From Chitinophaga sp. LS1 (GTDB lineage: Bacteria; Bacteroidota; Bacteroidia; Chitinophagales; Chitinophagaceae): a DNA stretch of 64,000 bases. The notes under the pieces are model-generated. The model was not told where the DNA came from. It did not search any database and saw only the letters and a program-made list of their open reading frames with translations. The DNA lies in the NCBI RefSeq assembly GCF_034274695.1, contig NZ_CP128362.1, positions 8,372,501 to 8,436,500 of the forward strand. Direction: 5' to 3'. The translations under genes and the position numbers were made by a program. This document shows, in pieces, positions 1 to 64,000 of the stretch. Numbering within the stretch: position 1 is the stretch's first letter; every line of letters begins with the position of its first letter.

Positions 1-1226
1 CCCGCCATATACAATTCACCTATGGCCTGGAAGTCCCATTTCTGGTTCCGGGTCTTATTGCGGTATTCCCCGTGCAGGGCCAGGTTGCTAAACTTGATAT
101 CCGCATCCAGGAAGGTACCAGTGGTATTTTCAATCCTCGCTCCTGCTGTGATAAAGTGTGCCTGGTTACCCCTGATAGGGAACTGCACCAGCGAAATGTC
201 GTTGGAGACCGTTTTAAAATTGTGCTGTGCCTTGATAGTATCGCCGGAATATGCCCAGTTATAATGCGTGGTATAGAAGAACGTATCCGGTGTTGGATCC
301 AGGTATGCTATCTGGTCTGTATTCAGTTTGAATGTGTATTGCACCCTGAATACCGGATCGAATTTATATACATCCGTCGTATCGTTCACATGGATCGTAT
401 CCCCTTTTCCCCAGTCGTAGGACTGCATGAAGAGGAAGCCTGCCTGGTCGATCGAACTCTTTACCGGGATGGTGGAGTTAAAAAGACTGCTGGTAGTGCT
501 GGCATCGTTACCCAGGTTTACGTCGATGGTTTTACGCTGGCTATAGCGGGGATTATCCAGGTCGTCATCGTTCCTGATACCACCGTTCTCACCATTCGCA
601 TATTTGTTGTAGAAGTAGCTAAGGGTGGCATTGTACCGCTTATCCTTAGAGTTGTATCGTCCAGTCAGGCGGTAAATGTTATGATTCGTGGTCTGAGCGC
701 GGAAGAAGCCAGGGGCATAGACCTTCTGGTACTCAAATCCGAAATTGAACTTGTCGGTCCGGTTCTGGGTATGCAGTACGCCCAGCTGTTGTTCCTGCTG
801 ACTACCAATCATATAATTCAGTTCCGTATACGGACGGTTCGAATAGTAGATCCTGGCGTTATCGTGATTGAACCCGTAGGCATCAAAGCTATGAAAACCT
901 GCGTCGAAACCTGCCGTCATACGGGGAGTGAAAGCTACCGGGCGTGCCGGAGAGCCATTGTTACCCAGGTAGATGTAGTTCGCGGGCACTCTCAGAAAAG
1001 GGCCATTGAAATCGGAAATCGAGGAGTCTATTTTATAATCAGTAGGTTCTCCCAATCTCCGGTAAGTGATGGTCAGTGTGTCCGGTACCTGATGAGTAGA
1101 GCCGGAATCCTTTGTCGTCTTGGAGGAACTACCACCGCTGCCCAGGTTACTGAAACGGCTGGAGGACTGCGCCTTTACCTGCGACATTATGACCAACAAT
1201 AAAAACGTAATAATTAATGACCGCAT
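1..1226 (-). CDS. Porin_10-family putative outer-membrane porin (3' part outside window)
   Basis: The minus frame is open from an ATG at 1226 to the left edge, about 408 codons with no stop. It starts with a signal peptide (MRSLIITFLLLVIMSQVKAQ) and a Ser/Gly/Thr-rich linker. Then come alternating aromatic/polar segments typical of an outer-membrane beta-barrel, such as NRPYTELNYMIGSQQEQQLG, HTQNRTDKFNFGFEY and NATLSYFYNKYANGENGG. The motif of paired tyrosines followed by 'G.QQEQ' and 'HTQN' is what I know from the Bacteroidota 'putative porin' family (PF14121). It is the downstream partner of the purine nucleoside phosphorylase gene (61 bp gap, same strand), an arrangement I recall from other Bacteroidota, so the two are probably co-transcribed. 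The substrate cannot be inferred. A 376-codon open frame on the opposite strand is a shadow of this gene. Confidence 0.8.
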   Translation of the reverse strand, partial: MRSLIITFLLLVIMSQVKAQSSSRFSNLGSGGSSSKTTKDSGSTHQVPDTLTITYRRLGEPTDYKIDSSISDFNGPFLRVPANYIYLGNNGSPARPVAFTPRMTAGFDAGFHSFDAYGFNHDNARIYYSNRPYTELNYMIGSQQEQQLGVLHTQNRTDKFNFGFEYQKVYAPGFFRAQTTNHNIYRLTGRYNSKDKRYNATLSYFYNKYANGENGGIRNDDDLDNPRYSQRKTIDVNLGNDASTTSSLFNSTIPVKSSIDQAGFLFMQSYDWGKGDTIHVNDTTDVYKFDPVFRVQYTFKLNTDQIAYLDPTPDTFFYTTHYNWAYSGDTIKAQHNFKTVSNDISLVQFPIRGNQAHFITAGARIENTTGTFLDADIKFSNLALHGEYRNKTRNQKWDFQAIGELYMA

Positions 1227-1287
1227 TCTATGTTTTGTTTCCTGCTTCTTTTTGTGCTAGCTGAAAGTGTGCAATTTATGTAAAACC

Positions 1288-2109
1288 TTATAACACGCTG
1301 ATCAGTTCCCTGAAAATAAGTGTTAATTTCGGCTCTGCTGCATTCGCTGCTTCCAGCACTTCTTCGTGAGTGATCACATTTTCCTCTTCCCGGATACCAA
1401 TATCAGTGATCACGCTCATGGCAAATACCTTCATACCACTGTGCATGGCCACGATCACTTCGGGTACGGTACTCATACCTACAGCATCGCCTCCGATTTT
1501 GTGCATATATTGATATTCAGCCCTGGTTTCAAAGGTAGGGCCTTGTACACCAACGTATACACCTGTGTGAACAGGAATGTTATTGTTTGCAGCAATTTCC
1601 TTTGCCTTGGCGATCAACGCTTTGGAATATGGCTCGCTCATATCAGGGAACCTTGGACCTAATTCAGCAATATTTGGGCCACGCAGGGGATGTTCCGGCT
1701 GCAGGTTGATATGATCACGGATAATCATGAGGTCACCTACTTTGAAAGCATGGTTCATACCACCAGCGGCATTGGATACCAGCAGGGTATGCACCCCCAG
1801 TGCCTTGAAAACCCTTACCGGAAAGGTCACCTGCTGCATCGAAAAACCTTCGTAATAATGAAAACGACCTGCCATAGCTACCACGGGACGACCATTCATT
1901 TTGCCTAAAACCAGGCGGCCACGATGCCCTTCGACTGTCGAAACAGGGAAATGTGGAATCGATTCGTAAGGAATTTCGATGGCTTCCGAAATTTCGCCTG
2001 CCAGGTTACCCAATCCACTTCCCAAAATAATACCTACCTCAGGTGTCAGGGACCATATTTTCTTAATATAGTCCGAAGCAGCAGCTATTTGTTGTAACAG
2101 ATCACTCAT
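1288..2109 (-). CDS. punA: Purine nucleoside phosphorylase (PNP, trimeric class)
   Basis: Phosphorolysis of inosine/guanosine (and deoxy forms) to the base and (deoxy)ribose-1-phosphate, a cytosolic purine salvage step. The 273-residue length is normal. Family motifs in order: GIILGSGLGNLA (phosphate loop, about residues 27-38), FPVSTVEGHRGRLVLG (His/Arg phosphate site), RFHYYEGFSMQQVTFPVR (the PNP signature region), VSNAAGGMN, and AVGMSTVPEVIVAMHSGM near 210-230 (purine/ribose site). The start is the ATG at 2109. It is transcribed away from sucC; the 284-bp divergent spacer shows no clear promoter consensus. The porin gene follows in the same direction. Enzyme class is secure; the exact gene symbol is conventional only. 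Confidence 0.95.
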   Translation of the reverse strand: MSDLLQQIAAASDYIKKIWSLTPEVGIILGSGLGNLAGEISEAIEIPYESIPHFPVSTVEGHRGRLVLGKMNGRPVVAMAGRFHYYEGFSMQQVTFPVRVFKALGVHTLLVSNAAGGMNHAFKVGDLMIIRDHINLQPEHPLRGPNIAELGPRFPDMSEPYSKALIAKAKEIAANNNIPVHTGVYVGVQGPTFETRAEYQYMHKIGGDAVGMSTVPEVIVAMHSGMKVFAMSVITDIGIREEENVITHEEVLEAANAAEPKLTLIFRELISVL

Positions 2110-2393
2110 TTTTTGAAAATAATTATAGTTTTATGGTGCTGATCCCTGTCATGTTTTTTAAAAGGTTACGATCATTTTGAAACCGGGCCACATAGTGATT
2201 AACTGTATGATATCCAATGATTCGCACACAATCGGCTGACGGTAGTCAGAAACGGCTGTCAGGCCCTCTGTGGTGTTTTATGCTGATGGTTACCTTTTCG
2301 ACAGGGTTGCGCAAAGTTATTTTTAAATTCACAAAACGCTAGGGTTTTATATTTAAATCATAATGCCCTATTTTAGCGGCAAATTTTTATCAG

Positions 2394-3605
2394 ATGAACT
2401 TACATGAATACCAGGCTAAAGAACTGTTGAAGAAATACAATGTTCCGGTACAGGAAGGGATTCCGGTTGATACTCCGGAAGCGGCGGCTGAAGCGTACAA
2501 ACAATTGAAGGTACAGTATGGTAATGAGTTTGCAGTGGTGAAGGCACAGATACATGCCGGTGGACGCGGTAAAGGAACCATTCGTGGTAAAGACCAGCGT
2601 GGTGTTGCTGTTGGTAAAAATGCGGAAGACGTAAAAACAATTGCCGGAAATATCCTTGGCGGCACCCTGGTAACCATCCAGACCGGAGAGGCCGGCAAAC
2701 TGGTAAATAAAGTATTGGTGGCGCAGGACGTTTATTATCCTGGTCCTAACCCAATTAAAGAATTATACCTCTCTATCCTGCTGGATCGTGCAAAAGGTAA
2801 GAACGTGATCATGTACTCCACAGAAGGTGGTATGGACATCGAAGAGGTTGCTCACAAAACTCCTGAGAAGATCTTTAAGGAACTGGTTGAGCCAAACACT
2901 ACCCTGCAGCCTTTCCAGGCTAGAAAAATCGCTTTCAACTTCGGTCTGAGCGGTGAAGCTTTCAAAAATATGGTGAAGTTTGTAACCAACCTGTACAATG
3001 CGTACGTAGGTCTGGATGCAGCTATGCTGGAAATCAACCCACTGTTCAAAACCAGCGATGAAAAGATCATTGCTGTTGACTGTAAATTAGGCCTGGATGA
3101 CAACGCACTGATGCGTCATGCTGATCTGGAAGCACTGCGTGATATTTCTGAAGAAGATCCTACAGAAGTTGAAGCAGGTAAGTACAACCTGAACTTCGTG
3201 AAACTGGATGGTAACGTAGGTTGTATGGTGAATGGTGCTGGTCTGGCTATGGCGACTATGGATATGATCAAGCTGAGTGGTGGTGAGCCTGCAAACTTCC
3301 TGGACGTAGGGGGTACTGCAAATGCAACAACTGTAGAAGCTGGTTTCCGTATCATTCTGAAAGATCCTAAGGTAAAAGCAATCCTGATCAATATCTTCGG
3401 TGGTATCGTTCGTTGTGATCGTGTTGCACAGGGTGTAATCGATGCGTACAAATCAATTGGTAACATCACAGTTCCTATCATTGTACGTTTACAGGGTACT
3501 AACGCTGAAGAAGCGAAGAAACTGATTGAAGAAAGTGGTTTGACTGTACAGTCAGCTATTTTGCTGAGCGAAGCTGCTGCGCTGGTGAATAAGGCGGTGA
3601 GTTAA
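2394..3605 (+). CDS. sucC: Succinate-CoA ligase (ADP-forming) beta subunit
   Basis: Beta subunit of succinyl-CoA synthetase (TCA cycle, substrate-level phosphorylation); it needs SucD, which is not in this window. 403 residues, slightly longer than the E. coli protein. The ATP-grasp N-terminus MNLHEYQAKELLKKYNVP is diagnostic. It is followed by VVKAQIHAGGRGKG (nucleotide-binding Lys), LEINPLF (metal/nucleotide site), and the C-terminal ligase domain with NGAGLAMATMDMIKL, FLDVGGTAN and INIFGGIVRCDRVAQG (CoA-ligase 'power helix' region). The ATG at 2394 is the only sensible start. A nested hairpin and then a second perfect hairpin directly follow the stop codon, so the gene is probably monocistronic. 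Confidence 0.97.
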   Translation: MNLHEYQAKELLKKYNVPVQEGIPVDTPEAAAEAYKQLKVQYGNEFAVVKAQIHAGGRGKGTIRGKDQRGVAVGKNAEDVKTIAGNILGGTLVTIQTGEAGKLVNKVLVAQDVYYPGPNPIKELYLSILLDRAKGKNVIMYSTEGGMDIEEVAHKTPEKIFKELVEPNTTLQPFQARKIAFNFGLSGEAFKNMVKFVTNLYNAYVGLDAAMLEINPLFKTSDEKIIAVDCKLGLDDNALMRHADLEALRDISEEDPTEVEAGKYNLNFVKLDGNVGCMVNGAGLAMATMDMIKLSGGEPANFLDVGGTANATTVEAGFRIILKDPKVKAILINIFGGIVRCDRVAQGVIDAYKSIGNITVPIIVRLQGTNAEEAKKLIEESGLTVQSAILLSEAAALVNKAVS

Positions 3606-3612
3606 TAATAAT

Positions 3613-3689
3613 GACTAAATAGCAATAGCAAAGAAAGCCCCGGGTGAAAACCTGGGGCTTTCTTCGCTATAGACTATTGCTATTTGGTC
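3613..3689 (+). terminator. Nested hairpin terminator after sucC
   Basis: The inner stem AAGAAAGCCCCGGGT (3631-3645) pairs with ACCTGGGGCTTTCTT (3650-3664). An outer pair of arms, GACTAAATAGCAATAG (3613-3628) and CTATTGCTATTTGGTC (3674-3689), matches at 15 of 16 positions. Together they form one long imperfect cruciform just 8 bp after the sucC stop. The inner hairpin ends in CTTTCTT and can act as an intrinsic terminator. Confidence 0.7.
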
Positions 3690-3693
3690 ATGC

Positions 3694-3734
3694 CAAATTT
3701 AAAGCTCGTCCCTTCAGGACGAGCTTTAAATTTG
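3694..3734. repeat. 18-bp perfect inverted repeat with 5-nt loop
   Basis: CAAATTTAAAGCTCGTCC (3694-3711), loop CTTCA, then its exact reverse complement (3717-3734). It lies only 4 bp after the nested sucC hairpin. It could be a second terminator or an RNA-stabilising hairpin; it lacks a clean T-tract. The rest of the sucC-DUF4407 spacer (to 3928) shows nothing further that I can support. Confidence 0.75.
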
Positions 3735-3928
3735 ATAGCATGGTCGCGTGGGGAGCCTAACACTCCCGGTAATCACTCTCCTTACTCCACCTGATCACAT
3801 TTTTGCCAACCCCCATCACATTTCCAATTTACCTTCCCAAAAATTCCCTACCTTCATTATCCATCCTCATACTACCTGAAAACCCGCAGGTGTACATCTT
3901 TTATTACCTATTAAATTCAGTCAAAACA

Positions 3929-4927
3929 ATGAAACGCATTGGCGATTTCTTCCTGTTCTGCTCCGGTGCACACGTGCCCTTACTTCGGCGTGCACCTACG
4001 GAAACCAACAAATACGGAGGCATTGGGGCAACTATTTTCTTTACGGGTTTGCTGGCGGCCTTCTCCGGAGGCTATGCACTATGGAGTGTATTCGGTCAGC
4101 TTTGGTCTACCCTATTGTTCGGACTGATCTGGGGCCTGATGATCTTTAACTTAGACAGGTACATCGTATCGGGTATGAAAAAGCGTAACAAATTCAGCAG
4201 TGAGTTTTTAATGGCATTACCCCGTATCGTATTGGCTATCTTAATCGCGATCGTGATTTCAAAACCACTGGAACTACAGGTCTTTGGCAAGGAAATCAGG
4301 CAGGAACTCATCGTCATGGAACAACAGGTGTTCAAAACCCAGGAGGACAATGTGCTTGCCCGCTACAAACAACGCATGACTGAGCTGAATGGGGAAATCG
4401 CTCTTCTGGAACACGGCATTCAAACACAGGCGCTCCGCAGAGATACCCTGCAAAAAATTGCCCAGGAAGAAGCAGATGGTACCGGTGGCTCACGTGTTAA
4501 AAACCTTGGTCCTATCTACAAAGCCAAGAAAGCAGATGCTGACAGCGCAGGCATGGCACTGCAAAAGATCACCGCAGAAAACGGCGCGCTCATTGCCAGC
4601 AAAAGACAGGAACTGGCAGGTATCGATTCTACTTTCAAAGCAACAGTAGCACAACTGGACCGCACACACATCGATGGTCTCGCTTCTCAGCTGGATGCAC
4701 TTGGTCATCTCACAGAAAGGAGTATCCCTGTCAGGTGGGCGAACTGGTTTATCACCTTATTGTTCATCACCATCGAAACAGCACCGGTATTTGTAAAACT
4801 CATCTCTCCCCGCGGACCATACGATGATCTGCTGGAGGCACATGAACATGCGTTCATCATTCACAGAAAAGAGACAATTGAAAAAAGAGAAAGAGAGTAT
4901 GAAAACAGGATGATGGTGGTACGCTAA
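3929..4927 (+). CDS. DUF4407 membrane protein with periplasmic coiled coil
   Basis: 332 residues from the ATG at 3929. The same frame is open upstream to 3803, but that part (Pro/Leu-rich) is unlikely to be translated. Layout: cytosolic N-terminus, TM about 28-50 (ATIFFTGLLAAFSGGYALW), TM about 54-72, the conserved DUF4407 motif FNLDRYIVSGMKKR, TM about 90-110, a Gln/Lys/Glu-rich helical domain with coiled-coil character (about 120-260), and a final TM (WANWFITLLFITIETAPVFVKLI). DUF4407 proteins are common in Bacteroidota and have no established function. Its stop overlaps by 4 bp, tail to tail, with the SprT-like gene on the other strand. Confidence 0.85.
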   Translation: MKRIGDFFLFCSGAHVPLLRRAPTETNKYGGIGATIFFTGLLAAFSGGYALWSVFGQLWSTLLFGLIWGLMIFNLDRYIVSGMKKRNKFSSEFLMALPRIVLAILIAIVISKPLELQVFGKEIRQELIVMEQQVFKTQEDNVLARYKQRMTELNGEIALLEHGIQTQALRRDTLQKIAQEEADGTGGSRVKNLGPIYKAKKADADSAGMALQKITAENGALIASKRQELAGIDSTFKATVAQLDRTHIDGLASQLDALGHLTERSIPVRWANWFITLLFITIETAPVFVKLISPRGPYDDLLEAHEHAFIIHRKETIEKREREYENRMMVVR

Positions 4928-5544
4928 GCAGCGATGATCTCCACCTCGTAAACAGGGCTGAACAAATACATTCTTTTAGTCGCTACTTCTTCACAACGAT
5001 AGCGCTTTCTGACTTTTTCACCTTTTCGGAATATCCTTCCATCCTTTGTTTTGAACAATTGATCCAGCGGCAACTGCTCCACCAGGTAATGATTCTCCTT
5101 CCGGCGATCATACCTGGTCAGCACCCGCATTAAGTCATCATCCGCACACGAGCTGGCAGCAGGATTCTGTATACTCTGCCTCAGGGCTCCCTCCACATCA
5201 GGTGGCAGATACCCTTTTCCCACAAACTGTCTGAGAATATTTGAAAACTGGTGCTTCCACTCCTTTCCATGCGAAGACACCCGGTTACCGTACAAATTGA
5301 AGGTAGTCAGGTGTGCCATTTCATGCAATAAAGTAATAAGAAATGCGTACTTATTCAGGTTGCCGTTGATACTGATGCGGTGCCCGCCCCGGGAATCGGG
5401 ATGCCGGTAGTCACCCAGTATACTGGCCCTTTCGCGGGTAATAGTCAGGTGTACCTTAAATTCCTGGATATAAGTCAGCACCTGCTCAAAGGTTCCCTCG
5501 GGCAGGTAAGCCGATAATGCTTGCAGGGGATGTTCGTGCTTCAC
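4924..5544 (-). CDS. SprT-like zinc metalloprotease-domain protein
   Basis: 206 residues with the zinc-protease motif HEMAH at 74-78 inside LLHEMAHLTTFNLYGN, followed by SSHGKEWKHQF, the downstream H/E-containing segment typical of SprT-like domains. The C-terminal 80 residues contain single Cys residues but no clear zinc ribbon of the E. coli SprT kind. Relatives are linked to DNA-protein crosslink repair in eukaryotes (Spartan); the bacterial role is unknown. It is the last gene of the minus-strand run that begins at 7149 and starts 6 bp after the small membrane-protein gene. Fold and metal site are confident, substrate is not. Confidence 0.85.
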   Translation of the reverse strand: MKHEHPLQALSAYLPEGTFEQVLTYIQEFKVHLTITRERASILGDYRHPDSRGGHRISINGNLNKYAFLITLLHEMAHLTTFNLYGNRVSSHGKEWKHQFSNILRQFVGKGYLPPDVEGALRQSIQNPAASSCADDDLMRVLTRYDRRKENHYLVEQLPLDQLFKTKDGRIFRKGEKVRKRYRCEEVATKRMYLFSPVYEVEIIAA

Positions 5545-5550
5545 GACCGC

Positions 5551-5937
5551 TTACTTTTTCCTTTTCGTCAGCTGTTGCAGGCTTAAGGTCTCTATGACCG
5601 TATACACCACATACAGGAACATGAGTATGAAAATAGTCTCTTTGCTGGTATGAGCACGGTTTAGTACTACATAAACTGTAATACCCACCAGGCATAGCAT
5701 CATTTTGCTAAGAGTAGAAGCATACACCCTGCGCACGAATGCATTGTTGTCGGCAGATGTAATGCCTTTGCGATTCATGCTGTAAGAAAGTCCGGTAATA
5801 GCGGCTAACGCCAGGTTGCCAATGAGTAGTACATTTATATGTAACCCTATTTCCAGCAACCGGGCATTTAAATAAATAAGCGCGCCATTCAATATGATAA
5901 AGAGGCCTATGAGCCTATAATAAAACCTGTCAGTCAT
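5551..5937 (-). CDS. Small four-helix membrane protein, function unknown
   Basis: 128 residues with about four hydrophobic segments: LIGLFIILNGALIYLNARLL, INVLLIGNLALAAITGLSY, MMLCLVGITVYVVLN and IFILMFLYVVYTVIETLSL. The C-terminus is basic (QQLTKRKK). Its first codons overlap the end of atpZ by 8 bp, so translation is probably coupled. From its position next to AtpZ I expect a link to ATP-synthase assembly or the small membrane proteins found upstream of atpB, but atpB itself does not follow here; SprT does. I recognise no domain. Confidence 0.75.
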   Translation of the reverse strand: MTDRFYYRLIGLFIILNGALIYLNARLLEIGLHINVLLIGNLALAAITGLSYSMNRKGITSADNNAFVRRVYASTLSKMMLCLVGITVYVVLNRAHTSKETIFILMFLYVVYTVIETLSLQQLTKRKK

Positions 5938-6172
5938 TCCTGCGGGTATCTTTGATGATTTGCCACAAAATTACCGCTAATGCCAGTAAAGAAAAAATGA
6001 TCATGAAAACAGGAATACGCCATCCCGTTCGCTGGTCAAGTTTATAACCGGCAAATACGGCCAATCCAAGGGAGGCCATCATCTGAAATGCAAGTCCAGC
6101 ATACCGATAGAGTTGATTAGGCTTTTTCGGGAGCTTTTTCGGAAGCTTTTTCTGTGACAACGGATTTTCCAT
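5930..6172 (-). CDS. atpZ: AtpZ/AtpI-family protein
   Basis: 80 residues: a Lys/Pro-rich N-terminus, then two TM helices (YAGLAFQMMASLGLAVFAGYK and VFMIIFSLLALAVILWQI) separated by LDQRTGW. The pattern 'G.Q...S...G...G..LD...' matches the AtpZ/AtpI family, small membrane proteins associated with F-type ATP synthase (Mg2+/Ca2+ transport or c-ring assembly in other bacteria). The ATG at 6172 lies 56 bp inside the bactofilin gene, an unusually long overlap. There is no later Met before the first TM helix, so the overlap is probably real. Confidence 0.85.
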   Translation of the reverse strand: MENPLSQKKLPKKLPKKPNQLYRYAGLAFQMMASLGLAVFAGYKLDQRTGWRIPVFMIIFSLLALAVILWQIIKDTRRND

Positions 6173-6578
6173 GCTTTTCTTTCTGGTTAGCTACTGCTGC
6201 TACGTCTTCTGGCTCCATATAGCAACGGCCATTGAACTTAGCAGTTGGTTCCATTTCAAAATGGGCAGTGTATAAATCTCCTTTTACAAGTGCATTACCT
6301 TTCAGGAACAGCAGGTCTTCTACCTTGACGATACCTGTTACCTTTCCGAGAATGTCTGCACTGTTACAAATGAGATCACCGGTGATTTCACCTTCTGGTC
6401 CTACGACAATCTTAGCTTTTGTAGAAACCAGACCGTTTACCTGGCCGTCAATACGAATGTCCCCTTCGCATACGATATCTCCCTGAATAGAAGTACCACT
6501 ACCAATAATGTTTACATTGGAAGTAGGCATTACTGTTTTGCTCTCGCTTCTTGTGTTGCGGTTGTTGTTGCTAAACAT
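6117..6578 (-). CDS. Bactofilin (polymer-forming cytoskeletal protein)
   Basis: 153 residues. The central region (about 20-110) is the right-handed beta-helix of bactofilins: successive GDIVCEGDIRIDGQVNG, GEITGDLICNSADILGKV and GNALVKGDLYTAHFEMEP, with the family hallmark 'G..I.G.I...G...I.G...G'. The N-terminus (MFSNNNRNTRSESK) and the charged C-terminal tail with ASEKAPEKA repeats are disordered flanks, as usual. Bactofilins self-assemble without nucleotide and organise envelope or shape functions. It follows the M23-N-terminus-like gene; in many bacteria bactofilin genes sit next to M23 endopeptidases, which fits even though the peptidase domain is missing here. Confidence 0.93.
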   Translation of the reverse strand: MFSNNNRNTRSESKTVMPTSNVNIIGSGTSIQGDIVCEGDIRIDGQVNGLVSTKAKIVVGPEGEITGDLICNSADILGKVTGIVKVEDLLFLKGNALVKGDLYTAHFEMEPTAKFNGRCYMEPEDVAAVANQKEKHGKSVVTEKASEKAPEKA

Positions 6579-6744
6579 AGGATTTAAGGTTTGTCAGCTT
6601 TTAACTGATTGTAAGATAGTTTTATTTATTTACGTATTATTAGTGCCTGCAAATCACCTCATATAAGAAGTTATTCACATTTTCTCCTAACGGTTGTTGT
6701 GTCCCATAGCGTATAAGGATGCTCTAATTTTTTAGTCTTCTACT

Positions 6745-7149
6745 TTAATAAGTACTGTTATCTACTTTTGGCACTTTCAAGGTGGTGGTGTCCAGCTTGC
6801 TGGTTGAAAAATCGCCACCGATTACCTGTTTGATATCGTCCAGATATTTGTCACGCGCGTTGATAGCGGTTTCCAGAGAGTCTGTGCGCATCTTGAGCCG
6901 AATAAACTCACGACGTTGTTTCAAATCTCCATAACCTGGAATATAGTAACGTAAAGGTGTAAATACAACGGTGGCTACGGTAATGGTTACCAGTAATACG
7001 AACAATGTGCTTAACGCAACGTATACACTCATCCTGGAGAGTTTGAAAGAGGTTACCTCTTCATAGGTATTGTCGTTCATGATCACCAGGCGGTATTTGT
7101 TGCCGACCTGTCCCACATTCCTGCCTTTTTTATCGCGCTTGTTAGCCAT
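6745..7149 (-). CDS. Membrane protein matching the N-terminal part of Bacteroidota M23 peptidases, without peptidase domain
   Basis: 134 residues. The start NKYRLVIMNDNTYEEVTSFK, followed by one TM helix (VALSTLFVLLVTITVATVVF) and TPLRYYIPGYGDLKQRREF, is what I know as the N-terminal anchor of M23-family cell-wall peptidases in Bacteroidota. The protein stops after a short helical stretch (LETAINARDKYLDDIKQVIGG), and no LytM/M23 zinc motif occurs before or after the stop. Adjacent bactofilin supports an envelope role. It may act as a scaffold or regulator, or be a gene-loss product; the frame is clean with normal codon use. Confidence 0.75.
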   Translation of the reverse strand: MANKRDKKGRNVGQVGNKYRLVIMNDNTYEEVTSFKLSRMSVYVALSTLFVLLVTITVATVVFTPLRYYIPGYGDLKQRREFIRLKMRTDSLETAINARDKYLDDIKQVIGGDFSTSKLDTTTLKVPKVDNSTY

Positions 7150-7191
7150 ATCCGCAATAGAACTTGATATAATTTCTGATAATCAACCGGC

Positions 7192-7225
7192 TAAAGTTAA
7201 ACATTTATATTATTTACTATGCAAA
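7192..7225 (-). promoter_or_regulatory. Candidate sigma-A promoter of the bactofilin/atpZ operon
   Basis: Minus-strand TTTG (7222-7225), 22-bp spacer, TAACTTTA (7192-7199). This is one mismatch from the Bacteroidota consensus TAnnTTTG, with near-standard spacing, about 45 bp upstream of the ATG at 7149. Confidence 0.4.
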
Positions 7226-7415
7226 AAATTGCAATTTGCCTGAAAACAGGGAGAAAAGGTAATTGAGGTGGACGGGAGGAAATCGTTTGTATTCCGAACT
7301 ATTACCAATTCGGGTTTCCAGTGAAAATCCTTATGAAAAATAATTATCCTATCTTTAAAAATAAAATTCCTAACATCTTAGTTATATATAGTTCAGCCTA
7401 TACACCCTGGCATCC

Positions 7416-10400
7416 ATGAATATTTGCAGATCATTTTATAAACATATATCATACACCGGCCTGGTATTATTTCTCTTATGCGTATCCAGCGTGCAAAAGG
7501 CACAGGCCCAGCGTAAGGACAGCACGAATGTGAATTCGCGCGGTACCACCCGGAATCCTCAGTCCCAGGCCCAGACAAAAACTATTCAAAGGCCCATAGG
7601 CCCTAAGCCAGATGACAGGCATCCACCCTCAGAAGACCTGGCTAAGAAGAAATGGACCATTAAGCGGAAACTGGTGCAAAATACCGTTTCGCGTTACAAC
7701 TACTATTTCAATGCGAAGAAGAAACTGCGCCTGGTCACGCACAATGTAAGCCGTACCGGCCAGGACAACTATAACTACCTCCTCCCCTTTTACCCTTACA
7801 GTGCAGCAAATCAGGGCATCAGCAAAGGAGACCTCGACTCTGTCATTGAAAAGGCTTCTATCAATATCCAGATCCATGACCCACGCAGTAAATGGATGGA
7901 TGATAGTTACCTGCTGATCGGTAAAGCCTACTTCTTCCAGGGAGAATGGGATAAGGCCAACCGTACTTTCAACTTTATCAATACCAATTACCTTCCTAAA
8001 AAGAAGAATGAATATAAATCAGTCGTAGGCTCTGTCGAAAAAGATCAGATTTCCATCGCCAGCCGTGAAAAGCGGAAACCTCCTATCGGTTGGTTCAAAC
8101 ACACCTTTGCCAGAAACGATGCCTTTGTATGGAATGCGAAAACCAAGATCGAAGAAAATAATTATGACGAAGCCCGCTCTATCATCAACGTGCTCGATCA
8201 GGATCCTTACTTCCCAAAACGACTGGATGGTGAACTGGCAGAAGTAAAAGCCTACAGCCTGTACAAACAGGGAAAATTCCAGGAAGCCATCGAACCCATG
8301 CAAATTGCAGAACATAAGAAGGTAAACAGGGATGAAAAGGCACGCATGGCCTACATCCTGGGTCAGTTGTACACCAACTACAACAAGCCGGATTCTGCCA
8401 TCGCCATGTATTATCATGTGATCAAAACCAAGCCTGACCAGATGATGGAATTCCAGGCAAGAATTGCGATCAACAAACTGAAAGCCACCATGCCAGGCGG
8501 TTCGCTGGAACAAAGCCTTGCTACCCTGGCCAAGATGGCGAAGAAAGAAAAATACCAGAACTTCCGCGACGCAATTTATTATACCATGGCACAGCTGGTG
8601 CTGCCTACCGACAAGGAAGCAGCCCTCGGTTACCTGCGTGAGTCACTGAAAGCAAGCGCTCAAAGTCTGACGCCCAACCCCATGCAAAAGGCACTCACTT
8701 ACAAACTGATTGCCGACATCTATTATGATCAGCGTACATATCGCTCAGCCAAGAGCTTCTACGACAGCACCGCTTCGGTGATGCCACTGGAATTCCAGGA
8801 CTCGGCAGTAGTGAATAAACGTAAGAAAGTACTGACAGATGTAGCGGTGAGAATTGAGGCAATTCAGTTGCAGGACAGCTTACAACGCATTGCTGCCATG
8901 CCGGAAAGTGACCGGAAAATATTCTTAACGAAACTGTCGGTACAAATCCGTAAAGACGCCGAAGAGAACGCAAAGAAAGCGAGAGCTGATTCCGCTGCCG
9001 CCCTTGCCGAAGCCATGGCCAGCGCCAATACCAACAATCCGTTCAGCAACAACGGCATGAATACTAAAGCCGGGCAGAAAGCAGAAGCGGGTGACTGGTA
9101 CTTCTATAATACTGCCAGCAAATCATCAGGTTTCCAGGAGTTTAAACGTAAATGGGGCAACCGTGGCAATAACGATAACTGGCGTCGTAGCCAGAACGGT
9201 GTCGTTGCCGTAAAAGAAAACCTGGAACCAGTGGATGAAAATGGCAATCCTATCAGCACCGATGGTCAGGCGAAAAAGAAAGCGACACCAGCGGACAGCA
9301 CCACTGCCGAAACCCTGGCCGCCAACCTGCCACTGACACCAGACGAATTATTGAAATCCAACATCATCGCAGAAGAAGCCTTCTATGACCTGGGTAAACT
9401 ATACAGCGACGGCCTGGATAATTTAGACCTGGGTATTGAAACATACGATACATTATTGAACAGATATCCACATCACCCGAACAAAACTGAGGTGATCTAC
9501 TCCCTGTATATCTGGCATAATAAACTGAACCATACTGCTTTGGCCAACAGCTTCCGCCAGCAGATCATGAGCAACTACGGAGATTCCAAGTTTGCCAGCA
9601 TTATCCGTTTCGGTGGCCTGAAGGATGAGAATATCGGTAAGAAAAAAGAGATCTCGTCTGCCTACGAGCATGTATATGGCGCATACCTGGATTGTAACTA
9701 CGAAACAGCGTTGCGGATGAAGAAGGAAGCAGATTCCACTTTCGGTCTCAACTTTATGCAGCCGAAATTTGACCTGCTGGAAGCCATGATCATTGCGAAA
9801 ATGGATACCTGTGAGTTTGGTAAACAACCACTTACAGCGGTAATGAACAAATACCAGAATGACGATCAGGTCTATGCAAGGTCCAAAGAACTGCTGGATG
9901 CGCTGGACAACCGCTCTGCGCTGGTTGTATACCTCTCCATGCTGGAAATAGAAAGGAAACCGGAAGCACCATTGCTGGATGAGGATGTAACCATGATCTA
10001 TCCATGGCAGCGACCTCACCCGGAACTGAACAATGCTGAGTTAAAAACAGCCACGGCAGATTCAATCAAACTGGCAGCAGACAATGCAAAACTGAAAATT
10101 GCACCACTGCCACCACCCATGAAACCGAAGGTGATCTACAAACTGGTGGCAGACGCTCCTCACTTCGTCGTGATGTCATTTAATAAACTGACGAAGAAAG
10201 CAGTGGATGAATCAGTAGAAATCTTTACCAAATACAACAAGGAACATCATCCTGACATGAAGATCCAGGTGGGTAGTTATGTAATGAGTCAAACAGAAGT
10301 ATTGTTGATATTCAGGCTGTTCGACAATGAAGACCGGGCGCTGGACTATTTTGATGAGATCAGGCTGGGTGCCGGAAAGCTCCTTCCGCAGATGCGACCT

Positions 10401-10514
10401 TCCGATTATACCATGTTCATCATTTCCAGGGACAACTTCATCCTGATGAATACCAGGAGAGATCTGGATGGATATAAAAAGTTCTTCGGAGACAACTATA
10501 TAATAGAACAATAA
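7416..10514 (+). CDS. porW: T9SS/gliding-associated TPR lipoprotein PorW/SprE-like
   Basis: 1032 residues. The N-terminal signal region has a cysteine in FLLCVSSVQKAQAQ, so lipidation is possible but the box is not canonical. A low-complexity linker is followed by VQNTVSRYNYYFNAKKKL, LLPFYPYSAANQG, DSVIEKASINIQIHDPRSKW and DDSYLLIGKAYFFQGEW, the opening of SprE/PorW proteins. Then follow many TPR-like helices (about 150-480), a Ser/Asn/Lys-rich insert (about 520-640), a second TPR block (ALANSFRQQIMSNYGDSKFA), and a C-terminal domain ending in DNFILMNTRRDLDGYKKFFG. SprE/PorW is a periplasmic-side component needed for type IX secretion and gliding. A hairpin terminator follows. Family confident, symbol less so. 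Confidence 0.85.
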   Translation: MNICRSFYKHISYTGLVLFLLCVSSVQKAQAQRKDSTNVNSRGTTRNPQSQAQTKTIQRPIGPKPDDRHPPSEDLAKKKWTIKRKLVQNTVSRYNYYFNAKKKLRLVTHNVSRTGQDNYNYLLPFYPYSAANQGISKGDLDSVIEKASINIQIHDPRSKWMDDSYLLIGKAYFFQGEWDKANRTFNFINTNYLPKKKNEYKSVVGSVEKDQISIASREKRKPPIGWFKHTFARNDAFVWNAKTKIEENNYDEARSIINVLDQDPYFPKRLDGELAEVKAYSLYKQGKFQEAIEPMQIAEHKKVNRDEKARMAYILGQLYTNYNKPDSAIAMYYHVIKTKPDQMMEFQARIAINKLKATMPGGSLEQSLATLAKMAKKEKYQNFRDAIYYTMAQLVLPTDKEAALGYLRESLKASAQSLTPNPMQKALTYKLIADIYYDQRTYRSAKSFYDSTASVMPLEFQDSAVVNKRKKVLTDVAVRIEAIQLQDSLQRIAAMPESDRKIFLTKLSVQIRKDAEENAKKARADSAAALAEAMASANTNNPFSNNGMNTKAGQKAEAGDWYFYNTASKSSGFQEFKRKWGNRGNNDNWRRSQNGVVAVKENLEPVDENGNPISTDGQAKKKATPADSTTAETLAANLPLTPDELLKSNIIAEEAFYDLGKLYSDGLDNLDLGIETYDTLLNRYPHHPNKTEVIYSLYIWHNKLNHTALANSFRQQIMSNYGDSKFASIIRFGGLKDENIGKKKEISSAYEHVYGAYLDCNYETALRMKKEADSTFGLNFMQPKFDLLEAMIIAKMDTCEFGKQPLTAVMNKYQNDDQVYARSKELLDALDNRSALVVYLSMLEIERKPEAPLLDEDVTMIYPWQRPHPELNNAELKTATADSIKLAADNAKLKIAPLPPPMKPKVIYKLVADAPHFVVMSFNKLTKKAVDESVEIFTKYNKEHHPDMKIQVGSYVMSQTEVLLIFRLFDNEDRALDYFDEIRLGAGKLLPQMRPSDYTMFIISRDNFILMNTRRDLDGYKKFFGDNYIIEQ

Positions 10515-10538
10515 GGGACATAAACTCAATGACGCTGG

Positions 10539-10570
10539 AAATCGCTTTTGCCGCTGGCAAAGGCGATTTT
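10539..10570 (+). terminator. Intrinsic terminator after porW
   Basis: AAATCGCTTTTGCC (10539-10552), loop GCT, GGCAAAGGCGATTT (10556-10569) ending in TTTTGC. It lies 24 bp after the stop codon. Confidence 0.75.
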
Positions 10571-10704
10571 GCTAATGGGGAGGTAATAAAATTTTTTTTA
10601 ATAGTTTTGTCTTGCTGTTACACCTGATTCCGGCAAAAAAGGCCCGTAAATTGCTATTACAGACGAGCTATGCGGGCTGACGCATTTATAATTCAAAATC
10701 TTGT

Positions 10705-13083
10705 ATGAAAAAATCAGTTAAAATATTGTGGTTGACTGTGTTATCGCTGACGGGAGTGTTCATTTTGCTTTTATTGCTGATCAATTTCCGTATCATCGGC
10801 AACATGCCATCCATGGAGACCCTGGAAAACCCCAGGGCAGCCCTTGCCTCTGAAGTAATTGGGGATGACGGTACTATACTTGGTAAATATTACCAGGTAG
10901 ACAGGTCCAGCTCTGATTATGATGAAATTTCCAGGAATGTGCTCAATGCACTGGTAGCTACCGAAGATGTACGCTTTTATGATCACTCTGGCATCGACCC
11001 ATATGGTACGATGGCCATCCCTTTTTACCTCGCAATCGGTAAAAAGAGAGGTTCGAGTACGATCACCCAGCAGTTAGCGCTGAACCTGCAGGCGGATAAT
11101 TCCGGTGTGCAGCGTTCTAAAAATATAATTGAAAGAGGTTTCCAGAAAATGCAGGAATGGCTGATTGCCGTAAAGCTGGAAAGAAACTTCACGAAAGAGG
11201 AAATCATTACCCTGTACCTGAACACCGTACCTTTCGGTGATAACGTATATGGTATTGAAAATGGCGCCCGCACATTCTTTAGTAAAGATGCCGGTCACCT
11301 TTCCATCGAAGAAGCTGCCACCCTGATCGGTATGCTGAAGGGTACCAATTTGTACAATCCCCGCAGAAATCCGAAAACAGCGCTGGATCGCCGTAACACG
11401 GTGATTGAGCTGATGGCGAAAAATAAATTCATTTCCAGCGCAGAAGAAGCGGCGGCGAAGAGCACGCCAATCGTACTGCGCTACAATAAGATAGACCATA
11501 ACAAAGGTCTCGCTCCATACTTCCGCGAAGTACTGAGAGATGAACTGAAACAATGGTGTAAAGAGCATAAGAAATCTGACGGTTCTGAATATAACCTGTA
11601 CCGTGATGGTCTGAGGATTTATACAACCATCAACCCACGTATGCAGTTATATGCTGAAGAAGCGGTAGATCATCACCTGAAAGACCTGCAAAAAGTATTT
11701 GCACAACAGGCAAATATTAAATCTGGTGCTGCATGGAAAGGTCATGAAAACTTCCTGGAGCGGTATATGAAAGAATCTGACCGCTATCAGAGTATGGTGG
11801 CTTCAGACATTCCAGAAGACGAAATTAAGAAGTCATTCAATACCCCTACCAAAATGAAAGTATTCTCCTGGAGGAGCTATACTGAGCCTGAGCTGAATGA
11901 GATCGATACGGTGATGACACCAATGGATTCTATCCGCTACATGCGTGCTATATTGCAGGCAGGTTTCATGGCGATGGACCCTGAGAGTGGAGAGGTGAAA
12001 GCATGGGTAGGCGGACCTGATTTCCGTTATTTCAAGAATGATCACGTATTAAAGAGCAAGCGCCAGGTAGGTTCTACATTCAAACCCTTCCTGTATTGCT
12101 ATGCGATCATGAACGGCATGTCGCCGGCTACTTCATTACCGAATGAGCCAGTGACCTTCCCTAAATATAACTATACCCTGAGTCGTAACTCAGAAGGTAG
12201 CGTGGGTGGTATGATCTCTATGGCAGGGGCGCTGGCCAAGTCACTGAACCTGGTGTCAGCATACCTGATCAAGCAGTTAGGCCCTGCGGCAGTAGCGGAC
12301 TTTGCGAATGAAAAGATCGGGTTCTCTGTGAAGATCCCTCCTTATCCTTCTATTTGTCTGGGTACACCGGAGATTCCGCTGTATGATATGTTGCAGGCGT
12401 ATACCATGTTTGCAGCACGTGGTATCATCACCAAACCGATTTACATTACCCGTATAGAAGATAGAAATGGTAACATCCTGGAAACGACCGCACCGGTAAA
12501 ACGTGAGGTGATCAGTGAGAATGAGTCTTATGTGATGACCAAGATGATGGAAGGAGTGACTGGTCCGGGTGGTACATCGGCACGTTTACGTTTCCGTTAT
12601 GGTATTAAAGGACAGGTAGCTGGTAAGACAGGTACTACGAATGATAATACCGATGGTTGGTTTATGGGCTTTACACCACAGCTGCTGGCAGGTGCATGGG
12701 TAGGTTGTGAGAACAACTTCCTGCATTTCAGCACGACGGCTAATGGTCAGGGTGCGAATACAGGATTACCGATCTGGGCATATTTCTTCCAGAAATTATA
12801 TGCAGATCCTACCTTGAAGATAGATCCGAATGCAACATTTGCGATTCCGGCATCAATAGATAGCCAGGATTACACGAATACGGACAAGAGCATGCCTCCG
12901 GGTGCAGAAGCGGTGGATCAGGGCAATGGTTCAGCAAGTGATTATGGTGGTGATGAACCTGCTATTGATGTGAGTAAATATGGAGAAAAGCCGGCAGAGA
13001 AACCTGCGGAAAAACCGAAGGAAGAGCCGAAGAAAGAGAATAATCAACCGGCACCGAAAGCGGTGTTTCCGAAAAATAATTAA
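10705..13083 (+). CDS. mrcA: Class A penicillin-binding protein (PBP1A type)
   Basis: Bifunctional peptidoglycan glycosyltransferase/transpeptidase, 792 residues, anchored by one N-terminal TM helix (ILWLTVLSLTGVFILLLLLI). The GT51 domain shows catalytic Glu86 in ATEDVRFYDHSGID, then GSSTITQQLALNLQ, ERNFTKEEIITLYLN and FGDNVYGIENGARTFF. The transpeptidase domain shows S457-T-F-K460 (active-site Ser), S513-L-N515, and K641-TGT. The tail (about 720-792) is a disordered Pro/Lys/Glu-rich stretch with AEKP repeats, common in Bacteroidota PBPs. All catalytic motifs are intact. The gene stands alone; a bidirectional terminator follows. Confidence 0.96.
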   Translation: MKKSVKILWLTVLSLTGVFILLLLLINFRIIGNMPSMETLENPRAALASEVIGDDGTILGKYYQVDRSSSDYDEISRNVLNALVATEDVRFYDHSGIDPYGTMAIPFYLAIGKKRGSSTITQQLALNLQADNSGVQRSKNIIERGFQKMQEWLIAVKLERNFTKEEIITLYLNTVPFGDNVYGIENGARTFFSKDAGHLSIEEAATLIGMLKGTNLYNPRRNPKTALDRRNTVIELMAKNKFISSAEEAAAKSTPIVLRYNKIDHNKGLAPYFREVLRDELKQWCKEHKKSDGSEYNLYRDGLRIYTTINPRMQLYAEEAVDHHLKDLQKVFAQQANIKSGAAWKGHENFLERYMKESDRYQSMVASDIPEDEIKKSFNTPTKMKVFSWRSYTEPELNEIDTVMTPMDSIRYMRAILQAGFMAMDPESGEVKAWVGGPDFRYFKNDHVLKSKRQVGSTFKPFLYCYAIMNGMSPATSLPNEPVTFPKYNYTLSRNSEGSVGGMISMAGALAKSLNLVSAYLIKQLGPAAVADFANEKIGFSVKIPPYPSICLGTPEIPLYDMLQAYTMFAARGIITKPIYITRIEDRNGNILETTAPVKREVISENESYVMTKMMEGVTGPGGTSARLRFRYGIKGQVAGKTGTTNDNTDGWFMGFTPQLLAGAWVGCENNFLHFSTTANGQGANTGLPIWAYFFQKLYADPTLKIDPNATFAIPASIDSQDYTNTDKSMPPGAEAVDQGNGSASDYGGDEPAIDVSKYGEKPAEKPAEKPKEEPKKENNQPAPKAVFPKNN

Positions 13084-13140
13084 ATAAAACATTCATGAAA
13101 GAGGGAATTCACCAACAGGCATGAAACCTATTTTCAAAAA

Positions 13141-13182
13141 AAATAAAAACGCTTTTGTCTTTCGGCAAAAGCGTTTTTATTT
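13141..13182. terminator. Bidirectional terminator after the PBP gene
   Basis: AAATAAAAACGCTTTTG (13141-13157), 8-nt loop, CAAAAGCGTTTTTATTT (13166-13182): a perfect 17-bp stem with A- and T-tracts on both sides. It sits next to the start of the minisatellite. Confidence 0.8.
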
Positions 13183-13183
13183 G

Positions 13184-13456
13184 AGATTGTTATTATCTGA
13201 ACTTGATCTAATTTGACTTTGCTATTATCTGAGCTTGCTATTAACTGAGCTTGTTCCAATTTGACTTTGCTATTATTTAAGCTTGTTATTAACTGAGCTT
13301 GTTCCAATTTGACTTTGCTATTATTTGAGCTTGTTATTAACTGAGCTTGTTCCAATTTGACTTTGCTATTATTTAAGCTTGTTATTAACTGAGCTTGTTC
13401 CAATTTGACTTTGCTGCTATTTGAGCTTGTTATTATCTGAGCTTGCTATTATTTAG
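13184..13456. repeat. 48-bp tandem repeat (minisatellite), about 5.5 copies
   Basis: The segment CCAATTTGACTTTGCT recurs at 13256, 13304, 13352 and 13400, exactly 48 bp apart, with a variant at 13208 and degenerate ends. Each unit is itself made of diverged ~12-bp pieces of the type (T/G)AGCTTGTTATTAAC. On the minus strand one frame (13134-13403, ATG at 13403) reads as 16-residue repeats EQAQLITSLNNSKVKL plus a tail that runs through the PBP terminator. That frame may be fortuitous because 48 is a multiple of 3. It fills the space between the PBP and M28 peptidase genes, which converge here; no other gene is visible. Confidence 0.9.
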
Positions 13457-13465
13457 GCTTCGTTT

Positions 13466-14392
13466 TTATTTGTCCGCTACGTAATGCAGCTCTTTGTACT
13501 TCATGGCATTATTGATCAACTGAATGGCCAGTTTAAGCACATCTGACTCCTCTTTTGCCTCTACCTTCTCTGCGGTATCAGTGGGCTTGTGATAGTCGTC
13601 ATGGGGCCCTGTATGGAGGAAAATAACCGGTACTCCACTGATATAGAAATTATGGTGATCAGAAGGCCCTTTGCCTGCCCCATCAGTGAAGAACTTGATA
13701 CCTGGCTGCGCTACACCTTTGAATACATCCGGCCACTCTTCCGCACTTGCATAACCGCCGATACCTAAACCGCGTTCTGCATTGTAACGGCCAATCATAT
13801 CCATATTCAGCATAAAATGTACTTTCTCCAATGGAAATACAGGATGAGCTACATAGTACTTAGAACCCTGCAATCCCATCTCTTCACCACCAAAAGCGAT
13901 GAACAGGAAATTGAATTGTTCCTTCTGTCCGTTCTTTACGAAATACCGGATAAATTCCAGTAAGCCGGCGATGCCGGAGGCATTGTCATCAGCTCCATAA
14001 TGGATCTGTCCTTCCGGGTACTTTCCATCAAACAAATGTGCAGTACCGATATGGTCATAGTGAGCGCCGATGATAATCGTACGGGGGGCGCCGTTATCCA
14101 GGTATCCAATCACATTTCTGCTGGGAATATCATGATGTTCCTTGCGATCAAACGTAAAATCCTGGAAATAACTACTACCGTTTGCTGGTTGCAGGCCCAA
14201 CTTTTTAAACTGTTTCTCCACCCATGCAGCCGCTTTTCTACCACCTTTTTCATCGGTACCACGGCCTTTTAACTTATCGGATGCCAGGTAGTTGACAGTG
14301 CTACGGATACGCGCTTCAGAAGGCATGTAATCCTGCGCAAAAGCATTCACAAAACAAGAGGTGCAGAACACCAACAATAACAATCGCTTCAT
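13466..14392 (-). CDS. Secreted M28-family metallopeptidase
   Basis: 308 residues with a clear signal peptide (MKRLLLLVFCTSCFVNAFAQ). The co-catalytic di-zinc peptidase motifs are present: H111 and D113 in GAHYDHIG, D135/D136 in YGADDNASG, E170/E171 in FGGEEMGLQG, D-M-D in LNMDMIGR, and SDHHNF toward the C-terminus. This is the aminopeptidase/glutaminyl-cyclase-like fold. Length and motif set are normal, so an active periplasmic or secreted exopeptidase is expected. It follows the lanthipeptide-like gene block on the same strand but is separated from it by two hairpin terminators. Its ATG is only 31 bp from the second of these. Confidence 0.93.
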   Translation of the reverse strand: MKRLLLLVFCTSCFVNAFAQDYMPSEARIRSTVNYLASDKLKGRGTDEKGGRKAAAWVEKQFKKLGLQPANGSSYFQDFTFDRKEHHDIPSRNVIGYLDNGAPRTIIIGAHYDHIGTAHLFDGKYPEGQIHYGADDNASGIAGLLEFIRYFVKNGQKEQFNFLFIAFGGEEMGLQGSKYYVAHPVFPLEKVHFMLNMDMIGRYNAERGLGIGGYASAEEWPDVFKGVAQPGIKFFTDGAGKGPSDHHNFYISGVPVIFLHTGPHDDYHKPTDTAEKVEAKEESDVLKLAIQLINNAMKYKELHYVADK

Positions 14393-14422
14393 TTAGGACA
14401 TGATATATGATGAGACCAAAAA

Positions 14423-14457
14423 AAACAGCCCTTACTTTTGCATGCGAAGGGCTGTTT
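14423..14457 (-). terminator. Intrinsic terminator directly upstream of the M28 gene
   Basis: On the minus strand AAACAGCCCTT (14457-14447), a 13-nt loop and AAGGGCTGTTT (14433-14423) are followed by an eight-T run. It is strong by appearance and lies 31 bp before the M28 ATG, so M28 needs either read-through or a promoter in that short gap. Confidence 0.65.
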
Positions 14458-14558
14458 CCAATAATATAAGGTCAAAACTACGTGATAACATTTAAATGGG
14501 CATATCACAAATGTGCCATTTATAAAGTTAAATATGTATCACTATGAGGTTAATAAAA

Positions 14559-14580
14559 GCCCCCTCGCGCAGGAGGGGGC
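14559..14580 (-). terminator. Terminator after the C39-like gene
   Basis: GCCCCCTC (14559-14566), loop GCGCAG, GAGGGGGC (14573-14580). On the minus strand it is followed by TTTTATT, and it begins 28 bp after the stop codon of the C39-like gene. Confidence 0.7.
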
Positions 14581-14607
14581 GATTGTACATTGTACAGCAT
14601 ATAGGGG

Positions 14608-15063
14608 TTAAAAATCAGGTGGAGAGGGATCCAGGTACAGCATAATGCCATATTCGCCGTCCTGTGTCCATCCTCTCAGAAAATCTAATTTGTCTAATGT
14701 GATCAGCCCAGCCGTAGGGTCGGAAATATAAACTTTGTCCCCCCTTATTTTATACACGACAATAAAACGGCGCTGATACCAGTACCCGATACAGGGTAAC
14801 AGGTCAAGTGATAAAAGGTCAGCCAGAGAAACTTTTGCCCCCAAAGTACCAAAACCAATTTTCCCGGCGGCATCTCCGAGGTCCTGCAGCGGGCTGCCAC
14901 TTTCAGCAGTCGCCCACAGTGACCTTACATATTCATGCGTAAGATTCTTTCCAAAGTGCGTACTTAATATATGCAAACAGGCAGGACCATCGTCCGTTTT
15001 GCCCTGCTGTTTACAGTGGGGAAATGGATGCTTTTTGCTCTGCGGAATCAGACTTTTGATCAT
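14608..15063 (-). CDS. Stand-alone C39 peptidase-like domain, catalytic Cys and His replaced
   Basis: 151 residues, one domain only. It aligns by eye with the N-terminal C39 domain of Bacteroidota bacteriocin exporters: KQQGKTDDGPACLHIL (canonical KQ..(M/E)DCGP.CL), LGDAAGKIGFGTLGAKV, LPCIGYWYQRRFIVVYKI (canonical NHFVVVYKI) and KVYISDPTAGLITL. The oxyanion Gln (Q19) and the Asp of SDP (D115) are kept, but the nucleophile is Asp (D25) and the catalytic His is Arg (R99). Cysteine protease activity is therefore not expected. Catalytically dead C39-like domains are known in HlyB, where they bind substrate. It is downstream of the LanC-like gene (129-bp gap) and followed by a terminator. Role inferred: leader-binding or chaperone protein. 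Confidence 0.8.
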   Translation of the reverse strand: MIKSLIPQSKKHPFPHCKQQGKTDDGPACLHILSTHFGKNLTHEYVRSLWATAESGSPLQDLGDAAGKIGFGTLGAKVSLADLLSLDLLPCIGYWYQRRFIVVYKIRGDKVYISDPTAGLITLDKLDFLRGWTQDGEYGIMLYLDPSPPDF

Positions 15064-15192
15064 ATCCAGGAGTCTTTTTGCAGGTGATTGGGTTATTATC
15101 TCACAACGATGAAAGGCCGGCTATTTGTTTGGGTGTTCAGGTGCATGCACCTGAGGTCGAAAATAGTCTCCATTCGGTTTTTGTTTTAACTA

Positions 15193-16371
15193 TTATAGAA
15201 GTAACAGATCGGTCCATGGAAGTTCTTCATTGATCAGGTGCCCCAACAAGACCAGTGCTACGCCTGGCAGGCCTTCCAGCATGAGGCTTTCGCGGCCTTT
15301 GAAGCTTTCTTCGTTCAGCACAACTTCCAATCTTTTCATTGTTTCATTGATCCAGTAATGCCATCCTTCCAGGTAACCTTCCTCATTACTATAACGGTAT
15401 AACGAATAATAATACTGTGCTAACCCTGCGGTGCCATTCAGAAAGTAAATATCATCGATCTGCGTAGCTTCGCAGGTTCTGCGCATCAGTGAGCTACCGC
15501 CCACGAGATCCGCCATCTGCTTGAGGTTTTCGTCTTGTAAAGCAAAGGATGCCTTGTAAAAAAGAGATACCTGATTCAGATCTCCATAACACCATCCAAG
15601 ACGGTTGTTATAGTTTTTTTGATCTTCTGCTTCACTGGTAGTGAGTGGGAAAAATGACCAGTCCTGTCCGATCAAGTCCACTTCGCGCAGGTGATGGCGT
15701 ACAAAGCGGATGCCTTGTTGTAGCAGGTATCCAGTCTTTAGTGCGTCTATCTCTGCTTCATGCAATGCAGTCAGAACAGAGAAAAATCCTGCCTGTCCCT
15801 GCGATAAACTAAAGTTGATCTGCCCATTACCAAATAAGAAGATATTCCTGAACCAGACGCCATGTTTTGTCACTACACATTTATCGTACAACACACGGAT
15901 GATCTCCCTGAGGTATATCGCTATTTTAGGCTGTGGCAGCCTATCTGTAAAGTACTTGATGATGCCAAACGCACCGTGCAGATAATCCTGTTTATCATCT
16001 TTGATCAGTTGTAAAGCCTGATGGTAGAGATAGTCGTCATATCCGGCCAGTTCCTCATCTATGTCTATATTCAAAAGGCCGTCTTTGTACAGGAGGTTGA
16101 TCACACTGGTAAGGCCGCAGATACCGGTTGCCAGCGAAGGCCCATCCAGTTCAAGGGTTCCTTTATTCATATGATCCAATACCTCGTCGAGCAGCGCATA
16201 TGTCTTATCTAAATAAGTATTGTCTCTGTACCCCTGCCATAAGGAATGATAGTACACGATCAGGCCCAGCTTACCTCCGCTCATCAGGGTGTCATTATCA
16301 ACGGTCTGCTGATCTATGAGCTGATGAAGCTGTGAGATGAGGCTCTCCACTTTTACCGGTTCCTGTACCAT
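15193..16371 (-). CDS. LanC-like protein with degenerate zinc site
   Basis: 392 residues with the double alpha-barrel repeat pattern of LanC cyclases: LATGICGLTSVINLL, YLHGAFGIIKYF, NFSLSQGQAGFFSVLTAL, RLGWCYGDLNQVSLFY, YFLNGTAGLAQYYYSLY and LMLEGLPGVALVLLG. The first zinc Cys is kept (C261 in WCYG). The canonical CHG, which gives the other two zinc ligands, is L311-N312-G313. The catalytic-site His of the (A/S)HG motif is Gln (Q191). Thioether cyclisation by the NisC mechanism is therefore unlikely. It is divergent from the three precursor genes and lies upstream of the C39-like gene. The frame is intact, so it is a conserved-looking pseudo-enzyme or a divergent subfamily rather than a pseudogene. 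ATG at 16371. Confidence 0.82.
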   Translation of the reverse strand: MVQEPVKVESLISQLHQLIDQQTVDNDTLMSGGKLGLIVYYHSLWQGYRDNTYLDKTYALLDEVLDHMNKGTLELDGPSLATGICGLTSVINLLYKDGLLNIDIDEELAGYDDYLYHQALQLIKDDKQDYLHGAFGIIKYFTDRLPQPKIAIYLREIIRVLYDKCVVTKHGVWFRNIFLFGNGQINFSLSQGQAGFFSVLTALHEAEIDALKTGYLLQQGIRFVRHHLREVDLIGQDWSFFPLTTSEAEDQKNYNNRLGWCYGDLNQVSLFYKASFALQDENLKQMADLVGGSSLMRRTCEATQIDDIYFLNGTAGLAQYYYSLYRYSNEEGYLEGWHYWINETMKRLEVVLNEESFKGRESLMLEGLPGVALVLLGHLINEELPWTDLLLL

Positions 16372-16387
16372 TCCTGAATGCTTTTAA

Positions 16388-16395
16388 CAAACTTA
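16388..16395 (-). promoter_or_regulatory. Candidate -7 box upstream of the LanC-like gene
   Basis: Minus-strand TAAGTTTG matches TAnnTTTG exactly, 16 bp upstream of the ATG at 16371. I see no TTTG at the expected -33 position. The remaining 259 bp up to the first precursor gene hold no other gene I can support. Confidence 0.35.
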
Positions 16396-16654
16396 TAAAG
16401 TATGCGGGGGGTAAGGAAAAAAGATACACGGATGTAGGTTTTAGAAGGACGGATTATTTATAGAATAAATGATTTAAAGTTTGTATCTTTCAACAAGAAG
16501 ATAGAGGCATTCGTAAATACATATATTAAATGCCTGCCATTAACCTACCATTTGTACCACGGCATAAGCAGATAAGTAAGGAAACCCACAAACCCCTTAT
16601 CCAGAAAAAATTATAGCTTTTAAATAATATCCATTAATACTTAAATCCGTTTTT

Positions 16655-16819
16655 ATGAAGAATGCAAAAAACATTGAACAGAAAAAGAAAGCAACTCTAA
16701 ACAAGGTAGTTATTTCCTCATTTATTAAATCTCAGGCAAGCAGAAAAAGGATTAATGAGAATTTTAGTGTCATAGATACATTGACTTCCATTAATTGCCA
16801 ATCTGCATTAACTCAATAA
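16655..16819 (+). CDS. Lanthipeptide-like precursor peptide 1
   Basis: 54 residues, start ATG at 16655. The Lys/Asn/Gln-rich leader MKNAKNIEQKKKATLNKVVI carries the TLNKVxIS block that resembles the class I lanthipeptide leaders reported from Bacteroidota (basic run, then L-x-L/L-N-K, then I-S/I-A). The C-terminal part ends in FSVIDTLTSINCQSALTQ, with one Cys and several Ser/Thr. With a single Cys only one (methyl)lanthionine ring could form, if it is modified at all. The first 26 residues match precursor 2 almost exactly while the tails differ, as expected for leader and core. No LanB-type dehydratase is present in the window. Confidence 0.75.
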   Translation: MKNAKNIEQKKKATLNKVVISSFIKSQASRKRINENFSVIDTLTSINCQSALTQ

Positions 16820-16848
16820 TAGTATAGAAATCTATTGCTTATACTTGG

Positions 16849-16875
16849 GGATAACGCTTCGTTATTGCGCTATCC
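16849..16875 (+). terminator. Weak hairpin between precursor genes 1 and 2
   Basis: GGATAACGC (16849-16857) pairs with GCGCTATCC (16867-16875) at 8 of 9 positions. An alternative smaller stem, ATAACG-CTT-CGTTAT, is also possible. There is no T-run. It occupies the same position as the strong hairpin after precursor 2, so it looks like a decayed copy that would let transcription continue into gene 2. Confidence 0.4.
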
Positions 16876-16927
16876 ATATACCTTTATTGTTTTCAATCAT
16901 CTTCTATTAATACTTAAATCCGTTTTT

Positions 16928-17089
16928 ATGAAGAATGCAAAAAACATTGAACAGAAAAAGAAAGTAACTCTAAACAAGGTGATTATTTCCTTATTTACTA
17001 AATCTCCGGTAGGAAAGAATGCAATGAACGCGGCTTCAACAATTGATACAATGACATCTAGTAATTGTAATACTACAATAACTAAGTAA
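16928..17089 (+). CDS. Lanthipeptide-like precursor peptide 2
   Basis: 53 residues, start ATG at 16928; the frame is open upstream to 16835, but the duplicated start context shows that 16928 is the start. Leader MKNAKNIEQKKKVTLNKVII is shared with precursor 1. The tail ends in STIDTMTSSNCNTTITK: one Cys, and many Thr/Ser on both sides of it. The I-D-T-x-T-S-x-N-C block is common to precursors 1 and 2, and a close variant occurs in 3. A strong terminator follows 30 bp downstream. Confidence 0.75.
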   Translation: MKNAKNIEQKKKVTLNKVIISLFTKSPVGKNAMNAASTIDTMTSSNCNTTITK

Positions 17090-17119
17090 TAGCTTAGGTA
17101 TTTATTGTTTATGCTTTGG

Positions 17120-17150
17120 GGTAGCGCTTTTATGAGGCGCTACCTTTTTT
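17120..17150 (+). terminator. Intrinsic terminator after precursor 2
   Basis: GGTAGCGC (17120-17127), 9-nt loop, GCGCTACC (17137-17144), then six T. Confidence 0.8.
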
Positions 17151-17397
17151 ATAAAAAAATGCGAATAACATAGTATAATATCCCATCCTTCTTCCCATAT
17201 TCCAATAAAACGCCCCTATCATTATTTCTTATTTTCCCCTTGAATTTTTTCAAAAATATTACACCGATTTGCATTTTCCATATACAGATTTACCCATTTC
17301 TGGGAGTTACCCTTTCTTCTTTTCCGTATACACGATAACGATAGAAAAAATCTTTGTAAATCCACGTCCTGCGTAGATTCCCTGCGCAGTTACCCTC

Positions 17398-17405
17398 TAA
17401 TTTTG
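17398..17405 (+). promoter_or_regulatory. Candidate -7 box for precursor 3
   Basis: TAATTTTG matches TAnnTTTG exactly and lies 28 bp upstream of the ATG at 17434. No clear -33 TTTG is present. A terminator separates this gene from precursor 2, so a separate promoter is needed. Confidence 0.4.
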
Positions 17406-17433
17406 TCACTGTAATCCCTAATAATTGTGAAAT

Positions 17434-17604
17434 ATGAAACAGACCCAAAAGAACACCCCAAAGAAAACGTTGACCCTAAACAAAGTAAAGATATCCATGT
17501 TTACTAACAACGTTGTTAACACCAAGAATGGCAACAAAAATCCATTCTTTTCCGTTGTAGACACAACCGGTTCATTAAACTGCTTCCCTTCTGTAACAAA
17601 ATAA
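17434..17604 (+). CDS. Lanthipeptide-like precursor peptide 3
   Basis: 56 residues. The leader MKQTQKNTPKKTLTLNKVKI is diverged from genes 1 and 2 at the DNA level, yet keeps TLNKVxIS-(M/x)-F-T. The tail ends in FFSVVDTTGSLNCFPSVTK: again D-T-x-(T/G)-S-x-N-C, with one Cys. Conservation of this pattern despite DNA divergence argues that it is selected and that all three are real genes. It has its own terminator (17669-17729). An overlapping 68-codon frame on the other strand is a shadow. Confidence 0.75.
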   Translation: MKQTQKNTPKKTLTLNKVKISMFTNNVVNTKNGNKNPFFSVVDTTGSLNCFPSVTK

Positions 17605-17668
17605 TTACACGGGGGGACAAGCACAATAAAAAAAACGGTTTTGTAATTCCAGATTTTGTTTAATTTTC

Positions 17669-17729
17669 AAGGCTGAACTAAAAAACCTTCTGGTCGAAGG
17701 TCTCTTTTAGGACAGCCTTTTTTATTTTT
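17669..17729 (+). terminator. Long stepped hairpin terminator after precursor 3
   Basis: Three paired blocks in order: AAGGCTG (17669-17675)/CAGCCTT (17713-17719), CTAAAA (17678-17683)/TTTTAG (17705-17710), ACCTTC (17685-17690)/GAAGGT (17696-17701), loop TGGTC. T-rich tail TTTTTATTTTT. The tail also contains TATTTTTG (17723-17730), a perfect -7 box match, 34 bp upstream of the S41 gene. Confidence 0.85.
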
Positions 17730-17763
17730 GTACCTGTGCTCTATTAAAACCCTTAAAAATTAC

Positions 17764-19221
17764 ATGTTTAATTATCCAGCGATCATCCGCTTGTTTGCTC
17801 TATATCTTTTATTGAACCTGTTTTACCTGCCGCTAACCCACGGACAAACGAAGTCCTGTAATTGCAGGAATAATTTTGACGAAGTAGTTGCCAAAGTAGA
17901 ACATAACTATCCGGGATATCCTATTAAAATTACTGCCGCAAATGCAGCTGCTTTTGAACAATATACAGACAGCATCAGAAATATTGCTGATACGGCCAAT
18001 GCCGTTACCTGTTTTTCTATTTTGCAATCATGGACAGGCTATTTTAAAGATAGGCACCTTACACTCGTTTTTAAAGATATTCCTGAAAATAAGGACCTGA
18101 TCAATCAGATATTTTCCAATGGCGAGAGCTTCCCGCTTTCGAAAGATTCTTTGGTAAAAAAATGGGCTACCGCTCCAGACTATCCTCTGGAAGGCATATG
18201 GACCTTAAGCGGAATGTATGATGTGGCAGTTATAAAAAAGGATTATGGCTACAAGGGGATCATTTTAAAAGGTGATAATAAGTACTGGAAACCGGGACAG
18301 GTTAAATTTGAGCTTCAACCTGATGGAAACAGGACATGGAAGGCTACCCAGTACAATCAGTACCATATAAAGGATACATTCACCGCTTATGTGGATGAAG
18401 CGGCTTTCATCATGGATCTCAAAAGCTATAAGTGGGAGAAAATCTTCCCCGGTCAACCCGGTCAGAAATCAATTCCTGCCGATAGTTTCTATTTTTCAAA
18501 AACAGATAGTAACAACGCTATATTAAGATTACCAAGCTTTGAGCTACCTTATAAACCTCTCATTGATAGCCTGATTACAAACAATTTCCATACGATTACT
18601 CATACCCCGCACCTCATTGTGGACATAAGGGGGAACTATGGAGGATATAACCTCTGCTTCGAAAAATTAATCCCCCTGCTTTATACAAATCCTATTATTA
18701 CACAGGGCCCTGTAGTCAGGGCAACGGCCGAAAACATCCGGTTGTATGAGGTTATGTTAAAAAGTCCACTATTCCCTGATGATAAAAAGGCTCCTTTTAT
18801 CAGGATGCTAAAAAATTTAAAGAAAAATAAAAATGGTTATTACCAACCTCCGGCAGACACAACCACTTTCCCCCAGGTGTATGCGCAACCTGAAAAAGTA
18901 GGATTTCTAATGGATGAAGGCTGTGCCAGCGCGACAGAATTATTAATTTTGGACGCAAAACAAAGTAAAAAAGTAACTTTGTTTGGAAAGCGGTCAGCTG
19001 GAATAGTGGATTATTTAAATCTGGTAGCACCAAGGTCTTTGTCCTGCTCCCGTTTTTTACTCTGGATACCCACTGCCAGATTAGCCACCGTGCCACAACA
19101 TCCTATTGATAACACCGGTATTTTGCCAGACGTTGAAATTCCTCATCATGAGAATTGGGTCAACTATGTGCAGCAATACCTGGAAAACCTGGATATAAAA
19201 ATTGCCAATTCTTCAAAATAA
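17764..19221 (+). CDS. S41-family peptidase-like secreted protein
   Basis: 485 residues from the ATG at 17764; the frame extends to a TTG at 17728, but the hydrophobic signal peptide (FALYLLLNLFYLPLTHG) begins properly at the ATG and is followed by QTKSCNCRNNFDEV. The C-terminal half has S41 features: LIVDIRGNYGGYN, a predicted nucleophile S389 in DEGCASATELLI, then VTLFGKRSAGIVDY and PDVEIP. The Lys general base of CtpA/Prc-type enzymes is not at its usual place after the G..(T/S).G motif, as in some other S41 subfamilies. No PDZ domain is evident. It lies between the precursor genes and a LytS/LytTR pair and has the AT-rich composition of the precursors. Confidence 0.82.
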   Translation: MFNYPAIIRLFALYLLLNLFYLPLTHGQTKSCNCRNNFDEVVAKVEHNYPGYPIKITAANAAAFEQYTDSIRNIADTANAVTCFSILQSWTGYFKDRHLTLVFKDIPENKDLINQIFSNGESFPLSKDSLVKKWATAPDYPLEGIWTLSGMYDVAVIKKDYGYKGIILKGDNKYWKPGQVKFELQPDGNRTWKATQYNQYHIKDTFTAYVDEAAFIMDLKSYKWEKIFPGQPGQKSIPADSFYFSKTDSNNAILRLPSFELPYKPLIDSLITNNFHTITHTPHLIVDIRGNYGGYNLCFEKLIPLLYTNPIITQGPVVRATAENIRLYEVMLKSPLFPDDKKAPFIRMLKNLKKNKNGYYQPPADTTTFPQVYAQPEKVGFLMDEGCASATELLILDAKQSKKVTLFGKRSAGIVDYLNLVAPRSLSCSRFLLWIPTARLATVPQHPIDNTGILPDVEIPHHENWVNYVQQYLENLDIKIANSSK

Positions 19222-19252
19222 AAAGGTTTCGATCCAAAAAGCAATCTCTAAA

Positions 19253-20323
19253 ATGCTACTGCATGTGGGGATATGGATTTTGTATGCAGCCCTGCAGGTT
19301 GTAGCAACTGGTATGCCGCTGTCTAACATGTTGCCAGTCTTTATAGTAACCTCTGCATTATTTGCCTTGCTATCTGTCGTTTTTTATGGGAATGCAGAAT
19401 TGCTATTACCACGAACATTGGAAAAAAGTAAAAAGACACTTTGGATCATTGGCATAACATGCTTCTTTGTCTATGTTATGCTAACCCGGTACGTTCTTCT
19501 ATATAAGCTTTATCCTGCCGCATATCATATTCCGGCTCCTTCTTTTGAATTTCTCACACTTGTTACTGCTTCACTTTGGTGGTGGTTTCAAGCCATTGCC
19601 CTTTCTACCGCATACTGGTTTTTTAAAGTATCCATTAATAGAGAAAGAAAAATTAACTTACAAAAAGAAGAAATCAACCGTAAGGAAAGAGAACAACTGC
19701 AACTCAAACAGGAAAAACTGGAACTCGAAGTCGCCTACCTCCGCGCCCAGATCAATCCACACTTCCTCTTCAACACCCTCGGATATTTCTACAATAAAAC
19801 CGCCAACTCCCACCCGGACGTAGCCGAAGGCATCGCCGCCCTTACCAATATCATGCGCTCTTCGCTAAAGAAAAAAGGCCCCGACGGCATGGTCTCCTTA
19901 GAAGAAGAAATCGAACACATCGAAAGCCTGATCAGTATCTACTATATGCGTTTCAATAACAATATCCATATTGAATACAGCAGACCTGACAACCTGCATG
20001 GCCAACGAATACTGCCACACATCCTCATCACACTGGTAGAAAACGCTTTCAAACACGGGGAACTGCACAACGCCGCTTACCCGCTGAAAATAAAGCTCAC
20101 TTTAGATGACAATGGCATCTATTTCTGTATCAACAACAAAAAACGAATAGGTCCAAAAGAAATCTCCAATGGCATCGGCATGGAATACGTGCAGCGCCAG
20201 CTGGACAACACCTATCCTAAAAAATATTCCTTTGATATAAAAGATACGGACCTGTTTTATAGCCTGTCCTTGCATATTGCTACCACCGAAATTACCCTAC
20301 ATGATCAACTGTTATATAATTGA
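19253..20323 (+). CDS. LytS/YehU-type sensor histidine kinase
   Basis: 356 residues from the ATG at 19253. The frame is open from a TTG at 19202 inside the S41 gene, which is the alternative start. Four TM helices lie in about 1-125 (MLLHVGIWILYAALQVVATG, ..VFIVTSALFALLSVVFYG, LWIIGITCFFVYVML, FLTLVTASLWWWFQAIALS), then a charged coiled-coil linker. The His_kinase domain follows with H170 in RAQINPHFLFNTLGYF, the N-box LITLVENAFKHG and a short G-box GIGMEYVQRQLDNTYP. It overlaps the response-regulator gene by 23 bp. The membrane half is AT-rich like the S41 gene, whereas the kinase half from about 19.7 kb is GC-richer like core genes. Confidence 0.92.
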   Translation: MLLHVGIWILYAALQVVATGMPLSNMLPVFIVTSALFALLSVVFYGNAELLLPRTLEKSKKTLWIIGITCFFVYVMLTRYVLLYKLYPAAYHIPAPSFEFLTLVTASLWWWFQAIALSTAYWFFKVSINRERKINLQKEEINRKEREQLQLKQEKLELEVAYLRAQINPHFLFNTLGYFYNKTANSHPDVAEGIAALTNIMRSSLKKKGPDGMVSLEEEIEHIESLISIYYMRFNNNIHIEYSRPDNLHGQRILPHILITLVENAFKHGELHNAAYPLKIKLTLDDNGIYFCINNKKRIGPKEISNGIGMEYVQRQLDNTYPKKYSFDIKDTDLFYSLSLHIATTEITLHDQLLYN

Positions 20324-21038
20324 CGACGAACAACACGCCATAGACCTGCTAACGGGTTATGTACAACGTACCCCCTTCCTGAAACTGGTAGGTAGTACCA
20401 CCGAAGCCCTCGATGCGATCAAAGTGATCAGTAATGAAAAAGTAGACCTGGTATTCCTGGATATTCACATGCCCAGCATATCCGGTATCGACCTGCTGAA
20501 AATCTTTAACAACCAGACCAAAGTCGTTCTCACCACCGCCTATAGCGAATACGCCATGGACGGTTATGAACACGACGTAGTCGACTACCTCCTCAAACCC
20601 ATCACCTACCAGCGCTTTCTGAAAGCCGCACAGAAAACACTGAACATGTTCCAAACCATGTATGTGACCAAAGGTGAAAGCAATGAAAAGGTAGAACCCG
20701 AAGTAGACTACCTGTTTGTAAAATCAGAACATAAGGGTAAACAGATCAAAGTCAATTTCAACGATATCGATTATATAGAAGGACTGAAAAACTATGTCGC
20801 TTTTCATTGTGATAAGGAAAAGATTCTGGCCTTGCTGAAGATGAAAGACCTGGAGCAAACCCTGCCCCCACGGCAGTTCGCCCGAATTCACAACTCCTTC
20901 ATCATCTCCCTGAACAGGATCGTTTCTGTAGATGGTAACCAGGTCATCCTGCGCAAACCAGATCAGCAAACGGTAGCCCTGCCAATCGGCATTACGTTCA
21001 AGCAACCTTTCTTTGATATGATCAAATTAAATAAGTAA
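20301..21038 (+). CDS. LytTR-family response regulator
   Basis: 245 residues from the ATG at 20301 (the upstream TTG at 20277 would extend it inside the kinase gene). Receiver domain with acidic D8/D9, phospho-acceptor D54 in VFLDIHMPSISG, TTAYSEYAMDG and KPITYQRF. LytTR DNA-binding domain in about 140-245 (DYIEGLKNYVAFHC, RIHNSFIISLNRI). Translationally coupled to the upstream histidine kinase. It is a candidate regulator of the adjacent peptide genes, by location only. A bidirectional hairpin follows. Confidence 0.94.
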   Translation: MINCYIIDDEQHAIDLLTGYVQRTPFLKLVGSTTEALDAIKVISNEKVDLVFLDIHMPSISGIDLLKIFNNQTKVVLTTAYSEYAMDGYEHDVVDYLLKPITYQRFLKAAQKTLNMFQTMYVTKGESNEKVEPEVDYLFVKSEHKGKQIKVNFNDIDYIEGLKNYVAFHCDKEKILALLKMKDLEQTLPPRQFARIHNSFIISLNRIVSVDGNQVILRKPDQQTVALPIGITFKQPFFDMIKLNK

Positions 21039-21145
21039 GCGGGTATTTTACTTCAAAACGCCCCTTCTCTAAAAATGATACGGTGGCAAAGTAAAATCAC
21101 TCAAAAAGCATAAATGGAATCTACTTCCAACAGATATCCAAAATG

Positions 21146-21179
21146 AAAAAGGTGTATCAAAAGTTTGATACACCCTTTT
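21146..21179. terminator. Bidirectional terminator
   Basis: GGTGTATCAAA (21151-21161) and TTTGATACACC (21164-21174), with A-run upstream and CTTTTC downstream. It separates the convergent response-regulator and beta-barrel genes. Confidence 0.75.
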
Positions 21180-21221
21180 CGGTACTTAATTGACGACCTC
21201 CTCAAAACGGATCGTCCCCCA

Positions 21222-23621
21222 TTAATTTGATTGAATCCGTTTCTTTTCTTTTTCAATACCCGTTTGTCTTTCCGTTCTTGGCTTTATCTTACTATTACCG
21301 AACCGGTATGTAAAACTCAGCATCGCAAAGCGGGAGTCAAATAAAAAATGCTGGCGGATATTTACCTGCTGGTAATCCGACGCTAATGTAAATTGCTGTC
21401 CCCTGAAAATATCGTTCACACTCAGCTTGAGCGTTCCTTTGTTCTTCAATACATTTCTTTGTACCCCTGTATTCAACACAAAATAACTGGTCAGCGCACC
21501 CAGGCCCGTATTAGATCTGGATGAATAAATCGCATTCAGCTCCAGCGTAAAAAGACGGGGAATACTAAAGGTATTATTTGAAATCACATATGCTCCGGGT
21601 TTTGACTTTGGCAATGTGATGTCGTCGTAATCGTAGTGCATGTAGTAGAGCTGAACGGAGTTCATCGTATTCCACCACTTCGTCAAAGCAGTCGAATATG
21701 TAACGCTCAGATTGTAGTTATCAAAACGAGTCACGTTTTGATAAGTGGTAATCAGCACCTTGTTGGGCCCCGCTTTGTACACACCGGCAATCACATCGTT
21801 GGTACGGGAGATGCTGAGTGTCGTAAATAACCGCTGTTTCCAGGAATGTGATAACTCTACAGAAGTGCTATTCTGTGGATTCAGGGCCGGGTTGCCCTGG
21901 AAGTAATAATACTTGCTCCGGAAGAACAGGAACGGATTTACATATTCATACTGGGGCCGGTCAATACTCCTTCTTACAGACAGACCAAACCGCTGCGATG
22001 CAGAAGCTTTGTATTGCAGGGTAAAACCGGGGTAAACCCCGGTATAGTCCTTTGTGAACAAACTTGAATTCGTAATACTGTTTCCCTTTACATGGGTGTT
22101 CTCTACCCGCACACCTGCCTGCAACACCCATTTCTTAAACTGGTTATGATAATTGATGTACCCTGCATTGACATTTTCATCATAGATGAAATGGTTAGTC
22201 TTTGTGGCATCGTTCACCCAGGTATCATTATCCAGCACTTCCCAACGGATGTCGCTGTCTGTTTTTACAAAGACGGTCTTCAAACCGGCATCAAAGACGC
22301 CTATCTTAGTAGGTCGGGTAAAATCAGCCGATACGGAACGGATGGCCACAGATACGGGAGAGCTGTTGCGAATCACATAAGGCATCTGGTACACCTTCAT
22401 CTGGGTATCCAGGTAAGCGGTGTTGAAATTGTCTTTCCAGCGCTGATCGTAATAAGCATAGTCACCATTGATGGAGAGCTGGGTGCCGGTACTGTCAAAG
22501 TTATGCTGGTAAAACAGGTTGGCTGAATAGTTATTGATATTGGCATGCCCGAGGGTATGCATATTCAGCAGGGAATCAAAAGGGGCTGACTGACTGGCGT
22601 GGAACATGGTCTGGTCTATGCCATCTCTGTCACGACCCAGGAAGTTCCCTTTCAGATCCAGGCCTATGTTGTTTTTTTTATTGATTGTATAGCTGATGCC
22701 CGCATTGACATTATGGACATCCTTTTTGCGTACTTCGTAATTTCCCTCATCTATATATTCTGCATCCAGGATACGGGCTGTATGAACGTCGTAGAACTGT
22801 TCGTTTCGCTGGTAATTGTAGTTTCCGTAAATGTTCACATTATCATTGCGGTAGTTCAGGTCTCCACCGGCGGTGTAACGACCGTAACGACCTCCGCCTC
22901 CTCCTACATTCAGGCTACCGTTGGTACCGGATTTACCTGACTTTTTCAACTTAATGTTGATAATAGCCGAAGCGGCGGCATCGTATTTTACAGACGGGTT
23001 AGCGATCAGTTCTATTTTGTCAACCGCGTTGGAAGCAGTGGAAAGCAATAGATTTTTGAGCATAGCGGCGGTAAAATAAGACGGACGATCGTTGACGTAA
23101 ACCATGACCTTCTTTCCGTTGAGGGTAATGGAACCATCATCGTCCAGTCTCACACCTGGCGATCGGCGGAGGAGTTCCTCCAATGTATTGCCGGTAGCGA
23201 GTGGACTCTCGGCTACATGAATGATCATTTTGTCGGCAGTTTGCTCAATGAGTGGCTTCAGGGCCGTCACCTGGTGGGTGTTCAGATCGTAAGAGACCGA
23301 TAGCATGCCAATAGCAGGCAGCACCAGGGATTGGGTACTCAGTTGAAACGGGCCGGTCGTTTTGTCGCGATAGCCAAGGTATTTCACCTGGAGGCTATAG
23401 CTACCCGGTTTCAGGTTTTCGAAATTGAAATTACCCTCTTTGTCAGTCTGGGTAACTTGCCTGATGGTATCTGAGAGTAATAATACCATGGCAAATGGCA
23501 GATTTTGGTTGCTGAGGGTATCGGTTATTTTGCCTGAAACGGATAGTCTGAGTGACTGTGCAGGCAAACGGACAGTGCTGCACAGACAAAAGAATAGTAC
23601 ACTCAGTTGTATCTGCTTCAT
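21222..23621 (-). CDS. Outer-membrane beta-barrel protein, TonB-receptor-like with carboxypeptidase-like N-domain
   Basis: 799 residues. Signal peptide (MKQIQLSVLFFCLCSTVRLPAQ), then a carboxypeptidase-regulatory-like beta-sandwich (SGKITDTLSNQNLPFAMVLL to LQVKYLGYRDKT). A plug-like region (LEELLRRSPGVRLDDDGSIT, GKKVMVYVNDRPSYFTA, DKIELIANPSVKYDAAASA) follows, then a long barrel with the family signature SVRRSIDRPQYEYVNPFLFF and LSFTYRFG near the end. This is the OMP_b-brl_3 (PF14905) group. No SusD partner is adjacent, so a nutrient cannot be assigned. It converges with the LytTR gene. Confidence 0.9.
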   Translation of the reverse strand: MKQIQLSVLFFCLCSTVRLPAQSLRLSVSGKITDTLSNQNLPFAMVLLLSDTIRQVTQTDKEGNFNFENLKPGSYSLQVKYLGYRDKTTGPFQLSTQSLVLPAIGMLSVSYDLNTHQVTALKPLIEQTADKMIIHVAESPLATGNTLEELLRRSPGVRLDDDGSITLNGKKVMVYVNDRPSYFTAAMLKNLLLSTASNAVDKIELIANPSVKYDAAASAIINIKLKKSGKSGTNGSLNVGGGGGRYGRYTAGGDLNYRNDNVNIYGNYNYQRNEQFYDVHTARILDAEYIDEGNYEVRKKDVHNVNAGISYTINKKNNIGLDLKGNFLGRDRDGIDQTMFHASQSAPFDSLLNMHTLGHANINNYSANLFYQHNFDSTGTQLSINGDYAYYDQRWKDNFNTAYLDTQMKVYQMPYVIRNSSPVSVAIRSVSADFTRPTKIGVFDAGLKTVFVKTDSDIRWEVLDNDTWVNDATKTNHFIYDENVNAGYINYHNQFKKWVLQAGVRVENTHVKGNSITNSSLFTKDYTGVYPGFTLQYKASASQRFGLSVRRSIDRPQYEYVNPFLFFRSKYYYFQGNPALNPQNSTSVELSHSWKQRLFTTLSISRTNDVIAGVYKAGPNKVLITTYQNVTRFDNYNLSVTYSTALTKWWNTMNSVQLYYMHYDYDDITLPKSKPGAYVISNNTFSIPRLFTLELNAIYSSRSNTGLGALTSYFVLNTGVQRNVLKNKGTLKLSVNDIFRGQQFTLASDYQQVNIRQHFLFDSRFAMLSFTYRFGNSKIKPRTERQTGIEKEKKRIQSN

Positions 23622-23642
23622 ATAGGGTTATTTATCACTTTA

Positions 23643-23650
23643 CAAACATA
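23643..23650 (-). promoter_or_regulatory. Candidate -7 box of the beta-barrel gene
   Basis: Minus-strand TATGTTTG matches TAnnTTTG, 22 bp upstream of the ATG at 23621. The -33 region has a T-run rather than TTTG. Confidence 0.4.
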
Positions 23651-23750
23651 AGGTTCAGGTTTGATGATTAAAAAATTATTACATCGATTCTTTGATTCTG
23701 GGGACAGATTATATGAAAAAAACATGTAACCTGGATGGGTAGAAAGCATA

Positions 23751-23785
23751 AAAAAAGGACCTTCCAAATGGAAGGCCCCTTTTTT
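23751..23785 (-). terminator. Terminator after yidC
   Basis: CTTCC (23761-23765), loop AAAT, GGAAG (23770-23774), extended by GG/CC pairs and A/T tracts. On the minus strand it ends in seven T, 12 bp after the yidC stop. Confidence 0.75.
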
Positions 23786-23797
23786 ATATCAATTTTC

Positions 23798-25630
23798 TTA
23801 TTTTCCTTTTCTGCCTTGCTGCTGCTTCTGCATATCCTCCAGCCGCTCCTGCCACTTACTCTTCGAAGCCGGCTTCTTCTTATTCTCCTGGATCTGTGCG
23901 TGAATCTTATCATGATTGATGATAAACTTCTGTATCACCCACTGCAGGAGGATACTGATCACGTTTGACAGGAAATAATAGAATGTCAGTGCGGATGCCA
24001 GTTTGTTAAAGATACCCAACAGCATGATCGGGAAGATGTATGGCATATACTTCATCACCGGATTGCTTTGATCAGCCATACCACGGTTATTGAACGCCAG
24101 CATCAAACTCGTAGCCGTCATCAGCAGGGTGAACAAGCTGATATGGTTACCATAGAACGGAACATTGAACGGCAGATTCAGAATAGAATCGTAGGTTGAC
24201 AAGTCTTTCGCCCACAGGAAACTCTCCTGTCTCAATTCGATGGAAGACGGGAAGAAGCTATACATCGCAACCAGGATCGGCAACTGCATCACTGCTGGTA
24301 AACAACCTCCTAAAGGATTCACACCTGCACTCTTGAACAGTTTCATCTGATCCATACCGAATGCCTGCTGGTCGTCGCCATGCTTTTTACGCAGTTCGTC
24401 GATCTCAGGCTTCAGCACCTTCATCTTCGCCGAAGATACATAGCTCTGGTAAGTAAACGGTGCTATCAGCAAACGAATGAAGAGGGTGAGCAGAATGATG
24501 ATCACACCATAGTTATGAATAAATCCGCTCAGGAAGTTGAACACAGGGATGATCACCCACTTGTTCACATATTTTACGAAAGCGAAGATACCTGTACCCA
24601 ATGGGATGATATTTTCCAGACCGATATCATACGATTTTAAGGTCTTATAATGGTTAGGACCGTAATAGATTTCAATCGGGAAGCTAAAGTCATGTGCTCT
24701 GTCGTAAGGGATCTGCAAAGTAGCGAAAGTCTGGCCTACGATATTGCCGCTTTCAGGTACTTTGGTATTTACATCCACATTCTCGAAGCTCTTATCCTTC
24801 TTAGCAATGAAAGTCGTGTTGAAGAACTGTTGCTTTACGCTCAACCACTGGATTTTGCTTTCCAGGTCTTTATGAGCAGTACGCTGCAGGGTGAAGTAAT
24901 CATGCTTACCATCAGCCGTTTTGTAGTGTACCTGGTTGTTCATACGCTCGTTCGTCATATCCTGCTCCTGCTTGTCATTTTCATTATCCCACTGGAGGGC
25001 CAATGTTTTCTGACCAGCTGGAATCACACTTTCCAGGCCTACTGCGTGAATATCGAAATCTACTGCGTAGCTATCATGCTTCAGGGTGTACACAAACTCC
25101 AGGTACTGACCAGGGTTGCTGGTCGCCAGGCGGTATACCACTGACTGGCTACCATCTGCCAGCTGCTGTACATTGCCACCGGTGAAGAAAAGGTCCGCAG
25201 TATTCAATAATGTATTGTTATTAGCCGGCACCTGCATTGAGATGCGGTTAAAAGAACTGTTTGCCAGTAATAAAGGAGTGCCCTCAAATGTTTTGAAAGC
25301 TTTCAGTTCTACAGTTTCAGGTTGTCCACCCTGACTGGAGAATGTGATTTTCAGCACTTTGTTTTCCAGAACGGCTTTCTGTGCAGTACCGGTAGCAGCA
25401 CCTGCAAAGGCGCCGTATTGGCCTGCCAGCCTGGTGGAATCAGGCGCACCTGCGTTGGTGGCATAGGAGGCAGTGGTATCTGTGTTTACCTTAGGTTTGT
25501 TCGCTTCAGCGATAGAATCCTGACGAGCTTTCTCTAACTCTGCTGCATGCTGTTGTCTGGTATTGAAAAAGATGTACCCTACCAGCAACAAACCCAGTAA
25601 GCTAAAACCAATGACCGAATTTCTGTCCAT
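23798..25630 (-). CDS. yidC: Membrane protein insertase YidC
   Basis: 610 residues, normal for the Bacteroidota long form. N-terminal TM (MDRNSVIGFSLLGLLLVGYIFF), a large periplasmic beta-supersandwich domain (about 60-350), and the conserved 60KD_IMP core: YGVIIILLTLFIRLLIAPFT with its in-membrane Arg, KMKVLKPEIDELRKKHGDDQ, LGGCLPAVMQLPILVAMYSF, MKYMPYIFPIMLLG. The basic tail (KKKPASKSKWQERLEDMQKQ) helps ribosome binding. It inserts membrane proteins with or after Sec. It is transcribed downstream of pyrG, but the 138-bp spacer contains a very strong hairpin, so it probably has its own promoter. Confidence 0.97.
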   Translation of the reverse strand: MDRNSVIGFSLLGLLLVGYIFFNTRQQHAAELEKARQDSIAEANKPKVNTDTTASYATNAGAPDSTRLAGQYGAFAGAATGTAQKAVLENKVLKITFSSQGGQPETVELKAFKTFEGTPLLLANSSFNRISMQVPANNNTLLNTADLFFTGGNVQQLADGSQSVVYRLATSNPGQYLEFVYTLKHDSYAVDFDIHAVGLESVIPAGQKTLALQWDNENDKQEQDMTNERMNNQVHYKTADGKHDYFTLQRTAHKDLESKIQWLSVKQQFFNTTFIAKKDKSFENVDVNTKVPESGNIVGQTFATLQIPYDRAHDFSFPIEIYYGPNHYKTLKSYDIGLENIIPLGTGIFAFVKYVNKWVIIPVFNFLSGFIHNYGVIIILLTLFIRLLIAPFTYQSYVSSAKMKVLKPEIDELRKKHGDDQQAFGMDQMKLFKSAGVNPLGGCLPAVMQLPILVAMYSFFPSSIELRQESFLWAKDLSTYDSILNLPFNVPFYGNHISLFTLLMTATSLMLAFNNRGMADQSNPVMKYMPYIFPIMLLGIFNKLASALTFYYFLSNVISILLQWVIQKFIINHDKIHAQIQENKKKPASKSKWQERLEDMQKQQQGRKGK

Positions 25631-25687
25631 TGAAATTACAATTAAAATTTAGGCAGCGAAGGTAAGCAAAATAAGGGGGTATAAATG

Positions 25688-25746
25688 CCAAAAGGACTAT
25701 TTTTTAGGTCATTGTGGTGCAATGACCTAAAAAATAGTCCTTTTGG
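25688..25746 (-). terminator. 27-bp perfect inverted repeat after pyrG
   Basis: Left arm 25688-25714, loop TGGTG, right arm 25720-25746, exact complement over 27 bp (it includes AAGGACTATTTTTTAGGTCA). It starts 22 bp after the pyrG stop on the minus strand and ends in TTTTGG. It probably works as a terminator, but the perfect match and length are unusual. Confidence 0.75.
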
Positions 25747-25768
25747 TGGGCCTTTGCCCTTAATATTA

Positions 25769-27484
<1,716 letters not shown>

Positions 27485-27513
27485 TCAAGTAAATGTAACT
27501 TCCGAAGGTCATG

Positions 27514-27544
27514 CAAAGTTACACAAATTTAATGCGCACCCAAA
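27514..27544 (-). promoter_or_regulatory. Promoter of pyrG
   Basis: Minus-strand TTTG (27541-27544), 19-bp spacer, TAACTTTG (27514-27521). Exact Bacteroidota -33/-7 consensus. Confidence 0.65.
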
Positions 27545-27657
27545 ACGGATTTTCACATTTTACTGAGCGTATACATGTAATACTATGTTTATAAATCAAT
27601 TAAGCCATATAAAAGGCTTATAAATTTAATCACTGCGGCAGGCCACTGATTTATTTG

Positions 27658-27665
27658 TAAATTTG
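27658..27665 (+). promoter_or_regulatory. Candidate -7 box of the thioesterase gene
   Basis: TAAATTTG matches TAnnTTTG, 22 bp before the ATG at 27688. No clear -33 element. Confidence 0.4.
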
Positions 27666-27687
27666 CGATCCGAAATAATTATCAAAC

Positions 27688-28203
27688 ATGACTCTAACGC
27701 CAAAGCGCGCACAGGAATCCCTGATCCAGATGACTGAACTGGTATTGCCCAATGATACCAACGTATATACCAACCTTATGGGAGGTCGCCTGATGTACTG
27801 GATGGATATCGCTGCTGCCCTTGCCAGCATGAAGCATTGCGCTGCCCCCACTGTTACAGCCTCGGTAGACAACATTTCATTTGAAAATCCCATCCGTCTT
27901 GGCAATGCTGTTCACATCGAAGCAAAGGTAAGCCGCGCATTCAACTCCAGTATGGAAGTGCACCTGAAAGTATGGGGTGAAGACCCTGTACAGCAGTACC
28001 GTTACAAATCCAACGAAGCTTTTATGACATTCGTTGCCCTGGATCCAAACGGTAATCCCCGCCCGGTGCCTCCTATTATTGCTGAAACTGAAGAGGAAAA
28101 AACTTTGTACGAGGGTGCATTGCGCCGCAGACAGCTCCGTCTGATCCTGGGTGGAAAAATGAAGCCACAGGATGCTGAAGAGCTGAAAGCGTTATTCGTT
28201 TAA
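27688..28203 (+). CDS. Hotdog-fold acyl-CoA thioesterase (YciA/BACH type)
   Basis: 171 residues, a single 4HBT hotdog domain: VLPNDTNVYTNLMGGRLMYW (the catalytic Asn/Asp region with the helix start GG..M.W.D), MKHCAAPTVTASVDNISFENPIRLG, and EAFMTFVALDPNGNPRPVPP. This is the acyl-CoA hydrolase group that cleaves acyl-CoA to free acid and CoA. The C-terminal extension (RRRQLRLILGGKMKPQDAEE) is short and helical. Its stop overlaps the stop of the HD gene by 4 bp, tail to tail. Confidence 0.92.
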   Translation: MTLTPKRAQESLIQMTELVLPNDTNVYTNLMGGRLMYWMDIAAALASMKHCAAPTVTASVDNISFENPIRLGNAVHIEAKVSRAFNSSMEVHLKVWGEDPVQQYRYKSNEAFMTFVALDPNGNPRPVPPIIAETEEEKTLYEGALRRRQLRLILGGKMKPQDAEELKALFV

Positions 28204-28844
28204 TGCCATTCTTTATAGAATTGTTCGAGGAAAGTCTCCATAAAAGCATGCCGTTCGGCTGCCAGTTCCCTTCCGGTAGTGGTGTTCATCTTATCCTTTA
28301 ATAAGAGCAGTTTTTCATAAAAATGATTGATAGTAGGGGCAGTGCTGTTCTTGTACTGTTCCCTGCTCATTTGCAGGTCCGGTGGTATAGCCGGATCGTA
28401 TAACGGCCTGTTTTTAAATCCACCATAGTTAAAGGCGCGGGCTATGCCAATGGCCCCGATAGCGTCCAGTCTGTCTGCATCCTGTACCACTGCCAGCTCC
28501 GGCGAGGTGAATTTTCCTTCGTTATGCCCTCCTTTGAAAGAAATATTATCGATAATGGCGATCACATGTGTGATCACGTCCTCCCCCACTCCCTGAGATT
28601 CCAGGAACTGACGGGCTTTGGCCGGTCCAATCGTCTCATCGCCGCCATGGAACTTGGCGTCGGCAATATCGTGGAGCAAGGCTCCCAGTGATACGATTAA
28701 TGAATTGACAGGTTCTTTGGCAGCAATTTCGCCGGCAGTATGCCAAACCCGGTGAATATGCCACCAGTCATGGCCTCCTTCGGCATGGGTTAATTCCTGT
28801 TTTACATAAGTAACGGTATTGGCTATCAGTTGATCTTGCGTCAT
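28200..28844 (-). CDS. HD-domain phosphohydrolase (YedJ/YpgQ-like)
   Basis: 214 residues. Metal ligands of the HD fold: His in GGHDWWHIHRVWHTA (about 25-37), H58-D59 in LGALLHDIADAKF, and D in AVVQDADRLDAIGAIGIARA. This matches the small HD hydrolases of the YedJ/YpgQ group, several of which hydrolyse nucleotides. A TAnnTTTG match (TATATTTG, 28850-28857, minus strand) sits immediately before the ATG, so the transcript could be almost leaderless. Confidence 0.9.
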   Translation of the reverse strand: MTQDQLIANTVTYVKQELTHAEGGHDWWHIHRVWHTAGEIAAKEPVNSLIVSLGALLHDIADAKFHGGDETIGPAKARQFLESQGVGEDVITHVIAIIDNISFKGGHNEGKFTSPELAVVQDADRLDAIGAIGIARAFNYGGFKNRPLYDPAIPPDLQMSREQYKNSTAPTINHFYEKLLLLKDKMNTTTGRELAAERHAFMETFLEQFYKEWH

Positions 28845-29204
28845 AAGATCAAATATAAGCAGGGGAATGGGGCTAAAAAAATAGGAAAAACGAAGAAAAA
28901 GAGAAACGGAAAAGGCATCTCAAAAGTGTAAAATGGGTTTAGAGAAGAATGCTTGTGTAACCTTCTTTCCATTTTCCATCTCTCCTCCCTGGTATTCAGG
29001 CATGCAATTAGAATAGTCAACAGGGATCTTGCTTCACTAAGATATTCTTCGTTTTTCCTTTTTCCTTTTAATGTTTGAATCTTCGACAGACTAGTTGGTG
29101 TTCCGGCCTTAGGTGTTGTGTCTAATGGTTAAATGCAGGTATGCCGGCCGGGCGATCTTAATTTTGGTTGATAAAATGTACATCTCTTAGCTACATCCGG
29201 ATTG

Positions 29205-29246
29205 ATACCTTAGTGAGGCCCCTTTTGGGCCTCTCTGATAAGGTAT
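29205..29246. repeat. Imperfect hairpin in the 28.8-29.9 kb gap
   Basis: ATACCTTAGTGAGGCCC (29205-29221) pairs with GGGCCTCTCTGATAAGGTAT (29227-29246), with a small internal bulge; loop CTTTT. The flanking sequence 28845-29200 shows no gene, only AT-rich and T-rich tracts. It may be part of a transcript from this gap. Confidence 0.5.
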
Positions 29247-29293
29247 ATACTTCAGGGAAGCGGGAAAATATCTTCAAAAAATTGGCGCGGCTG

Positions 29294-29379
29294 AAGGCGG
29301 GAAAACCTTGATACCGGACTTCGAGGTCAATAGCTTTGCTGACCTTTGCTGACCCTAGCCTCGGCAGCCCCCCCGCCTT
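29294..29379. ncRNA. Possible structured RNA (GC-rich, closed by an 8-bp stem)
   Basis: AAGGCGGG (29294-29301) and CCCGCCTT (29372-29379) form a perfect closing stem around a 70-nt GC-rich interior. The interior contains two copies of TTTGCTGACC in tandem and GGTCA/TGACC pairing options. The segment stands out against AT-rich surroundings in a region with no gene, and is followed by TTTTACC. I could not match it to RNase P RNA, tmRNA, SRP RNA, 6S RNA or a riboswitch from memory. Strand is unknown. Confidence 0.25.
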
Positions 29380-29435
29380 TTACCGCTACTGATTTTTAGG
29401 TGGCAAACATGCCCTTTCGGCATATTGGCAATATC

Positions 29436-29621
29436 TTACAACGCAGAACCGGCTACTATTTTTCTGTCATAGACAGATACGGTTCCTTTGGTTGGTGTTT
29501 GATTTTTTGACTGGTCTATTCTTGAAGTGGAAGTGTCTATCTTTAATATGGTACCCAGGTTAGCAAAAGGCGCCTTCCTGATGATAACTCTACTAAATCT
29601 GTTCTTTGACGTGATTCTCAT
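29436..29621 (-). CDS. Small basic ORF, unknown
   Basis: 61 codons from an ATG at 29621. Very basic first half (SKNRFSRVIIRKAPFANLG), Ser/Thr-rich second half (DTSTSRIDQSKNQTPTKG), no Cys, no signal peptide or TM. Size and a basic N-terminal stretch are reminiscent of RiPP precursors, but I see none of the leader motif of the three precursors at 16.6-17.6 kb. It is isolated in a 1-kb gene-poor stretch. Bases 29622-29892 are very AT-rich with no recognisable feature. It may well not be a gene. Confidence 0.3.
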   Translation of the reverse strand: MRITSKNRFSRVIIRKAPFANLGTILKIDTSTSRIDQSKNQTPTKGTVSVYDRKIVAGSAL

Positions 29622-29892
29622 ACTTAGGGAATGATCACATTATAAATAACTGCATTTTCACAAACCATCTGTCTAACTGACTATATCTCCTTATCAATTT
29701 CGATTTCCGACATAAAAATAATAATCATTATCTAATTTTCAGCTACTATTCATTCCAAACACACATATATTTATATTCACAATATAATATAGAAAGTAAA
29801 CAAGTATAATGATATCTAATTAGTTAGATAAAAATCACCATCTAAAAGGACGAATTGCCCTCTTAAATAAGATCATATATAAAAAATATTAA

Positions 29893-30474
29893 TTAGTCTT
29901 TTTTAACCAAAACATCTGTTATCTCGTTAAGTTGTTTTACTTTTTCCGAGAAATCACCCTTGATCCTTTCACGGATCAACTGGAGTTTATCTAAAATTTC
30001 ATTCAACGACCCCGGTAATGCTTCCTGCAATACCTCTTTGAGTCTTTTGGCAATGGTGGGAGATTTGCCGTTGGTGGAGATGGCTATCTTGAGGTTGCCT
30101 TTCTGAACTACTGAACCCAGGTAAAAATCACACAGTGCCGGGGTATCAGCCACATTAATTAATATTTTGCTGCACTTTGCCTTTTCCCAGACAAAATAAT
30201 TCAACTCATGGTCGCTCGTAGCGGCTATGGCCAGGTCTTTTCCAAACATATCGCCACAGGAAAATTCCTTTTGCACCAACGTTACATTGGGCGCTTTTTT
30301 GACTAACGCTTCCAGCTCCGGTAAAAACCAGGTGGCTACTACTGTCAGATTAGCCTCCGGACAATTATCCAGGAGGGCACTTACCTTTTCAAGTCCGATA
30401 CCGCCACCGCCTACCACTAAAATCTGGAGACGATGCACTTTGAAGAATACGGGAAACAAATGATTCTCTTCCAT
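29893..30474 (-). CDS. cysG: Precorrin-2 dehydrogenase / sirohydrochlorin ferrochelatase
   Basis: 193 residues, equivalent to the N-terminal part of CysG or yeast Met8p. NAD-binding start LFPVFFKVHRLQILVVGGGG (Rossmann GGGGIG), then AATSDHELNYFVWEKAK, ILINVADTPALCDFYLGSVV (with the catalytic-region Asp) and ISTNGKSPTIAKRLKEVL. It oxidises precorrin-2 to sirohydrochlorin and can insert Fe2+ to make siroheme. It is the last gene of the sulfite-reductase operon, 21 bp after cobA, which together supply the reductase cofactor. The symbol is approximate, since the methyltransferase half is a separate gene here. Confidence 0.92.
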   Translation of the reverse strand: MEENHLFPVFFKVHRLQILVVGGGGIGLEKVSALLDNCPEANLTVVATWFLPELEALVKKAPNVTLVQKEFSCGDMFGKDLAIAATSDHELNYFVWEKAKCSKILINVADTPALCDFYLGSVVQKGNLKIAISTNGKSPTIAKRLKEVLQEALPGSLNEILDKLQLIRERIKGDFSEKVKQLNEITDVLVKKD

Positions 30475-30495
30475 ACGAACCGCTTTAATATAAAT

Positions 30496-31272
30496 TTACA
30501 CAGCTATTTTCAATTCTTCTGCTATTCTGTCCTGCACTGCTATGAACGTTTCATGGAAGCGTACTACCTCCCCCACTATTATGATGGCCGGGTTTTTCAG
30601 CTCCTCCCGACGAGCAATGTTTACAAGATCGGAAACAGTGCCAATTCCTACCTTCTGTGAGGGCAATGTACCATTTTGAATGATAGCCGCGGGTACATTT
30701 CCTTTCCCCTGAGCAACATAGGCTGCAGATATTTCTTCTAATTTACTCATTCCCATCAGAATTACCACTGTTGTATCTGCATGAATGGCATGTACCAGGT
30801 CGCGTGACAGATCACCATCCTGTGTGGTACCCGCTACTACCCAAAAGCCTTCGCTTACATTGCGTGCTGTAACCGGAATATTGTTGAAACCAGGTACGGA
30901 GATGGCACTGGTCACTCCAGGTACTACTTCTGTATCGATATTAAACTGACGGGCAAAAGTCAATTCCTCCTGCCCACGGCCGAATACAAATGAATCGCCG
31001 CCCTTCAGTCTTACCACACTGCCATAAGTAAGGGCATACTTCACGATCATGCGATTGATCTCATCCTGTGAGTACACGTGCATACCCGCTCTCTTGCCTA
31101 CGAAACGTTTCAGGCAGTTGCAGGGTGCATGTTCCAGCAGTTCATTGTTTGACAATGCATCGTAGAGGATGACCCTTGCCTGCTGTATGGCCTTCAGACC
31201 TTTTACAGTAATCAGCTCAGGATCTCCGGGGCCTGCGCCCACCAGGGTTAATTTTGGAGTAATCTGCTGCAT
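30496..31272 (-). CDS. cobA: Uroporphyrinogen-III C-methyltransferase
   Basis: 258 residues, SAM-dependent double methylation of uroporphyrinogen III to precorrin-2. Motifs: VGAGPGDPELITVKGLKAI (SAM-binding loop), VRLKGGDSFVFGRGQEELTF, VPGVTSAISVPGFNNIPVT (active-site Met/Pro region), and ILMGMSKLEEISAAYV. Normal length. It lies in the middle of the siroheme operon: 83 bp after the sulfite reductase and 21 bp before the dehydrogenase/ferrochelatase. Confidence 0.96.
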   Translation of the reverse strand: MQQITPKLTLVGAGPGDPELITVKGLKAIQQARVILYDALSNNELLEHAPCNCLKRFVGKRAGMHVYSQDEINRMIVKYALTYGSVVRLKGGDSFVFGRGQEELTFARQFNIDTEVVPGVTSAISVPGFNNIPVTARNVSEGFWVVAGTTQDGDLSRDLVHAIHADTTVVILMGMSKLEEISAAYVAQGKGNVPAAIIQNGTLPSQKVGIGTVSDLVNIARREELKNPAIIIVGEVVRFHETFIAVQDRIAEELKIAV

Positions 31273-31355
31273 AGTGTACTAATTTAAAATGTGATCGTTG
31301 TCGCACAACCGTAATATCAACAGGTCCCTTTTGCACAGGGACCTGTCGATATCCT

Positions 31356-33473
31356 TTACTCAGCAGCGATAGCTCCAGCTTCTTGTTGCCTTAAAGCCTG
31401 TGCCTGCTGATAGAATTCAGTTGCCTGTTTATAATATGCTTTTGCAAATGCTTCAGATGGCTCGTTCTTGTTGATCTGTAATACCAGCTCATTGAAAGTG
31501 CCTTCCAGCGCCCATTTACCTGTTTGTACGAAATGTTTGTCGAAGTCGTTGATCACCCCTGTCTGTGTGTTACAAGCCACACCCTCTCCCAGCAGCAACG
31601 CTTTGGCTGTCTGCACAAAAGTGGAATAAGAATGGTAAATGCTGTCAGCATACTGGTTTGCATCCAGTGCTACTTTACCCCATTCCAGTTTCTCTTCACC
31701 TTCGAACAGCAGGGTTTGTACCAGGTCAATCACTACGCTCGCACACTCACCTACACCGATGGCAGTTGCGAACTTGTCGCCCTGTCCCCAGTCAATGAAG
31801 TCTTCATCAACCAGAGAAGCCAGGTCTGTCAATGGTTTCAGCAGGTCGTAGAAGTAACGTTCTCCCTGACGATCGTAATAATCATTGAACTTTTCGTTCT
31901 CCTGTGCATTCTCTGCATAGTTCTGGAGCAGGGTACGCAGTACTTCAGGACCACGCTTACTTGGCACCTTGATCACCTTGTCTGCCACCCGACCTACACC
32001 ATTACCTACAATACCACCACCCAACAATACCTGGAGGGCAGGGAGTACTTTACCACCGTTCTTCATAGAACTACCATGGAAACCAATACTCGCAATACCG
32101 TGCTGACCACAGCTGTTCATACAACCGCTGATCTTGATCTTGATATCTTTATTATATACCAGCGCAGGAAATTCTTCCTGGATCACCAGTTCCAGTGCGG
32201 TAGAGATACCGGTACTGCTGGAGATCGCCAGGTTACAGGTATCTGTACCAGGGCAGGCAGTGATATCTGCGATGCTGTTGAAACCTGGTTCTCCAAATCC
32301 TGCTGCTTCCAGTGCACTGAATACATATGGCAGGTGAGCTGGCTGAATATATTTGAGCAGTAAACCCTGGTTCGCCGTCACACGTACATCGTTGGCTATT
32401 ACCGGGCGCAGTGCTTCCACCAGCTGGCGGGAAACCACTGAACTGATATTACCCAATGGTACACGTACATAAGCACCATAGTAACCAGCCTGCTTCTGTT
32501 CGAAGGTGTTAGTTGCTTTCCAGGCTTCGTATTTCTGAGGATCTTTGATGGTGAAAGCAGGTACGACTGCATCGGCAGGAGCCGGTGCTGTTTCAGGCCA
32601 TACTGCTGCATCCACTTCATAGACCTTGTTCCCGATCGCTGTAAATTCTTCTGTGACCAGGCGGGTGAATTCTTCAAAACCAAGCTTGGCAATGAGGAAC
32701 TTCATACGTGCCTTATGACGGCTGGATCTTTCACCATGCCGGTCAAATACGCGCAGTACCGCTTCTATATATGGTATAAGCTTTTCAGCTTCCAGGAATT
32801 CATATGCTACCTGTGCAAGGATGGGCTGTGCACCAAGGCCGCCACCTACCAACACCTTAAAACCACGCACTTCTTTGCCATCTACAATACGCACTTTAGG
32901 AATTGCCCCCATATCGTGCATGAAAGACCAGGCAGTGTCTTTGTCGCTGCTGGAAAAAGACATTTTGATCTTACGACCCATATCCTGACAGATAGGATTA
33001 CGCAGGAAGTAGCGGAAAGCTGCATCTGCATAAGGCGTTACATCAAATGGTTCATCCGGATCAATACCCGCTATATCAGAAGCGGTGATATTTCTTACCG
33101 TATTACCACAGGCTTCACGAATGGTGATGTCATCAGCATCCAGTTTGGCCCACAGTTCAGGGGTTTTTTCAAGACTTACAAAGTGGATCTGAACATCCTG
33201 GCGGGTAGTCAGGTGCAGGTTACCAGTAGAATACTCGTCTGAAACATCGGAAATTCTCTTCCATTGTTCCAGCGTCATTTTACCATAAGGCAATTTGATA
33301 CGAATCATCTGTACACCAGCCTGACGTTGTCCGTAAATGCCCCTTGCCAGACGGAGACTACGGAATTTCTCTTCCGGAATCTGTCCTTCGCGGAACAGAC
33401 GGATCTTTTTCTCCAGTTCTATTATATCCTTCTCTACGACGGGATTTTCAAGTTCTGTTCTAAATCCTTGCAT
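31356..33473 (-). CDS. Siroheme-dependent sulfite/nitrite reductase with C-terminal HEPN-like domain
   Basis: 705 residues. Two ferredoxin-like NIR_SIR halves (LTTRQDVQIHFV, and ADITACPGTDTCNLAISSST) and the [4Fe-4S]/siroheme ligands in C-P-G-T-D-T-C and KISGCMNSCGQHGIASIGFH. Residues from about 540 form an extra helical domain (DANQYADSIYHSYSTFVQTA...LLLGEGV...FDKHFVQTGKW) that I read as HEPN-like; it is not part of classical reductases. Sulfite reduction to sulfide is more likely than nitrite, judging from the adjacent siroheme genes, but sequence alone cannot decide. First gene of a three-gene operon with a strong promoter at 33609-33639. Confidence 0.92.
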   Translation of the reverse strand: MQGFRTELENPVVEKDIIELEKKIRLFREGQIPEEKFRSLRLARGIYGQRQAGVQMIRIKLPYGKMTLEQWKRISDVSDEYSTGNLHLTTRQDVQIHFVSLEKTPELWAKLDADDITIREACGNTVRNITASDIAGIDPDEPFDVTPYADAAFRYFLRNPICQDMGRKIKMSFSSSDKDTAWSFMHDMGAIPKVRIVDGKEVRGFKVLVGGGLGAQPILAQVAYEFLEAEKLIPYIEAVLRVFDRHGERSSRHKARMKFLIAKLGFEEFTRLVTEEFTAIGNKVYEVDAAVWPETAPAPADAVVPAFTIKDPQKYEAWKATNTFEQKQAGYYGAYVRVPLGNISSVVSRQLVEALRPVIANDVRVTANQGLLLKYIQPAHLPYVFSALEAAGFGEPGFNSIADITACPGTDTCNLAISSSTGISTALELVIQEEFPALVYNKDIKIKISGCMNSCGQHGIASIGFHGSSMKNGGKVLPALQVLLGGGIVGNGVGRVADKVIKVPSKRGPEVLRTLLQNYAENAQENEKFNDYYDRQGERYFYDLLKPLTDLASLVDEDFIDWGQGDKFATAIGVGECASVVIDLVQTLLFEGEEKLEWGKVALDANQYADSIYHSYSTFVQTAKALLLGEGVACNTQTGVINDFDKHFVQTGKWALEGTFNELVLQINKNEPSEAFAKAYYKQATEFYQQAQALRQQEAGAIAAE

Positions 33474-33608
33474 ATAATGAATTTTCTTGGTGGTAAATTA
33501 TTAAGTGAATATTTCCTTATCAGATCAGCGTTAAAAAGGCGAGCTCCATTAATTGGCGCAATATTTAGCTTCTTTCTCTATATTTCCTACAACTTTAGTA
33601 GACTATTA

Positions 33609-33639
33609 CAAAGTTATCCATTCACAGCAGAAAACCAAA
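33609..33639 (-). promoter_or_regulatory. Promoter of the sulfite reductase/siroheme operon
   Basis: Minus-strand TTTG (33636-33639), 19-bp spacer, TAACTTTG (33609-33616): full consensus. It leaves a leader of about 130 nt before the ATG at 33473. The rest of the 297-bp spacer to the HAD gene holds only that gene's own -7 box. Confidence 0.65.
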
Positions 33640-33735
33640 AGATTTTGGCATAAAATAAAGTTATGGGTCATAATGAAAAGTTATAATGAGGGGTGTTTTG
33701 CACAGAGAAATTAGAAAAGAACTCACTCCCTGTAT

Positions 33736-33743
33736 TATCTTTG
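33736..33743 (+). promoter_or_regulatory. Candidate -7 box of the HAD gene
   Basis: TATCTTTG, exact TAnnTTTG, 27 bp before the ATG at 33771. It also shows that upstream in-frame codons from 33693 are not translated. No good -33 element. Confidence 0.45.
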
Positions 33744-33770
33744 CGGCGGCAATCTGACAAAAATAAGGAT

Positions 33771-34424
33771 ATGATCGATACGGTAATATTTGACATGGAT
33801 GGGTTATTAATTGACTCAGAGCCACTATGGGGACAGGCAATGCGAGAGGTATTTGCAAGTGTCGGAGTGGAATTGTCTATGGAATTAGCCAGCCACACTA
33901 CAGGGCTGCGTACGGCAGAGGTGGTTGATTACTGGCATAACTACTTCAAATGGAAGGGAAAATCGACCGAACAGGTAACGAACGAGATTATTGATTCGGT
34001 GACTGAAAAGATTATTAAAAGAGGTAAGCCCATGAAAGGGCTGGAATATATTCTGGATTTCTTTGAAAAGCGGAAATTCAAGATGGGGCTGGCATCATCT
34101 TCCCCCTTACGGTTGATTGACGCAGCTACTACCCATTTTGGGATCAAAAATCGTTTCCTGGCAATCTCTTCTGCAGAGTTTGAATCACATGGCAAACCGC
34201 ACCCGGCTGTATACCTGGCCTGCGCCAAAGCACTGGATAGTAATGCATTGGACTGTATTGCATTTGAAGACTCTGTAACGGGTATGACTGCGGCAAAAGC
34301 AGCCAGAATGAAGGTGGTAGCAGTACCTGAAGGGCATAACAGGCATAACAAGCGTTATGCACTGGCAGATGTAACGCTGAACAGCCTGAAGGATTTCAAC
34401 GATGATATCTTAGGAAAGTTATAA
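33771..34424 (+). CDS. HAD-superfamily sugar-phosphate phosphatase (HxpB/YniC-like)
   Basis: 217 residues from the ATG at 33771. HAD motif I with D8 and D10 in IFDMDGLLIDSEPLWGQAM, motif II S in MGLASSSPLRLIDA, motif III K in ESHGKPHPAVYLACAKAL, and motif IV ED in IAFEDSVTGMTAAKAARM. The GLLIDSEPLW start and GKPHP match the hexitol/2-deoxyglucose-6-phosphate phosphatase group; the beta-phosphoglucomutase group is the closest alternative. A bidirectional terminator follows. Confidence 0.9.
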   Translation: MIDTVIFDMDGLLIDSEPLWGQAMREVFASVGVELSMELASHTTGLRTAEVVDYWHNYFKWKGKSTEQVTNEIIDSVTEKIIKRGKPMKGLEYILDFFEKRKFKMGLASSSPLRLIDAATTHFGIKNRFLAISSAEFESHGKPHPAVYLACAKALDSNALDCIAFEDSVTGMTAAKAARMKVVAVPEGHNRHNKRYALADVTLNSLKDFNDDILGKL

Positions 34425-34445
34425 TAAAAACTGCGACAGCAAGAC

Positions 34446-34481
34446 AAAACCCGGTTTGCCCTGATGGCAAAACCGGGTTTT
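34446..34481. terminator. Bidirectional terminator
   Basis: AAAACCCGGTTTGCC (34446-34460), loop CTGAT, GGCAAAACCGGGTTTT (34466-34481). It lies between the convergent HAD and ketosynthase-operon genes. Confidence 0.8.
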
Positions 34482-34487
34482 CCTGTT

Positions 34488-35375
34488 TTACTTTTCTTTT
34501 GCCTGTTCCAGCTTTGCCTGGACCAATAAAGCATGTAGTACTTCTGTCGAAAACCCATGTAGCAATAACCTGAAGGCAGCCCCCGCCATAGGCAAGGGTA
34601 TCATGGGGTGCTTATTATTCAATGCTGTCAGCTTCTCCGGACAATCCATAATGGTAGCTGCATAAATCCCGATCACCTCATCCAGCTGTAATGAATTTGT
34701 AGCCCGCCAGAAATCTGCATCTGTCAGGAAAAACTGATAGACCGGCGTAAATATTTCTATCGCCGTACCCAGGTCTATAAAATTCGTCCACTTGTCCCTG
34801 AAGGTGGCAAACGGAATCGGATTGGCTGAAATTGCACTGAAGTCGGGTTGCTCCTGCTTCACAACCCTCACTCCTTTTTCATCGATCGCCTTGTTCAGGT
34901 TAATGATAAAGTTGTACAGGTTCAGGTCATGCTCCAGGAACAGGTTATCCCTCACATCACTTACTGCCAGCGGCTTCAGCGGATTCATCGGAATATTCTC
35001 TGCTCCCCTCACATTGTCTTTGATAAAGCGTAATACTTCTGATCCCAGGTAAAAATGCCGGAGTATCAGGAAGTTCGCCTCTGGTGTAATCCAATATTTC
35101 ATTCCCCAGAAGAGGCTCTTGTGCAGCATCTTCGGAGCATTGATCAGGTTGGGTATAAAGATCTTGAACACCTGCATCAGTACGATACTCAACCTGGCAA
35201 AGGCTTTTATCACGGGGTAAAGAAATTGCCTGCTCTTCGTAGAAGAGTCGTACAAAAATGCCGCTTTCGCATCGGGGTCAAAGGGGATGCTCTTGTCGAG
35301 GAACAATGCATGCCAATGACTGGGATTGCGGGTGTCATTCTGCATCTTCTCGTAATGTTCTCTGGTGTGTATCAT
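34488..35375 (-). CDS. Unknown protein paired with the ketosynthase fusion
   Basis: 295 residues, no signal peptide, mostly helical. Amphipathic or hydrophobic stretches include ARLSIVLMQVFKIFIPNLIN and LPMAGAAFRLLLHGFSTEVL, so it may be membrane-associated. Conserved-looking polar patches are NPSHWHALFLDKSIPFDPDA, EANFLILRHFYLGSEVLRFI and LEHDLNLYNFIINLN; the His/Glu/Asp content would fit a helical metal-binding enzyme, but I cannot name a family. Its ATG is 1 bp after the stop of the ketosynthase gene, so the two are certainly co-transcribed and probably act together in making a lipid-like product. Confidence 0.8.
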   Translation of the reverse strand: MIHTREHYEKMQNDTRNPSHWHALFLDKSIPFDPDAKAAFLYDSSTKSRQFLYPVIKAFARLSIVLMQVFKIFIPNLINAPKMLHKSLFWGMKYWITPEANFLILRHFYLGSEVLRFIKDNVRGAENIPMNPLKPLAVSDVRDNLFLEHDLNLYNFIINLNKAIDEKGVRVVKQEQPDFSAISANPIPFATFRDKWTNFIDLGTAIEIFTPVYQFFLTDADFWRATNSLQLDEVIGIYAATIMDCPEKLTALNNKHPMIPLPMAGAAFRLLLHGFSTEVLHALLVQAKLEQAKEK

Positions 35376-35376
35376 A

Positions 35377-37245
35377 TTAAATATTGTCCAGTTCTTCTAA
35401 TTGCATTCTGTATAATCTGGCCACGACCTTCGCCGTTTTTACAATTCTGGCCGCCATTTCCTGGGTAAGTAGGTCGGATTGAATGGCATTCTCGAAACGC
35501 TCAAAATGGTTGTCGTTGCTATCACTGGTTTCATGATAGATAAAAAACGATACCTGGTCGGCATTGAGGTGCAGCTGTTGCTGAATCGCTCTACCCCATT
35601 TTCCGGATACGCGATTGCCCAACCCTTCGATGATGAACATACCACCTAACAGATCAAACGGATCCGGCTGACTCGCACGCTGGAACATGTAAGCACTCAG
35701 CGCTTCGCTACCGATGTTCTTCTCACCTGTGTACAGGTCTTTCTCTTCTCCCCCACAATTAATATAGTTCTTTTCCAGGATCTGGTAATCTCTGTGTTCA
35801 TCTGCACTGTGACGAATAAAGGAAGAACGTACATGGAAGTATTGCATACTTACATTCGAAGCTGCACGCGCAATCCACTGAGAACCATCTATTACCTGCT
35901 GTCTTAAATTCAGCAACAGGCGTTTGTACTCTGCCATCGTAAGCTGACCATTGAAGATCTTTTTCACGATCGGAACCTGTTGCAGGGAACGTTCAAAGTC
36001 GAACCACACCCCGGTGAGTTGTCTTACCAGCCACTCCTGCACAGGTTTTTCCTGTATCCTGATCTCAGGGGCTTTGATGGTAGCAATATCTTCGGTGATG
36101 AATCTTTTACCACCGGGAGCCACTACTTTCAATAACATATAACCGGTAATGAAGCGACCACTTTCAGGTACCATGCAAAGGAGTTGTTGTCCTTCTTCCA
36201 GTTTGCCACTACGCAGCAGGTCATCCAGCATCGCGAAGATGGAGGCTGCACCGATATTACCGGTAGTATAAAGGTTGGTGAACCATTTATGTGCAGGAAT
36301 GACTACGCCCCCTTTCTCCAACAGATCTGTGATTTGCTTTTTGAAATGATGGGAAGAGTAATGGCATACTAACCAGTCGATGGCGTCCGGTGCTACTTTG
36401 CCATCGTCTATCAATTCAAAGAAGCGCTGAATACCCAGTTTGACAATGTTATCCACCAGCCCCATGTCCTGTTTCAGGTTGATCGCACCATCTTTATCGG
36501 CAGCACTCATGCTTTCATAATCCAGCCATGTTTTAGTGATGCTGCCATTCGGGGCTTTGTTGGTACCTGTATACATGCATACGTCAAACTGATTGGCGTA
36601 AGAGCGCAGGTCTACCCATTCTATTTCCAGAGACAACTGAGTGGGAGATGGTGTATGTTGTAAGAGCATTGCTCCTGCCCCATCACTGAGCATCCAGCGA
36701 AGGAAATCAATTTCCGTGGGCAGTTCATTGTCCTTAATAATATCCTGGTGTTGAAAGCGGGAGGCTTTGAACATACGGCTGGGGAGTTCCGCGGCACAAC
36801 AAAGGGCATTGCCGGCGTGACCGGCTTTCACATGCATAAATGCATTCTGGATCGCCATAATGCTGGATGCACATACGCTTTGGTGAGAGGCGATAGTGCA
36901 GGCCCCGATACCACTTTCGCCCTGTACCATACTGGCGAAGCCGGGGATGGGCATATCGCTTTGGGTAGTGGCGGTACTAAGGAAATCAATATCCTGTTTG
37001 TCAGCAGGGGCGCCGTCGAGGCAATTGTCAATGGCTTTGGCGGCCATTTCCCAGGCCTGGTGGGTGGTTTGTTGTAGGGTGTTGAGCGCGTAGTAGCGGG
37101 ATTTGATTCCATTTTTGCGGAGAAAAATGTCTTTCATCCGGGATGGGGTGTTGTTGATGCTACCGAGGTACAATTCCATTTCATCGTTGGCTACCGGGGT
37201 GTTGGGAAGGTATTGTCCCGTGGCAGTGATATAAACTTTATTCAT
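35377..37245 (-). CDS. Ketosynthase III fused to a heme-oxygenase-like (diiron/TenA-like) domain
   Basis: 622 residues. Residues 1 to ~380 form a thiolase-fold KAS III: C125 in ASHQSVCASSIM, H295 in WLVCHYSSHH, N330 in TTGNIGAASIFAML, so the Cys-His-Asn triad is intact. Residues ~400-622 are all-helical with HSADEHRDYQ (479-488), MFIIEGLGNR (E540), and YHETSDSNDNHFERFE (H571, E572, H580, E582), the ligand pattern of HO-like diiron oxidases. Bacterial DarB/StlD ketosynthases that build dialkylresorcinol or cyclohexanedione rings (for example flexirubin-type pigments) are the nearest functional analogy I can offer. The product is unknown; no ACP or aromatase gene is adjacent. A terminator lies 20 bp before the start. 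Confidence 0.82.
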   Translation of the reverse strand: MNKVYITATGQYLPNTPVANDEMELYLGSINNTPSRMKDIFLRKNGIKSRYYALNTLQQTTHQAWEMAAKAIDNCLDGAPADKQDIDFLSTATTQSDMPIPGFASMVQGESGIGACTIASHQSVCASSIMAIQNAFMHVKAGHAGNALCCAAELPSRMFKASRFQHQDIIKDNELPTEIDFLRWMLSDGAGAMLLQHTPSPTQLSLEIEWVDLRSYANQFDVCMYTGTNKAPNGSITKTWLDYESMSAADKDGAINLKQDMGLVDNIVKLGIQRFFELIDDGKVAPDAIDWLVCHYSSHHFKKQITDLLEKGGVVIPAHKWFTNLYTTGNIGAASIFAMLDDLLRSGKLEEGQQLLCMVPESGRFITGYMLLKVVAPGGKRFITEDIATIKAPEIRIQEKPVQEWLVRQLTGVWFDFERSLQQVPIVKKIFNGQLTMAEYKRLLLNLRQQVIDGSQWIARAASNVSMQYFHVRSSFIRHSADEHRDYQILEKNYINCGGEEKDLYTGEKNIGSEALSAYMFQRASQPDPFDLLGGMFIIEGLGNRVSGKWGRAIQQQLHLNADQVSFFIYHETSDSNDNHFERFENAIQSDLLTQEMAARIVKTAKVVARLYRMQLEELDNI

Positions 37246-37265
37246 AGGTGAAAAATAAAAAAAAA

Positions 37266-37291
37266 GAGGCTGTTTCCTTCGAAACAGCCTC
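37266..37291 (-). terminator. Terminator after rpsA
   Basis: GAGGCTGTTTC (37266-37276), loop CTTC, GAAACAGCCTC (37281-37291), followed on the minus strand by nine T. It is also only 20 bp upstream of the ketosynthase ATG. Confidence 0.8.
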
Positions 37292-37318
37292 CTATTATTT
37301 CAACAACCTAAAAAATGA

Positions 37319-39214
37319 TTATTCACCATCTTTCTTGTCGCCTTCGTCTTTCTTCAGCTTCTCACGCAGTTCAGCCAGTGCACCCAGATCACCAAGTGTA
37401 GCTTTTTCTACCTTGCTCTGGATATTTTTCACAGCCTTGCGGGTTTTGTCAGCATCAGCTCTCTTCTCTTTAGCGACAGCTTCTTTCTCTTCGTTCTTAG
37501 CTTGTTCCCAAACTCTGGTGTGAGATACCAGGATACGTTTTTCGCTACGATCGAATTCAATAATCATGAATTCTTTCACATCTTCAACGCTGATTGGTTT
37601 CTCATCTTCAGTGCGCAGGTGACGGGCAGGAGCGTAAGCTTCCAGACCGTATTGCAGCTGAACGGTAGCACCTTTGTCATCTTTCTTCACTACAGTACCT
37701 TCGTGTACGGAACCAATTGGGAAGATAGTTTCGAAAGTATTCCAAGGATCTTCTTCGATCTGTTTGTGGCCAAGGCTCAGTTTACGGTTTTCTTTATCGA
37801 TACCCAGTATAACTACCTCGATTTCGCTACCTACCTTAGTGTACTCACTTGGGTGGTTGAAACGTTTGATCCAGGACAGGTCGGAGATGTGGATCATACC
37901 ACCGATACCAGTTTCCAGCTCAACGAATACGCCATAAGGAGTGATGTTCTTCACAATACCTTTGTGACGGCTGTCCAGCGGGAATTTAGTTTCGATAGTA
38001 GCCCAAGGATCTTCAGTCAGTTGCTTGATAGACAGAGACATTTTACGCTCATCCTTACTCAGGGTAACTACCACTGCTTCGTATTCTTCACCTAATTTGA
38101 AGAATTCCTTAGCGTTGATTGGAGTAGAAGCCCATGAGATTTCAGATACGTGTACCAGACCTTCTACACCAGGCAGAATTTCCAGGAATGCACCGTAATC
38201 TTCAATGTTCACTACTTTACCTTTCACGCGCGCACCTTCAGTGATGTGAGCTGGTAAGGTATCCCATGGATGGGGAGTGAGTTGTTTGTAACCGAGGCTG
38301 ATACGTTTTTTCTCGTCGTCGAAGTCCAGTACAACCACATTGATCTTCTGATCCATCTGGAGTACTTCGCTTGGATGAGAGATACGGCCCCAGCTGATGT
38401 CGGTGATGTACAGCAGACCATCCAGACCACCCAGGTCGATGAATGCGCCGAAATCGGTGATATTTTTGATGGTACCTTCCAGCACCTGGCCTTTTTCCAG
38501 TTTGCTGATGATATCCACTCTCTGCTGCTCGATATCGCTTTCGATAAGTGCTTTGTGAGAAACAACTGCGTTTCTGATGGCTTCGTTAACCTTAACCACT
38601 TTGAACTCCATTGTTTTGCTAACAAACTGATCGTAATCGGTAACTGGTTTCACATCGATCTGTGAACCTGGCAGGAACGTTTCCATACCATATACGTCTA
38701 CGATCAAGCCGCCTTTGGTCTTGCTGGTAACAGTACCAGTAACAACTTCGCCGGTTTTGTACACTTCCACGATCTTTTCCCATGCACGTTGTTGACGAGC
38801 TTGTTTACGGCTCAGGTGCAGGTTACCATCGCGGTCTTCTTTTTCTACTACTAATACTTCAACATCATCACCCACTTTCAGACCCTGAATATCACGGAAT
38901 TCGTTCAGAGAAATCAGACCGTCAGATTTGAAGCCAATGTTGATCACAACATCGGTCTTGGTTAAACCAACCACGGTACCAGTGAGCAGACCATTTTCTT
39001 CGATCACCTTGAAGGTGTTTTCGTAAGTCTGGTCGTACTTAGCTTTTTCTTCTTTGCTGTAAGAAGAAACGTTACGTTTGTCTACGCTCCAGTCAAAATC
39101 GTCGTGAGCGGTTTCTACAACAGGTGCATTTGGTGTCGCTGTTTCTTCTACAGCCTGTGCTGCCGGAGCCTGTTGTTCAGCGTTTTGTTCGTTAGGAATG
39201 TTGTTTTCTGTCAA
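37319..39214 (-). CDS. rpsA: 30S ribosomal protein S1
   Basis: About 631 residues with six S1 (OB-fold) domains. Repeats are clear: GTVVGLTKTDVVINIGFKSD, GTVTSKTKGGLIVDVYGMET, GTIKNITDFGAFIDLGGLDG, GKVVNIEDYGAFLEILPGVE, GIVKNITPYGVFVELETGIG, GTVVKKDDKGATVQLQYGLE. The N-terminus is Gln/Ala/Glu-rich and the C-terminal tail charged. I prefer the TTG at 39214 (protein MTENNIPNEQ...) because AGGTGG, a good Shine-Dalgarno sequence, precedes it with 9-nt spacing. The alternative is a GTG at 39253 in the same frame. The minus-strand TATCTTTG at 39276-39283 fits as a -7 box. It binds mRNA and supports initiation. Confidence 0.95.
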   Translation of the reverse strand: MTENNIPNEQNAEQQAPAAQAVEETATPNAPVVETAHDDFDWSVDKRNVSSYSKEEKAKYDQTYENTFKVIEENGLLTGTVVGLTKTDVVINIGFKSDGLISLNEFRDIQGLKVGDDVEVLVVEKEDRDGNLHLSRKQARQQRAWEKIVEVYKTGEVVTGTVTSKTKGGLIVDVYGMETFLPGSQIDVKPVTDYDQFVSKTMEFKVVKVNEAIRNAVVSHKALIESDIEQQRVDIISKLEKGQVLEGTIKNITDFGAFIDLGGLDGLLYITDISWGRISHPSEVLQMDQKINVVVLDFDDEKKRISLGYKQLTPHPWDTLPAHITEGARVKGKVVNIEDYGAFLEILPGVEGLVHVSEISWASTPINAKEFFKLGEEYEAVVVTLSKDERKMSLSIKQLTEDPWATIETKFPLDSRHKGIVKNITPYGVFVELETGIGGMIHISDLSWIKRFNHPSEYTKVGSEIEVVILGIDKENRKLSLGHKQIEEDPWNTFETIFPIGSVHEGTVVKKDDKGATVQLQYGLEAYAPARHLRTEDEKPISVEDVKEFMIIEFDRSEKRILVSHTRVWEQAKNEEKEAVAKEKRADADKTRKAVKNIQSKVEKATLGDLGALAELREKLKKDEGDKKDGE

Positions 39215-39275
39215 AACTTTAATTCCACCTAAGTTTTTTGCCCGGAATTCCACACCCCGAGGTTTAAGTGGACGG

Positions 39276-39283
39276 CAAAGATA
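39276..39283 (-). promoter_or_regulatory. Candidate -7 box of rpsA
   Basis: Minus-strand TATCTTTG matches TAnnTTTG, 62 bp before the TTG start at 39214. No standard -33 box. Confidence 0.45.
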
Positions 39284-39469
39284 CTACAATCTTCAAAAAA
39301 AAAGCGTTAAAATTCAATTCTTAGCAGCCTGGAGCATATTTTATGGTGCACCTACCTACGGAAACTATGACAGTACAAGCTTATAACCCCACAGACTGCT
39401 AATTCCAGCACAATTTTTTGGAGCAAAATTTGTAACTAACGAATGAGGATTTTGTACTAATTTTCATGT

Positions 39470-40354
39470 ATGAACGGAACTTCTTTCAGATCAGATATAC
39501 GATATTGGCTTAGACAGGGAAACACGATTAACCATTTACTTTTCTGGAACATTGTTGTTTTCCTTGTACTGAATATACCCCGGTTGATTGCTAACTTTTC
39601 ACCCGCTGCAGCCGGCGTCTACAATATGATATGTGACGAAGCATCTCTACACTCCTTTCTCCCTGTGTTCATTACCAAACCGTGGGGCCTGGTGACCTAT
39701 ATGTTTTCACATGTTGAAATATTCCATATATTCTTCAACATGCTGAACCTGTATTACTTTGGCAACTTATTCCGCTCCTTCATGGGCAATCACCGGGTTT
39801 TTCCACTTTATCTGCTGGGGGGCCTGATGGGTGGTCTTGCTTACCTGCTGGTATTCAATATTATTAAGACGACTGACTATCCCCTGATGGGTGCCTCCGC
39901 CTCTGTCATGGCCTTACTGATCGCCTGTGCTACCAAGATACCCAACTATGAGGTAGGCCTCATGTTCCTCGGCGCCGTTCGCCTTAAATGGCTGGCACTT
40001 GCCGTACTCGTACTGGATATTCTCGCTATCGGCCAGGGTAATACCGGCGGCATCGTAGCTCACCTGGGTGGTGCGCTCATTGGATTCCTCTATATCAAAC
40101 TGCTGGATAACGGAACTGACCTTTGCCAGCCTCTCATCTGGATGTTTAACCGCCGGGTCAGGGTCGAAGCCATGCAAAGCCGCAACCGCCGCTCCTTCAA
40201 ACCGAAGAAGTCTCCACTCAAGGTAGTAAAGAATTACCCGGAGGAAAATAAACAGCTCAGACTCGACCAACTCCTTGACAAAATCAATGACAATGGCCTT
40301 GAAAGCCTGAGTCCTGAAGAGAAAGCCTGGCTGAAAAAAATGAGTCAGGAATAA
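39470..40354 (+). CDS. Rhomboid-family intramembrane serine protease
   Basis: 294 residues, six or more TM helices. Catalytic dyad S143 in LMGASASVMALL and H198 in VAHLGGALIGFLY; oxyanion-side H86 and N90 in FSHVEIFHIFFNMLNLYYFG; the WR-type loop is replaced by LFRSFMGNHRV. The C-terminal cytosolic tail (RRSFKPKKSPLKVV to SPEEKAWLKKMSQE) is typical of Bacteroidota rhomboids. Substrate unknown. It is followed closely by ispH, which has its own promoter. Confidence 0.93.
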   Translation: MNGTSFRSDIRYWLRQGNTINHLLFWNIVVFLVLNIPRLIANFSPAAAGVYNMICDEASLHSFLPVFITKPWGLVTYMFSHVEIFHIFFNMLNLYYFGNLFRSFMGNHRVFPLYLLGGLMGGLAYLLVFNIIKTTDYPLMGASASVMALLIACATKIPNYEVGLMFLGAVRLKWLALAVLVLDILAIGQGNTGGIVAHLGGALIGFLYIKLLDNGTDLCQPLIWMFNRRVRVEAMQSRNRRSFKPKKSPLKVVKNYPEENKQLRLDQLLDKINDNGLESLSPEEKAWLKKMSQE

Positions 40355-40381
40355 AACGGAAACTACCCGCATGTAAACACA

Positions 40382-40415
40382 TTTTGGCCGCTCCACATCA
40401 AAATGTGTAACTTTG
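40382..40415 (+). promoter_or_regulatory. Promoter of ispH
   Basis: TTTTG (40382-40386), 21-bp spacer, TAACTTTG (40408-40415). Full consensus. It ends 8 bp before the ATG at 40424, so the transcript is expected to be leaderless or nearly so. Confidence 0.65.
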
Positions 40416-40423
40416 TCGACAAC

Positions 40424-41650
40424 ATGAAAACGTTCAACGTACCTATCATCTACCGGAGTCCACTCATTACAGCTATTAAAAACAGCCGTAAGAAACAGGA
40501 TCGCATGAAAAAAGATTTCACGCCTACTGTTCTTGACTTTGGTCCATTAAAGATATTACTGGCCCGTCACTTTGGCTTTTGCTACGGTGTGGAAAATGCT
40601 ATTGAGATAGCATTCAAAACTGTGGAAGAAAATCCAGGTAAACGGATTTTCCTGCTCAGTGAAATGATCCATAACCCACATGTTAACAACGATCTGCTGG
40701 CCAAAGGCGTACAGTTCATGATGGATACCGCCGGCCGTCAGCTGGTGCCATGGGAAACGCTCACTCCCGAAGACATTGTTATCATTCCTGCCTTTGGTAC
40801 TACGCTTGAAATTGAAGCAAAACTGAGTTCCCTGGGTATTGCACCTTTACAATATAATACCACCTGCCCGTTTGTGGAAAGGGTGTGGAACAAAGCCGAG
40901 CAGATTGGCCAACAATCATATACCGTGATCGTACATGGTAAACCAGGTCATGAAGAAACCCGTGCCACCTTCTCCCACAGCCGGAGCAATACCCCGACTG
41001 TAGTGGTAAAAGATATGCAGGAAGCCCAGGTACTCGCTACCTTCATTACCAGCGAACGACCTGCTGCTGAATTCTATGAGCGATTCAAAGGACAATACTC
41101 TGAAGGATTTGATGTGGTAAAAGACCTGCAGCGCGTAGGCGTGGTCAACCAAACGACCATGCTGGCTACAGAAACCCAGGGAATCGCCGATTATATTAAG
41201 AACGTGATCATGGACAGGTACGCCCTGACACCTGAAACTGTAGGAGAACGCTTTGCTGATACAAGAGATACCCTCTGCTATGCAACCAACGATAACCAGA
41301 GTGCCGTAACCGGGTTACTGGAAGAACAGGCAGACCTGGCAATCGTAGTAGGTGGCTATAACAGTTCAAATACCTCTCACCTGGTAGAATTGTGCGAGGA
41401 AAAACTGCCAACTTACTTCATAGCTGCTGACGATCAGATGATTTCGAGGAATAAAATCAGGCATTATGACTTCCATCATAAACAGGAATTAAACAGTGAT
41501 GTATTTTTGCCTGAGAAAGATGTGGTGACAGTGATGATGACAAGTGGAGCAAGTTGTCCCGATGCCCTGGTCGAAGCGGTAATAAGGAGGTTGTTATCGT
41601 TTTACGGACTGGAGCAGCAAATAGAACAAGTCATTGAAAATTACAAATAA
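40424..41650 (+). CDS. ispH: 4-hydroxy-3-methylbut-2-enyl diphosphate reductase
   Basis: Last step of the MEP isoprenoid pathway: reduction of HMBPP to IPP/DMAPP by a [4Fe-4S] enzyme. 408 residues from the ATG at 40424, the long Bacteroidota form with inserts. The three cluster cysteines are in HFGFCYGVENAIE, NTTCPFVERVW and SGASCPDALV. Other family motifs: SEMIHNPHVNNDL, GKPGHEETRATFSH, VGGYNSSNTSHLVEL. The upstream ATG at 40403 lies inside the promoter and is rejected. The start MKTFNVPIIYRSPLI is what I know from related species. A strong terminator follows. Confidence 0.96.
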   Translation: MKTFNVPIIYRSPLITAIKNSRKKQDRMKKDFTPTVLDFGPLKILLARHFGFCYGVENAIEIAFKTVEENPGKRIFLLSEMIHNPHVNNDLLAKGVQFMMDTAGRQLVPWETLTPEDIVIIPAFGTTLEIEAKLSSLGIAPLQYNTTCPFVERVWNKAEQIGQQSYTVIVHGKPGHEETRATFSHSRSNTPTVVVKDMQEAQVLATFITSERPAAEFYERFKGQYSEGFDVVKDLQRVGVVNQTTMLATETQGIADYIKNVIMDRYALTPETVGERFADTRDTLCYATNDNQSAVTGLLEEQADLAIVVGGYNSSNTSHLVELCEEKLPTYFIAADDQMISRNKIRHYDFHHKQELNSDVFLPEKDVVTVMMTSGASCPDALVEAVIRRLLSFYGLEQQIEQVIENYK

Positions 41651-41651
41651 T

Positions 41652-41679
41652 AAAAAAGACACCTGATGGTGTCTTTTTT
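41652..41679. terminator. Terminator after ispH
   Basis: AAAAAAGACACC (41652-41663), loop TGAT, GGTGTCTTTTTT (41668-41679), directly after the stop codon; A- and T-tracts on both sides. Confidence 0.85.
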
Positions 41680-41841
41680 CTTTGGGGCTAATAAATGCTA
41701 GTAATGCAGAGAAAAAAAGTTTTATATCGTAATTAGTTTAAACCTGAATCAAAAGTAATCTCTTCCCCCCCTGCTGACAAATCACATTTATTATCCGGTA
41801 TGCTATTCAGGGTAAATGGCGTAAAACGCATTAAATCTGGT

Positions 41842-42606
41842 TTAGAATTGCATCGCTTTTTTCAAAAAATCTGCTTTTCGCCTTCTTGAAACTTCCACTT
41901 GTGTACCGTCACTCATCAACGCAAAACCGCCTTCACCCTGTATATAAGATTGCATCTGTTGCAAATTGATCAGGTGAGAATTATGTACCCTGAAAAAGTC
42001 CACATCCGTCAGTAATTCTTCAAACTCCTTCAGCGGTCTGGACACCATCAGGTTCTTTTTGTCTGTAAAAAAGATCCTTGTATAATTTCCGGTAGACTCA
42101 CACCGTACGATGTTTTGCACCGGCATAAAAACCAATCCGTTAATAGTGGGAAGAGCGATTTTTTTATGCGTCTGGTGTAAAGTTTTCATGTTCTGCAGGA
42201 ACACATCCAGCGGGGAATTGCCGGGTTCCGGTTGCTGCACGCCTCTCCTGCTTATACATTTCTGAACGGCGTCCTGCAGCTCCTTCACACTAAATGGTTT
42301 GAGCAGGTAATCGAGTGCATTGAACTTGATCGCCTTCAGGGCATACTGCTCGTAAGCGGTGGTGAATATGATGTCGAAATTGATTCTGTCAAAGAGTTTT
42401 AGTAGTTCAAACCCGTTCTGGTGAGGCATCTCTACATCCAGGAACACAACATCGGGATGTACTTCGTCAATCAGTTCCTTCGCCGCTTTTACGCTATTCA
42501 CACCACCCAGCACTGTTACTTCCGGGCATTTTTTGGCCAGCATGGTATGCAGGGCATCTATACAATGCTGTTCATCGTCTACGATAATCGCTTTAATTTC
42601 GCTCAT
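41842..42606 (-). CDS. LytTR-family response regulator
   Basis: 254 residues. Receiver: D10-D11, phospho-acceptor D57 in VFLDVEMPHQNGFELL, TTAYEQYALKAI and LKPFSVKEL. LytTR domain in about 150-254: NIVRCESTGNYTRIFFTDKK, VDFFRVHNSHLINLQQM and EVSRRRKADFLKKAM. It lies 18 bp after the TPR histidine kinase, so the two form a two-component pair; targets unknown. Confidence 0.94.
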   Translation of the reverse strand: MSEIKAIIVDDEQHCIDALHTMLAKKCPEVTVLGGVNSVKAAKELIDEVHPDVVFLDVEMPHQNGFELLKLFDRINFDIIFTTAYEQYALKAIKFNALDYLLKPFSVKELQDAVQKCISRRGVQQPEPGNSPLDVFLQNMKTLHQTHKKIALPTINGLVFMPVQNIVRCESTGNYTRIFFTDKKNLMVSRPLKEFEELLTDVDFFRVHNSHLINLQQMQSYIQGEGGFALMSDGTQVEVSRRRKADFLKKAMQF

Positions 42607-42624
42607 GCTTTAAAAATCCAGGGT

Positions 42625-44577
42625 TTAAAATATAAATTCTACAGGCAGCACAAGTGTGACCATTGTTCCTGTTGCTTTGCCTTCGTGGTCTGCAAGGTCT
42701 GTAACCCTTACAGTGGCTTCTTTGGTATTATTGATTTTACGGATCAGGTCTATCCTGCCGGCTGTTACTTTCATTCCCATACTACGGTGTGTCTGTCCTT
42801 TCTTTTCCTTGATCTCCATTGCTTTTTTACGGCCTATCCCATTGTCGGTGACCAGGCAGGTCAGGGTACGTTCATTTACGGATACAGCTATTTCAAGTAA
42901 GCCTTTCCCGGATTTATGCACCAATCCATGCCAGATCGCATTTTCGACATAAGGCTGAATGATCATAGGAGGAATCATTACCTCTTCTTCATTAATGTCG
43001 TCTGACACTGTGATTCTGTACTCAAAGATATTATTACAACGTAATTGTTCAAGGTCCAGGTATAACCGCAGTGACTCCAGTTCCTTGTTGAGTGAAATAA
43101 AGGTGTACTGCGTATTGTCAAGGATCATGCGCATCAACCTGGAGAACTTGGTCAGGTAGTCGGATGCCTCTTCCTGGTTATTGCTCCAGATGAAACGGTG
43201 AATGGAACTGAGGGAGTTAAAGATAAAGTGAGGGTTCATCTGGGCACGCAGGGAACGGAGTTCCAGTTGTAAGGTCTGTTTCTTTGTTTCCAGGTTACGG
43301 TGCCGGATATAAAAGAACCCGCCAATGGCCAGCATAATCAGGAAACCGCCGATGGACAACATGTACACGACATTGCGACGGGTACGGAGTTCATTCAGTT
43401 GCTTATCATGTTCCAGCATTTTGATCTGGTTATCCTTGCGGTCTACTTCGTAAATAGCCTGCATCTGGGCAAGTTGCAGGGCTGCCTTTTCGTCCAGGAT
43501 ACTGTCTTTGTATACCAGTGATTTATCAGCGCATTCAAGGGAGCGACGAAAATCGCCACTGGCTTTATAGTCTGCCGCCAGGGCTTTGTAAGCTTCCTGC
43601 AGCATGTAATTGAAGCGCCAGTGCTGGCTCAGCTCTATACATTCCTGGAAGTATTTACGGGCATCGTCATGTTTGCCCATGAGGCTAAAACACTTACCAA
43701 TATGTAAGTAACTCTCAGCAATATGTATTTTATCGTCCACCCCCACTTCTACTTCCAGGGCTTTGTTCAGGGCATCAAGCGCCTGTGCGTATTCTTTCTT
43801 TTCCTTGTAGGCATCACCCAGGGCATTGTAGCAAATGGCTTTGCCCATAGCATTGTCCAGCTGCATGTTCACCGCGAGCGACTTTTTATAATAGTCGATG
43901 GCGAGGTCCAGTTTACCAAGGTATTGGTAAGCGTATCCCAGGTTGCCCAGGTTAATGGCGACCCCGAGGTCATTTTTGTTTTCCTTTTCCAGTACGAGGG
44001 CTTTATCAAAATGACTGATGGCATCTTCGTATTTGCCGGTGGAGAGGTTGATATTACCAATACTATTAATTGCAACACAAATGTTACGTACATCATTCAC
44101 TTTTTCAGCCAGTTGGAGAGCCTTAAAGTGATATTCAAATGCTTTCAGGGGTTTTTCCATGCGCCGGTAATCCACGCCGGTATTGTTGCGGGCGATGGCG
44201 CGCAGATGATCATCTTTGGTATCATCTGCATATTTGATAGCCTTCTCGTGGTAATCCGCAGCCAGGATATATTCAGAGATATTCCTCTTTGCGGTACCAA
44301 TTTCATTATAGACATTAAATAGTGCCCTTGCAAATTTCAGGTGTTGAGCAAGGGTAACAGCTTCCTGGAAAAAGGGGTTTTCGATTTTGCGTTTGTCAAA
44401 AAAACGACTGAAGGTTTTCCCTTTATCTAACAGCCAGTTGACCTTAGTGGTATCTCCTCGGAGATTCCGGGCAGAATCAAGTGTTCTGTAAATGAGGGAA
44501 GAATCCTGTGCAAATGAAATGTCCACTTTAAACCCCAGGAACAAAAAGAGTAAAACGTAAGGTATTTGTTTCGCCAT
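42625..44577 (-). CDS. TPR-containing LytS-type sensor histidine kinase
   Basis: 650 residues from the ATG at 44577, chosen because the signal/anchor MAKQIPYVLLFLFLGFKVDI follows it; the frame is open to 44664. About eight tetratricopeptide repeats (60-400; e.g. GVDYRRMEKPLKAFEYHFKA, GNLGYAYQYLGKLDLAIDYY, ALGDAYKEKKEYAQALDALN) are followed by a coiled coil, one TM (VVYMLSIGGFLIMLAIGGFF), then His_kinase: H in AQMNPHFIFNSLSSIHRFI, N-box QPYVENAIWHGLVHKSGKG, G-box DNGIGRKKAMEIKEKKG. The sensor part is probably periplasmic. Such TPR kinases are typical of Bacteroidota; the ligand is unknown. Confidence 0.93.
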   Translation of the reverse strand: MAKQIPYVLLFLFLGFKVDISFAQDSSLIYRTLDSARNLRGDTTKVNWLLDKGKTFSRFFDKRKIENPFFQEAVTLAQHLKFARALFNVYNEIGTAKRNISEYILAADYHEKAIKYADDTKDDHLRAIARNNTGVDYRRMEKPLKAFEYHFKALQLAEKVNDVRNICVAINSIGNINLSTGKYEDAISHFDKALVLEKENKNDLGVAINLGNLGYAYQYLGKLDLAIDYYKKSLAVNMQLDNAMGKAICYNALGDAYKEKKEYAQALDALNKALEVEVGVDDKIHIAESYLHIGKCFSLMGKHDDARKYFQECIELSQHWRFNYMLQEAYKALAADYKASGDFRRSLECADKSLVYKDSILDEKAALQLAQMQAIYEVDRKDNQIKMLEHDKQLNELRTRRNVVYMLSIGGFLIMLAIGGFFYIRHRNLETKKQTLQLELRSLRAQMNPHFIFNSLSSIHRFIWSNNQEEASDYLTKFSRLMRMILDNTQYTFISLNKELESLRLYLDLEQLRCNNIFEYRITVSDDINEEEVMIPPMIIQPYVENAIWHGLVHKSGKGLLEIAVSVNERTLTCLVTDNGIGRKKAMEIKEKKGQTHRSMGMKVTAGRIDLIRKINNTKEATVRVTDLADHEGKATGTMVTLVLPVEFIF

Positions 44578-45171
44578 GCGACAGCCAGGGTAATAGGCAC
44601 AAGTTAAATACAAAAAGCGAAAGGGCGAAAGAATTCGCCCCTTCTTCCTATTAACCGAATACACCTACTGAAAACATGGGACCTGACAGGCAATGCTGCC
44701 CGTCCCACATTAAGTTTTTAATAATACCGGCGCACCAAAATGCCCGGGGGTATTAATATATATAGTATTGAGTGTTCTATACGGCTAATAGTAACAGGTC
44801 CCTGGATATAGTTATAGAAAGATCGTCCAAAAGATCTCTTATGACTTCTCTTGACCATGTATGGAAATATCGTTCGACGGCATATGTTTAAATAACCGGG
44901 TACAACATTATAACAACAATAAAATGCAGGAAATTCTAAAGGATGTGGAAAAACTATTGAAGGATTAACCGGAATTACTCACCGGAGTAGGACAAATTTA
45001 ACAAAGGTTTTTCTAATATTAAAATAAATTCAGGAAGAATATTCTATTTGGCAGTGGGGCCTCTCTGGCAGCAGGTATCAGGATGTCAGGATGATCACCT
45101 GCTGTCAGGACGCATGGTACTCATTATTTTTCGCTTAGAACGTTGCTGTTAAAGCATTTGAGGCTTTTTGC
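44578..45171. other. Gene-free spacer upstream of the TPR kinase and downstream of cmk
   Basis: No plausible gene. It holds only a loose hairpin CAGCAGGT (45069-45076)/ACCTGCTG (45097-45104) near the end of cmk and short AT-rich tracts. A 14-codon frame at 44924 (MQEILKDVEKLLKD) is too short to support. The kinase promoter must lie here but I see no good consensus. Confidence 0.6.
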
Positions 45172-45858
45172 TCATGACTTCACCATCACGGCATCGTCTA
45201 CCCATTGTAATACCAACTTCAGTTGCTCGTTTGGCGATAACTGACTGTTATCCAATATAATAGCATCTTCTGCTTTACGGAGTGGGCTGATTTCGCGGTT
45301 GGTGTCGATGTAATCGCGCAGTTCCAGGTTCTCTTTTACTTCGTGGAGGGTGATGCCTTTGTTTTTAGCATAGAGTTCCTTAAAGCGGCGTTCTACCCGG
45401 ATAGCTGCTTCAGCAGTCATAAAGATCTTGAGTTCTGCATGGGGAAATACGGTGGTACCGATGTCGCGACCATCCATGACGATGCCTTTCTGCTTACCCA
45501 TTTCCTGTTGCTGAGCAACGGCGAACTCCCTGACAGCACCTACGGCGGCGACTTCACTTACTTTTTCAGCTACCAGCATTTCGCGGATCAGTTGTTCTAC
45601 ATTCTCACCGTTCAGGTTCATTTCAGAGAACCCGGTGAGTGGGTTGTAGACGAATTCCAGCTGGATGTTTTTCAATGCCTGGGCTACCTCTTCAGGGTTG
45701 TTCCAGTCTATACGGTTCTGAATAAAATACAACGTGATAGCACGATACATGGCGCCGCTGTCGATGTATACATAATCCAGCTCCGCAGCTAACTGTTTGG
45801 CTAGCGTACTCTTCCCGCAGGAAGAATATCCATCTAAGGTGATGATAATCTTTTTCAA
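45172..45858 (-). CDS. cmk: Cytidylate kinase
   Basis: Phosphorylates CMP/dCMP with ATP. The P-loop is in IIITLDGYSSCGKSTLAK. NMP-binding residues are in YVYIDSGAMYRAITLYF, followed by VMDGRDIGTTVFPHAELKIF, the CMP-kinase insert, and LRDYIDTNREISPLRKAEDA. I choose the TTG at 45858 (MKKIIITLDG..., 228 residues), the usual Bacteroidota start. The in-frame ATG at 45915 would place the upstream terminator inside the gene and add an unlikely FFFALNSNLPLHRL extension. Confidence 0.93.
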   Translation of the reverse strand: MKKIIITLDGYSSCGKSTLAKQLAAELDYVYIDSGAMYRAITLYFIQNRIDWNNPEEVAQALKNIQLEFVYNPLTGFSEMNLNGENVEQLIREMLVAEKVSEVAAVGAVREFAVAQQQEMGKQKGIVMDGRDIGTTVFPHAELKIFMTAEAAIRVERRFKELYAKNKGITLHEVKENLELRDYIDTNREISPLRKAEDAIILDNSQLSPNEQLKLVLQWVDDAVMVKS

Positions 45859-45907
45859 AACTGTATGAATTAAACGGTGTAAAGGTAAGTTTGAATTCAG
45901 TGCAAAA

Positions 45908-45937
45908 AAAAACATTTCCTTTTGGGGAAATGTTTTT
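45908..45937 (-). terminator. Terminator after the exported repeat-protein operon
   Basis: On the minus strand AAAAACATTTCC (45937-45926), short loop, GGAAATGTTTTT (45919-45908) followed by more T. It lies 23 bp after the stop of the gene ending at 45961 and about 50 bp before the cmk start. Confidence 0.8.
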
Positions 45938-45960
45938 ACGATCTGATGAATTATATATTG

Positions 45961-48570
45961 TTACAACCCTCCTATTATGTACCAGTTCGATCCGTCTGAC
46001 TGGAAGGTATAAGCCATCTTTGCAGTAGTAGGTATTGTTACAGTAGTAGCTCCATCTATCTGGTAACTTCCGGTCGTTTTCACTGTAAAAGTACCTGTGG
46101 TGGTAGCTCTTTTTAATACATATATTCTGCCCTCACAGGTGGTTGGATCAGGTAAAGTAATAGTATGTGTACCGGTTCCTGATTTAATATAAGTATAGTC
46201 ATCCGCAGTCATCGTGTAAGTCTGCGTACCTGTTGAAGAATTATTAGTGATAGGCAATGCCATACTACCATTTACTTCCAGTCTTGATGCAGGAGTACTT
46301 GTATTAATCCCTACATTACCACCTTTCATCAAAAAGAGCCTGTAATCTGCCACATTGGATTCTACGAAGTTCAGACCTGTTCCTAACATATTCCAGTGCC
46401 AGGTAATTACACCGGTAGAATCTTCAAATGCCAATACATCCGCACCGTTAGCTTTGATTACCAACGGGTGCGCATTGTAGGCGGTTGCTCCATTGAACAG
46501 GGATACTACTTTGCTTGCGTAGGTACCTGTACCCTTTGTACCACGGAACAACTCCTTGCTGTTATATTTTAACACCATCGGCTGATCAGCTGTGGTACCC
46601 AGAAAACTGTTGGCATCCGTATTACTGTTACCTGTAAATAACCAGTTGGATGCAGCCGTTTCTGCTTCAGGTCCCCAGCTGGTAGTCGCAGCATCATATT
46701 TCAAAATATAATTGTCAGTAGGCGCTGTTGCAGCCACTCTTACACCTTGTAGTTTGCTGGCATTCCATACTGCCAGCGAACTATCAGCATACAATGTACC
46801 GGCAGTCGTCAGCTTGATGGTATTATCCAAAGTTACTTCCTGTGCTGCACCTGTACCGGTTGAATAACGGCCTAACAATTTTTGTGTTGTTACAGTCTGA
46901 ATATCTGCTGGTATCAGTGTACGGAAAGAAGGTGTTCCATTTGCTGTGGTTGGCGCAGCCAAAACAGTGTACTGTGTTTGAGACGCCAGTGTAGCAGTAA
47001 TTGTTCCATTTGCAGTAAGCGGAGAATTCGTCACTGTAAAAATGGAAGGTAATGAAAGGCCTACAGATGTTAAACCTGTAGATGTGGGTGTAGCCCATGA
47101 CAACGTCGTACCATTAGATGTCAATACCTGTCCGGATGTACCTACCGTTGTCAATCCTGTACCACCCTGAGATACAGGCACTGTACCTGTAATCTGGGAG
47201 AATGGTAAGGAAGGAATATCTGCTGCTACCAGTGTACGGAACGAGGGCGTACCTGCAGCTCCGTTGGGTGCGCCTAAAAATGTATTTGCTGTCTGTGAGC
47301 TCAGTGAACCTGTCAATGTACCATTCGCTGTCAGCGGAGAATTCGAAAATGTATACAGTGGTAATGTTATTCCGACTGAAGTCAGACCCGCATTATCATC
47401 AGCAGCCGGTGTCCAGCTCGTACCATTATATTTTAATACCTGTCCGGTAGTCGGTGCTGTAAGTGATACTGCTATACTCTGGATTTTGCTCGCATTGTAA
47501 ACCGCCAGCGTAGTATCTACGTATATATAACCACCGGTAGTCATTTTCAATGTTCTGTCCATTGACACAGACTGCCCAGTACCTGTACCATTGGAATAAC
47601 GACCTACAAGGCGCTGTGTACCCAATGTCATATCAGTAGGAACCAGTGAGCGGAATGTAGGTGTACCTGCACTTGCATCAGGAGCAGCAAACACCGTATT
47701 CGCAGTCTGACTGCTTGTACCGATTGTAAATGTTCCATTAGCAGTTAAAGTGGCCGGAGATACTGTCAGAAAAGAAGGCACTACTAAACCAATAGAGGAA
47801 ATAGAACCACTGTTATCATCAGCAGCCGGTGCCCAGGTGGTACCATTCCATTTCAGTACCTCGCCGGAAGTCGCCCCTGCCTGTGCTATCTTGGTACCTG
47901 TTACAGCGCCGGCAGCAATAGTAGGATTAGGATATGTACCTGTGAGGTCACCACCCGCTGTACCTACCGGAGGTAATCCGGTCAGTTGTTTCTTCAGCAG
48001 TTTGCCTCCATCGATCAGGAGCACACTATCCTTGGTATTATCTATACTGATACCCGTCAGGAACACATCCTGATTAGCAGTCAATGTATTTGTAAATGTC
48101 TTGGCGCCTGCCAGTGTTTGTGCATTGGTATTCAAAAAACCACTATTGGTAGCTGTCGCATCCGGTATATTTAAAGTATGCGCTCCTGCCACTGACGTAA
48201 AGCCAAATGTACCGGCTGTATTTGTAGTAGCCAGTGACTGCACGGCAATTGTCTGTCCATTCAGGCTGGTAATCGCATACCCTTCAGGCAGCAATGGATG
48301 CCAATGCCCATTACTACGAATACACAGACTATTGTTGAGCGTGAGGTAAATGATCATACCATCAGGAGCAGTAGCAATAGCACCAGATGTAGTATCAGCA
48401 ATCCGGGGCAGTAGTAGCCCCTGAGATTTACTTTCAAGTTCCAGTAACGCTGACTTTTGCAGGGAACTGGGATTATCACCCAGTTTTAACTGTTGAGCAA
48501 ATGTCAATGTGGACCAAAACAGGAACACTGGAAATAGTTGAACGGCTCGGACAAGGAATTTAGTCTTCAT
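45961..48570 (-). CDS. Exported repeat protein A (tail-fibre-like, paralog of B and C)
   Basis: 869 residues with a signal peptide (VRAVQLFPVFLFWSTLTFAQ). N-terminal module: QLKLGDNPSSLQKSALLELE, GLLLPRIADT and APDGMIIYL, shared with paralogs B and C. The middle consists of long Thr/Ser/Gly/Ala-rich repeats: LTANGT, SSQTANT(V/F), GAAGTPSFRTLV(A/P)ADI, GRYS(N/T)GTGT, VLKYNGTSWTPAADDN. These resemble phage tail-fibre or beta-solenoid proteins. A C-terminal module (TYTMTADDYTYIKSGTGTHT, then GRIYVLKRATT and FQSDGSNWYIIGGL) is shared with B and C. No T9SS sorting domain is seen. Last gene of a four-gene operon. Role inferred: surface or extracellular fibre; function unknown. Confidence 0.75.
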   Translation of the reverse strand: MKTKFLVRAVQLFPVFLFWSTLTFAQQLKLGDNPSSLQKSALLELESKSQGLLLPRIADTTSGAIATAPDGMIIYLTLNNSLCIRSNGHWHPLLPEGYAITSLNGQTIAVQSLATTNTAGTFGFTSVAGAHTLNIPDATATNSGFLNTNAQTLAGAKTFTNTLTANQDVFLTGISIDNTKDSVLLIDGGKLLKKQLTGLPPVGTAGGDLTGTYPNPTIAAGAVTGTKIAQAGATSGEVLKWNGTTWAPAADDNSGSISSIGLVVPSFLTVSPATLTANGTFTIGTSSQTANTVFAAPDASAGTPTFRSLVPTDMTLGTQRLVGRYSNGTGTGQSVSMDRTLKMTTGGYIYVDTTLAVYNASKIQSIAVSLTAPTTGQVLKYNGTSWTPAADDNAGLTSVGITLPLYTFSNSPLTANGTLTGSLSSQTANTFLGAPNGAAGTPSFRTLVAADIPSLPFSQITGTVPVSQGGTGLTTVGTSGQVLTSNGTTLSWATPTSTGLTSVGLSLPSIFTVTNSPLTANGTITATLASQTQYTVLAAPTTANGTPSFRTLIPADIQTVTTQKLLGRYSTGTGAAQEVTLDNTIKLTTAGTLYADSSLAVWNASKLQGVRVAATAPTDNYILKYDAATTSWGPEAETAASNWLFTGNSNTDANSFLGTTADQPMVLKYNSKELFRGTKGTGTYASKVVSLFNGATAYNAHPLVIKANGADVLAFEDSTGVITWHWNMLGTGLNFVESNVADYRLFLMKGGNVGINTSTPASRLEVNGSMALPITNNSSTGTQTYTMTADDYTYIKSGTGTHTITLPDPTTCEGRIYVLKRATTTGTFTVKTTGSYQIDGATTVTIPTTAKMAYTFQSDGSNWYIIGGL

Positions 48571-48704
48571 AAAAATTACCCGGATTTAAACAAAAACTTA
48601 TAAATATGACTAAGAAAGCAGGCAGGGTCTTATTCGCCCACTTGCTTTCTTCGCCATTCAATTATGTGTCCTTGTTTAGTTTCAATTCATTTTCGGTTGT
48701 CTTA

Positions 48705-50270
48705 TCAATGATCTATCACTATTACTTTGCAGGTATACACTTCTTTCATTGTGTCTTTTTGTTTCAGCACGAGGAAGTAAGTACCAGCTGGCAAGTTGTG
48801 TACTTCCACATCTCCGGTTCCTGTAATCTCCTGCCTACGCATCACCTGACCCCATACATCGTACAATTGCATTATCAACGTAGTCTTGATACCTCTTACT
48901 TTGATCTTGAAATCGCCCCAGTTCGGGTTCGGGTAAACGGTTACATCCACCAGCGGTCCGACTTCTCTTACATCAGAGTAGACGTACTTGCCGGTTTTTG
49001 ATACTGCCTTAATGCGATAATAGCTCCATCCATCGTAGTCATTTGTATCCTGGTAATAGTAACTCAATTTAGTTGTGCTGTTTCCATTAGGCGCTTTCGT
49101 GGCGACGGTGCCTACCTTAGTAAAGGTTTCTTCGTTATCCAGTCTGCGCTCTACTTCAAACACATTCATGTTAGTCTCTCTGCTGGTGATCCAAACCAGA
49201 TCTACCAATGAGATACTTACACGGTAAGCGTTGAAGTCAATAATTGTAGCTGGTGAATAGCTATTGGAAAAGTTGGTCTTTTTAGCAAAATAAGCATTCA
49301 GGCCAATGCCCCCGAAACCGCGGGAATGCATGGTAGCTGATGATACCATGGTCTGAGAAGTCAACGTACCAGTGCTCATGTTGTCATTCACACTGTAACG
49401 ATGTTCCCACTCACTGTCCTTGAATAAAGAGATATAACTCTCATCCCTGTTTATATTATATTCATCGCCCTCATTACTATCCATATGCTGCAGGGTTACA
49501 GCTGTTTTGCCGGTACCACCCAACTCCTCTCCTATGTTCCATGTTTTGTACACAACAGTGTCATAGATGGAAGTTCCGGAACTGGCATATTGATATACAC
49601 TGTCAAATACACGTGCATGAAAATCTTCTGCATCTCCTTCATACTGCACAGCAGCTGGTGCATAATTGCTGGCAGAGCTACCTATCGGGAATACCACCTG
49701 TCCGGCACTGCTGGCTAGTTTGGAACGATACAGGAATCCACCGCTGGAGGAAGTACCTGTTACCACAAAACGCCGGTCTGAATAACCAGTGATAGATCCC
49801 GCAGAGGTATCGCCGACCATGAGGTTCTGTCCGTTCAGGAATACGAGCCCGTTAGATAAGCTAAGGGTATTTCTGATCTTCAGGTCATTGAGGGTATAAA
49901 AGATAACACCATCCGGGTTATTGATATCTACGTTGGGAAAACTCGCACCAATCTTTGCAGCCACATTGAATCCGCCGGAAATAGTCTGCTGTCCGCTACT
50001 ACCTGCAAAACTAAAAATGCCCCCGGTGCCTTTGAGGCCGGAGGTACTTTCGTCTTTGAGAGAAGCGTTAAAGCCATTCGTCCATACTTTACCATAAAAA
50101 TAAAGGTTAGCATTGGGGCTCGATCCTAATGCCCCCTCATTCGTTATGTTACCAAATACCCCGACGTTACCAAAATTCCATACCTGCGCACCGGTAGAGA
50201 TGTAAGTCTCCTGCCCATAGCTGAGATGGAACGTAACGCAAAAAAGTATTATGGAGAATAAGAACTTCAT
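48705..50270 (-). CDS. Secreted protein with T9SS type A C-terminal sorting domain
   Basis: 521 residues. Signal peptide (MKFLFSIILFCVTFHLSYGQ). A beta-rich N-terminal half has repeated Gly/Asn turns (NFGNVGVFGNITNEGALGSS, GVIFYTLNDLKIRNTLSLSN). A fibronectin-III-like segment follows at about 340-430 (VDLVWITSRETNMNVFEVER, YYYQDTNDYDGWSYYRIKAV). The C-terminal type IX sorting domain has VYPNPNWGDFKIKV, MQLYDVWGQVM and NLPAGTYFLVLKQK. It is therefore exported to the cell surface by the T9SS. It sits 16 bp after paralog B and upstream of paralog A, so it is a likely partner or anchor for those fibres. Confidence 0.88.
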   Translation of the reverse strand: MKFLFSIILFCVTFHLSYGQETYISTGAQVWNFGNVGVFGNITNEGALGSSPNANLYFYGKVWTNGFNASLKDESTSGLKGTGGIFSFAGSSGQQTISGGFNVAAKIGASFPNVDINNPDGVIFYTLNDLKIRNTLSLSNGLVFLNGQNLMVGDTSAGSITGYSDRRFVVTGTSSSGGFLYRSKLASSAGQVVFPIGSSASNYAPAAVQYEGDAEDFHARVFDSVYQYASSGTSIYDTVVYKTWNIGEELGGTGKTAVTLQHMDSNEGDEYNINRDESYISLFKDSEWEHRYSVNDNMSTGTLTSQTMVSSATMHSRGFGGIGLNAYFAKKTNFSNSYSPATIIDFNAYRVSISLVDLVWITSRETNMNVFEVERRLDNEETFTKVGTVATKAPNGNSTTKLSYYYQDTNDYDGWSYYRIKAVSKTGKYVYSDVREVGPLVDVTVYPNPNWGDFKIKVRGIKTTLIMQLYDVWGQVMRRQEITGTGDVEVHNLPAGTYFLVLKQKDTMKEVYTCKVIVIDH

Positions 50271-50286
50271 TATTAACTTTTGTTTG

Positions 50287-52617
50287 TTAGTAGCCTTGGT
50301 TTGAACCTTTATACAACACTACCCAATAAGAACCTGTACTTTGTATCGCGGCTGAAATACGTTCGTCCAGTGTCATCGTTGTATTATTGCCCAAACTGCC
50401 AATAAATTCACTGCTGCTTGGTTTTACATATAACTTACCGGAACCGGAACTGGTGACAGTATTGGAAAATACATATATTCTGCCCGGGCAGGTAGCTGCT
50501 GATGGCAGGTTGGCTGTTACCGAAGCTATATTCCCATAATTGGAGCTTAACCTTGCTACCATATAATAAGTCTCATCCAGGTTCACCGTAACTGCTGTAG
50601 AAGGGTTATCATAACTGGCAACGGCTGTAGCAAAGGAACCATTCACGTGCAGTGTACTGGTAGGTGTGGTTGTTTTGATCCCCACATGGCTACTGGCATC
50701 CACACGCATTACTTCGGTACTATTCGTCTTTACCACCAGTGCTTTACTATCAGTAGTACCAATGAAGTTAGTCCCTGCTGTAGTGCCGCTGTTACCAGTC
50801 GTAGACCAGGTACCGCTACCACCTGAACTTCCGGAAACTGTCGTAGGCGTCCAACTGGTACCATCATATACAAGGTACTGTCCGGAAGTAGGTGCAGTAG
50901 CTGCTACTGCTGTACTTTGCAATTGGTTTGCATTCCAGATAGAAGAAGTATTATTTGCTTTGATAGCTCCGCTGGTGAGACTGAGTGTAGTTGCGTCATA
51001 ACCCAGGGTAGCAATGTCACCGCTGGTGCTGTTACGCCCTAATATATTATCAGGAGTACCGGTGCTACCAGTCAGGCGCATCGTTCCTCTTACATCCAAA
51101 GTTTGTGCAGGAGTTACACCAGCCATGTTGATACCTACTTTCTTTGACTGCATGCGCATCATCTCAGTATAAGATGAATCTGCATAGTAGTAACTTCTGA
51201 ACAGAATAGGCTCATCCCCATCATCACCGATGATGAATTCAAAACCCCCACCATTGTTACTGCCGGTAGAACCCAATTCAAAGAAATCAGTACCGGCAGC
51301 AGATCCTTTAAGGCGGAAGTTGCCGTCAGTGGTAGTATAGAATTTAGGTTTATAAAACTGAACAGAGGAAGGTACATCGAACTGCAGGGCAGATTTCATC
51401 AAGGTGACACTTTCATCACTATCTGTATAGCTAGGGTAATTCTGTACCAGTCCTAAAGTAGCACGGCGGCCAAACTCAAGGAAAGAGGTGTTGTTAGATT
51501 TGATCACCATCTTCACATCATTGGTTGTACCAAGGAAATGAGTACTGGAATTTACATTGGAGTTACCGGTAATTAACCAGTTATTGGCAGCTGCATTTTG
51601 AGTGACTACCACATCACCGTTGGCATTCACCGCAAGGGTATTGGCCATTGAACTTTGTAAAGTGGCAGCTCCCAGACCAGTCAGTCTTAATCCTGACAAA
51701 CCAGAAGCAGCGGTCGTACCACCTACTTCCAAAGTATTGGCAGGCGTTGTGCTGATGCCTACTCCCAGGTTAGTACCAATCAAACCATTGCCACTGATAG
51801 AGAAACTGGCAGTCTGTGTGCCGGTAGATATATTTTGAATATAGTTACCAGATCCTGAAGGAATATCTGCAGCTACCAGTGCACGGAAAGAAGGTGTACC
51901 TGCCGTGCCGTTTGGAGCAGCAAATACAGTGTTAGCTGCCTGTGAATTAAATGTGCCAGACAATGTACCGGTAGATGTAACAGGGCTACCACTAACTGTA
52001 AATATTGAAGAAGGTAATGACAAGGCAACAGAAGTAACAGAGCCAACTGCTTTAGGTAGCCATGTGCTGGTAGCAGCACTCCATGTCAGCACATCCTGAT
52101 CGGCTGGTGCAGTAGTGGCAATGTTGCGGCCCTGTAACTGGGACGCATTCCATAAATTAGAAGTATTCAAAGCTGAGATAACTCCTGCACCAGATAAACT
52201 GATACCCGTGCCAGCACTGAACGCCGCTCTTGCTCTCGCGTCAGTATAATAAAGATTGACAGATTCTGAAATATTGGCGGTGGTTAAGCTAACAACTGGA
52301 CCAGTTTGTCCATTTACAGATGAAATTGCAGATGTTTCGTCTATGAGTTTATTCCATACTCCGTTTTTACGGATGTATAATAATTTATCAGGAACATAGT
52401 ATATAATCATACCATCAGGAGCAGTATTCAGCGGAGCGATGGTATAGTCGGAAATTCTTGGGAGTAATAAGCCTTGTTTGTCACTATTCAGATCCAGCAG
52501 CGCAGACTTCTCAATTGAAGTGGGATTTTTCCCCAACTTCAATTGCTGGGCACCTACATATGCTGATGGTAGAATAAGCAGGCACAAAAGCACAAGCCGG
52601 TTTGGGAAAGTTATCAT
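50287..52617 (-). CDS. Exported repeat protein B (paralog of A and C)
   Basis: 776 residues. Signal peptide (LVLLCLLILPSAYVGAQ), then the shared module QLKLGKNPTSIEKSALLDLN, GLLLPRISDYTIAPLNTAPD. Middle: STITATGT-like Thr/Ser-rich repeats (SPVTSTGTLSGTFNSQAANT, GTAGTPSFRALVAADIPSG), and blocks such as GNSNVNSSTHFLGTTNDVKM and GNSGTTAGTNFIGTTDSKAL. C-terminal module: VTVNLDETYYMVARLSSNYG, CPGRIYVFSNTV, QSTGSYWVVLY. Similar proteins in Bacteroidota are annotated only as hypothetical or tail-fibre-domain proteins. Its start is 86 bp after paralog C. Confidence 0.75.
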   Translation of the reverse strand: MITFPNRLVLLCLLILPSAYVGAQQLKLGKNPTSIEKSALLDLNSDKQGLLLPRISDYTIAPLNTAPDGMIIYYVPDKLLYIRKNGVWNKLIDETSAISSVNGQTGPVVSLTTANISESVNLYYTDARARAAFSAGTGISLSGAGVISALNTSNLWNASQLQGRNIATTAPADQDVLTWSAATSTWLPKAVGSVTSVALSLPSSIFTVSGSPVTSTGTLSGTFNSQAANTVFAAPNGTAGTPSFRALVAADIPSGSGNYIQNISTGTQTASFSISGNGLIGTNLGVGISTTPANTLEVGGTTAASGLSGLRLTGLGAATLQSSMANTLAVNANGDVVVTQNAAANNWLITGNSNVNSSTHFLGTTNDVKMVIKSNNTSFLEFGRRATLGLVQNYPSYTDSDESVTLMKSALQFDVPSSVQFYKPKFYTTTDGNFRLKGSAAGTDFFELGSTGSNNGGGFEFIIGDDGDEPILFRSYYYADSSYTEMMRMQSKKVGINMAGVTPAQTLDVRGTMRLTGSTGTPDNILGRNSTSGDIATLGYDATTLSLTSGAIKANNTSSIWNANQLQSTAVAATAPTSGQYLVYDGTSWTPTTVSGSSGGSGTWSTTGNSGTTAGTNFIGTTDSKALVVKTNSTEVMRVDASSHVGIKTTTPTSTLHVNGSFATAVASYDNPSTAVTVNLDETYYMVARLSSNYGNIASVTANLPSAATCPGRIYVFSNTVTSSGSGKLYVKPSSSEFIGSLGNNTTMTLDERISAAIQSTGSYWVVLYKGSNQGY

Positions 52618-52703
52618 AGGTATTAATTGGTTTCACGAATACAGGCACACAAAAGGAATAAACAGGAGCAGCAGATACTGCTCCTGTTATAAAATCTTAT
52701 CCC

Positions 52704-54563
52704 TTATTTCTTGATGATATACCAGTTAGTACCGTCAGTTTGTACGGTAATGAATGTCCAGTCGTTGTAAATAACATAGCTGGAGCCACCTTCGATACTG
52801 TTAGCTCCTGGCATGATAGTAACTGCTTTGTCGATATCACCACCAATCTTCTTGATAGTGTAGATACGACCTACGATAGTAGCAGCAGGCGCAGGCAGCG
52901 TAATAGTGAAAGCACCCGCACTGGCATCTGCCAGGATGGTGTTGTCACTACCTGTTACAGTGTAAGTAGCAGTAACAGGCTTGATAGCCATTGATACGGA
53001 ACCATTTACTGTCAGTGTAGAGTTAGCAACAGTATTCTGACCGATTGCTACGCTATCAGTGTAAGATTTGCTACCAGCGAAAGACTGTCTGCCTGTAGAA
53101 ACCACACCTCGTTGAACTGCAGTGTGACTAGCATCAACGGCACTTGCATCAGGCAGGTTGAAAGTAACTGTCTTGGCAGTACCGTCAGCTACGATATTGA
53201 AGTCTGTACCAGCAACATCTGATTTCAGTTCTACATCACTACCAGCGGTAGAAGTAGCACCGGTTTTGATCAGTGTGATGGCATTTGCGATAGCGTCGAA
53301 GGAGAAGGATTTTGCTTCAACTGCTTTAGTAGTGGCATTTTGTACCAATACATTCAGTGAATTAGTCTCAGTGTTTGCAGCAACAGTGTTCATCGTTACA
53401 GTACCACCTAATGTAGTAGTACCACCTACAGATGCATTACCGGAGGTCAATGTTAAGTTGCCGGTAGTCACAGCTACGTTACCGCTGGTTACGTCTACAC
53501 CATTATTCAGCGTAGCTTTACCAGTTACATCCAGTGTATTACCCAGGGTAGTCGCACCAGTTACACCCAAAGTGTTGCCCAGAGTAGTCGCACCGGTTAC
53601 ACCTAAAGTGCTGTTCAGGGTAGTTGCACCATTTACAGTGACAGTACCAGTGAAGGTTTTAGCACCTGCAAAAGACTGCGCGCCTGTGGTCACGATACCA
53701 TTTCTGTCAGTAGATGCTTCGATCAGAGATAGTTCGTATTGTTTGTTGGTAGAATTATAAGTGATCATGGCACCTTTGGTAGCATCAAAAGTAGTAGCTG
53801 CTGCAGTGATCAGATTCGCTACAGTAAGGCTGTTACCAGCTGCCAGGTTGTTCAGGGTAGTCCAGTCTGCCAGGGTCATGAAACCATAAGACTTAGTGGA
53901 GGTACCATCCATGATAGGCGCATTGATAGTCACCTGGCCATCGGTTGCCTGGGTGGTGTTCATAGTAAGAACAGATGCATCAACATTTGTCAGCAGACTT
54001 TTGAAAGCATAAGCTGGCAAAGATTTTTTCACGATTGTACCATCTGCCTGAATGATCAATACATCCAGTGCAGCATCGGTAGTAGTAGCGGCAACCTGTT
54101 TCAATTGTACATTACCGTTGGTTTGTACACTGATTGCTTCAGTTGCATTTGCACGGATGGAGAGCGGCTGTGCATCGGAAGTTCCGAGGTAGTTAGTAGT
54201 TGGATTGGTACCTGCGTTACCAGTCAGACCCCAGTTTGCAAGTGCATCAGCGGCGCTGGCGATTTTCACCCATGCACCTGCTTTACGCATATACACACCG
54301 TTATCAGCTGCAACAGTGCTGTTCAGGTATACGATCATACCGTCTACAGCATCAGAACCGATCGCTGTATTGATGGTAGTAAAATCGCTCAGCCTTGGCA
54401 GTAACAGACCTTGTTTGGTACTGCTAAGCTCCAGGATCGCAGACTTGGTAATCTGTGAAGGATTATCACCAATTTTCATCTGTGCGTTTGCCGCAGTAGC
54501 TGCCAGGGTGATACCACCAGCCAATAAGAGTTTGCGTGAAACGTTGTGTAAAACTGTTTTCAT
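52704..54563 (-). CDS. Exported repeat protein C (paralog of A and B)
   Basis: 619 residues, first gene of the operon. N-terminal signal region (KLLLAGGITLAATAANA). Shared module MKIGDNPSQITKSAILELSS, GLLLPRLSDFTTINTAIGSD and DGMIVYLNS. Middle part: a perfect 12-residue repeat series VTGATTLGNTLG (about 305-350) followed by diverged copies (VTGKATLNNGVDVTSGNVAV), suggesting a beta-solenoid stalk. C-terminal module: ATYTVTGSDNTILADASAGA, GRIYTIKKIGGD, TDGTNWYIIKK. Very strong Thr/Ala/Asn bias. Secreted, function unknown; adhesion or matrix fibre is the best guess. Confidence 0.75.
   Translation of the reverse strand: MKTVLHNVSRKLLLAGGITLAATAANAQMKIGDNPSQITKSAILELSSTKQGLLLPRLSDFTTINTAIGSDAVDGMIVYLNSTVAADNGVYMRKAGAWVKIASAADALANWGLTGNAGTNPTTNYLGTSDAQPLSIRANATEAISVQTNGNVQLKQVAATTTDAALDVLIIQADGTIVKKSLPAYAFKSLLTNVDASVLTMNTTQATDGQVTINAPIMDGTSTKSYGFMTLADWTTLNNLAAGNSLTVANLITAAATTFDATKGAMITYNSTNKQYELSLIEASTDRNGIVTTGAQSFAGAKTFTGTVTVNGATTLNSTLGVTGATTLGNTLGVTGATTLGNTLDVTGKATLNNGVDVTSGNVAVTTGNLTLTSGNASVGGTTTLGGTVTMNTVAANTETNSLNVLVQNATTKAVEAKSFSFDAIANAITLIKTGATSTAGSDVELKSDVAGTDFNIVADGTAKTVTFNLPDASAVDASHTAVQRGVVSTGRQSFAGSKSYTDSVAIGQNTVANSTLTVNGSVSMAIKPVTATYTVTGSDNTILADASAGAFTITLPAPAATIVGRIYTIKKIGGDIDKAVTIMPGANSIEGGSSYVIYNDWTFITVQTDGTNWYIIKK
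53519..53640. repeat. 36-bp tandem repeat inside repeat protein C
   Basis: About 3.3 copies of a 36-bp unit (plus-strand GCACC(A/G)GTTACACC(C/T)AAAG...), each encoding VTGATTLGNTLG on the minus strand. The copies differ at a few positions only, so the expansion is fairly recent. Confidence 0.8.
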
Positions 54564-55411
54564 ATTAGTATAGGGATAGATAGATTTTAAATTTTTTATT
54601 TATCCGTTTTCCTTTTTATTAAATAATGTGTGTGTGTGTACCTGGCATACCACTGTACTGTTGCACAGATTGGAACTCTGCAAGGCATATGTTAAGGCTT
54701 TCAAATAAAAAACGGTTAAAAGAGGCAAAATGTAATGTCCACTGTCTTTGTGCTGTTCACGAACCTGAATGAATAGAAAAGTCTCTACGATTCCTATAGC
54801 GCAAATATCTAATATTAGTAATATTATTAAAATGACATGAACGTATCATTTTAATTTTAAATAGGTATCATATAAACAATTGATTATCATTATTAAAAAT
54901 GAACATGTAAATATATCTTGCAAAAACCAGCACATGGAAGAGCCCGAATGGGGGGAAATGGGGGCAACTAGTGGGAAGATTATAACACCTACGTGTTATA
55001 CTAATTCAGTTTTTAGTTCATTTTAGCTATTTTTAAGGCTATTTTAAGGCAAAATAATATCAATATCCGATTCGGCATACCACTTTTGTAGAAATGCAAC
55101 TACAGGATAATTCATAAAAAAAGCGGGGGTATTATTAAAAAGATATTCACTTTTTATTTTCGGGGTGGATGGCCTTTTTTTCCCAGGTTCTCTGGATTAG
55201 GATAGTATTCGCCATTTTGGTAGCTACATTTCACTGGATGAGGAGGCGAACAGCGAACAATATGTGGGAAAAGGCGGTTTTACGGCGAATATGGTCCATT
55301 AATTTGTTAAGGCGACTAATTATTAATTATTCCACCACAGCAGCATGAAAATAAGAAGGGATGTATAATAAGTAACAGGAAGGCCATAAGAATTTCATGT
55401 ACGAAAATTCT
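54564..55411. other. Gene-free AT-rich spacer upstream of the repeat-protein operon
   Basis: No plausible ORF. It contains a perfect dyad TATAACAC-CTAC-GTGTTATA (54981-55000), which could be an operator or small hairpin, a (GT)n run near 54633, and a direct repeat CTATTTT(T)AAGG around 55030. The operon promoter should be here on the minus strand, but I find no TAnnTTTG match close to the ATG at 54563. Confidence 0.55.
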
Positions 55412-55705
55412 CTAGATTGCACAGTCGAAATGGTTGATCGTATCTACTGCCCATCTGAGCGCAAGGTCTTCATCTTCATCCAATATATATTGCTTTGCCA
55501 CAAGGTCTTTCTCTCTATACGATGGATCTTCGGTTCTATTCTTCAGTTGATTGCTCCTTTCTTCATCTTCTTCTATCTCTTCTTCACCGGGTCTTTCGTT
55601 TACCTCCCGGGTGCTGGTATCAACAGCTACCCGATCTCCCGGTAAAATAAGGGCTGTATCATTTACAGTCGCAGTGGTAGTGTTTTTTTTCTCCCGGGAT
55701 GGCAT
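55412..55705 (-). CDS. Small acidic protein, unknown
   Basis: 97 codons. The first half is low-complexity (REKKNTTTATVNDTALILPG), the middle strongly acidic (ERPGEEEIEEDEERSNQLKN), the end more structured-looking (KQYILDEDEDLALRWAVDTI). No signal peptide, TM or Cys cluster. It follows the clpC terminator on the same strand. Frames on the other strand over this segment look like shadows (hydrophobic with Pro/Ser runs). It may be a real small gene; family unknown. Confidence 0.45.
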   Translation of the reverse strand: MPSREKKNTTTATVNDTALILPGDRVAVDTSTREVNERPGEEEIEEDEERSNQLKNRTEDPSYREKDLVAKQYILDEDEDLALRWAVDTINHFDCAI

Positions 55706-55833
55706 GCCATCATCCCCAAAAAACCTGATAAAAAAACTAGTTTCCTCATTTCACAAACATATGTTAAAATATAAAATTAGTCCTTTTATTCACACAAAAG
55801 GGGTAGAAAATCACCCATATACGCATAAAAAAA

Positions 55834-55856
55834 CTCCCGGGAAATAATCCCGGGAG
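55834..55856 (-). terminator. Terminator after clpC
   Basis: CTCCCGGGA (55834-55842), loop AATAA, TCCCGGGAG (55848-55856), followed on the minus strand by a seven-T run. Confidence 0.8.
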
Positions 55857-55896
55857 CCTTTATTGGAAAACATTTCTATCAACTATGGCTTTGTAA

Positions 55897-58428
55897 TTAA
55901 GCCTCTGATTTTTCAGATTTGATATTTCTTGAGTTCTTTAAAGTAAAGATCAGTTTCTGATTTTCCTTATCAAGATCAGCAATCAATACATCTCCGTTGT
56001 GAATATTCATATTCAGGATCTCTTCTGCTAAAGGATCTTCCAGGTATTTCTGGATCGCCCTGTGTAGCGGACGGGCACCAAACTGTTGGTCGTAGCCTTT
56101 TTCCGCCAGGAATCCTTTCGCTTCTTCCGTCAGTTCCAGGCTAAAGCCAAGGTTTTCCAGACGTTTCAGCACACTCTGCATAGTAATATCTATGATTGTA
56201 TAGATATGCTCTTTGCTCAGTGAATTGAATATGATCACATCATCAATACGGTTGAGGAACTCAGGAGAGAAGGTACGTTTCAGTGCTTTTTCAATTACTG
56301 ATTTTGTATTCTCTTCTTCGCTGTTGGATTTCGCATTTGTAGAGAAACCTACACCTGCTCCGAAATCTTTCAGCTGACGAACCCCAATGTTGGAGGTCAT
56401 AATGATCAATGTATTCTTGAAGTCTACCTTACGGCCAAGGCCATCGGTGAGGATACCATCGTCCAGCACCTGCAGCAGGATATTGTAAATATCCGGATGT
56501 GCCTTTTCGATTTCGTCCAGCAGGATTACAGAGTATGGTTTACGGCGAACTTTTTCAGTCAGCTGACCACCTTCTTCATAACCTACATATCCCGGAGGCG
56601 CACCAATCAGGCGGCTTACAGAGAATTTCTCCATGTATTCACTCATATCTATACGGATCAGAGAATCTTCTGAATCGAACATATAGCGTGCGAGTGACTT
56701 AGCCAGCTCAGTTTTACCAACCCCTGTAGGACCGAGGAAGATGAAAGTACCAATTGGTTTCTTTGGATCTTTCAGACCTACGCGGTTACGCTGAATAGCT
56801 TTTGTTACTTTGGAAATGGCTTCGTCCTGACCAACTACTGCACCTTTCAGGTCTTCACCCATCCGACGCAGTTTTTCAGTTTCGGCCTGTACCATACGTT
56901 TAACAGGGATACCTGTCATCATGCTCACCACTTCGGCGATCGCTTCTTCATCGATTGGGTAGCGTTTGTGTTTCACTTCTTCTTCCCAAACGGCTTTCGC
57001 TTTCTCAAGGTCCTCGCCTAGTTTCTTTTCCGTATCGCGTAGTGCTGCTGCTTCTTCAAAGCGTTGACTCTTCACGACTTTATTCTTTTCCTGCTTGATA
57101 TCTTCGATCTGTTTTTCCAGATCCAGGATGTTCTGCGGAACGTTGATGTTCTTGAGGTGTACACGGGCGCCTACTTCATCCAGTACATCGATCGCCTTAT
57201 CTGGCAATAAACGGTCTGTCATGTAGCGATCGCTCAGTTTTACGCACGCCTGAATTGCATCATCAGAATAGCTTACGTTGTGATACTCTTCATATCTTGG
57301 TTTGATATTGTTGAGGATCTGTATTGTTTCCTCCACGGTTGGAGGGTCTACCATTACTTTCTGGAAACGGCGGTCGAGTGCACCATCTTTCTCGATGTAC
57401 ATGCGATACTCATCCAGGGTGGATGCACCGATGCACTGGAGTTCTCCACGGGCGAGGGCTGGTTTGAAGATATTGGAAGCATCCAGGGAACCTGAAGCAC
57501 CACCTGCACCAACGATCGTGTGAATTTCATCAATGAACAGGATCACATCTCTGTTTTTCTCCAGTTCATTCATGATGGCTTTCATCCTTTCTTCAAACTG
57601 GCCACGGTATTTTGTACCGGCTACCAGTGCGGCGAGATCGAGGCTTACAACACGTTTGTCAAACAATACGCGTGATACCTTACGCTGCACGATGCGCAGT
57701 GCCAGGCCCTCTACGATAGCGGTTTTACCCACTCCCGGTTCACCGATCAGGATCGGATTATTCTTTTTACGGCGGGATAATATCTGCGATACACGCTCAA
57801 TTTCCGCTTCGCGACCTACAATCGGGTCAAGGCTGCCACTCTCGGCCAGCTTGGTAATATCCCGGCCGAAATTATCCAGCACAGGCGTTTTAGACTTCGT
57901 ATTTGTCTGTTTGGCCTTAGAGGCAAAACTCTTGCGTTCATCTTCAAATTCTTCCTCTCCTGGATCGTCAAATTCTGCTTTAGGGTCAGAAGACTTTACG
58001 AAGCCCAGCTCGTTTTTAAAAGTGTCGTAATCCACGTCAAACTGTTGTAAGATTTGTGTACAAACGTTTTCTTTATTCTTGAGGATAGAAAGCATTAAGT
58101 GTTCCGTTTCTACGGTAGGACTTTTCAGTGCCTTTGCTTCTAGCACCGTAACACGGATTACTTTCTCTGCCTGCCTTGTAAGCGGGAGGCTATTGATATT
58201 GGCTATATTCTTTCCTGTCTTGTCTTTTACGGCCAATTCAACCTCCTTACGTAGTTCATAAAGGTCTACATTCAAGGCCTGCAGAATTTTAACAGCTGTC
58301 CCTTCCCCCTCTCGGATAATGCCAAGCAGCAGGTGTTCTGTGCCGATGAAATCATTCCCCAAGCGTAGAGCTTCCTCTCTGCTAAACGAAATGATCTCCT
58401 TTACTTGCGGTGAAAAATTCTGGTCCAT
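55897..58428 (-). CDS. clpC: ATP-dependent Clp protease ATPase subunit ClpC
   Basis: 843 residues, full length. Two N-terminal Clp_N repeats ([40 protein letters not shown]), a disordered linker, AAA module 1 with Walker [14 protein letters not shown] and Walker [16 protein letters not shown], a UVR-type coiled coil ([20 protein letters not shown]), AAA module 2 with [15 protein letters not shown], then the ClpP-loop region and C-terminal D2-small domain ([20 protein letters not shown]). It unfolds proteins for ClpP or acts as a disaggregase with adaptor proteins. Monocistronic here, divergent from the STAS gene. Confidence 0.97.
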
Positions 58429-58624
58429 TGTGAGAATATTAAATTATTAAAACCCTTACCGGGACTTGCTTATACAATATTAGCAAATAATTTTGATTTA
58501 CCTTTACCCTAACACTTTAATAGTATAAAGATCATTGAGAAGGGCAGAGCAGTAAGAAGAAGGCTGTTATTGGGCAGGATTCCGATTACTATTTACTAAA
58601 CTTATAAAACAAAAATCTTACCGA

Positions 58625-58999
58625 ATGGAATTCAAAATTGATACCAAAGAAAAAATTCTTATTATACAACCGCAAATAAGTTTGCTGGATGCTAATTTGG
58701 CAGACGCTTTTGTAAAAGAAGTATCAGATCTACCAGGTTTGGAAGGCCGCAATCTTATACTGGATATGGCATTGGTGTCAAATATGGAGGAAGCTGGGTT
58801 GAAAGCCATTTTAACAGTCTACTACCAGCAGTATGACAGCGGTCTGTCCTGCGCCCTCACCGGACTAAACAGTAGTCTTTTAGCACAAATTAAAGCTGCC
58901 GATGAAAATGTTGTAAACCTTGCCCCTACTATGTTAGAAGCCATCGACCTCGTCATGATGGAAGACCTGGAAAGGGAATTATTGGGTGAAGATGAATAA
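58625..58999 (+). CDS. STAS-domain protein (anti-sigma-factor antagonist-like)
   Basis: 124 residues, a single STAS domain: FKIDTKEKILIIQPQISLLD, LEGRNLILDMALVSNMEEAG and LSCALTGLNSSLLAQIKA. In SpoIIAA-type antagonists the segment is (M)DSSG, with the first Ser phosphorylated by the anti-sigma kinase. Here it is M54-E55-E56-A57-G58, so the phospho-site is Glu. Normal phospho-switching is therefore ruled out; the protein would be locked in a charged, phosphomimic-like state. No kinase or sigma factor is adjacent. It is followed closely by rnz (101 bp). Confidence 0.85.
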   Translation: MEFKIDTKEKILIIQPQISLLDANLADAFVKEVSDLPGLEGRNLILDMALVSNMEEAGLKAILTVYYQQYDSGLSCALTGLNSSLLAQIKAADENVVNLAPTMLEAIDLVMMEDLERELLGEDE

Positions 59000-59099
59000 T
59001 TTTTTGTGTGCCGCCCTCAGTGCACGCATATAGTTCCGGAATGTGGAAAATGGTTCCATATTCCGGAATTTTTCATTTTATAAATACGTATTTTCGGGC

Positions 59100-60008
59100 A
59101 TGTTTGCGGTAACCATACTAGGTAATAATTCGGCTCTTCCCACGTTAGACAGGCATCCAACGGCACAGGTAGTCACATGTAACGATATTTTGCTACTCGT
59201 AGACTGTGGCGAAGGCACACAAGTGCAGATTGCACGCTATAAAATCCGGCGTAGCCGGCTCAAGTACATCTTTATCAGTCACTTACACGGCGATCACTAT
59301 TTTGGTCTCATTGGCCTCATCAATACCCTGAGTCTGCTGGGACGCCAGGATCCACTTTACCTATTCGGCCCTCCTGAATTGGAACAAATCCTCAAACTCC
59401 AGATGGAGTGTGCGGCTACGACTTTGCAGTTTCAAATGCATTTCACCCCCTTAACAGAAGAAAATCAAGGCGTTATCGTAAACGATAAGGACCTGCAGGT
59501 AAGCTATTTTGCGACCAGGCACCGGATTCCCTGCTATGGTTTTGTGTTTGATATGCAAAAACGGAAACGGCGGATTATACCCGAACAGGCAAGGGCATAT
59601 GAAATTCCTGCAGCCTTTTTCTCTCAGTTGGCCGAAGGAGCTGATTATCAGCGAAAAGATGGCTTGCTGGTAAAAAATGACTGGGTCACCCTCCCTCCTG
59701 CCCCGGGCAAAAAGTACGTCTATTGTGCAGATACAAAGTATACGGAGGAATTATTGCCATATATCTATCAGGCAGATCTCGTGTATCACGAAACTACTTA
59801 TTTACATAACCTGGCAGAAAGAGCGATAGAAAGATATCACAGCACAAGTGTGCAGGCAGCGACATTAGCGGCGAAAGGTGAGGCTAAAAGATTGATTATC
59901 GGGCATTTTTCATCTAAGTATACAGAATTGACTCCTTTTCTGGAGGAATGTAAACCAGTGTTTCCGAATACAGATCTGTCGCTGGAAGGGGCTACATACA
60001 TTATTTAG
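59100..60008 (+). CDS. rnz: Ribonuclease Z
   Basis: 302 residues from the ATG at 59100; codons back to a GTG at 59043 are open but unlikely to be used. Metallo-beta-lactamase fold of the tRNA 3'-processing endonuclease: H61-L-H63-G-D65-H66 in FISHLHGDHYFGL, the exosite arm GFVFDMQKRKRRIIPEQ, YCADTKYTEELLPYI, VYHETTYL, HSTSVQAATLA and IGHFSSKY. It removes the 3' trailer of tRNA precursors that lack an encoded CCA; the tRNA-Asp in this window is one. Confidence 0.96.
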   Translation: MFAVTILGNNSALPTLDRHPTAQVVTCNDILLLVDCGEGTQVQIARYKIRRSRLKYIFISHLHGDHYFGLIGLINTLSLLGRQDPLYLFGPPELEQILKLQMECAATTLQFQMHFTPLTEENQGVIVNDKDLQVSYFATRHRIPCYGFVFDMQKRKRRIIPEQARAYEIPAAFFSQLAEGADYQRKDGLLVKNDWVTLPPAPGKKYVYCADTKYTEELLPYIYQADLVYHETTYLHNLAERAIERYHSTSVQAATLAAKGEAKRLIIGHFSSKYTELTPFLEECKPVFPNTDLSLEGATYII

Positions 60009-60064
60009 AAAATTCCTGGTGGCGCTGAAAAGGCCCGCTACAAATTATATCCAGTTATATCCAG

Positions 60065-60098
60065 AAAAAAAGCTTTTGCCTGAGGCAAAAGCTTTTTT
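60065..60098. terminator. Bidirectional terminator between rnz and dapA
   Basis: AAAAAAAGCTTTTGCC (60065-60080), loop TGA, GGCAAAAGCTTTTTT (60084-60098). A- and T-tracts on both sides serve the two convergent genes. Confidence 0.85.
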
Positions 60099-60107
60099 CT
60101 TTATTTT

Positions 60108-60986
60108 TTATTTGAATGTCTTTGCAAAAGCAGCAATTCTCGCCTGCAATCCATCGCTTACACGTATTACCGGCAAACGGAACACATTTTCAATCAAACC
60201 ACCCTCATGTAAAAACGCTTTCACGCCCGCAGGGTTGTTTTCTTCAAACATGAGATCAAAGGCTTCCTGCAATTTATAATGCAACGTTCTTGCTGTAGGG
60301 AAATCGTTCCGGAGGGCAGCACGTACCATATCAGCGGTATCTTTTGCAAAATAATTGGCTGCTACAGAGATCAAACCGTCCATACCAGTTGCGATCTGTG
60401 GCATAGCCAGGGCATCATCCCCGCTCATCACGATGAAATCTTTCGGTTTGTCCCGGATAATCTGCATACACTGTACCATATCACCGCTGGCTTCCTTCAT
60501 GGCCACGATGTTTTCCACCTCATGTGCCAGGCGCAGGGTGGTCTGAGCGGTCATATTACGGCCGGTACGACCAGGTACATTGTAGAGAATAACTGGCTTT
60601 GGCGCAGCTGCCGCTACGGCCTTATAGTGCTGGAAGATACCTTCCTGACTTGGTTTGCTGTAATAAGGAGCTACGCTGAGTATGGCAAGGGCTTCATCGA
60701 GCGGACAGGTTTCGAGACGCTTGACTACATCACGGGTGTTATAGTCTCCAATACCCACCACCACAGGTACGCGCTTCGCTACTTTTTCGAAGGTGAACTT
60801 CATAATGTCCAACTTCTCTTCTGCACTCAGTGTAGGTGTTTCACCGGTTGTCCCCAGGGATACTACATAGTCAACCCCGCCGGCAATCACATGATCGATG
60901 ACTCTCTCTAAAGCATTCCAGTCGATGCTTTCGTCTTTTTTAAAGGGCGTAACCAGCGCAACGCCGGTGCCTCTTAATTGTTCCAT
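60108..60986 (-). CDS. dapA: 4-hydroxy-tetrahydrodipicolinate synthase
   Basis: Condenses pyruvate with aspartate semialdehyde (lysine/diaminopimelate pathway). 292 residues from the ATG at 60986; the frame runs to 61037, but that extension carries the probable promoter spacer. Schiff-base Lys164 in VAMKEASGDMVQ, Y135 in LYNVPGRTGRNM, GTTGE phosphate-like loop at 45-49 in SLGTTGETPTLS, and SGDDALAMP. All catalytic residues present. Confidence 0.97.
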   Translation of the reverse strand: MEQLRGTGVALVTPFKKDESIDWNALERVIDHVIAGGVDYVVSLGTTGETPTLSAEEKLDIMKFTFEKVAKRVPVVVGIGDYNTRDVVKRLETCPLDEALAILSVAPYYSKPSQEGIFQHYKAVAAAAPKPVILYNVPGRTGRNMTAQTTLRLAHEVENIVAMKEASGDMVQCMQIIRDKPKDFIVMSGDDALAMPQIATGMDGLISVAANYFAKDTADMVRAALRNDFPTARTLHYKLQEAFDLMFEENNPAGVKAFLHEGGLIENVFRLPVIRVSDGLQARIAAFAKTFK

Positions 60987-61069
60987 ATTACGTAAAAATT
61001 CCGGATAAGAAATTCCAAATTGCCCTCTCTGGATCACCCTTCAAGAGGTGAAAATCCTGAAAGGAGGTG

Positions 61070-61102
61070 CAAAGATGACAATTTGAAATGGTTTATATCA
61101 AA
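61070..61102 (-). promoter_or_regulatory. Candidate promoter of dapA
   Basis: Minus-strand TTTG (61099-61102), 21-bp spacer, CATCTTTG (61070-61077), one mismatch from TAnnTTTG, upstream of the ATG at 60986. Confidence 0.4.
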
Positions 61103-61108
61103 TTATTT

Positions 61109-62062
61109 TTAGTGTTCGTCAAAAAAGCCCATGTTGCTGTACTTGTCAATACGCTGCTCGATTCTGGTGTCAGCATCGAACTTCTTCAGTTCGGCCAAAG
61201 TTTCTTTGATCTTTTGTTTCAGGATCACCGCCATTTCATCAGGGTTTACGTGCGCGCCACCCAGCGGTTCATTGATAACACCATCAACGAGACCAAAGTT
61301 CTTCATATGATCAGAGGTCAGTTTCAGCTCTTCGGCAGCTTTTTCCTTGAAGTTCCAGCTACGCCAGAGGATGGTAGAGCAGTTTTCAGGAGAAATTACG
61401 GTATACCAGCTGTTTTCCAGCATCAGCACACGATCTCCGATACCGATGCCAAGGGCACCACCGGAAGCACCTTCCCCGATAATGATACAGATAACTGGTA
61501 CACGCAGCTTCACCATTTCAAATATATTGCGGGCAATTGCCTCACCCTGACCACGTTCTTCGGCTTCCAGACCTGGGTAAGCACCCGGGGTATCTATGAG
61601 CGTTACGATAGGCTTGTTGAACTTTTCTGCCAGTTTCATGAGACGCAATGCCTTGCGATAGCCTTCAGGATTAGCCATACCAAAGTTGCGGATCTGGCGC
61701 ATTTTGGTATTTACCCCCTTCTGCTGACCGATAAACATCACTGTTTCGCCATCCAGGTTGGCGAAACCGCCTACCATCGCCTTATCGTCCTTTACATTCC
61801 TGTCGCCATGCAGCTCCACAAAGTTGGTACACATCTTCTCAATGTACGCCAGGGTATAGGGCCTATCCGGGTGCCTGCTAAGCAGTACCTTTTGGTAACT
61901 GGTCAGATGATCATAGATTTCCTGACGGGTATGAGCGATCTTAGACTCATATTCCACCACGGTAGCTGTCACGTCAACACCAGACTTGGCGCCATTCTCT
62001 TTCAGTTTTTCCAGCTGATCATACAAGTCCGCAATAGGTTTTTCGAATTCCAGGAATTGCAT
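61109..62062 (-). CDS. accA: Acetyl-CoA carboxylase carboxyltransferase subunit alpha
   Basis: 317 residues, normal length. N-terminal helical dimer part ([20 protein letters not shown]), then the crotonase-fold carboxyltransferase: [68 protein letters not shown] and [20 protein letters not shown]. It transfers CO2 from carboxybiotin to acetyl-CoA together with AccD (not in the window). A minus-strand TATCTTTA lies just upstream as a possible -7 box. Divergent from tRNA-Asp. Confidence 0.97.
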
Positions 62063-62127
62063 ATTTATGTTATAAATTGGTTAAAGTACGGTGTAAAGAT
62101 AACGGCTTAAATATTTTTTAAAAAAGA

Positions 62128-62160
62128 TTTGCAAAATTGGTTGGTTTGTCGCTATCTTTG
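62128..62160 (+). promoter_or_regulatory. Promoter of tRNA-Asp
   Basis: TTTG (62128-62131), 21-bp spacer, TATCTTTG (62153-62160). Full consensus, 76 bp before the tRNA. Confidence 0.7.
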
Positions 62161-62236
62161 CAATCCCAAAACGGGAAACACAACAGTGTTAAACGAAGGG
62201 AAAAGGATCAGTTTCCTTCGAACTAAAAAGGGAGAA

Positions 62237-62310
62237 GGATCAGTAGTTCAGTTGGTTAGAATGCCGCCCTGTCACGGCGGAGGTCGCGGGTTCGAGTCCC
62301 GTCTGGTCCG
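62237..62310 (+). tRNA. tRNA-Asp (anticodon GTC)
   Basis: 74 nt. Acceptor stem GGATCAG/CTGGTCC (one T-G pair), anticodon stem CCGCC/GGCGG with loop CTGTCAC (anticodon GTC), T-arm CGGGTTCGAGTCCCG, discriminator G. CCA is not encoded (next bases CTAA), so processing needs RNase Z and a CCA-adding enzyme. A hairpin terminator follows. Confidence 0.97.
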
Positions 62311-63004
62311 CTAAGAGGGACTGATTATCGAAAAGATGATCGGTCCCTTTTTCGTTTTTACTCGTATTACCCACCTGTTGGGCAATACGGATAAAAATAT
62401 AGTTAACTTTGGGAGTTCGAAATGTCTCATTTTGTCGGTCATAGATAATTCCGTCGGGGAATATGAGAGTTTGAAGCTTTTCCTTTGCACCTGTGTTACT
62501 GGAACGCCATACCATAGCGAGATTGGAAGAAAGAGATATGGCTTGGTTGATTACTTCTTCCGGGTTCGAAATACTTCCGGTGCATTTTTCCAGGTTGGTG
62601 GAAATAAGATTCCGCTACTTACTATACCGGGAATAAAACTTATCGAACGTCTCCTGCCCTATTTCTTTTAATACATACCTACTTTCCTCCAAGCCGTCGA
62701 TCTTGTTATCAACCTCCTTTAATTGAGCGGTTAATATTTTCTGTTGTTCTATGTTTTCCCTGTTCATTTCATAATACTCCTCTAGAAGTACCTTTCTAAG
62801 GAATTCTATCTGATTATCATCAAAACAGAATTGACTTAATAACTGCTCAAATAGTTCATGCATCCTTTTGGCGCTTTTATTGCACTTACAGCCATCTTTT
62901 CGGCATTTATAATACCACAGTGATTTTGCTTTGACTACATAACCTGTAAATGGCTGGTTGCAGGTATCACATTTAATGAGACACTGTACACTGTCCGTTA
63001 CCGA
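62240..63004 (-). pseudogene. Remnant of a large serine recombinase (C-terminal half only)
   Basis: One continuous minus-strand frame with a single in-frame TAG at 62615-62617. From 63004 it reads VQCLIKCDTCNQPFTGYVVK, SLWYYKCRKDGCKCNKSAKR, i.e. the recombinase zinc ribbon with four Cys (C-x2-C ... C-x4-C). A coiled coil follows (LKEVDNKIDGLEESRYVLKE), then past the stop EKLQTLIFPDGIIYDRQNE and FRTPKVNYIFIRIAQQV, the usual C-terminal end of these integrases. The N-terminal resolvase and DNA-binding domains are missing: a stop at 63005 and the HlyD-like gene at 63035 follow instead. The last codons run antisense through the tRNA terminator and tRNA-Asp, as often seen for integrases placed at tRNA genes. 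Nonfunctional. Confidence 0.8.
62316..62353 (+). terminator. Terminator after tRNA-Asp
   Basis: AGGGACTGAT (62316-62325) and ATCGGTCCCT (62339-62348, one G-T pair), then TTTTTC. Confidence 0.8.
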
Positions 63005-63034
63005 CTACAACATAACCTCGTAAAAATATTTACC

Positions 63035-63502
63035 CTATGATAAAGTGAATATGCTCTTAAATAGCATGTCAAATAATGACTGTTTCTGAATTGCTATTTC
63101 TAAAGTCCCTATCATCCCCACTTTTACATCAACTAAATTGTGTCGTTTTCTAAATAAGATAAGAGGAACATTAAATTCAGTAAAGGTAACACCTGCCACA
63201 TCTCCATTAATAGTCTGTTTTGATTCCATATTTAAACTGAGCCTTGCAGGCTGTCCAGCTTTTATATTTTTTGATATGGCAGTATTCAATGATAATATCA
63301 TAAATGAAGTGTCAGATGGAAATGGTAAAATAGTAATAGGTATATTGGCAGTCTCATGCACTTTAAGGGTGTTTAGTAAAATAAACAATCCAAAAATAAG
63401 TCCTCCAATGCCCAAACCGCCCCAGACCAATAATCCTTTAGGAGGATTATGGATAATTTCCTGTGCTTCTTCAGATCTTACTTTATATTTATTGGGTTCC
63501 AT
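63035..63502 (-). CDS. Short HlyD-like exporter adaptor
   Basis: 155 residues. N-terminal cytosolic stretch YKVRSEEAQEIIHNPPKGLL and one TM (WGGLGIGGLIFGLFILL) match the start of membrane-fusion proteins encoded beside Bacteroidota C39-type bacteriocin exporters. The end resembles their C-terminal beta-barrel part (NIKAGQPARLSLNMESKQTI, GDVAGVTFTEF, VDVKVGMIGTLEIAI). The long alpha-hairpin and the lipoyl halves of normal HlyD (usually 350+ residues) are absent, with no frameshift visible. It starts 2 bp after the ABC gene, so it is translationally coupled. I infer an abbreviated adaptor or regulator of that transporter. Confidence 0.65.
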   Translation of the reverse strand: MEPNKYKVRSEEAQEIIHNPPKGLLVWGGLGIGGLIFGLFILLNTLKVHETANIPITILPFPSDTSFMILSLNTAISKNIKAGQPARLSLNMESKQTINGDVAGVTFTEFNVPLILFRKRHNLVDVKVGMIGTLEIAIQKQSLFDMLFKSIFTLS

Positions 63503-63504
63503 AT

Positions 63505-64000
63505 TTAACTACCTAATTCAAGTTGGTTTTTTACCAGTTCAAAATACTTATACTTGTTCTTCACAAGCCGATCATGATTCCCTGTTTCTACAATATGACC
63601 ATTTTCCAATACAATGATCTGATCTGCATTTCTTACCGTACTCAAGCGATGAGCAATGATTACCACAGTTTTACCTTTTAGAAATTCATTCAAATTTTCC
63701 ATGATCACTCGTTCATTGTTAGTATCAAGATTGCTGGTAGCTTCATCAAAGAAAATGTAATGAGGGTTTTTATATACAGCTCGTGCAATCAGGATTCGTT
63801 GCTTTTGCCCTCCGCTAATCCCGAGACCAGAGGCTCCTATCTTCGTAGTATAGGCTAGTGGCAGCCCCTCAATAAACGGCATTAGATTGGCAGTTACCAC
63901 TGCTTTTTCCATTAATTGATCATCGATCTCTTCACCATTCATTGCTATATTTCCAGCTATAGTATCATAAAAGATATATCCTTCCTGCATCACGGTACCA
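63505..64000 (-). CDS. Bacteriocin/lanthipeptide-type ABC exporter, C-terminal part (continues beyond window)
   Basis: The minus frame is open to the right edge. Visible: Q-loop VMQEGYIFYDTIAGNIAMNG, ABC signature GISGGQKQRILIARAVYK, Walker B NPHYIFFDEATSNLDTNNE, H-loop VVIIAHRLSTVRNADQI, and the typical C-terminus YFELVKNQLELGS. Wording and spacing match peptidase-containing (C39) ABC exporters of Bacteroidota that secrete double-glycine-type or lanthipeptide precursors. The TM domain, the Walker A motif and any C39 domain lie outside the window. It is coupled to the HlyD-like gene downstream. GTG at 63993 is internal, not the start. Confidence 0.88.
   Translation of the reverse strand, partial: GTVMQEGYIFYDTIAGNIAMNGEEIDDQLMEKAVVTANLMPFIEGLPLAYTTKIGASGLGISGGQKQRILIARAVYKNPHYIFFDEATSNLDTNNERVIMENLNEFLKGKTVVIIAHRLSTVRNADQIIVLENGHIVETGNHDRLVKNKYKYFELVKNQLELGS

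Follow-up and report, generated by a model that had tools for sequence, protein, structure and literature searches.

Gene content and distribution of the locus

The locus described here lies in a window of 64,000 nucleotides (the whole stretch of DNA that was analyzed) from Chitinophaga sp. LS1. The preliminary description confined it to 14608..17604, which is too short: we count the genes for an S41 peptidase, a LytS-type kinase, and a LytTR regulator, up to position 21038, as parts of the same locus because their homologs belong to the ancestral cluster (see below). G053 (conspecific with the window strain), G046, G049, and G045 denote four further genomes. The features, in window coordinates, are as follows:

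14559..14580, minus strand: terminator-like hairpin with a T-run, ending the lanC-like/C39-like unit (8 pairs, 7 of them GC; consensus match only)
14608..15063, minus strand: stand-alone C39-like protein, 151 aa (PF03412, E = 1.5e-22), with Asp and Arg at the catalytic Cys and His sites
15193..16371, minus strand: LanC-like protein, 392 aa (PF05147, E = 2.7e-16)
16456..17305, no strand: stretch holding precursors 1 and 2, to which nothing in G053 or G046 aligns (a gap between aligned pieces)
16456..19750, no strand: strain-variable (agr-like) block of precursors, S41, and kinase sensor half, with near-identical flanks on both sides
16655..16819, plus strand: precursor peptide 1, 54 aa (short ORF with the shared motifs)
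16931..17089, plus strand: precursor peptide 2, 52 aa (short ORF with the shared motifs)
17118..17146, plus strand: terminator-like hairpin 3' of precursor 2 (13 pairs; consensus match only)
17434..17604, plus strand: precursor peptide 3, 56 aa, corresponding to the lone precursor of each other genome (G053, G046, G049, and G045)
17764..19221, plus strand: peptidase of family S41, 485 aa counted from the ATG common to the orthologs (PF03572, 5.4e-12)
19202..20323, plus strand: LytS-type histidine kinase (PF06580, 1.7e-19; sensor half 19202-19681, kinase half 19682-20323)
20277..21038, plus strand: LytTR response regulator (PF00072, 2.6e-18; PF04397, 2.4e-16)

The regulator probably starts at an in-frame ATG at 20301. 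Scans for promoters and terminators, which record consensus matches only, gave 10 and 6 hits against 9.0 and 2.7 expected, respectively.

The locus recurs, syntenically, in 5 of 79 Chitinophaga genomes (a set with nearly one genome per species) and is therefore more than a chance arrangement. Of the LanC-like and C39-like pair, which the preliminary description proposed to seek in other genomes, the LanC-like ORF is intact in all five; the C39-like gene is intact in three of the four further genomes and a pseudogene in G045.

The three short peptides described earlier are present, although their lengths are 54, 52, and 56 aa rather than 53 to 56, and all three carry both the TLNKVxIS leader core and the D-T-x-(T/G)-S-x-N-C tail attributed to them. 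The window strain has three precursors and the other four genomes one each; the leader box TLNK and D-T-x-x-S-x-N-C are kept in all seven, and about 120 bases 5' of precursor 3 are nearly identical across the five genomes. Profile NF038153 matches none of the window precursors, while those of relatives and of a cluster at 2.80 Mb in the same genome do match. The window precursors have an LxLxK-type box and an S...C tail; they contain no Gly-Gly site and, as judged by eye, no signal peptide. Bacteroidetes class I lanthipeptides are outlined as having LxLxKx5L leaders, Gly-Gly, and a C39 protease (Walker et al. 2020, PMC7268733). Set beside that outline, the box of precursor 3 (LTLNKx5F) fits with F replacing the last L, and precursors 1 and 2 fit with A or V at the first L; the tail Ser/Thr with one Cys and the LanC and C39 folds are further likenesses. 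The window differs in having no Gly-Gly, LanB, or exporter, and its LanC and C39 proteins are without the usual catalytic residues.

Descent from class I clusters and the fate of the two enzymes

As stated earlier, neither LanB nor an exporter lies nearby: blastp of the window ORFs of at least 70 aa found none save a C39-ABC gene at 63505 onward, which is cut by the window end. The locus has neither the LanB of a class I cluster nor its exporter with leader peptidase, there being no nearby C39-ABC, no catalytic residues in the C39-like protein, and no Gly-Gly. The suggestion that a dehydratase is encoded elsewhere was upheld, in that Pfam LanB models match the genome only at 2.80 Mb and at 7.73 Mb, the latter LanB being split.

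Further relatives came from one scan of named genomes, which yielded 13 loci; we excluded from the counts L096 (a 4-kb contig with S41-kinase-regulator-LanC pieces, not long enough to reveal a LanB) and L098 (Dyadobacter, 25%). In relatives at 34 to 45% LanC identity, a homologous kinase and regulator adjoin, mostly with S41 and LanB too, and 5 of 10 LanB-bearing loci (Chitinophaga, Niastella, and a Chitinophagaceae metagenome-assembled genome [MAG]) additionally have a C39-ABC exporter and an HlyD-type protein. Homologous genes occur as S41-kinase-regulator-LanC-LanB(-C39ABC) in L045/L089 of C. japonensis and in the MAG locus L095, and without S41 in Niastella caeni L091, so that not every relative carries every part. 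The divergent order of L043, regulator-kinase-precursors/LanC-LanB-C39ABC, mirrors that of the window, which is the same arrangement minus LanB and the exporter body. Compared with the fuller clusters, the window has lost LanB, the exporter body, the HlyD-type protein, and the Gly-Gly site. On these comparisons of sequence and gene order, the window locus derives, in stripped-down form, from a class I lanthipeptide cluster.

The C39-like protein was said to be without Cys and His; the catalytic pair is indeed gone, although other Cys and His residues are present. Alignment to relatives shows DCG changed to DDG and the catalytic His to Arg within a retained PF03412 fold, and the structure model matches the C39 structures of PCAT1, LahT, and ComA. 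In the tree, the protein clusters with five exporter C39 domains (97/97), the nearest being that of the L043 exporter (87/86); by this phylogeny its ancestor was the N-terminal domain of a C39-ABC exporter. Descent from the stand-alone active C39 peptidases beside LanB in L074-L076 is unsupported by the tree. In G049, a C39 tail fragment follows the C39-like gene. A C39-like domain without the catalytic Cys is reported in HlyB (PMC6363468), and HlyB (3zua) is a Foldseek match of the window protein at rank 21; the window protein differs from the domain outlined there in being stand-alone, unfused to an ABC exporter.

The LanC-like protein has lost the CHG motif, as described, with LNG in its place in the alignment to relatives, but the first zinc-ligand Cys (GWCYGD) is still there. 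The equivalents of NisC Cys284 and Asp141 are kept, whereas His212, Cys330, and His331 correspond to Gln191, Leu311, and Asn312; the loss of the acid/base His (Gln191) had been missed. The ligand set, instead of Cys-Cys-His, is C-L-N in three genomes (motif LNG) and C-C-N in G049 and G045 (motif CNG), the ligand His being Asn in all five. In a tree of 17 rows (near copies L039, L049, L050, and L054 omitted), ligands are broken in all six rows without LanB, by three separate changes, versus 1 of 11 with LanB, the exception being L051 (first Cys to Gly); counted as three independent cases, the link between losing LanB and losing ligands gives a sign-test median P of 0.25. Of positions invariant in eight relatives, the LanC-like protein has lost 3 of 4 catalytic versus 11 of 75 other ones (P = 0.016), or 3 of 5 versus 13 of 82 without L051 (P = 0.041), which weakly supports a preferential loss of catalytic sites.

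The model of this protein, poorly predicted at residues 182-187 and 230-259, has LanCL2, MadC, LanCL1, GCR2, and NisC as its top-ranked structures, and a glycosidase-type toroid was rejected; a PDB sequence search with the protein returned nothing relevant. LanC-like genes without the zinc motif and without LanB are reported from Bacteroidales (PMC10352776). These share the absence of ligands and LanB with the window gene but, in that report, lie beside radical SAM and CAZyme genes and are thought not to be LanC, whereas the window protein is closely related to cluster LanC, and LanC structures come before glycosidases among the matches of its model.

Both proteins are under constraint, in keeping with the earlier expectation that the locus is not plain decay: dN/dS is 0.049 to 0.128 for the LanC-like protein (10 pairs), near the 0.06 to 0.08 of LanC in three relatives, and 0.065 to 0.207 for the C39-like protein (6 pairs; constrained in 4 of 5 genomes). 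Plain decay is unlikely because the LanC-like gene is intact and constrained in four further genomes. A slowly decaying dead lanthipeptide cluster, with the two-component system retained for another purpose, would accommodate the broken homolog that was to betray decay (the one C39-like pseudogene in five genomes), the C39 fragment in G049, the stepwise disappearance of LanC ligands from CNG to LNG, and the breakage of ligands in all tree rows that lack LanB, against one row that has it. We consider it improbable, as the LanC-like ORF stays intact with dN/dS near 0.1 despite the Asn at the ligand His, the C39-like protein is constrained in most genomes, and the motifs of all seven precursors persist.

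Alternatively, the locus could be a two-component-regulated one making an antimicrobial in trans, the 2.80 Mb cluster supplying the LanB (and LanC) that modify its precursors, with the LanC-like protein a helper or metal-independent cyclase, the kinase sensing product or stress, and allelic variation arising from an arms race. That LanB, 999 aa (open frame 1009-1012), occurs in each of the five genomes, G049 and G045 have no other PF04738 match, and the leader core of its cluster's precursors resembles that of the window. An ordinary LanBC cluster with an identical leader had been named as a sign of decay; the cluster exists, but its leader is related rather than identical, and the likeness is that of a generic LxLxK-type box only. 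Cyclization without zinc ligands is reported for class III cyclase domains (PMC10604976), yet ThurKC, as outlined there, has Ser, Phe, and Asp at the ligand sites and Asp667 at the His212 site, while the LanC-like protein has Cys, Leu, and Asn, with Gln at the His212 site. The divergence specific to the sensor (below) points instead to ligand recognition by the kinase, and we regard an antimicrobial made in trans as rather unlikely.

A strain-variable block of precursor, S41, and sensor

A feature missed by the preliminary description is a strain-variable block of precursor, S41, and sensor, delimited by comparing the window with G053, a single conspecific pair. In 250-base bins the flanks are about 96 to 100% identical, as against 70 to 92% for precursor 3, S41, and the sensor half. 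The values of dN and dS are 0.264 and 0.646 for the sensor half, 0.153 and 1.39 for precursor 3, and 0.060 and 0.53 for S41, whose differences are mostly synonymous; dN is 0 for the regulator, 0.004 for the kinase half, and 0.003 for LanC. The flanking genes unite the window strain and G053 (100/100), a topology rejected by the whole block (AU P = 0.00016) and by the sensor alone (0.007), but not by S41 alone (0.069) or by precursor 3 alone (0.456, 168 columns). The block edges lie in the lanC upstream region on the left and near the sensor/kinase border on the right.

In each of the 10 pairs, dN is higher for the sensor than for the kinase half. Two comparisons served as controls: another kinase of the window, of TPR type, has a dN of 0.007 to G046, and three relatives that carry LanB show no greater variability in the sensor than in the kinase half, so that a general tendency to variable sensors was not found there. 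For the L043/L044 pair the excess is smaller (dN 0.199 versus 0.067). Precursor and sensor distances correlate with r = 0.84 over 10 nonindependent pairs, a value confounded by kinship.

Since only one conspecific pair was compared, the block may be one neutral import, that is, a recombination tract from another Chitinophaga species that is silent on function; its tract-like edges and the mostly synonymous divergence of S41 are of this kind. Against it, the block is also raised between G053 and G046 (dS 0.64 for S41 and 0.40 for the sensor, with 0.10, 0.14, and 0.22 outside it for the regulator, PBP1A, and the kinase half), the excess of sensor dN holds in every pair, and the edges coincide with the lanC upstream region and the vicinity of the sensor/kinase border. 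We judge a neutral tract very unlikely.

A candidate peptide-signaling module

The S41 peptidase, the LytS-type kinase, the LytTR regulator, and the strain-variable block together point to signaling. We infer, at a probability of roughly one-half, that the locus is a peptide-signal/receptor module built from a class I lanthipeptide cluster. The precursors, with their LanB/LanC-type leader box and short Cys-containing tail, would give rise to a released peptide that the neighboring LytS-type kinase senses, the signal then going on to the LytTR regulator. Among the local proteins, S41 is the best candidate for the processing peptidase; the Ser of S-x-x-E and D-x-H are kept in all 11 aligned rows. 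Tail dehydration, if any, would be carried out in trans by a LanB, with the 2.80 Mb cluster its likeliest source. Selection maintains the LanC-like and C39-like proteins, which most likely act as helpers that bind the leader and could possibly present it; the loss of Gly-Gly and of the hydrophobic positions argues against leader binding by the C39-like protein in the usual way. Several results count against this reading: the conspecific comparison is a single pair, S41 and precursor 3 on their own do not reject the flank topology, the C39-like gene is broken in G045, and the locus shows no exporter, leader-cleavage site, or signal peptide visible by eye.

The closest parallel is staphylococcal agr, with its hypervariable agrB-D-C region (PMC10482373). 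Both systems, going by that account, have a peptide precursor, a multi-pass sensor kinase, and a LytTR regulator, and in both the hypervariable tract ends inside the sensor kinase gene. In the window, the precursor adjoins a sensor kinase with three hydrophobic segments (residues 18-100) and the regulator, and in the one conspecific pair precursor and sensor vary while the kinase half and regulator are uniform. The window differs in having S41 and the pseudo-LanC/C39 pair in place of AgrB (no locus protein has a Pfam match to an AgrB-type processing exporter), in its Bacteroidota host, and in its PF06580-type kinase. A second parallel is CA_C0082, reported from Clostridium acetobutylicum as an Agr effector of LanM-like type (PMC10301443): it too is related to lanthipeptide synthetases, has no zinc ligands, and adjoins a peptide-pheromone system whose regulator is AgrA, but it is LanM-like rather than LanC and, as presented there, lies 3' of the agr genes without joint descent with the precursors.

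More tentatively, and with less than even confidence, the locus could be a Bacteroidota peptide-pheromone system with pherotypes that evolved from a lanthipeptide cluster, LanC and C39 now serving as noncatalytic chaperones of the signal precursor and precursor-S41-sensor being swapped as one allelic cassette, like staphylococcal agrB-D-C. The titles and abstract openings listed for peptide pheromones, LytTR, and Bacteroidota name no such system, which, coverage being partial, lends novelty weak support.

A soil-type bacterium thus seems, from its genes, to have turned an old peptide-antibiotic cluster into a small signaling locus, with a peptide and receptor that diverge strongly between two conspecific strains, much as in known bacterial pheromone systems. 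If this is true, such a cluster can be stripped to a signaling module whose enzymes survive without their usual chemistry, the locus would let pherotype variation be tested in a member of the Bacteroidota, and its pseudo-LanC and pseudo-C39 would allow leader binding to be studied apart from catalysis.

Composition and distribution of the locus

The window belongs to an 8.67-Mb, single-contig genome (G000). The preliminary description claimed three precursors and two pseudo-enzymes without LanB or an exporter; open reading frames and Pfam matches bear out its coordinates for the precursors and for the genes of the LanC-like protein (PF05147; 2.7e-16) and the C39-like protein (PF03412; 1.5e-22), but its extent omitted the S41 peptidase (PF03572), kinase (PF06580), and LytTR regulator genes 3' of the precursors. 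The locus thus redrawn and other features of the window are as follows.

13173..13472: 48-base units repeated in tandem (5.6 copies; 92% match), located between the PBP1A and M28 peptidase genes and translating into EQAQLIT-type repeats
14608..21038: the locus
45961..54563, minus strand: series of long proteins, three sharing an N-terminal motif (KLGDNPS..KSA.LEL..GLLLPR-like); the stretch at 46 kb aligns only partially with the locus-carrying genome G046
63505 to window end (L058:6006-9521): gene for a C39-ABC exporter; a radical SAM protein (PF04055) is encoded immediately beyond the end, and the two probably belong to another RiPP cluster

With NisC numbering transferred by hand from the literature to the alignment, the LanC-like protein keeps Cys261 and Asp129 (NisC Cys284 and Asp141) and has Gln191, Leu311, and Asn312 in place of NisC His212, Cys330, and His331. 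In the aligned C39-like protein, the catalytic Cys is replaced by Asp and the His by Arg. AlphaFold models of the two proteins (mean pLDDT, 82.9 and 80.6) have LanC-type proteins and C39 domains, respectively, as their best structural matches. Ligand loss is no proof of inactivity, since class III cyclase domains function without the zinc ligands (PMC10604976).

The LanC-like protein is matched in 53 of 79 Chitinophaga genomes at E values up to 1e-10; at 88 to 100% identity, it is found only in G000, the conspecific G053, G046, G049, and G045, the named relatives in this comparison being Chitinophaga. Among the matches listed, the C39-like gene is intact in four of these five and a pseudogene in G045; in G049 (L041), the intact gene is followed by a second C39 tail, short and degraded. 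A precursor profile recovered seven strong precursors: G000 has three of them, and G053, G046, G049, and G045 have one apiece. It also gave one weak match in G049 (E = 0.009).

Fuller clusters in relatives

LanC relatives at 34 to 45% identity have neighbors homologous to the kinase and regulator of the window, and most also have LanB and S41 beside them. This gene company recurs in a Chitinophagaceae MAG and in Niastella caeni (kinase, regulator, and LanB; no S41 seen). LanB is present in ten such loci (L043, L045 to L051, L091, and L095), five of which (L043, L045, L046, L091, and L095) encode a C39-ABC exporter and an HlyD-type protein in the stretch compared; no S41 was seen in L043, L046, or L091. 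In L043, the regulator, kinase, and precursors diverge from LanC-LanB-C39ABC; the window shows the same arrangement but lacks LanB and the exporter body. In a tree, the C39-like protein clusters with the C39 domains of exporters (97/97) and with that of L043 (87/86); its branch is long, at 1.3 changes per column. Taken together, the fuller clusters, the L043 order, and this grouping identify the locus as a stripped cluster.

By eye, the precursors beside most relatives' loci have a Gly-Gly leader end. That of L051 (G067) lacks it; there the first zinc Cys of LanC is Gly, LanB is distant, and no C39-ABC gene was seen, perhaps an intermediate state. Two more LanC genes of this family, in L044 (G051) and L052 (G030), have broken ligands and no adjacent LanB, which locus inspection and LanB searches of the genomes found absent from both loci; precursor-like ORFs, kinase, and regulator are retained. 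Gly-Gly is gone from the locus precursors, as are, by eye, the hydrophobic residues gripped by C39 domains (leader positions -4, -7, and -12 in LahT; PMC6363468). This fits a dead C39.

LanB itself is present in 14 of 14 genomes examined. That of the 2.80-Mb cluster of G000 is common to all five locus genomes, and in G049 and G045 nothing else matches PF04738; the LanC type of this cluster occurs in 51 of 79 genomes (E up to 1e-80). The cluster (L056:6859-11537) has ordinary LanB and LanC, and by eye both its precursors are without Gly-Gly, whereas in the homologous clusters L074 to L076 (G061, G044, and G024), where LanB adjoins a C39 peptidase that stands alone and retains DCG and His, Gly-Gly remains in 14 of 16 precursor-like ORFs. 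Thus, Gly-Gly processing appears to have been abandoned at both loci of the window lineage. Another cluster of G000, at 7.73 Mb (L069:10069-17753), encodes a split LanB (857 and 277 aa), a LanC/LanM-like protein of 608 aa, a C39-ABC exporter, and a precursor with Gly-Gly.

Constraint on the altered proteins

Judged by substitution patterns, the locus is not in plain decay. The dN/dS ratio is 0.049 to 0.128 for the LanC-like gene (10 pairs) and 0.065 to 0.207 for the C39-like gene (6 pairs); for comparison, LanC in three relatives gives dN of 0.010 to 0.017 and dS of 0.15 to 0.21. The ligand His of the LanC-like protein is Asn in all five genomes, at pairwise dS up to 0.63. Among 79 LanC positions invariant in eight relatives (a set including L051, itself without the first Cys), 65 are retained in all five and 14 changed, 3 of the latter being catalytic. 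On a 17-row tree, LanB presence requires three changes, which we read as losses; the ligands are broken in 6/6 rows without LanB versus 1/11 with it.

An allelic block and the proposed working of the locus

The window was compared with G053 over 23.7 kb, since the G053 contig ends at window position ~23,700. Identity is 99.7% over the 13.3 kb on the left side, 97.5 to 100% in aligned 1-kb bins outside the block, and 96 to 99% in the 250-base bins adjoining it on both sides; it falls to 70 to 92% (250-base bins) across the genes for precursor 3 and S41 and the kinase's sensor half, and nothing in G053 corresponds to the 850 bases holding precursors 1 and 2. Against G046, the block has the lowest identity in the aligned stretch (~52 kb), except for the partly aligned bin at 46 kb. 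The 120 bases 5' of precursor 3 (~17310-17430) are nearly identical in the five genomes, while the following gene differs; they contain a CTGCGTAG-N5-CTGCGCAG pair that may be a regulator site.

Window-G053 divergence by gene
Gene or part: dN; dS
Regulator: 0; 0.012
PBP1A: 0; 0.015
LanC: 0.003; 0.069
Kinase half: 0.004; 0.103
Sensor half: 0.264; 0.646
Precursor 3: 0.153; 1.39
S41: 0.060; 0.528

Sensor dN exceeds kinase-half dN in all 10 pairs among the five genomes (0.087 to 0.296 versus 0.004 to 0.047), and more mildly in the L043/L044 pair (0.199 versus 0.067). No such excess is seen in three LanB-bearing relatives (sensor, 0.008 to 0.016; kinase half, 0.019 to 0.025), nor is there a comparable one in a TPR-type kinase that the window also encodes. 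Pairwise identity of the window sensor to the other four is 57 to 60%. A flanking-gene tree unites the window and G053 (100/100); the block rejects this topology (AU P = 0.00016), as does the sensor alone (P = 0.007), while S41 (P = 0.069) does not quite reject it and precursor 3 (P = 0.456) does not.

The block's anatomy is that of the agr hypervariable region (PMC10482373), and every single piece of the locus has precedent. The precedents are LxLxK leaders together with C39 (PMC7268733), Bacteroidales LanC-like proteins without ligands and without LanB (PMC10352776), a zinc-less, LanM-like Agr effector (PMC10301443), C39-like domains (PMC6363468), and agr alleles (PMC10482373). The combination is named in no title among the matches listed from the open-licence literature.

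Ancestry, residue losses, constraint, and the allelic block are what can be read from sequence. The Ser and His columns of S41 are conserved in 11 of 11 aligned rows. We take these columns to be catalytic. In the working that we propose, S41 would process a peptide derived from the precursors, the LanC-like and C39-like proteins would bind the leader or each other, and, if the tail is dehydrated, the dehydrating enzyme would be supplied from elsewhere, most likely as the LanB of the 2.80-Mb cluster; the peptide would be sensed by the adjacent kinase.
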